Shown here piece by piece: positions 1-27,961 of a stretch of 27,961 bases of DNA. A program made the position numbers and the translations under genes. Positions within the stretch are counted from its first letter, which is position 1; every line of letters starts with the position of its first letter. Source of the DNA: a virus; the IMG/VR virus record IMGVR_UViG_3300009030_000014, positions 1 through 27,961 of that record. The stretch is one strand, 5' to 3'. The notes under the pieces were generated by a model, which had not been told where the DNA came from, did not search any database, and saw only the letters and a list, made by a program, of their open reading frames with translations.

Positions 1-388
1 CATCCCCAGCAGCACCAAGGTCGGAATCACCACCACGCAGGTCGAGGTCAGCGCCGTCACCAGACGACGATTCGCCCGGCTCAAGGCTGAGTTCATCTGC
101 CGGTGTGCCATCAGGCGTGGACAGCACAATGATGCCACCGCCGTCGAGGACGATCAGTTTGGAGTCTTTGAGCAGGTCGCCAGTCGTGTTGTCCCAGAGG
201 GCGATCGCAGACAAGGTGGACGAGGCCGGACCCTGCACGAAGCCGCCTGCAGGCGCAGTGATCACCGATGGCTGCATCGGGTGGTCGCCGCCCTTCACGA
301 AGATCGAGTCGGACGGGATGATGCGCACCGCCCGCGCGATCTCGTTGCGGATCAGCCGCTTGATCTGGTCAGTGGTCGGGCTCGCCAT
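1..388 (-). CDS. Partial fibre-like virion protein, cut by the left window edge
   Basis: An open frame starts with ATG at 388-386, directly after the TAG stop (391-389) of the preceding gene, and runs off the left edge without a stop (129 codons visible). The product begins MASPTTDQIKRLIRNEI and then reads as a beta-rich, Gly/Asp/Ser-rich chain. Residues near 72-85 read ALWDNTTGDLLKDS, a phrase of the kind common in phage tail fibre and tail spike proteins. Codon third positions are mostly G or C, as in the other minus-strand genes, which supports real coding. No good Shine-Dalgarno precedes it, so it is probably translated by coupling to the upstream gene. Calling it an adhesin or appendage protein is inference from that phrase and from the structural-gene context. 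Its C-terminal part, which would define its receptor role, lies outside the window. Confidence 0.72.
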   Translation of the reverse strand, partial: MASPTTDQIKRLIRNEIARAVRIIPSDSIFVKGGDHPMQPSVITAPAGGFVQGPASSTLSAIALWDNTTGDLLKDSKLIVLDGGGIIVLSTPDGTPADELSLEPGESSSGDGADLDLRGGDSDLGAAGD

Positions 389-568
389 CTAACCGGACGG
401 CTGGGCGTGACTCAGGGACTTGGGACCGGGCTTGTTCGTGTACGACTTGGACGCTGCCGAGACGTGCGGGTTGGGAATGGTGTGGAAGGTCTTCGACCTG
501 ACCTTCTTCACCAGCGTGTGCGTTCCGCGCGCAGACACCTTCGCCATCTGTGGTCGATCAGAACTCAT
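389..568 (-). CDS. Small basic hypothetical protein (59 aa)
   Basis: The start is ATG at 568-566, preceded by GAAGGAG with a 6-base spacer (TACCCC). This is a strong ribosome binding site and decides the start over the longer open frame upstream. The product is Lys/Arg/Ser/Thr-rich with no acidic cluster, no membrane segment and no cysteine. It begins MSSDRPQMAKVSARGTHTLV. It lies 11 bases after another tiny basic protein and is followed directly by the fibre-like gene at the left edge. I do not recognise a family. The charge would suit nucleic-acid or capsid contact, but that is only inference. Confidence 0.6.
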   Translation of the reverse strand: MSSDRPQMAKVSARGTHTLVKKVRSKTFHTIPNPHVSAASKSYTNKPGPKSLSHAQPSG

Positions 569-579
569 GGGGTACTCCT

Positions 580-729
580 TCAGGGGTTGCGCCCGAACTT
601 CGCCGTGGATGGCGTCGTGCCGGGGGACTTCTGAGACGTGCGCGTTCGCTGACTCAGGATCGTCGTCTTGGTTCGTGTCTTCTGCATCCGACCTGCCTTG
701 ACAGGTCGAATCACTTTGTCCTTCGGCAT
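580..729 (-). CDS. Tiny basic hypothetical protein (49 aa)
   Basis: ATG at 729-727 is preceded by AAAGGAG and a 7-base spacer, a near-consensus site located just after the TAA stop of the terminase gene (743-741). The product starts MPKDKVIRPVKAGRMQKTRT and is very rich in Lys, Arg and Thr, with almost no hydrophobic core. It is therefore probably disordered or folded only on a partner. An 11-base gap separates it from the next small basic gene, and the two look like a pair downstream of the terminase. The function is unknown. It is too short and too polar to be a holin, and I see no small-terminase signature. Confidence 0.6.
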   Translation of the reverse strand: MPKDKVIRPVKAGRMQKTRTKTTILSQRTRTSQKSPGTTPSTAKFGRNP

Positions 730-740
730 CGTATGCTCCT

Positions 741-2381
741 TTATCCAGCGACTCGCTGGAAGCCGTTTGTTCCAATCGCTGAGATCCGCCCGAAGCCACT
801 GCTCTGGTCCCGGTCGCCAGCGTCGGGGTACGACCGTCCACTGCCGCCGAGAGCGAAGAGCGCCGGCTCCTCCACAAGGATAGCGAAGGCGTGCGCGAGA
901 ACGTCGATGCGGTCGTTGGGCTTCGGCAGTTTGTCCCATCTGAGCTTCACCATCTGCCTTCGGTTGACCTTGTCTTCGAGGACTGAGGGGTGGGCGCTGA
1001 CCATGCCGTTGTTGATCATCGGCTCCAAGCCCTCAGGGATGCGACGCTTCTTGTTCCCGACCGCGTGGAACTCCACGACGACGATGCCCTTGAGCAGACC
1101 CATGGCCTTCTGCTTGGTGACGTACCGCCGGCAGGCAGAGATGCAGGCCTTGAGGTTCTTCTCGATGTGAACCTCCCGGCACCCCAGCTCGGCAGCGGTG
1201 TCGAAGATCCGGCGCCACACGCTGGACGCCATGGACTCCCAGTCGTCGCCCTCGTAGGCCTCACCCTGCTCGCCGGAGAGGTAGCTGATGTGAACCTTGT
1301 GGTTGTGCATGCCGACGACGGTGATGCCCCACTCGCACCCCTCCTCGGAGTCGGCGGGGTCGATCACCAGGATGCAGCGTGTCGGCCGGACAACGAGGTT
1401 CTCGATCTCCCTGATCCGCAGGACCGGGCCGGAGGTGATCATGAAGTCGGTGTTGATCTGGTGCTGCAACTCCCACCGGCTGGTGGGCATCGTCCTCTTG
1501 ACCTCGGACGGGTAGGCCGCCCGGCCCTCCTCGAAGTTCCGGTGCTTCTGCTCGGCCATGCCCCGCCACCGCCACGCCTCCAGAGAGTCCAGAGGCTTGC
1601 CCCTGATGGTCGTAGGGATCCGTATGCAGGCAGCGTCGATCAGGGGGTGTCCTTCGGCGTCCTCCTCAAAGTCCTCAGGACGGGGGATGTACGCGGACGT
1701 GACGCAGTGCGGCTGGCCAAGCACGATGAGCTGGGTCTTCTCGGCGGTCGGCAGCACGGTCAGGGGCTCGCCGTCCGGCCCCACCATGTGGTGCAGGTGA
1801 CGCTGCGGGCTGTGCAGGATGTCGCCAGCCTCACCGAACGCTTCGAGGATGCGGTCGTGGAACGCCTCCGGCTCGGTGTCCGGCTCCGGGTCGTCGAAGA
1901 TGTACACGTCAGCTCGAGCGCCTGTCATCGAGGTCTTGATGCCGGCCGCCACGATCGAGCTGCCCTGCTCATGGACGATGCCGTTGAGCGTGAACTCGTA
2001 GTCGGACGTGTGGGTGGCAGGGATCCAGTCCCTCGTCAGGACATCCTCACGCATCTCCTGCTTCATCGCGCCGACGAACCGCCCGGCCATCTTGTCGTTC
2101 GAAGAGTGGACGATGATCTGCATCCACGGGCAGCGGATGAGACGCCACTTCACATACTGCCGGGCGCCCAGCCACGTCTTTGCGAGGAACCTGCCGCCGA
2201 GGATGATCTTCGCCCGCTTGATCCACTGCGGCCTCGTCCCTTCGAGGAAGTCGGCCATGTACCAGTGGTGGTCCGGCACGTCCGGGTAGCCACGCAGTGC
2301 CGCGCCGTGTGCCACCATGCGCCGGAAGTTCTGGGAGACGTAGGTGCGGGCCTCCTCGACCGAGGAGAAGCGGTTGCTCAT
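741..2381 (-). CDS. terL: Terminase large subunit (DNA packaging ATPase/nuclease)
   Basis: This is the motor protein that pumps phage DNA into the prohead through the portal and cuts it. The start is ATG at 2381-2379, giving 546 residues and an ATGA overlap with the upstream propeller gene; a longer frame to 2561 has no support. The N-terminal ATPase shows a Walker A-like stretch at residues 62-69 (GGRFLAKT) and a Walker B at about 159-164 (VYIFDD). The C-terminal RNase H-like nuclease shows candidate acidic residues D341 (CILVIDPA), E407 (VHIEKN) and D493 (NDRIDVLAHA). Length and layout are close to T7 gp19 (about 590 residues), and the position after the fibre genes also matches T7. The Walker A is odd because Ala replaces the usual last Gly before Lys. 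The identification as terminase is firm. The catalytic residues are assigned by pattern only. Confidence 0.93.
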   Translation of the reverse strand: MSNRFSSVEEARTYVSQNFRRMVAHGAALRGYPDVPDHHWYMADFLEGTRPQWIKRAKIILGGRFLAKTWLGARQYVKWRLIRCPWMQIIVHSSNDKMAGRFVGAMKQEMREDVLTRDWIPATHTSDYEFTLNGIVHEQGSSIVAAGIKTSMTGARADVYIFDDPEPDTEPEAFHDRILEAFGEAGDILHSPQRHLHHMVGPDGEPLTVLPTAEKTQLIVLGQPHCVTSAYIPRPEDFEEDAEGHPLIDAACIRIPTTIRGKPLDSLEAWRWRGMAEQKHRNFEEGRAAYPSEVKRTMPTSRWELQHQINTDFMITSGPVLRIREIENLVVRPTRCILVIDPADSEEGCEWGITVVGMHNHKVHISYLSGEQGEAYEGDDWESMASSVWRRIFDTAAELGCREVHIEKNLKACISACRRYVTKQKAMGLLKGIVVVEFHAVGNKKRRIPEGLEPMINNGMVSAHPSVLEDKVNRRQMVKLRWDKLPKPNDRIDVLAHAFAILVEEPALFALGGSGRSYPDAGDRDQSSGFGRISAIGTNGFQRVAG

Positions 2382-4003
2382 GTGGTGTCTTGGAAGTCGG
2401 TGGAAGTCTCGCCTCCCGCCGCCGGCCTTGTAGCCATGGTGACATCCTTGGAGCCGTCGAGCGACTGGATCGTCTCGCCGGGCAGGAAGGGCGTGTTGCT
2501 GTGGATCTTGTGGCCCCGCTTGATGTTGCCGAGCAGGATGCGGTTGAGGTCTTCGTTCCAAGAGATGAAGGTCGCGGTCGCACCGGACTTCACTCCGATC
2601 AACAGCTCACCGGCGACGAATGAGCCACGCTTCGACGAACCGAGGTCGAGCCAGATCGACTTCTTCGTGCCTTGGTAGTCACCGTAGCCTCGCCGCAGCG
2701 GCGCGAGTGGATCAGCCGCCCCGCCTGCCGACTCCTGCACCCCCGTCTGACAGTCCACCACCTCGCCGCCCGGCCCGTCTTGGTGAACCGTGTACCCACC
2801 GATGGGCAGGTTGTTCAAGTTCGAGCTGAGGTACTCCTGATTATCGTCGTTCCACGTCACCACTTGGAACCTGCCCTTGTCGATGCCGGGCGTACTCGGA
2901 GGACCGTCCACGATATCGACATCAAGGTTGCCGCCCTCGGTCATCGCCGTCTCGGCCGACCACGTCTGCCCACCGTTGCGGGAGATCTTGTAGTACGCCT
3001 TCATGCTGTCGACGCTGGGGCCACGCAGGTAGGCGACCAGAATGCTGCCGAGGCTCTGGTCGATGCACATCACGCAGCCGAGCGCGGTGTCGGTGATCGG
3101 GTTCGCCAGCACGTCAGTCTTGCGAATGCCCGCCTGAAGGATCTCGTTGACCGTCCAGCATTGCAGCGCGTTCTGTGCGGGGGTGTTGTCTTGGAAGAAC
3201 GTGATGTAGAGCAGGCCGTCAGTGTGCCGATGCACCGCGCTGATGATGGGGCGGTTGCTGGTGCTGTCGATATCCCCGTCACCGGCAGCGGCGCTCGCGA
3301 TCGTCCATGCGAACCATTGGTTGTTGAAGTAGATCGCCGCCCACACCGCGTTCTCGGTGCCCGGCGTGTAGAAGATGAACCACGGGACCAAGTCCTCGAA
3401 CGCGCCGGGTCCGGCGACCATGCGGATCTGAAGGATCGCGTCGGGATCGTGCGATCCGATCGTCCAGCTCGTACCTGACTCGTTCACGATCAGATCCCAT
3501 GTCACGCCGTCGTCGTCCGAAGACCAGAGGCGGAAGAACTTACCCGCCCCACCACGCGCGAAGTGCATGATCCAGAGCTGGCCGCTGGGAAGCTGGCAGA
3601 TGTGGAGGTTGTCGACCATCGCGTTGTGCGTCTGCACCGGCGGGAACTCAACCTCCACATGCGACACGTCCACCGAGGTAGCGCCGGAGACATCCAGACG
3701 GTGATACCACATGCCGTCGCCGGAGCCTTGGTTCGTAGTGACGATGTGGATCTTCTCGTCGGTGTTCAGCCTCGTCCACCTGGAGTACCACACGGCTATG
3801 TTCTCATGGAAGTCGCCAGTGCCATCGATGACGCTGCCGGCAGCCCAGCTCGCACCGCCGTTGAGCGTCTCGGACTTGACAATGTCACCGGCACCACCGC
3901 CCGACTTGTAGATGAATATCGCCCGCGTGGCACTGATCGTCACCATGCGGTGAGTGCCAACCTCCTTCTGATCAAACGCGGTTGCTACAACGACATCAGC
4001 CAT
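2378..4003 (-). CDS. Asp-box (sialidase-like) beta-propeller virion protein
   Basis: A 541-residue protein starting at ATG 4003-4001, overlapping the upstream stop by one base (TGATG). Three Asp-box-like turns are visible: residues 46-53 (TLNGGASW), 162-169 (SDDDGVTW) and 341-348 (SRNGGQTW). These mark a BNR/sialidase-type beta-propeller filling roughly residues 1-400. Asp boxes are structural, so glycosidase activity is not shown, and I could not identify the arginine triad of true sialidases. A C-terminal module at about 465-520 contains SGATA (473-477) and a later FLPGETI (506-512), a pattern also present in the 99-residue neighbour. Lying between the fibre genes and the terminase, it is most likely a tail-associated glycan-binding or glycan-degrading protein for host recognition. 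That role is inference. Confidence 0.8.
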   Translation of the reverse strand: MADVVVATAFDQKEVGTHRMVTISATRAIFIYKSGGGAGDIVKSETLNGGASWAAGSVIDGTGDFHENIAVWYSRWTRLNTDEKIHIVTTNQGSGDGMWYHRLDVSGATSVDVSHVEVEFPPVQTHNAMVDNLHICQLPSGQLWIMHFARGGAGKFFRLWSSDDDGVTWDLIVNESGTSWTIGSHDPDAILQIRMVAGPGAFEDLVPWFIFYTPGTENAVWAAIYFNNQWFAWTIASAAAGDGDIDSTSNRPIISAVHRHTDGLLYITFFQDNTPAQNALQCWTVNEILQAGIRKTDVLANPITDTALGCVMCIDQSLGSILVAYLRGPSVDSMKAYYKISRNGGQTWSAETAMTEGGNLDVDIVDGPPSTPGIDKGRFQVVTWNDDNQEYLSSNLNNLPIGGYTVHQDGPGGEVVDCQTGVQESAGGAADPLAPLRRGYGDYQGTKKSIWLDLGSSKRGSFVAGELLIGVKSGATATFISWNEDLNRILLGNIKRGHKIHSNTPFLPGETIQSLDGSKDVTMATRPAAGGETSTDFQDTT

Positions 4004-4302
4004 CAGAGAAGTGTCCCCGTGAGATCCTCGTTGGCTTCAAACGGGCCGTTCTCGACGGTCGCCATGATGATGTACTGCTGCTCGATGTCGTCACCCAGAT
4101 CCTCGTAGAAGTAAGCCTGATGGATGCCGGTCGCGCCGGACACGGCGCCCAGCCATGTGCCGATGCCGGGCTCATCCGGCGTCAGCGGCTCCTGCGCGAG
4201 CCCGACCTGAGCATGCTGGTTCGTCTTGATGCGGGTACACACCGTTGGCGGTGGAGGTGGAGGCGGCGGCGCAGGGATGAAGATGACTCGCTGGTGGGTC
4301 AT
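4003..4302 (-). CDS. Small virion-like protein with eight-proline run (99 aa)
   Basis: The start is ATG at 4302-4300, overlapping the previous stop by four bases (ATGA), and the stop overlaps the propeller start by one base, so this is a coupled middle gene. Residues 12-19 are eight consecutive prolines encoded by mixed codons. They follow a short hydrophobic N-terminus and would form a stiff polyproline linker. The remainder holds SGATG (55-59) and ends with FEANEDLTG (88-96). This is the same arrangement as in the C-terminus of the downstream propeller protein. I do not recognise a named family. A short accessory protein of the tail fibre or propeller complex is the most economical reading. 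Eight prolines in a row would normally need elongation factor P for efficient translation. Confidence 0.72.
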   Translation of the reverse strand: MTHQRVIFIPAPPPPPPPPTVCTRIKTNQHAQVGLAQEPLTPDEPGIGTWLGAVSGATGIHQAYFYEDLGDDIEQQYIIMATVENGPFEANEDLTGTLL

Positions 4303-4718
4303 ACGTCATCCGATCTGTCGACGTTGGTCAGGTCGCGGCGGCAGGTGAACTTCACCCGCAGGTTGGCCGCAGCCGAGTCGGTGTTGCTGAGTGTCATGAG
4401 CAGGGCACCGCCTTCGGGGACGAGGTCGAGCGACGTGTCGGTGAAGGCGTCGGACCCCGTGGGGCTGTCGACCGTGATCAGACCGGAGCTGTCGGACTCT
4501 GTCGTGTCGATCGGGACGCCGTCGATCGCCGGGATCATGTCACAGGAACCCGCGTCGATGCGGTAGTGGATCCTCTCGACCGTGTACGGGAAGTCGGCCT
4601 TGTCGTCGACACTGACGACCAGCCCATCAACCGGCTGTTCGATCTGAGTTTGGATGCTGAACGTCCGAGCATCAGCACTCATCCCCATGTTGACCATGTC
4701 TTCGCGACCGTGTGTCAT
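4299..4718 (-). CDS. Hypothetical beta-rich virion-associated protein (139 aa)
   Basis: ATG at 4718-4716 follows a 14-base gap after the fibre stop and is preceded by GGAAGG, a usable ribosome binding site. The sequence alternates short hydrophobic strands with Asp/Ser/Thr-rich turns, for example residues 29-55 and 78-128. It has no membrane segment and only two cysteines, which suggests a single beta-sandwich domain. It sits in the fibre-to-terminase interval, where related phages often carry fibre accessory or decoration proteins. T7 has its holin at this point, but this protein lacks any hydrophobic helix, so it is not a holin. The family is unknown to me, and the structural role rests on context. 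Confidence 0.72.
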   Translation of the reverse strand: MTHGREDMVNMGMSADARTFSIQTQIEQPVDGLVVSVDDKADFPYTVERIHYRIDAGSCDMIPAIDGVPIDTTESDSSGLITVDSPTGSDAFTDTSLDLVPEGGALLMTLSNTDSAAANLRVKFTCRRDLTNVDRSDDV

Positions 4719-4732
4719 GAGTTACCTTCCGA

Positions 4733-6217
4733 TCAGATCTTGATTGCGAACCAGATGAGGTCGGTCATCGTGGGGTTACCGTCGTCGTTCGCCGCAGCAC
4801 TGTCGAAGGTGTTCTTCACGACCATCGTGGCACCGGCTGTGCGAATCTCGAAGCTGAAGTTGGCGTGAATGTCTCGCAGCTCACCAGCATCGTTGAACCG
4901 ACCGGCCCACGTCTGCTTCGCATCAGTGAGGCCGCCACGCAGCCACAGGTTCACGCCCCAGTTGGGGCGCGGTGCATGGTCAGTCTGGTGTGCCATCACC
5001 ACGAAGAAGTCCGGCGCGAAGCCGGGCGTGATCACGACCTCCTCGCCCAGTGCGGTCGGGAAGTCGTCTTCGAGAACCACACCCCTCGACACTTGGAACG
5101 TCACACCGTCGACGTAGGCCTTGGTCGCTGCGTCAGTGCCGATGGAAGGCTCACCGAGGAGGGTGATCTTCTGGAGGTTCATGGGAACGTCGCCGCCCAC
5201 CAGCCGGGCGAACAGGTCGAGTGAGAGGCCCGTGGTGACGTTGACCAGCGCCGTCAGCGCGTCGGCCGGCAGAGTCTGCGACGAGTTGATCAGGTGCTGG
5301 AGCCCAGCCACCGGCAGAGTGGGTTCGCCCAAGGCGTCGAACACCATGATCCGGCCGGCGTCGCCGGTGGAGACTTGGATATGCCCCTCGTTGATGACGT
5401 TGTCGGCAAGCTGGTCGGGGTCGTTGATGAACGCATCGGGCAGGACGCCCAGTACCGTGCCGGTGAAGATGCGGACGTGGATGATCGCGTTGTTGGGCGG
5501 CGGGAGCGTGAACGACAGCACATCGTTGCCGTCACCGAAGGACGGGTAATCGGAGTCCTCTTCGTTCAGGATCTCGTAGTCGCCGCTGTCTGAACGCTGG
5601 ATCACAGCGTTGATCCAGACGGTCGGCATGGCGGTCTTGAGGCCGATCGCACCGGACATCAGGAACTCGGTGGACGTACCGTTGGCCGTGAACGTCAGGA
5701 CCGTGGGGTCGGTGAGCTGGGCGATCTGCACGTCGGCCAACAGGGCGTTGAGCTGACCGAGCGTCACCCAGCCCGTGACTGAGACTGCCGGCAAGCAGTT
5801 CTCGCTTGGCAGGCCCTCGCCATCCCACGCCGTCCTCGCATCGTTGCGAGTCAGTGCATCGATGACGGAGTTCTCGATCTCCTGGTCAATCATGGTCAGA
5901 CGGTTGGTGTCGTTGTCGAGGTTCCGCTCGGAGAGCGTGGTGCCTGAGACGTAGTCGATCTGGCGTGTGCGGGTGGTGAACCGCTTGATCAGGATGTTGC
6001 CGATGTCGACGGCCGGGAACGAGCCGGCGAGGAACGTCACCAGCTTGGTCGAGCGGACGATCGAGTAGTCGGTGCCTTCGAGCTGCCGGGTGAACACACC
6101 ATCGACGGGGTTCACCACGTCCACCTGCACCGCCGAGAAGCTGCCGGCCAGCTCGAAGGTGAACTGGAACGGTCCCGCTGTCCCGTCACCGTTGAGTAGA
6201 TTCTGTGTGATCGCCAT
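4733..6217 (-). CDS. Tail fibre protein with T7 gp17-like N-terminal domain
   Basis: A 494-residue protein that should attach to the tail and contact the host surface. The start is ATG 6217-6215, overlapping the giant upstream gene's TAA by one base (TAATG). Residues 1-125 match the T7 gp17-type N-terminal adaptor in pattern: strands, then DYSIVRSTKLVTF (50-62), ILIKRFT (75-81), then DYVSGTTLSERNLD (88-101) leading into a helix. Residues 173-252 repeat the same strand order, suggesting a duplicated adaptor fold. DAATKAYVD at 362-370 is a phrase seen in many phage fibres. The C-terminal part (about 380-494) is a beta-rich tip of no family I recognise. T7 gp17 is about 550 residues, so the length is comparable. 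Confidence 0.88.
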   Translation of the reverse strand: MAITQNLLNGDGTAGPFQFTFELAGSFSAVQVDVVNPVDGVFTRQLEGTDYSIVRSTKLVTFLAGSFPAVDIGNILIKRFTTRTRQIDYVSGTTLSERNLDNDTNRLTMIDQEIENSVIDALTRNDARTAWDGEGLPSENCLPAVSVTGWVTLGQLNALLADVQIAQLTDPTVLTFTANGTSTEFLMSGAIGLKTAMPTVWINAVIQRSDSGDYEILNEEDSDYPSFGDGNDVLSFTLPPPNNAIIHVRIFTGTVLGVLPDAFINDPDQLADNVINEGHIQVSTGDAGRIMVFDALGEPTLPVAGLQHLINSSQTLPADALTALVNVTTGLSLDLFARLVGGDVPMNLQKITLLGEPSIGTDAATKAYVDGVTFQVSRGVVLEDDFPTALGEEVVITPGFAPDFFVVMAHQTDHAPRPNWGVNLWLRGGLTDAKQTWAGRFNDAGELRDIHANFSFEIRTAGATMVVKNTFDSAAANDDGNPTMTDLIWFAIKI

Positions 6218-9200
6218 TAGATGTCCCCTACGGGTGCAGTCGTGGGTTCTCCGAACATGAACTCTCTCACTGGATCAGGCAGGATGTCCTGCGCCGGCTC
6301 CAAGACTCTTCTCGCTCGATAGTACGGCATGAGCGTGGGGTCACCAACCAGCTTGAGTGCGCCAGTGGACAGCTCGTACATCGTCAGTCCCATGTGCAGC
6401 GCGAACTCTTCGTACTCATCTTCGCTCAACGCCTCGAACATCTTCGCGATCTCGGCCATCGTGTCGCGAGCCATGTCGTTGATCGCCTCGAAGACGATCG
6501 GCTCCATGATGCTGCCTCGCTGGAACCCTCCTCGCGTGGCCCTGACCAAGCCCACGGCCGCATCACCGACCGCAGGGAACATGCCGAACGTGTCTTCGAT
6601 CGCCCGCCAGTTCGCCCTGTAGAACGCCTTCAGGAGACGCTCCTTCCGCAGCCGCTCGTTCGGATCGTCTCCGAATGCTTGCGCGATCAACGTACCGAGC
6701 AGCTCGGAGCCTACTTCGAGGATGAAGTTGGTGGCGTAGGCCGACCAGATGATGTTGCCCAACACGCCCATCGACGCCTTGGCTGCCTTCGCTGGTGAGG
6801 TGTGGTACGCCTGATAGATCTGGTTGTAGGACTTCATCGGGTCGGTCGTGAACAGGAAGAAGTACCTCCAGAACGACTCCCGTGTGTTCATCACAACCGC
6901 GCCGGCGTCGAGCGGCGAGCTGGTGTTCTGGCTGTTCCGCACGGCGAAGCCTGCGCGGAGGGAGGTGTACTTCATCAGCTCCTTGTCCTTGAGCCCCTTC
7001 TGCTCGCCCTCCCACTTGTAGCCCTCCCATGCGATGCGGGCCGGGATGGCGTCGAACCAGTCGAGGAACTTGATGGACCGGAGGATGCGGTTCCACGACT
7101 TGCCGAGGCCCTTGAAGTCACCATGGACGCCGGCGTTGAGGAACGCCTTCAGCCCCTGCGTCATCGCGATGTTGTCGAGCCCATCAAGGCCGCTGCCGGC
7201 GACCGGGGAGTAGCGGCTCATGGTGTCGCCGCTGTACCTCGAGTAGAAGAAGCCGCTGTTGTTCTTCATCTCCTTGAGTGAGCCGGGCCGGATGCGGGCG
7301 ATGCCCATGGCGAACGTCTTGGTCGGCATCTCGTTCCAGAGCTTCGAGACGCCACCCATCTGCCGGATATAGGTGCCGGGGTTGAGAAGGATGTAGCTGG
7401 TCGCCACGCCAGAGTTCCACACCTGCATCATGTTCGTGCCGCCGGGGATCGTGTCACGCTGGACGAGGCTGCTCTCGATGAGCATCGTCTGGAGTGTCGT
7501 GTACAGCTTCTTGCCGCTGGTGCGGTTGATGGCGTCGGCCACGTTCTGGTCGAGCAGCACCATCGAGGCGTCACGGGTGGCCTCGGCCATGTGGATGATC
7601 TTCAGGGCCTGATCGATGTGAGAGATGTAACTGGCGAGCAGCCCGTTCAACACGAACGGCGCGCTGGCGTCCTCCTCACGCTCCTTGGTGAAGCCCATGT
7701 TCTCCAAGAACGCCTGCCGGATCGCGCTGAACCCGCCCTCGCGGTACGCCTTGGCGAGGCCGGCGCTGTCGGTCGCAGCTCGGTCAACGGCGGTCGGGAA
7801 GTAGCCGGGGATCGTCGTGGGCTCGGCGCCCTTGAGTCGCATCAGCACCTCGAAGAGCCGGGGTCGAATGCTCGTCTCCAGCCGGGCCTTGATCGCCCTG
7901 ACGAGGTCGCCGTACTTCGGCTCGAGGTCGGCTTTGATCGCCTCGACCTCCTCCATGGTGATCACCAGCTTCAGACGCTGGCCCATGTTCCGCAGCTTGA
8001 TCGCACGGCCCTTGGCGATCTTCGCCAGCGTGTCGGTGTCCAGCGCGAGGAACTGCAACGCCTCGTCCAGCGGGATCTGGAACGTCCTGCCCTGAAGGGT
8101 GACATCCACGAACGTGGTCGAGGTCTTGCCGAACGTCCCCATCAACTGCTGGAAGGCAAAGCTCAGGTTGCGGAACCCAGCCTCCTGCACGAACTTCTCA
8201 AGCAGTGCCGTCTCGTCACGCAGGTCGGAGTTGTACTCCTCCTCCTGTTCCTTCATCCGCCTGGAGATCAGGCGGGTCAGGACACCGTCGCCCTTGCCCC
8301 TGCGCTCGGCCCTGCGGGTCGCTGACTCAACGTCCTTGTACAGCTCCCCCGCTGCGACCCGCCTCGACCATGACCTCTCACGATCCGCGAACTGCGTCTC
8401 CTTCCGCTTCTGCCTGACCTCCTTCTTGAACGTCTGGGTCTTCGGATCCCAGCCGAGGTGGGACATGATCAGACCCACGTCTGAGTCCTTGGTGTCCTTC
8501 TTGTCCTTGCTCGCCGCGCGCTTCTCGGCGCGGCGGTCGGTGACACGCTCTTGGATGAACTCGGCCGTCAGGCTGGCGACCGACGCCGCGTTGTCGTAGC
8601 CCTCCGGGTCGTCGAACGCCCGCTTGCGCCGGCCGAACTCGCCACTGGCCTTGGGCAGGAACAGCGCCGGCTCCGCAGTCTGCCGCCACTGCCGGACCTG
8701 CGCACGGTCCTCTTCCTTGAACACCGTGTGGGCGGCCTTGTCTGCCGCTCGCACCGCCTTGTGATACTTCTCGACGGCGTCGTTGAACCGGACCTGAGCC
8801 CCCAGCCGGTCGATCTTCTTCAGGGCCCGGCCGATCGCCTGACGAGTGGACGCCTCGACCAGATCACGGTTGAACGTGCCGACCATGTTCTTGGGCAGGC
8901 CGCTGGTCTGGATCACCCGCAGCATCGTGTCCTTGATGAACTGGAGATCCTCGGCCTTGTTCCTCTCCTTCTGCGTGGCGGCCAGCGTCTCCTGCCGACC
9001 GGCGGCGCGCACCGCATCCCGGCGAGCCTTCTCGGACGCCATGAGCCGAGCCCTCTCGATCTGGGCCTGCGAGCGGATCAGGGCGACGGCGGCCAGCGTG
9101 GCTTGCTCAGGGGTCCGAGCCTTGAGCGCGCGGTTCATGGCAGCGACCTCGTTGGCCGACGCCTTGCCCGACTCCTTGCCGAAGATGCTCTCGACGATGC

Positions 9201-12200
9201 CCACGACCCGCTGTGTGGCCGCCTGAACGCCTTGGATCTTGCCCGCCTTCCGACCCTTCTCCTCGGAGCGGAGCGTCCTACGGAGGTGCTTGGCCTCCTC
9301 AGGGCTCATCTTGGCACCGGGTGCGCTACGTTTGCGCTGCGTTCGCGCTACAGGCGGATCAACGAACAGGGCCTGCTGCTTCCCGGTCACCGGCTGGCGA
9401 CCAGAGAGCAGGGCCATCCCAGCGGACAGGCTCTTGACCGGCAGCGCCTCGAGCGCCTCGATGGAGACACTGATCTTCCTGGTGTTTGTCTCGCTGACGT
9501 TGATGACGGCTTGCGTCACCAGCTCGCCGGCATCTTGGGATGAGTACCCGGCGTCGATCAGCCGCTGGCGGGCGGCGGTGAGTTCGATGTCGATGCCGCC
9601 GTCGCGTCGTCGGAGGGCTCCGACGATTCCATCTTCAACGGCTTCATCCAGCTCGCTGGCTTGATCACCTCGTCCACCCTCGAGCGCTCGTCTTCCTCGT
9701 CCATCGATTCGTCCCCCGCCGACAAAGATTGCTGTCTCAGCATCAGTGCGTCCTCTGGCGGCGTCGGATTCCTGAACGTCTCGCTTCGCGGCTGTGCCAT
9801 AATCCTCACTCGCTGTCTGAGCCTTGGAGACTCCGAATGCGTTCCAGAACGACTGCTCATTGTACCAGAGGATCGCCTGAATGTCCGACATCTGGAGGTT
9901 GCGGAGCTGCGGCACGTTGTGTTCGCGGCCGTAGTCCTTGAGCCTCTCCCGCACCTCCTTGAACACATCGCGGATCGCCGCCCGCTCGGCACCTGTGCCG
10001 GGGCTGGCGATCACGCCCTCGTTAGCATTCTTCATGGACTCGACGGCCTTCTTCAGATCCGGGTCCACGTCCTGACCATTGCGTGACTGGATCTGCTGGT
10101 CTGCCCTGATCGCCCACTGGATGGCGGTATTCTCGCTGGCAACCACGTCCTTCCACGCGAACTGCGTGGGCTCCTCGTTGAACAGATCCTCGCCCAGCTC
10201 CCTGATCCGGCCGTGCGCCTTGGGCAGGGCCTTCTTCTTCTGTGCCGGCGTCAGCATCAGCGTCCCGGTCAGCCGGTTCCACATCCGGGCGAACCACACG
10301 TCCATGGTGAGCAGGTCGTGGATGCCCATCATGTTCTGGAAGAACGCACCGAGCTTGGGGCCGAGGTAGATCGCCCGTCTGTTGACCAGTGTGATGGCCT
10401 CATCGGACACCGCATGCTTCTTGCCGATGAGCGGATCCTGCCGCAGCTCACCGACCGACTGCTTCTCAAGCAGCCATGCGATGAACGGCGCCGGCGTACC
10501 GCTGCCGTCCTTGAACTTGTCCAGCTCCATCCATTCGTTGAGCCTGTGCATCTCGGCTCGCATCGGCCAGCCCCGTCTTGACCACAGGAAGCCGTTCAGT
10601 TCGTGATCCTGCAACGGCAGGGAGCCTCGCATCACCTTCGTGCGCCGGGTGAGCGGGATGAGATCCTTGTCCACGTCAGACGGTTCGTGGTTGACGGTCG
10701 GGAAGGAGCCGGTGCCCCACTCCGGGGCCTCGACCTGCTTGCCCTTGTGCGTGATCGTGATCTTGTCTGCCGTCTCGCTCCACTTCCCGTAGATCCTCTT
10801 GGCGGCTTGGTAGTTCCTGCGGACGACGTTGCCGTTGGAGGTGATCGCGATCAGCAGCTTGAAGATGGCGGCGTGTGACTGGCTGACCTCCAGCTCAGGG
10901 AAGTCCGCTGCCGCCCAGTGGATCATCTCCTTGATCGACTTGTCGTACCACCCGGAGCCGTTGTAAATGCCGGAGGCGAAGCCCAGTCGGATCTCTTCCA
11001 TCAGGCTCTGGACGATCCGCTCTCGCTGTTTGCCCGTGTACGACCGCTTGCCCTTGGCGTTGTACTTGATGACGTGGCCGAGCTTGCGAGCCCGCTTGTC
11101 CAGCGCTCGAGCGATGTCGGCGCCCTTGAACAGACCACGGTGTCCCGTCGCGGTCATGTCCAACTCTTCCCGCCCGGTCATCAGGATCACCAGGGGAGAG
11201 ACGATGTTGTCCTCGCCCTCGAACTGCTTCTTGATCAGGGCGCGTGACGCGATGATGTCGTCGGCCTTGGTCAGCTTCTCGCTGACGCGGATCACCTTCT
11301 TCGAGGCAGTTCGCCCACCCTCGATCGCCTTCCGCATCTCGGTGGCCCAGTAGATCGCGAGGGCCTCGTCGTTCTTCGCATCCCGGTGGGTGATCGCACC
11401 CTCCGGTGTATCGATCATCTTGGCAGCGGCGCGCAGGCCATCTGCCATGCCACGTTGGCCGACGCCATGCCCATGCGTGACCTTGCTCATGGGTGGGACC
11501 ACCTCCCACAACACCGTCGTGAACTCCTTCGCGAGGTTCACCAGTGCCCGTCGCGCAGCGTCGCTCGGTACGGCGGCGAACTGGACGCCGATCGTCCGAC
11601 CTCCCGCGTGGGTCACAAAGGAGGGCTGGATCCGCACTGCTCCGGTGGCCCGCAGGAAGTCGATGACCCCCGTCTCTTTGAAGCTGAGAGTGTCGAAGCC
11701 GAACCTGCCCACCAGCGTGCTGTGCATCGTGAATTGCTGGCCCGGGCGCGTGGACTTGGGCGACCGCTTCGTGTTGGCCCGGTCAATGATCCGCCCGTCG
11801 CTCAACACCAGCATGCCCTCGGTGCCATCCTTGGTCGTCTTGAACTGCTTGGTGATCTCCGCGTTGGTCGGCCCGGTCTGGATCAGATCGACATCCACCC
11901 ACGGCTTGGCGATGAGGCCGGACTCCTCGAACTGCTTGCGGGTCATCGACCGGATGGACCGCATGCCGGCGGCGAGGATCTCCGAGTGTGGCTCCGGCCC
12001 GCGCAGGTCGAAGTTCGGGATCTCGTCCAGAATCGCCATCATCTCGTTCTCGGCCTGAGTCTGCTCGAAGAAGCTGTCGGCCAGCTCCTTGATCGCGATC
12101 ATCACCTCCACGTCGGGGTGATCCTTGCCGACCGCATCGATCAGATCGAAGATCTTCTCGCGGTACAGCTCGAACGTGCGCATGTCGCGGTTCAGGATCT

Positions 12201-15200
12201 GGTCGTAGAAGCCGGTCGTCTCCATCCGCTGGTCGACGTACACCGACACCGCCTCGTTCTGTCCGAGCGGCGTCGCGAACCAGAGCATGAACTTCGCCCA
12301 GTCCACCTTCCCCGGATGCAGTCGCTTGTAGTAGTCGAGCCCGGCGAGCTGGAGTCCGTTGGAGTCGACCGCCACGATCCGCTGGTGGAACCTGATCCAC
12401 GCCTGCCGTCGCGTGGACTTCAGGAAGTGGACCCACTCATGGGTGAACGTCTGCCGGATGGCCGCTTCGCTGCTCTCATCGATGCTGATCAGGATCGATT
12501 GCGACACCGGGTCGTGCATGCCGAGCATGCCCTTGGCACCCGTGACGAACTCCAGCGTGACGCCGAGCTTCGCCATGCCCTCCGCCAGCAGCGCATTGGC
12601 CGAACCAGCCTCCGGCTCCACCACCTCCATCCTGCTGTCGTGTCCGCGTGTGATCAGGAACGCACGGGCTCGAAGGATGCGGCCCTCCTGCGAGTCGGCG
12701 TTCTTGTACTCCGGGTTCTCTGTGATGGCACTGAGCGCGAAGAGCTGGTTGAATGAGAAGAAGGTGGCGAAGAACTCGGTGATGTTGCCGGTGATCTGGT
12801 GGTCTTCATCGAGTCGGGCTTGGGCGTCGGCTTCTCGTTCCTCATCGCTCTCGATCAGGGGGGCGCCGGCGAGCAACTCCCGCTTCCGTTCCGGCGTCAG
12901 CTTCTCGGTCGAGATGATCTCTTCAGGCGCGATGTCACGCCACAGTGTGACGAACCCCTCAGTAGGCTGGCCCTCTTCAGTCTCGATGTACCCCTCGAAG
13001 CCATGCTCCTTGGCAACCGCGATGAACACCCCGTAGTCAAACTCCCCGCCAGTCCGCTCCCGCATCTCGGCGCGAACCGCCGCCCAATCGGGGTGGCGCT
13101 TCGACAGCAGGTTGAAGTTGCCCTCGATGACACTCAAGAAGTTCGTCTGAGACAGCACGACGAACTCACCGCGCCGACCAGAGCGGTACAGATTGATCCC
13201 CGCTTGGGCGAGGTCAACAACGCCGTCTTTGATTATTCGGGCGCGTTCTCGTCCTGCTGCGGGTCCGGTTGCAGAGAATCGGACGAAGAGTCCTTCTGCA
13301 CTCCGGTCTTCGCGGGTGAGACGAACGAGCCGGGTAGTCCGGCCAGATGGTTCCTGATCGCTCGGGCGTCCTGCTCCGATGTCGGATCTGGCGTCTCTGG
13401 CTTCTCTGGCGTCTCTGTCGGCATCGCTCTCCAGTGTACCACCGCCGACCTCAACAATCTCGGCCTCGCCCTGCTGTGCGGCATCACGGCGCAGTGCCTC
13501 CTCGCCCTGCGGTGCCTCATCCCCCACCACCTGGAGAGCGTTGTCGGGTTGCGGGACCACCGGCTCCTGCGGCAGAGCGAATGTGATCTCACCCTCCTGC
13601 CGTGCGATCCGCATCAGGGAGGACAGCATCCGGCGGGCCTGCGCGATCTTCGGGTCGTTGAGTGCCAGAGGCTTGCCGTTGAACGACTGCGTCTGGATGA
13701 TGTCTTGGAGCTTCTGGGCCTCCTCCTCCCGCTCCTCTCTGGGCCGCGCCGCCACCTCGTCGTGTGACAACTCGCCCGATGCAGGCTTCATGGGGTCGGT
13801 CAGGTCGAGGAACTGCTGCTCTTCGAGGGTGTTCGGGCCGCCTCGCTCGAGCAGGAACTCCCGCTCGATGACATCGGCCGGGTCGCGGCCACTCTCGGCA
13901 ATCGCCTGAGCCCGCTCCTGTAGCTGCGTCGCGTCCACCAGCACGTCACCGCGCCGGCCGCCGGCAGTGACGATCGACTGGAGGTCTTGACGAGCCACGT
14001 CGAACCTGCCGCCCGGCTTGTTCGCCTTCGCGAGGCCCGCTTCGTGGATGAGGGCAGCACCGCCCGCGATCGCTTGCGCCCCGACGCTCGCTCCTGCGGT
14101 AATCCCCATGCCACCGACCACCGGGATCGAGAAGGCCAGTGCCTCGGCCGCCCAGTTGCGCCAGTCGCTGCTCCGCTCGATCAGCTCGGCCCATGTGACC
14201 TCGCCGGTGGCGAGCCGGAGGATGTCACCGAACCGCTCCTCGAAGATCTCGCCGGCAATGCCGTTGAAGCCCGCGTCAGCCATGGCGTCGCGGAACCGCT
14301 GCGGCCCGGCGCCGCCGCCCGCCCTGCCGAGCTTGCGGACAAACGAGTTCACCATCGCAGACTTCAGTCCGAACTTCGCCGCCGCGCGAGTCATCATGCC
14401 TGCGCCGACGCCGAGCAGCGGACCCGTCCGCTCAGAGAAGTACTCGATGTAGCCGTCGATCGCCGCGCCCCACAGCGCCTCGAACTCGTCGTCGGCAGAG
14501 TCGAAGTCGAGAAGCAACGCGCCCGCTTGGTCGACTGTGAAGCCCGGCAGCATCCGGTGGAGCGCATTCACCTTGATGCCGATGATGTCGGCCGCCGGCA
14601 ACTGAATGGCAGCACCGGCGGCAACCCCGCCGAGCGTCACGAAGCCCGACTTCAAGCTGATGTTCGTCAACGGAATCCGCATCTTGCCCGTGAGCCCCTT
14701 GAGGACTCGTTCCATCGACTTCCGGCCAGCCGCCCGACCGAGGGCGAACGGCTTCTTTGTCACCAAGAAGTCCAGCATCAGGGGCACTGAGCTGTAGAGG
14801 ATCTTCGCGCCCTGCACTCCGAAGTTCGCGTTCTGCTGGTGGCCGTCAATGATGAAGGCCGTGAGCAGGAGCCGGTCGAGCTGATCGTCGGTGCCATGCT
14901 CGTACCGCTCGCCCGCGAGCAGGAGCGCTTCGACCTGACTCTTGTTGAAGAGGTCGCTGACGTAAGGGATGAAGTCCTCGACCGCCACCTGTAGCGCACC
15001 CCGGTCGCCGGTGACCCGCTCCCACCACTGACTGAGCGACTCGATGCGGGGGTCGCTGGTGATCAGGTTGCCCATCGCCACACGTTGCTCGTCGTCGCTC
15101 AGGCTTATGAAGCCGTTGACGAACTCGTCGGTCCAGCCCCGGTTCGTTTGCAGGGTCTTGATTTTGTCCACGACCAAGTCCGGGTGGCGGGAATGCGTGA

Positions 15201-15477
15201 TCGCGGCCGCGCGGTCGATCGTGATCATCGGGGGAGGCTCAACGAAGCCACCCCTCAGCGCGCGGAAGGCTTGGGTGATGCCGGAGGGAATCCCCAGTGA
15301 GCCGGAGCCGCTGGGTGGATCGCGCAGCACCGCAAACGGTTCGGGCAGCTTCGGCGGTTCCACGATCTCCGGCGACACGAAGTCCCCGGGGTCGTTGACG
15401 GGACCGCTGCCGAAGTCGAGCCGATCCAGCTCTGCCTGTTCCAGAGGATCCAGAGGTTCTGTCAGAGGATCAGGCAT
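6217..15477 (-). CDS. Giant internal virion (ejection) protein in gp16 position, polyvalent-type, with zinc-peptidase motif
   Basis: A 3086-residue protein starting at ATG 15477-15475 and overlapping the upstream stop by eight bases. By position it corresponds to T7 gp16, which enters the host with the DNA, but it is more than twice as long. Hydrophobic stretches occur near residues 275-300, 445-480 and 2904-2935 and could cross membranes. Residues 1013-1017 are HEWVH, with a possible third zinc ligand E1075, a zincin-type peptidase signature. Residues about 710-860 end in GFEGYIE...EGFVTLWRDIAPEEIIS, faintly like ADP-ribosyltransferase domains of polyvalent phage proteins (weak). Residues 1500-1880 include LTMDVWFARMWNRLTG and SDIQAILWYNEQ, phrases I associate with other giant phage proteins. 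Residues 2050-2430 are highly charged and probably coiled coil. No transglycosylase ESxF...LMQ pattern, as in T7 gp16, was found. Sub-functions remain inference. Confidence 0.9.
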   Translation of the reverse strand: MPDPLTEPLDPLEQAELDRLDFGSGPVNDPGDFVSPEIVEPPKLPEPFAVLRDPPSGSGSLGIPSGITQAFRALRGGFVEPPPMITIDRAAAITHSRHPDLVVDKIKTLQTNRGWTDEFVNGFISLSDDEQRVAMGNLITSDPRIESLSQWWERVTGDRGALQVAVEDFIPYVSDLFNKSQVEALLLAGERYEHGTDDQLDRLLLTAFIIDGHQQNANFGVQGAKILYSSVPLMLDFLVTKKPFALGRAAGRKSMERVLKGLTGKMRIPLTNISLKSGFVTLGGVAAGAAIQLPAADIIGIKVNALHRMLPGFTVDQAGALLLDFDSADDEFEALWGAAIDGYIEYFSERTGPLLGVGAGMMTRAAAKFGLKSAMVNSFVRKLGRAGGGAGPQRFRDAMADAGFNGIAGEIFEERFGDILRLATGEVTWAELIERSSDWRNWAAEALAFSIPVVGGMGITAGASVGAQAIAGGAALIHEAGLAKANKPGGRFDVARQDLQSIVTAGGRRGDVLVDATQLQERAQAIAESGRDPADVIEREFLLERGGPNTLEEQQFLDLTDPMKPASGELSHDEVAARPREEREEEAQKLQDIIQTQSFNGKPLALNDPKIAQARRMLSSLMRIARQEGEITFALPQEPVVPQPDNALQVVGDEAPQGEEALRRDAAQQGEAEIVEVGGGTLESDADRDAREARDARSDIGAGRPSDQEPSGRTTRLVRLTREDRSAEGLFVRFSATGPAAGRERARIIKDGVVDLAQAGINLYRSGRRGEFVVLSQTNFLSVIEGNFNLLSKRHPDWAAVRAEMRERTGGEFDYGVFIAVAKEHGFEGYIETEEGQPTEGFVTLWRDIAPEEIISTEKLTPERKRELLAGAPLIESDEEREADAQARLDEDHQITGNITEFFATFFSFNQLFALSAITENPEYKNADSQEGRILRARAFLITRGHDSRMEVVEPEAGSANALLAEGMAKLGVTLEFVTGAKGMLGMHDPVSQSILISIDESSEAAIRQTFTHEWVHFLKSTRRQAWIRFHQRIVAVDSNGLQLAGLDYYKRLHPGKVDWAKFMLWFATPLGQNEAVSVYVDQRMETTGFYDQILNRDMRTFELYREKIFDLIDAVGKDHPDVEVMIAIKELADSFFEQTQAENEMMAILDEIPNFDLRGPEPHSEILAAGMRSIRSMTRKQFEESGLIAKPWVDVDLIQTGPTNAEITKQFKTTKDGTEGMLVLSDGRIIDRANTKRSPKSTRPGQQFTMHSTLVGRFGFDTLSFKETGVIDFLRATGAVRIQPSFVTHAGGRTIGVQFAAVPSDAARRALVNLAKEFTTVLWEVVPPMSKVTHGHGVGQRGMADGLRAAAKMIDTPEGAITHRDAKNDEALAIYWATEMRKAIEGGRTASKKVIRVSEKLTKADDIIASRALIKKQFEGEDNIVSPLVILMTGREELDMTATGHRGLFKGADIARALDKRARKLGHVIKYNAKGKRSYTGKQRERIVQSLMEEIRLGFASGIYNGSGWYDKSIKEMIHWAAADFPELEVSQSHAAIFKLLIAITSNGNVVRRNYQAAKRIYGKWSETADKITITHKGKQVEAPEWGTGSFPTVNHEPSDVDKDLIPLTRRTKVMRGSLPLQDHELNGFLWSRRGWPMRAEMHRLNEWMELDKFKDGSGTPAPFIAWLLEKQSVGELRQDPLIGKKHAVSDEAITLVNRRAIYLGPKLGAFFQNMMGIHDLLTMDVWFARMWNRLTGTLMLTPAQKKKALPKAHGRIRELGEDLFNEEPTQFAWKDVVASENTAIQWAIRADQQIQSRNGQDVDPDLKKAVESMKNANEGVIASPGTGAERAAIRDVFKEVRERLKDYGREHNVPQLRNLQMSDIQAILWYNEQSFWNAFGVSKAQTASEDYGTAAKRDVQESDAARGRTDAETAIFVGGGRIDGRGRRALEGGRGDQASELDEAVEDGIVGALRRRDGGIDIELTAARQRLIDAGYSSQDAGELVTQAVINVSETNTRKISVSIEALEALPVKSLSAGMALLSGRQPVTGKQQALFVDPPVARTQRKRSAPGAKMSPEEAKHLRRTLRSEEKGRKAGKIQGVQAATQRVVGIVESIFGKESGKASANEVAAMNRALKARTPEQATLAAVALIRSQAQIERARLMASEKARRDAVRAAGRQETLAATQKERNKAEDLQFIKDTMLRVIQTSGLPKNMVGTFNRDLVEASTRQAIGRALKKIDRLGAQVRFNDAVEKYHKAVRAADKAAHTVFKEEDRAQVRQWRQTAEPALFLPKASGEFGRRKRAFDDPEGYDNAASVASLTAEFIQERVTDRRAEKRAASKDKKDTKDSDVGLIMSHLGWDPKTQTFKKEVRQKRKETQFADRERSWSRRVAAGELYKDVESATRRAERRGKGDGVLTRLISRRMKEQEEEYNSDLRDETALLEKFVQEAGFRNLSFAFQQLMGTFGKTSTTFVDVTLQGRTFQIPLDEALQFLALDTDTLAKIAKGRAIKLRNMGQRLKLVITMEEVEAIKADLEPKYGDLVRAIKARLETSIRPRLFEVLMRLKGAEPTTIPGYFPTAVDRAATDSAGLAKAYREGGFSAIRQAFLENMGFTKEREEDASAPFVLNGLLASYISHIDQALKIIHMAEATRDASMVLLDQNVADAINRTSGKKLYTTLQTMLIESSLVQRDTIPGGTNMMQVWNSGVATSYILLNPGTYIRQMGGVSKLWNEMPTKTFAMGIARIRPGSLKEMKNNSGFFYSRYSGDTMSRYSPVAGSGLDGLDNIAMTQGLKAFLNAGVHGDFKGLGKSWNRILRSIKFLDWFDAIPARIAWEGYKWEGEQKGLKDKELMKYTSLRAGFAVRNSQNTSSPLDAGAVVMNTRESFWRYFFLFTTDPMKSYNQIYQAYHTSPAKAAKASMGVLGNIIWSAYATNFILEVGSELLGTLIAQAFGDDPNERLRKERLLKAFYRANWRAIEDTFGMFPAVGDAAVGLVRATRGGFQRGSIMEPIVFEAINDMARDTMAEIAKMFEALSEDEYEEFALHMGLTMYELSTGALKLVGDPTLMPYYRARRVLEPAQDILPDPVREFMFGEPTTAPVGDI

Positions 15478-23741: not shown

Positions 23742-24530
23742 TCAGACTCCTACCTTCATCGCGTTGAGATCGACCGACTCCTTCGGATTGATCGGGTAAC
23801 CGTTGCGCCACATTCGGAGAGCGGCCACGAAGTGCCCCATCGTGACCCGATACATCTTGGCGGCCTTGGTGTACTTCGCGTACAGCTCCTTCTCCGGCTC
23901 ATTGATGTCCATCTCCTTGCGGGTTTTGGGGCCGATGCCATGCGCGCTGAGGTACTTGGCGATGTCCTTCTTCTGCATCAGGCATTCGGGCAGGCCGCAG
24001 TCGTGTTCTTTGAGGTGGGCCGGAACGTGTTCCTTGGCACCTTCAGGCGGCGACGGCGCGTCCGGCACGTCCTCGACCATCTCGTCGTCGATGTCGTCGA
24101 TCTGGAACTGCTCGGCCACCGCCGTGTGCTGCGTCTCCTCGGAGAGCGCCGGCGCCTTCGGACCTTCGACGAACGGTGAGCCGAGCTGGTCGGCCCGGGC
24201 GAGGATCGTCTTGGCCCGCTCGATGTCGTCAAGGGACGGGCTGCCCGGATCCTCGTACTCCGGTGGGACGCTCGGAGCGTCGGCAACCACCTTCGTCCTC
24301 TTCTTCTTCGTGACCTTCTTCTTCGGGCGCTTCTTCTTCGGCTTGGGGTGAGCGATTGCCTCCGCGCCGGCCTTCTTGCCGCCATACGCCTCGGTGCCGG
24401 GGCGCTGGATGGTGGGCTCGGGCGGACCATCGCGATCGTCTTCACCTCGAATGTTGGCTGTCGCCGCGTTGATCGCGCCATCAAGGAACTTGTCGCGATC
24501 GGTCACATGTGCTGATCCCGCTCCGGGCAT
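23742..24530 (-). CDS. Unknown protein with lysine-rich tract, between portal and scaffold genes (262 aa)
   Basis: The start is ATG 24530-24528, with AGGAG six bases upstream, giving 262 residues. The first 60 residues are polar. Residues 62-80 are an extremely basic tract (KPKKKRPKKKVTKKKRTK region), resembling histone-like DNA-binding tails. Residues 90-170 are Pro/Asp/Glu-rich and likely disordered. Residues 172-183 hold H172, H176, C178 and C183, a possible small metal site. The last 75 residues look helical and folded (KKDIAKYLSAHGIGPKTRKE onward). T7 has no counterpart at this point, since its portal gene is followed directly by the scaffold. I do not recognise the family. A DNA-contacting or portal/prohead-associated virion component is possible. 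Confidence 0.78.
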   Translation of the reverse strand: MPGAGSAHVTDRDKFLDGAINAATANIRGEDDRDGPPEPTIQRPGTEAYGGKKAGAEAIAHPKPKKKRPKKKVTKKKRTKVVADAPSVPPEYEDPGSPSLDDIERAKTILARADQLGSPFVEGPKAPALSEETQHTAVAEQFQIDDIDDEMVEDVPDAPSPPEGAKEHVPAHLKEHDCGLPECLMQKKDIAKYLSAHGIGPKTRKEMDINEPEKELYAKYTKAAKMYRVTMGHFVAALRMWRNGYPINPKESVDLNAMKVGV

Positions 24531-24549
24531 GGTCTTCTCCTGTCTTGCT

Positions 24550-26085
24550 TTACGTCAACTGTGGGGACGGGGGAGCCGGCTGGGGCGGCTGTGGCCCACC
24601 GGCGGTCATTATTGTCTCCTCGCGCTTGCCGCCACCCTGTGGGGCCGCTGCGGCCATCTGGGCCATCAACATCTCCTGCTCGCTCTTCTGGCTGTACATG
24701 CCCTCGGTCTTCACCAGCATGCCCTCACCGATCCGGTCGAGGATCTCGATGCCGTGCGCCTTCACCGACTGGTCGAGCTGCATCACCATCGGCAGGATCT
24801 GGAGCGTCATTCTCGCCAGCGACCGCTGCTTGTCCAGTGCGTTGATGCCCGTGGTGACCATGACGCGGACGAGCGGGCCGAGGAGCTGGTTGTCGGTCCC
24901 GCTGAACAGCGGGGAGATCAGGTCTTGCAGGCGGCTCTCCGAGCGGAGCAGTGGCTTCTGGCCCGTCTCCTCGTAGGTGCCGAGAAGGTCGGCCGTCTCG
25001 CTGTTGATCTCGTCCACGATCTCGAGCGCGGCCGTGGCCGACATGTCCGGCGAGAGCGGCCGATCCTTCAGGCCCTTGGCGAAGGCATTCCCCGCCTCTT
25101 GCTTGTCGTCGTTGCGCATCGCTGCGACCCAGCCCCAGTCCTGAATCGCACGGCCGGTGTCCGGCCAGATGATGTCGCCTTCCTGCATGATGACCGGGTC
25201 GCCGGCCTTGGTCTTCATGAGCTTCTTCGGGTCGTCGGCCAGCGACGAGCCCTCGCGGATGCCGATCGGCTTCCAGCTCGCGAACGCCATGGCCTGCGCG
25301 AGCGAGGCCTCCGCGTGATCGATCTGGGCCAGCAGACGCAGGTACTGCCATGCGTAGCCGACCGAATAGTGGCCGATGTCTGGGATCATCGGGACCAGAA
25401 CGCCGTACCAGACGGGATCCTCGTCCTCGACACGCTCGGCTGCTGTGTTCTCCCCGACCTGCCGCCAGATCTCGTTGTCCTCGTAGTTGATGAGCGTCCA
25501 GCTCTCCAGCACGTTGTCGAAGTCCTCGGCAACCTGCACCGCCATCGGGCTCGGCTCCTGCTCTTCGTGGATCGCCAGCAGGATGACCTCGCCGTTCTCG
25601 TTGCGGCGAACTCCGATCGAGCGGAGCGGGTAGACCGTCAGGCCTTCGGGCGTGTTCCGCCAAGCGTTATTGCCCTCGACCAGATTGCGGTGAACGAGTG
25701 CGCTGAACCGTGGCCTGGTGTTCTTCTGGGCGAGCGAACCGATGAGGTTGTTGCTGCGAGCCCGAAGCCTCGCGCGGAGCGAGCCCACCAGCTCGGCCTC
25801 AAGCTCGCCGACGCCGACCAGTCGGTCCAGCTCCTGCCAGATCTCTGGCGGGAAGTCGATCGCACCCCACAGGACGCCGGGTGGCATGATGATCTTCATG
25901 ATCGACGACGTAAGCGAACGCAGGTTGCTGATGCCCTCGCTCGTCCACGGTCGGTCGGTGATCTCGACGCCGCGCGGCGCAAGCGTCGGGTCGAACAGGC
26001 GGGCGGCCTCCTCCGCGTAACTGAGGAAGCGGTCGCGCTCACCCGTCAGGTGGCTGTAGATGAGTTCCGGCTTGGGGTCTGCCAT
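24550..26085 (-). CDS. Portal (head-tail connector) protein, T7 gp8-like
   Basis: A 511-residue protein (T7 gp8 is about 536) starting at ATG 26085-26083, exactly adjacent to the previous TGA, with only a weak ribosome binding site. It is probably translated by coupling. The opening helical region carries the PWTSEGISNLRSLTSSIMKI phrase (about 46-65) and MPPGVLW (67-73), which resemble T7-family connectors (a short linker followed by a loop that ends in Pro-Gly). A long helix and wing region follow, and the tail is Met/Gln-rich and then Pro-rich (last 30 residues). The dodecameric ring is the DNA entry and exit channel and the docking site for terminase and tail tubular protein A. Identification is confident from order, length and pattern. 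Confidence 0.92.
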   Translation of the reverse strand: MADPKPELIYSHLTGERDRFLSYAEEAARLFDPTLAPRGVEITDRPWTSEGISNLRSLTSSIMKIIMPPGVLWGAIDFPPEIWQELDRLVGVGELEAELVGSLRARLRARSNNLIGSLAQKNTRPRFSALVHRNLVEGNNAWRNTPEGLTVYPLRSIGVRRNENGEVILLAIHEEQEPSPMAVQVAEDFDNVLESWTLINYEDNEIWRQVGENTAAERVEDEDPVWYGVLVPMIPDIGHYSVGYAWQYLRLLAQIDHAEASLAQAMAFASWKPIGIREGSSLADDPKKLMKTKAGDPVIMQEGDIIWPDTGRAIQDWGWVAAMRNDDKQEAGNAFAKGLKDRPLSPDMSATAALEIVDEINSETADLLGTYEETGQKPLLRSESRLQDLISPLFSGTDNQLLGPLVRVMVTTGINALDKQRSLARMTLQILPMVMQLDQSVKAHGIEILDRIGEGMLVKTEGMYSQKSEQEMLMAQMAAAAPQGGGKREETIMTAGGPQPPQPAPPSPQLT

Positions 26086-26322
26086 TCAGATTCCGAGCGT
26101 TGGGGCCTCGAGTTGAATCGGTCCCAGAGCCGCCAGTCGTTGCGCGGCTTGGATCTGGGACCGAACGACCTTCTTCTTCTTCTGCTTCAACTCGCCTGCG
26201 ATCTCTTCATCGGTCGGGCCGGTCGGAAGCTCAGGGAAGTCGGGCTTGCCGAGCTGTGCAGCGACTACAGCGCCGCCGGCTGCGAGGACGCCCGCGATGA
26301 TGACCGCCGCTTCGATGGGCAT
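26086..26322 (-). CDS. Small single-pass membrane protein upstream of the portal gene (78 aa)
   Basis: The start is ATG 26322-26320 with GAGAGG five bases upstream; the stop abuts the portal ATG. Residues 4-23 form a hydrophobic Ala/Gly/Ile/Val segment (EAAVIIAGVLAAGGAVVAAQ). A Pro-rich acidic linker (27-43) and a basic tail with KQKKKKVVRSQ (46-56) follow. One membrane segment with a charged tail is also the outline of small holins or phage membrane anchors, but the position before the portal does not help decide. I do not recognise a family. It overlaps the end of the upstream Cys-rich gene by 58 bases in another frame. Confidence 0.65.
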   Translation of the reverse strand: MPIEAAVIIAGVLAAGGAVVAAQLGKPDFPELPTGPTDEEIAGELKQKKKKVVRSQIQAAQRLAALGPIQLEAPTLGI

Positions 26323-26744
26323 GTCAGCCTCTCAATCTGTCGGATGAGGTCGCTTGCATTGCGAAGTCGCGCGTGGATACCGATCAATCCCGCAGTCGCG
26401 GTTACACAATTCATACACCGCATCCCCGGTGGGAGCAAGCCGATCGACATCAGGATGGAGGCGAATCGCGTGAACTTCTCGCCGCGACGCCACGGTCCTT
26501 CGTCCGGGTTGGTCACCTCGATGCGGTACACAACGTCGGGCTTCACCGCCGGGGGGCGGTCAGCTCGCACTCGGACGCACCCCACCTTGCGTGTGCAGAG
26601 CCAGTACATGCCGTCGTGCAGGACGACCGCGTGGTTCGGCTTCCCCCAGCCGCAGAGCAGGTCACACAGAACGCTGTCGAACCACACTCGCAGGCTGGGA
26701 TCAGCGGATCTGCAAGCCCGGCTTCCGTACAGCAGCAGTAGCAC
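26265..26744 (-). CDS. Cys-rich hypothetical protein with possible zinc-binding pairs; start uncertain
   Basis: Between about 26690 and 26323 this frame has strongly G/C third positions and reads as a convincing protein, so the stretch is coding even though no ATG opens it. The start given is GTG 26744-26742 with GGAAG seven bases upstream (159 residues). GTG 26687-26685 is an alternative without a ribosome binding site. Counted from the longer start, Cys pairs occur at C27/C31, C50/C56 and C110/C113 (the last in GMRCMNC), which suggests one or two zinc sites. The end runs 58 bases into the next gene in another frame, and its last 20 residues look unstructured and Ser/Arg-rich. I do not recognise the family. 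Confidence 0.55.
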   Translation of the reverse strand: MLLLLYGSRACRSADPSLRVWFDSVLCDLLCGWGKPNHAVVLHDGMYWLCTRKVGCVRVRADRPPAVKPDVVYRIEVTNPDEGPWRRGEKFTRFASILMSIGLLPPGMRCMNCVTATAGLIGIHARLRNASDLIRQIERLTCPSKRRSSSRASSQPAAL

Positions 26745-26958
26745 GCTCCGACTTCCGCTTCTCGGCGGCCTCGGCCTCTTGGGCTGCTCGGTCGCGATTC
26801 TTGAGCGTGGCTGAGAGCTTGTCGATGAAGAGCCGCTGGGCGCTCCAGTGCTTCCACTCGTTGATCTGCTGGGCCTCATCCCGCTTGTCCAGCGGGTTGA
26901 AGGCCGGCGGTGAGCCAATCCGGTCCTCTAGATCCTTGATGTCTTCTGCGCCAATCAT
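26701..26958 (-). CDS. Small charged helical protein of unknown function (85 aa)
   Basis: The start is ATG 26958-26956, preceded by TGGAGG and a six-base spacer, a very good ribosome binding site lying inside the upstream gene. The product is 85 residues and almost entirely helical in character, rich in Glu, Lys, Arg, Ala and Gln, with a long charged helix at about 25-75. There is no cysteine or membrane segment. It overlaps the tail of the GxGPSL-protein gene by 83 bases in another frame. Size and helix content are comparable to small terminase subunits such as T7 gp18 (89 residues), but I see no sequence likeness and the location is wrong for that, so no function is assigned. Confidence 0.6.
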   Translation of the reverse strand: MIGAEDIKDLEDRIGSPPAFNPLDKRDEAQQINEWKHWSAQRLFIDKLSATLKNRDRAAQEAEAAEKRKSERATAAVRKPGLQIR

Positions 26959-27571
26959 CAAAGTCCTCCATGATCTTGCCGAGCGGGCTGCCCGGTGTCC
27001 AGTTGAGCCACAGGATGTTCTTGTCGATCGCGGCCTTCAGCATCGCGGGCCAGCGATCGTACTCCATCCGCATGGCGTAGTTGCGGCTATTGATCCTCGA
27101 CCGGGCCTGCCGCGTCGAGACGAACTTCTGCTTCGGGTCTGCCTGCATGTCGCATCCGGCGAAGATCAGGCAGTCGTACCGCCAGCTCAACCACTCGACG
27201 CCAAAGAGCATCGAGCGGTTCATGAGATGGCTCAGGTTGTTCTTGTCGCCCCCAAGGAAGTCGGTCTGCTTCTTCCGGCCGACCGGGGTGCAGTTGTGCT
27301 TCTTGTCGAAGAACCTCGTCCGCGTGTCCGGGTGAACCTTCTCGATCGAGGTGTCGACCAGACCCTTGGCCCCGCCCGGCCCGAGCTGGTGCTGCGCCGT
27401 GTGATCGTGTCCGTTGTTGACGCGGTCCACCAGCAGCCAGTACTTCGGCGCCGGGGTGTAGCGGATCGCCGTCGAGATGGCGGCATAGGGCAGGCCGAGG
27501 CACTCGAACGGGACATCCATCAGGCTTGGGCCGGAGCCGCAGACGACTATGGGGTTCGCGGGTATTCCCAA
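26876..27571 (-). CDS. Rossmann-like GxGPSL protein (DUF115/GT42-like), TTG start
   Basis: 231 residues from TTG 27571-27569. This start is chosen because AAGGAGG (27585-27579) lies seven bases upstream, while the longer frame up to 27664 reads as non-protein. Residues 5-16 (ANPIVVCGSGPS, followed by LMDVPF) give the strand-loop-helix GxGPSL nucleotide-sugar-like motif shared by GT42 sialyltransferases and the MptE-like/DUF115 proteins. Residues around 115-145 contain LSHLMNRSMLFGVEWLSW and then LIFAGCDMQ, whose GCDM resembles a second motif of the same group. A sugar-transfer or nucleotide-sugar-binding role is plausible, such as modification of a virion or host glycan, but no activity is shown. 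The final 25 residues are Gly/Ala/Gln-rich and overlap the next gene. Confidence 0.72.
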   Translation of the reverse strand: MGIPANPIVVCGSGPSLMDVPFECLGLPYAAISTAIRYTPAPKYWLLVDRVNNGHDHTAQHQLGPGGAKGLVDTSIEKVHPDTRTRFFDKKHNCTPVGRKKQTDFLGGDKNNLSHLMNRSMLFGVEWLSWRYDCLIFAGCDMQADPKQKFVSTRQARSRINSRNYAMRMEYDRWPAMLKAAIDKNILWLNWTPGSPLGKIMEDFDDWRRRHQGSRGPDWLTAGLQPAGQAG

Positions 27572-27961
27572 GACACCGCCTCCTTGTGGTCGTGCAGCGG
27601 CTTCACGCGGTCGTGGACGCCCTTGCCGCGACCGAAGAAGGCGAAGTCCACGGGCTTGTTCCAAGCGTGGCAGGCGTGGTAGAAGACGCTGTCGGCAAGA
27701 CAGACCTTCTCGGCGGCCTTCATGATCAGGAACTGGCTGGGCATCGGCAGGTCATGCTCCAGCTCGATGCCGACCTCGACGACGCCGGAGCAGCCCTGTT
27801 GGAGCAGCCACTCCCGTCCGAGGTACGAGGGGAAGTCCTTCTTCGTCGCTGCCGTGCTGAGCCCGGGCATGCCAGTCGAGCAGTGCAGGAACCCCATGCG
27901 GTATCGGTGCGCGCTCAGGAAGTCGACCGCCTGAGCCATGTGCTTCCGGTTCCAGTACACC
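27547..27961 (-). CDS. Partial hypothetical protein, cut by the right window edge
   Basis: The frame is open from the right edge to the TAG at 27549-27547. The GTG at 27960-27958 has no visible upstream context and is probably not the true start. The visible 137 residues begin after Val with YWNRKHMAQAVDFLSAHRY and contain four Cys and six His in the first 110 residues, for example FLHCSTGM, VFYHACHAWNKP and LHDHKEAVS. There is no membrane segment. The C-terminal 8 codons overlap the start of the GxGPSL gene by 25 bases, so the two are translationally linked and may act together. An in-frame ATG (27939-27937) could also be the start but lacks a clear ribosome binding site. I do not recognise the family, and its N-terminus is outside the window. 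Confidence 0.65.
   Translation of the reverse strand, partial: VYWNRKHMAQAVDFLSAHRYRMGFLHCSTGMPGLSTAATKKDFPSYLGREWLLQQGCSGVVEVGIELEHDLPMPSQFLIMKAAEKVCLADSVFYHACHAWNKPVDFAFFGRGKGVHDRVKPLHDHKEAVSWEYPRTP
27579..27585 (-). promoter_or_regulatory. Strong ribosome binding site selecting a TTG start
   Basis: AAGGAGG on the transcribed strand matches the full anti-Shine-Dalgarno core and lies seven bases before TTG 27571. No in-frame ATG or GTG lies at a workable distance, so this site fixes the start of the GxGPSL gene. It sits inside the last codons of the upstream gene. Confidence 0.75.

Follow-up and report, generated by a model that had tools for sequence, protein, structure and literature searches.

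The giant protein of 3086 residues (341 kDa) described here is encoded at 6217..15477 on the minus strand of an entire virus record of 27,961 bases, which was analyzed as the window. It occupies the gene slot of T7 gp16, and its central domain (residues 1496-1905; 9763..10992, minus strand) looks, in predicted structure, like a DNA glycosylase of the Ogg2-type fold. This assignment of an Ogg2-like (HhH-GPD fold) N-glycosylase/AP-lyase domain, which draws on AF2 models, VIA-align and homology to DUF7178, is the new result of our analysis. The reading that we favor, while stopping just short of calling it probable, is that the giant is a virion-delivered base-excision enzyme with a predicted activity that is most likely directed at incoming phage DNA.

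The giant protein and its gene setting

The gene for the giant is a single unbroken frame of 3086 codons that runs from an ATG at 15477 to a stop codon at 6217-6219. When the mononucleotides of the window were shuffled 100 times, stop-free runs reached at most 399 codons. In GC content by codon position (0.63/0.44/0.85), the giant resembles six neighboring genes. The sequence AAGGAG lies 5 bases ahead of the ATG, the start of the giant and the end of the upstream gene overlap by 8 bases, and the start of the fiber gene falls within the stop codon of the giant. The ORF list, translation and codon statistics thus bear out the uninterrupted frame described in the original prediction, which had been made from the sequence alone and named no strand.

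Family matches of the surrounding virion genes likewise confirm the T7-like gene order that had been claimed, with the giant in the gp16 slot. All of these genes lie on the minus strand. The order begins with the head-tail connector (24550..26085; phrog_449), the major head protein (21650..22588; phrog_267), a gp11-like tail protein (20960..21583; phrog_446) and a gp12-like nozzle (18717..20960; PF25675, 8.3e-33; phrog_457, 9.5e-43). It continues with an open frame assigned to the gp14 slot by its position (17797..19056), whose overlap with the nozzle gene leaves its true start uncertain, and with a 776-residue ORF in the gp15 slot (15470..17800; ORF list and position) that found no confident family in Pfam, PHROGs or NCBIfam. 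The giant is followed by the tail fiber (4733..6217; phrog_2710 and others) and the terminase large subunit (741..2561; phrog_38, 1.7e-38). Since the record is classed as linear, the genome may be incomplete.

Searches with the whole giant returned only two weak Pfam matches, both below cut-off, one weak PHROGs match (phrog_3842, E 0.0045), no NCBIfam match, and a single irrelevant row at E 2.7 when the PDB was searched by phmmer. Neither residues 1-1480 nor the last 427 residues had a tblastn match at E <= 0.1 in the phage collection, and Megablast with 24.9 kb gave no match. When IMG/VR was scanned with either the giant or the head protein, no relative was confirmed; these scans used a few exact peptide patterns, and their reach is limited to close relatives.

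The central domain

The AF2 model of the central domain of the window giant has a mean pLDDT of 74.5, and that of a divergent relative (L087) has a pLDDT of 89.8. When compared by VIA-align, an archaeal Ogg2 ranked first for both models and was aligned over most of its length. The best match of the window model was MjaOgg (3knt) at Z 10.5, with 183 residues aligned to a chain of 206 at 4.2 A, followed by SsOgg (3fhg) at Z 9.4 and then by an entry at 4.2. The aligner cautions that a model made up largely of helices may score Z 13-14 even when it has no clear relative. For the L087 model, 3knt was again the best match (Z 12.2; 191 residues aligned to a chain of 205 at 3.6 A), ahead of six DUF2419 entries (Z 9.0-9.6) and two AGOG 8-oxoguanine glycosylases (8.5 and 7.2), with the next entry at 4.7; all nine entries above Z 5 are nucleobase-glycosidic enzymes. 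Foldseek alone gave nothing significant for the window model against the PDB, with Ogg2 chains at E about 9, and no significant match for the L087 model, with no Ogg2 chain among the best 50 of 241 matches. The original prediction had spoken of an unknown central domain. A distinct domain is indeed present, but two AF2 models give it a DNA-glycosylase-like fold, so that the one well-modeled domain of the giant is predicted to have an enzymatic fold and not only structural helices.

A lysine and an aspartate are found at the HhH and GPD places of this fold. Lys1708 (10354..10356, minus strand), the predicted catalytic lysine, aligns to the Ogg2 lysine in relatives, and Asp1726 (10300..10302, minus strand), the predicted catalytic aspartate, follows at a spacing of 18, as in MjaOgg. 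Both residues are invariant in 83 of 83 copies of the domain, and conservation among 15 aligned giants is highest in the central domain, which holds 38 of 38 invariant columns, although these conservation figures are overstated because the relatives were found via this domain.

An HMM built from three solved Ogg2 sequences scored 7 of 47 copies of the domain at 6.9-10.7 bits, compared with maxima of 6.2 in 280 control slices and 4.9 in 940 shuffles, and in the three alignments shown in full, the lysine and the aspartate each fall on their Ogg2 counterpart. Most of the 47 copies did not rise above the controls, and the window copy was not among the best 15. In hhalign, the profile of the giants scored 18.6 against Ogg2, which is not significant, with 1 of 10 shuffles scoring higher, and profile searches of the PDB returned no match. 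The Ogg2 profile PF22175 matched none of five genomes holding relatives and none of 194 genomes of one phylum. Because it had no match in the window record either, we file the domain as an Ogg2-like fold and not as a member of Ogg2.

Homology to DUF7178 (PF23802) was indicated by hhalign at E 1.8e-7 for a single pair. Among the 47 copies, 14 match DUF7178 at E <= 1, with a best value of 1.1e-5, and two phage homologues of this family are labeled "glycosylase" and "N-glycosylase" in their records. DUF7178 itself scored 23.2 against Ogg2 by hhalign, compared with at most 18.2 in 100 shuffles (23.0 against 16.7 in the other match setting), and a combined profile scored 18.1 against 15.7 in the second match setting, comparisons that give weak support because column shuffles destroy helix periodicity.

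Relatives and other segments of the giant

Giants in the gp16 slot are not unique to this virus; three phage records, including that of Limnohabitans phage DC33, hold versions of 2792-3209 residues, and the Pfam families ART-PolyVal and LPD22 are above cut-off in all three. In further giants, ART-PolyVal was found in 9 of 15 and LPD22 in 8 of 15 (E <= 0.001), and InPase is another conflict-type domain in giants of relatives. Of 378 IMG/VR stretches that matched the search pattern for the central domain, 311 proved to contain a relative of it, as did 5 of 47 in genome contigs. A phrog_376 nozzle is present upstream of the giant in four of the five relatives tested. A fold search of BFVD with the L087 model gave 15 matches at E <= 0.001, and the 10 named ones are all from uncultured Caudovirales, five being named polyvalent or ART-PolyVal-like; these matches show the spread of the domain, not its function. 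A weak C-terminal similarity to two other giants, L095 and L101, covers residues 2542-2692 (7402..7854, minus strand; E about 3e-4).

Since same-slot giants elsewhere carry ART-PolyVal and LPD22, it is largely correct to describe the giant as a polyvalent ejection protein, and the kind is a known one. Like polyvalent proteins, it is of very large size and its gene lies among those of the virion, yet no Pfam domain is above cut-off in it. Of the several unrelated activities expected in one chain, it may have two, given the predicted glycosylase-like fold and a modest zincin candidate. The latter is a zincin-like metallopeptidase profile match at HEWVH, residues 1013-1017 (12427..12441, minus strand), which scored 9.4 and covers only about 56 residues; two of 856 slices of other giants without HExxH outscored it (11.5 and 12.5). 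The zinc peptidase that had been proposed thus keeps modest support at this motif, over a short span. A sub-threshold LPD14 match lies at residues 393-443 (14149..14301, minus strand; 14.8 bits, cut-off 27). The ADP-ribosyltransferase-like part proposed for the window giant is unsupported: its score of 2.5 bits lies above 200 shuffles (maximum 1.7), but 22 slices from elsewhere in the giant reach as much as 3.2.

Discussion

In the reading that we favor, the giant serves a podovirus as its ejection protein in the gp16 slot and probably belongs to the polyvalent proteins. It would be packed in the head as one long polypeptide and, as we infer from its slot, would enter the cell with the DNA or just ahead of it. 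Its conserved core would be a lysine/aspartate N-glycosylase, likely an AP-lyase too, with an Ogg2-type HhH-GPD fold, and would flip out and excise a damaged, probably oxidized, base of the incoming phage genome. Entry, transcription and first replication could then proceed without stalling on lesions acquired outside the cell. Completion of the repair would fall to the AP endonuclease, polymerase I and ligase of the host, and the zincin segment may cleave the giant into working pieces.

The main rival to repair of incoming phage DNA, which we consider unlikely, is offense or counter-defense: the injected N-glycosylase would attack host DNA, a defense-related modified base, a nucleoside or a tRNA base before any phage gene is expressed, while sparing phage DNA. 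Such a role would fit the presence in giants of relatives of other domains of the conflict type, ART-PolyVal and InPase among them, the second rank of the queuosine-salvage DUF2419 enzymes among the folds matched by the L087 model, and the use of bacterial DNA glycosylases against phages (Brig1; PMC11078745). Being the most conserved part of 15 giants is atypical for a domain in an arms race, albeit in a sample chosen by that domain.

DNA binding is a common role of HhH folds, and the glycosylase fold could have been kept as part of an ejection clamp or ratchet that binds or bends DNA with no base excision. T7 gp16 itself binds DNA and clamps the genome, according to PMC8954989, but we regard this alternative as quite improbable given that residues that matter for catalysis, beyond DNA contacts, are invariant. 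Least likely of all is a helical coincidence, in which the fold match is accidental and the domain is a structural or enzymatic module of another kind: the nonsignificant Foldseek and profile-profile results and the caution about helical models speak for it, whereas the two AF2 models agree, the L087 entries above Z 5 are uniform in chemistry, an independent Ogg2 HMM puts the motif in register, and SEA-type annotators reached the glycosylase label for two homologues.

We propose, with some reserve, that a large class of phages, many of them from fresh or sea water, packages a base-excision enzyme in its ejection apparatus. The enzyme would reach the cell before any phage gene is expressed and would either mend the entering genome or strip chosen bases from nucleic acid of the host. 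Our literature searches found no description of a virion-borne glycosylase of this kind. If the domain is an active glycosylase, the chemistry of DNA repair, or of base stripping, arrives in the cell with the phage as a ready-made protein. Such activity would also provide a function for DUF7178/phrog_3842, a family of unknown function in both Pfam and PHROGs, and for the core that many giant phage proteins have in common. The cultured Limnohabitans phage DC33 has a version of the domain at about residues 895-1290.

Comparison with known systems

T7 gp16 lies in the same slot as the giant, after the gene in the gp15 place and before the fiber, but has 1318 residues (PMC8954989). The giant has a glycosylase-like core instead, with no family match to an N-terminal lytic transglycosylase, or to a transglycosylase elsewhere in it, in Pfam, PHROGs or NCBIfam. 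With the polyvalent proteins (Iyer et al. 2017, PMC5512222) it shares its size, its place among virion genes and the zincin candidate; the main text of that paper uses neither the word "glycosylase" nor "gp16".

The same-slot giants of Limnohabitans phage DC33, ctEw122 and ctQRb9 (2792, 3125 and 3209 residues) share the central domain with the window giant, to which they are about 24-30% identical there, and differ in carrying an N-terminal LPD22 and ART, neither of which was detected in the window giant. Members of DUF7178/phrog_3842 are homologous to the central domain and share its K...D-x-W motif; they include stand-alone phage proteins and a copy inside a 3600-residue frame, and the window copy scores 16.3 bits, below the Pfam gathering cut-off of 27.

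In Ogg2, the C-terminal lysine serves 8-oxoguanine recognition. The domain of the giant lacks this lysine because it is internal to a large protein, and its substrate may differ from that of Ogg2. It also has additional helical sequence inserted after the aspartate and ahead of the conserved tryptophan. Although the sequence-profile match is not significant, the domain shares with MjaOgg and SsOgg the predicted fold, the lysine/aspartate pair at equal spacing and a conserved tryptophan near the end of the domain.

The giant and its relatives

The single stop-free frame originally noted at 6217-15477 is borne out: it lies on the minus strand and comprises 3086 codons, and the longest stop-free run in 100 mononucleotide shuffles of the window was 399 codons. 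Its codon-position GC resembles that of six neighbouring genes, and both its start and its stop overlap adjacent genes. The gene order (connector, head protein, gp11-like protein, nozzle, two unassigned ORFs, giant, fibre, then terminase) is that of T7, indicating that the giant occupies the place of gp16, as had been proposed. T7 gp16 is given as 1318 residues (PMC8954989). The connector (24550-26085) is 21-26% identical, over matched parts only, to pelagiphage and cyanophage connectors; the phage is thus distant from its named relatives.

The giant is not one of a kind. By tblastn, 3 of 50,697 phage records matched, namely Limnohabitans phage DC33, ctEw122 and ctQRb9, whose giants in the same place have 3125, 2792 and 3209 residues; queries with three other domain copies returned the same three records. 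BLAST places the region common to these giants and the window protein at about residues 1400-1990 (24-30% identity), and additional C-terminal likeness to the three was non-significant (E of 0.026 and 0.26). Using phmmer, residues 2542-2692 match two other loci, L095 and L101, at E 3e-4. LPD22 and ART-PolyVal, described as hallmarks of polyvalent proteins (PMC5512222), exceed the Pfam cut-off in all three giants. Those of ctEw122 (9276-17654) and ctQRb9 (16911-26540), with these Pfam matches, are annotated 'crystallin beta/gamma motif-containing protein'. DC33 has a short tail by TEM, and the words glycosylase, polyvalent and mass spectrometry are absent from the main text of its paper (PMC12195039). 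Its record (PQ492659.1) is filed under Inoviridae, despite a 39-kb genome and a podovirus-type module.

Spread of the glycosylase-like domain

Within the common region lies a glycosylase-like domain (residues 1496-1905). An IMG/VR scan with a pattern built from four aligned copies matched 378 stretches, 311 of which encode relatives (the best 80 were retained); among genome contigs, 5 of 47 pattern matches did so. At E up to 1e-5 the domain is present in 85 frames across 85 loci (L043-L125, L005, L006), reduced to 82 by a coverage filter and to 46 at 85% identity, or 47 sequences with the window copy. Domain-bearing frames that are not truncated by a contig end span 885 to 3966 residues. When 15 hand-chosen giants, excluding the window's, were aligned at full length, all 38 invariant columns fell within this domain, a conservation that is overstated because the loci were selected through it. 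Nine of these 15 have a Pfam match to ART-PolyVal at E up to 0.001 and eight have one to LPD22, that of L095 falling slightly under the curated cut-off.

At five loci, ten ORFs lying upstream of the giant were tested. The phrog_376 nozzle was found at L086, L065, L108 and L087, and the L068 ORF matches a different virion protein. ORFs in the gp15 slot match endolysin families in L108 (5601-7439) and L087 (3153-4814), as if the wall-cutting task of gp16 had moved one gene before the giant; family matches were not found for those of L086 and L065. A Polynucleobacter contig (L122:4502-14956) encodes a giant of 3485 residues in which inorganic pyrophosphatase, ART-PolyVal and PLxRFG C-terminal domains accompany the glycosylase-like one.

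Predicted fold and catalytic residues

The central domain, originally called unknown, has a glycosylase-like fold in two predicted models. In the window model (47 sequences; mean pLDDT 74.5, model residues 81-152 poor), VIA-align ranked the archaeal 8-oxoguanine glycosylase/AP lyases (Ogg2) MjaOgg (3knt; Z 10.5, 183 aligned, 4.2 A) and SsOgg (3fhg; Z 9.4) first and second of 157 aligned chains, the next entry having 4.2. Likewise, a model of the divergent relative L087 from the same sequences (mean pLDDT 89.8) gave 3knt at Z 12.2 (191 aligned, 3.6 A; 964 chains aligned), followed by six DUF2419 queuine-salvage entries (9.0-9.6), two AGOG 8-oxoguanine glycosylases (8.5, 7.2) and then 4.7, though helical models may attain comparable Z without true relatives. 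All nine entries with Z >5 are enzymes working on the base-sugar bond, presumably including the DUF2419 entries. Foldseek alone was non-significant for both models, with Ogg2 chains at E about 9 for that of the window and no Ogg2 chain among the best 50 of 241 matches for that of L087.

The domain motif G-P-K plus T-M-D-x-W-x-x-R corresponds to G-Y-K plus I-I-D-R-H-x-x-R of MjaOgg; at the motif lysine 3knt has Q, which we take to be the catalytic K129Q form. Lys1708 and Asp1726 are 18 apart, the same spacing as in MjaOgg; all 83 copies have both, as well as Trp1728, Arg1731, Gln1867, Trp1871 and Glu1874, without exception. The lysine begins a helix after a short helix in both models, and the aspartate immediately precedes the next, positions at which an HhH-GPD fold is expected to place them.

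Sequence tests of the Ogg2 relationship gave a mixed outcome. With an HMM built from three Ogg2 proteins of solved structure, 45 of the 47 copies gave a score (mean 0.55 bits, highest 10.7); 280 non-domain slices of the same giants reached 6.2 bits and 940 shuffles 4.9, so that 7 copies exceed every control and 40 do not, the window copy lying outside the 15 best. The giants' profile against Ogg2 was non-significant by hhalign. Profile comparison shows homology with DUF7178 (hhalign E 1.8e-7 for the pair), a family that includes stand-alone phage proteins. Of the 47 copies, 14 match it with E values no higher than 1, the lowest being 1.1e-5 and that of the window copy 0.0098. DUF7178 against Ogg2 scores 23.2, with 100 shuffles reaching at most 18.2. 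DUF7178-type proteins occur in 22 phage records; among the 20 listed, PhinkBoden's is labelled 'glycosylase', WilliamBoone's 'N-glycosylase', one 'portal protein' and 17 hypothetical. The 'portal protein', from Tunturiibacter phage Tunturi_3 (2902-3498), is probably misannotated; it adjoins a gene annotated ATP-dependent DNA ligase, with which it perhaps forms a repair pair. Across 299 genomes of one phylum there is one DUF7178 match, within a frame of about 3600 residues.

Peptidase and ADP-ribosyltransferase segments

The proposed zinc peptidase has modest support: HEWVH (residue 1013) scores 9.4 bits with a zincin profile made from three giants (L063, L074, L122), above the 4.4 reached elsewhere in the same protein (27 slices) and the 3.5 of 500 shuffles, but its match spans about 56 residues without a third zinc ligand, and 2 of 856 slices of other giants score higher (11.5 and 12.5). 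The possible ADP-ribosyltransferase-like part scores 2.5 bits; this exceeds 200 shuffles (1.7) but not all of 22 other slices (up to 3.2), and the segment is thus unsupported in the window protein. In three relatives ART-PolyVal precedes the glycosylase-like domain, in the place equivalent to window residues 1181-1480 (11038-11937), which yield no Pfam or PHROGs matches. The reading as a polyvalent ejection protein is supported by the same-slot giants with LPD22 and ART-PolyVal, not by an ART of the window protein itself.

Proposed role

A Lys/Asp pair in this fold predicts a bifunctional glycosylase, which excises a base and nicks the resulting AP site. From the computed fold and pair we infer such an activity here, base removal followed by AP-site nicking. 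For substrate and ejection, likewise inferences, we favour action on the incoming phage genome, because the protein that bears the domain occupies the ejection slot and giants that differ in their other domains have this one in common: lesions gained outside the cell would be excised during DNA entry, and the gaps would be filled by host enzymes. The main rival is offence against host or defence-related bases, and Brig1 shows that glycosylases take part in the phage-bacteria arms race (PMC11078745). A roseophage is reported to have a pyrimidine-dimer glycosylase gene, located away from its structural module (PMC11288001).

The giant is of a known kind, that of large, probably polyvalent podovirus proteins in the ejection slot, and its core domain, at most an entry of unknown function in Pfam and PHROGs, looks like a base-excision enzyme carried in the virion.
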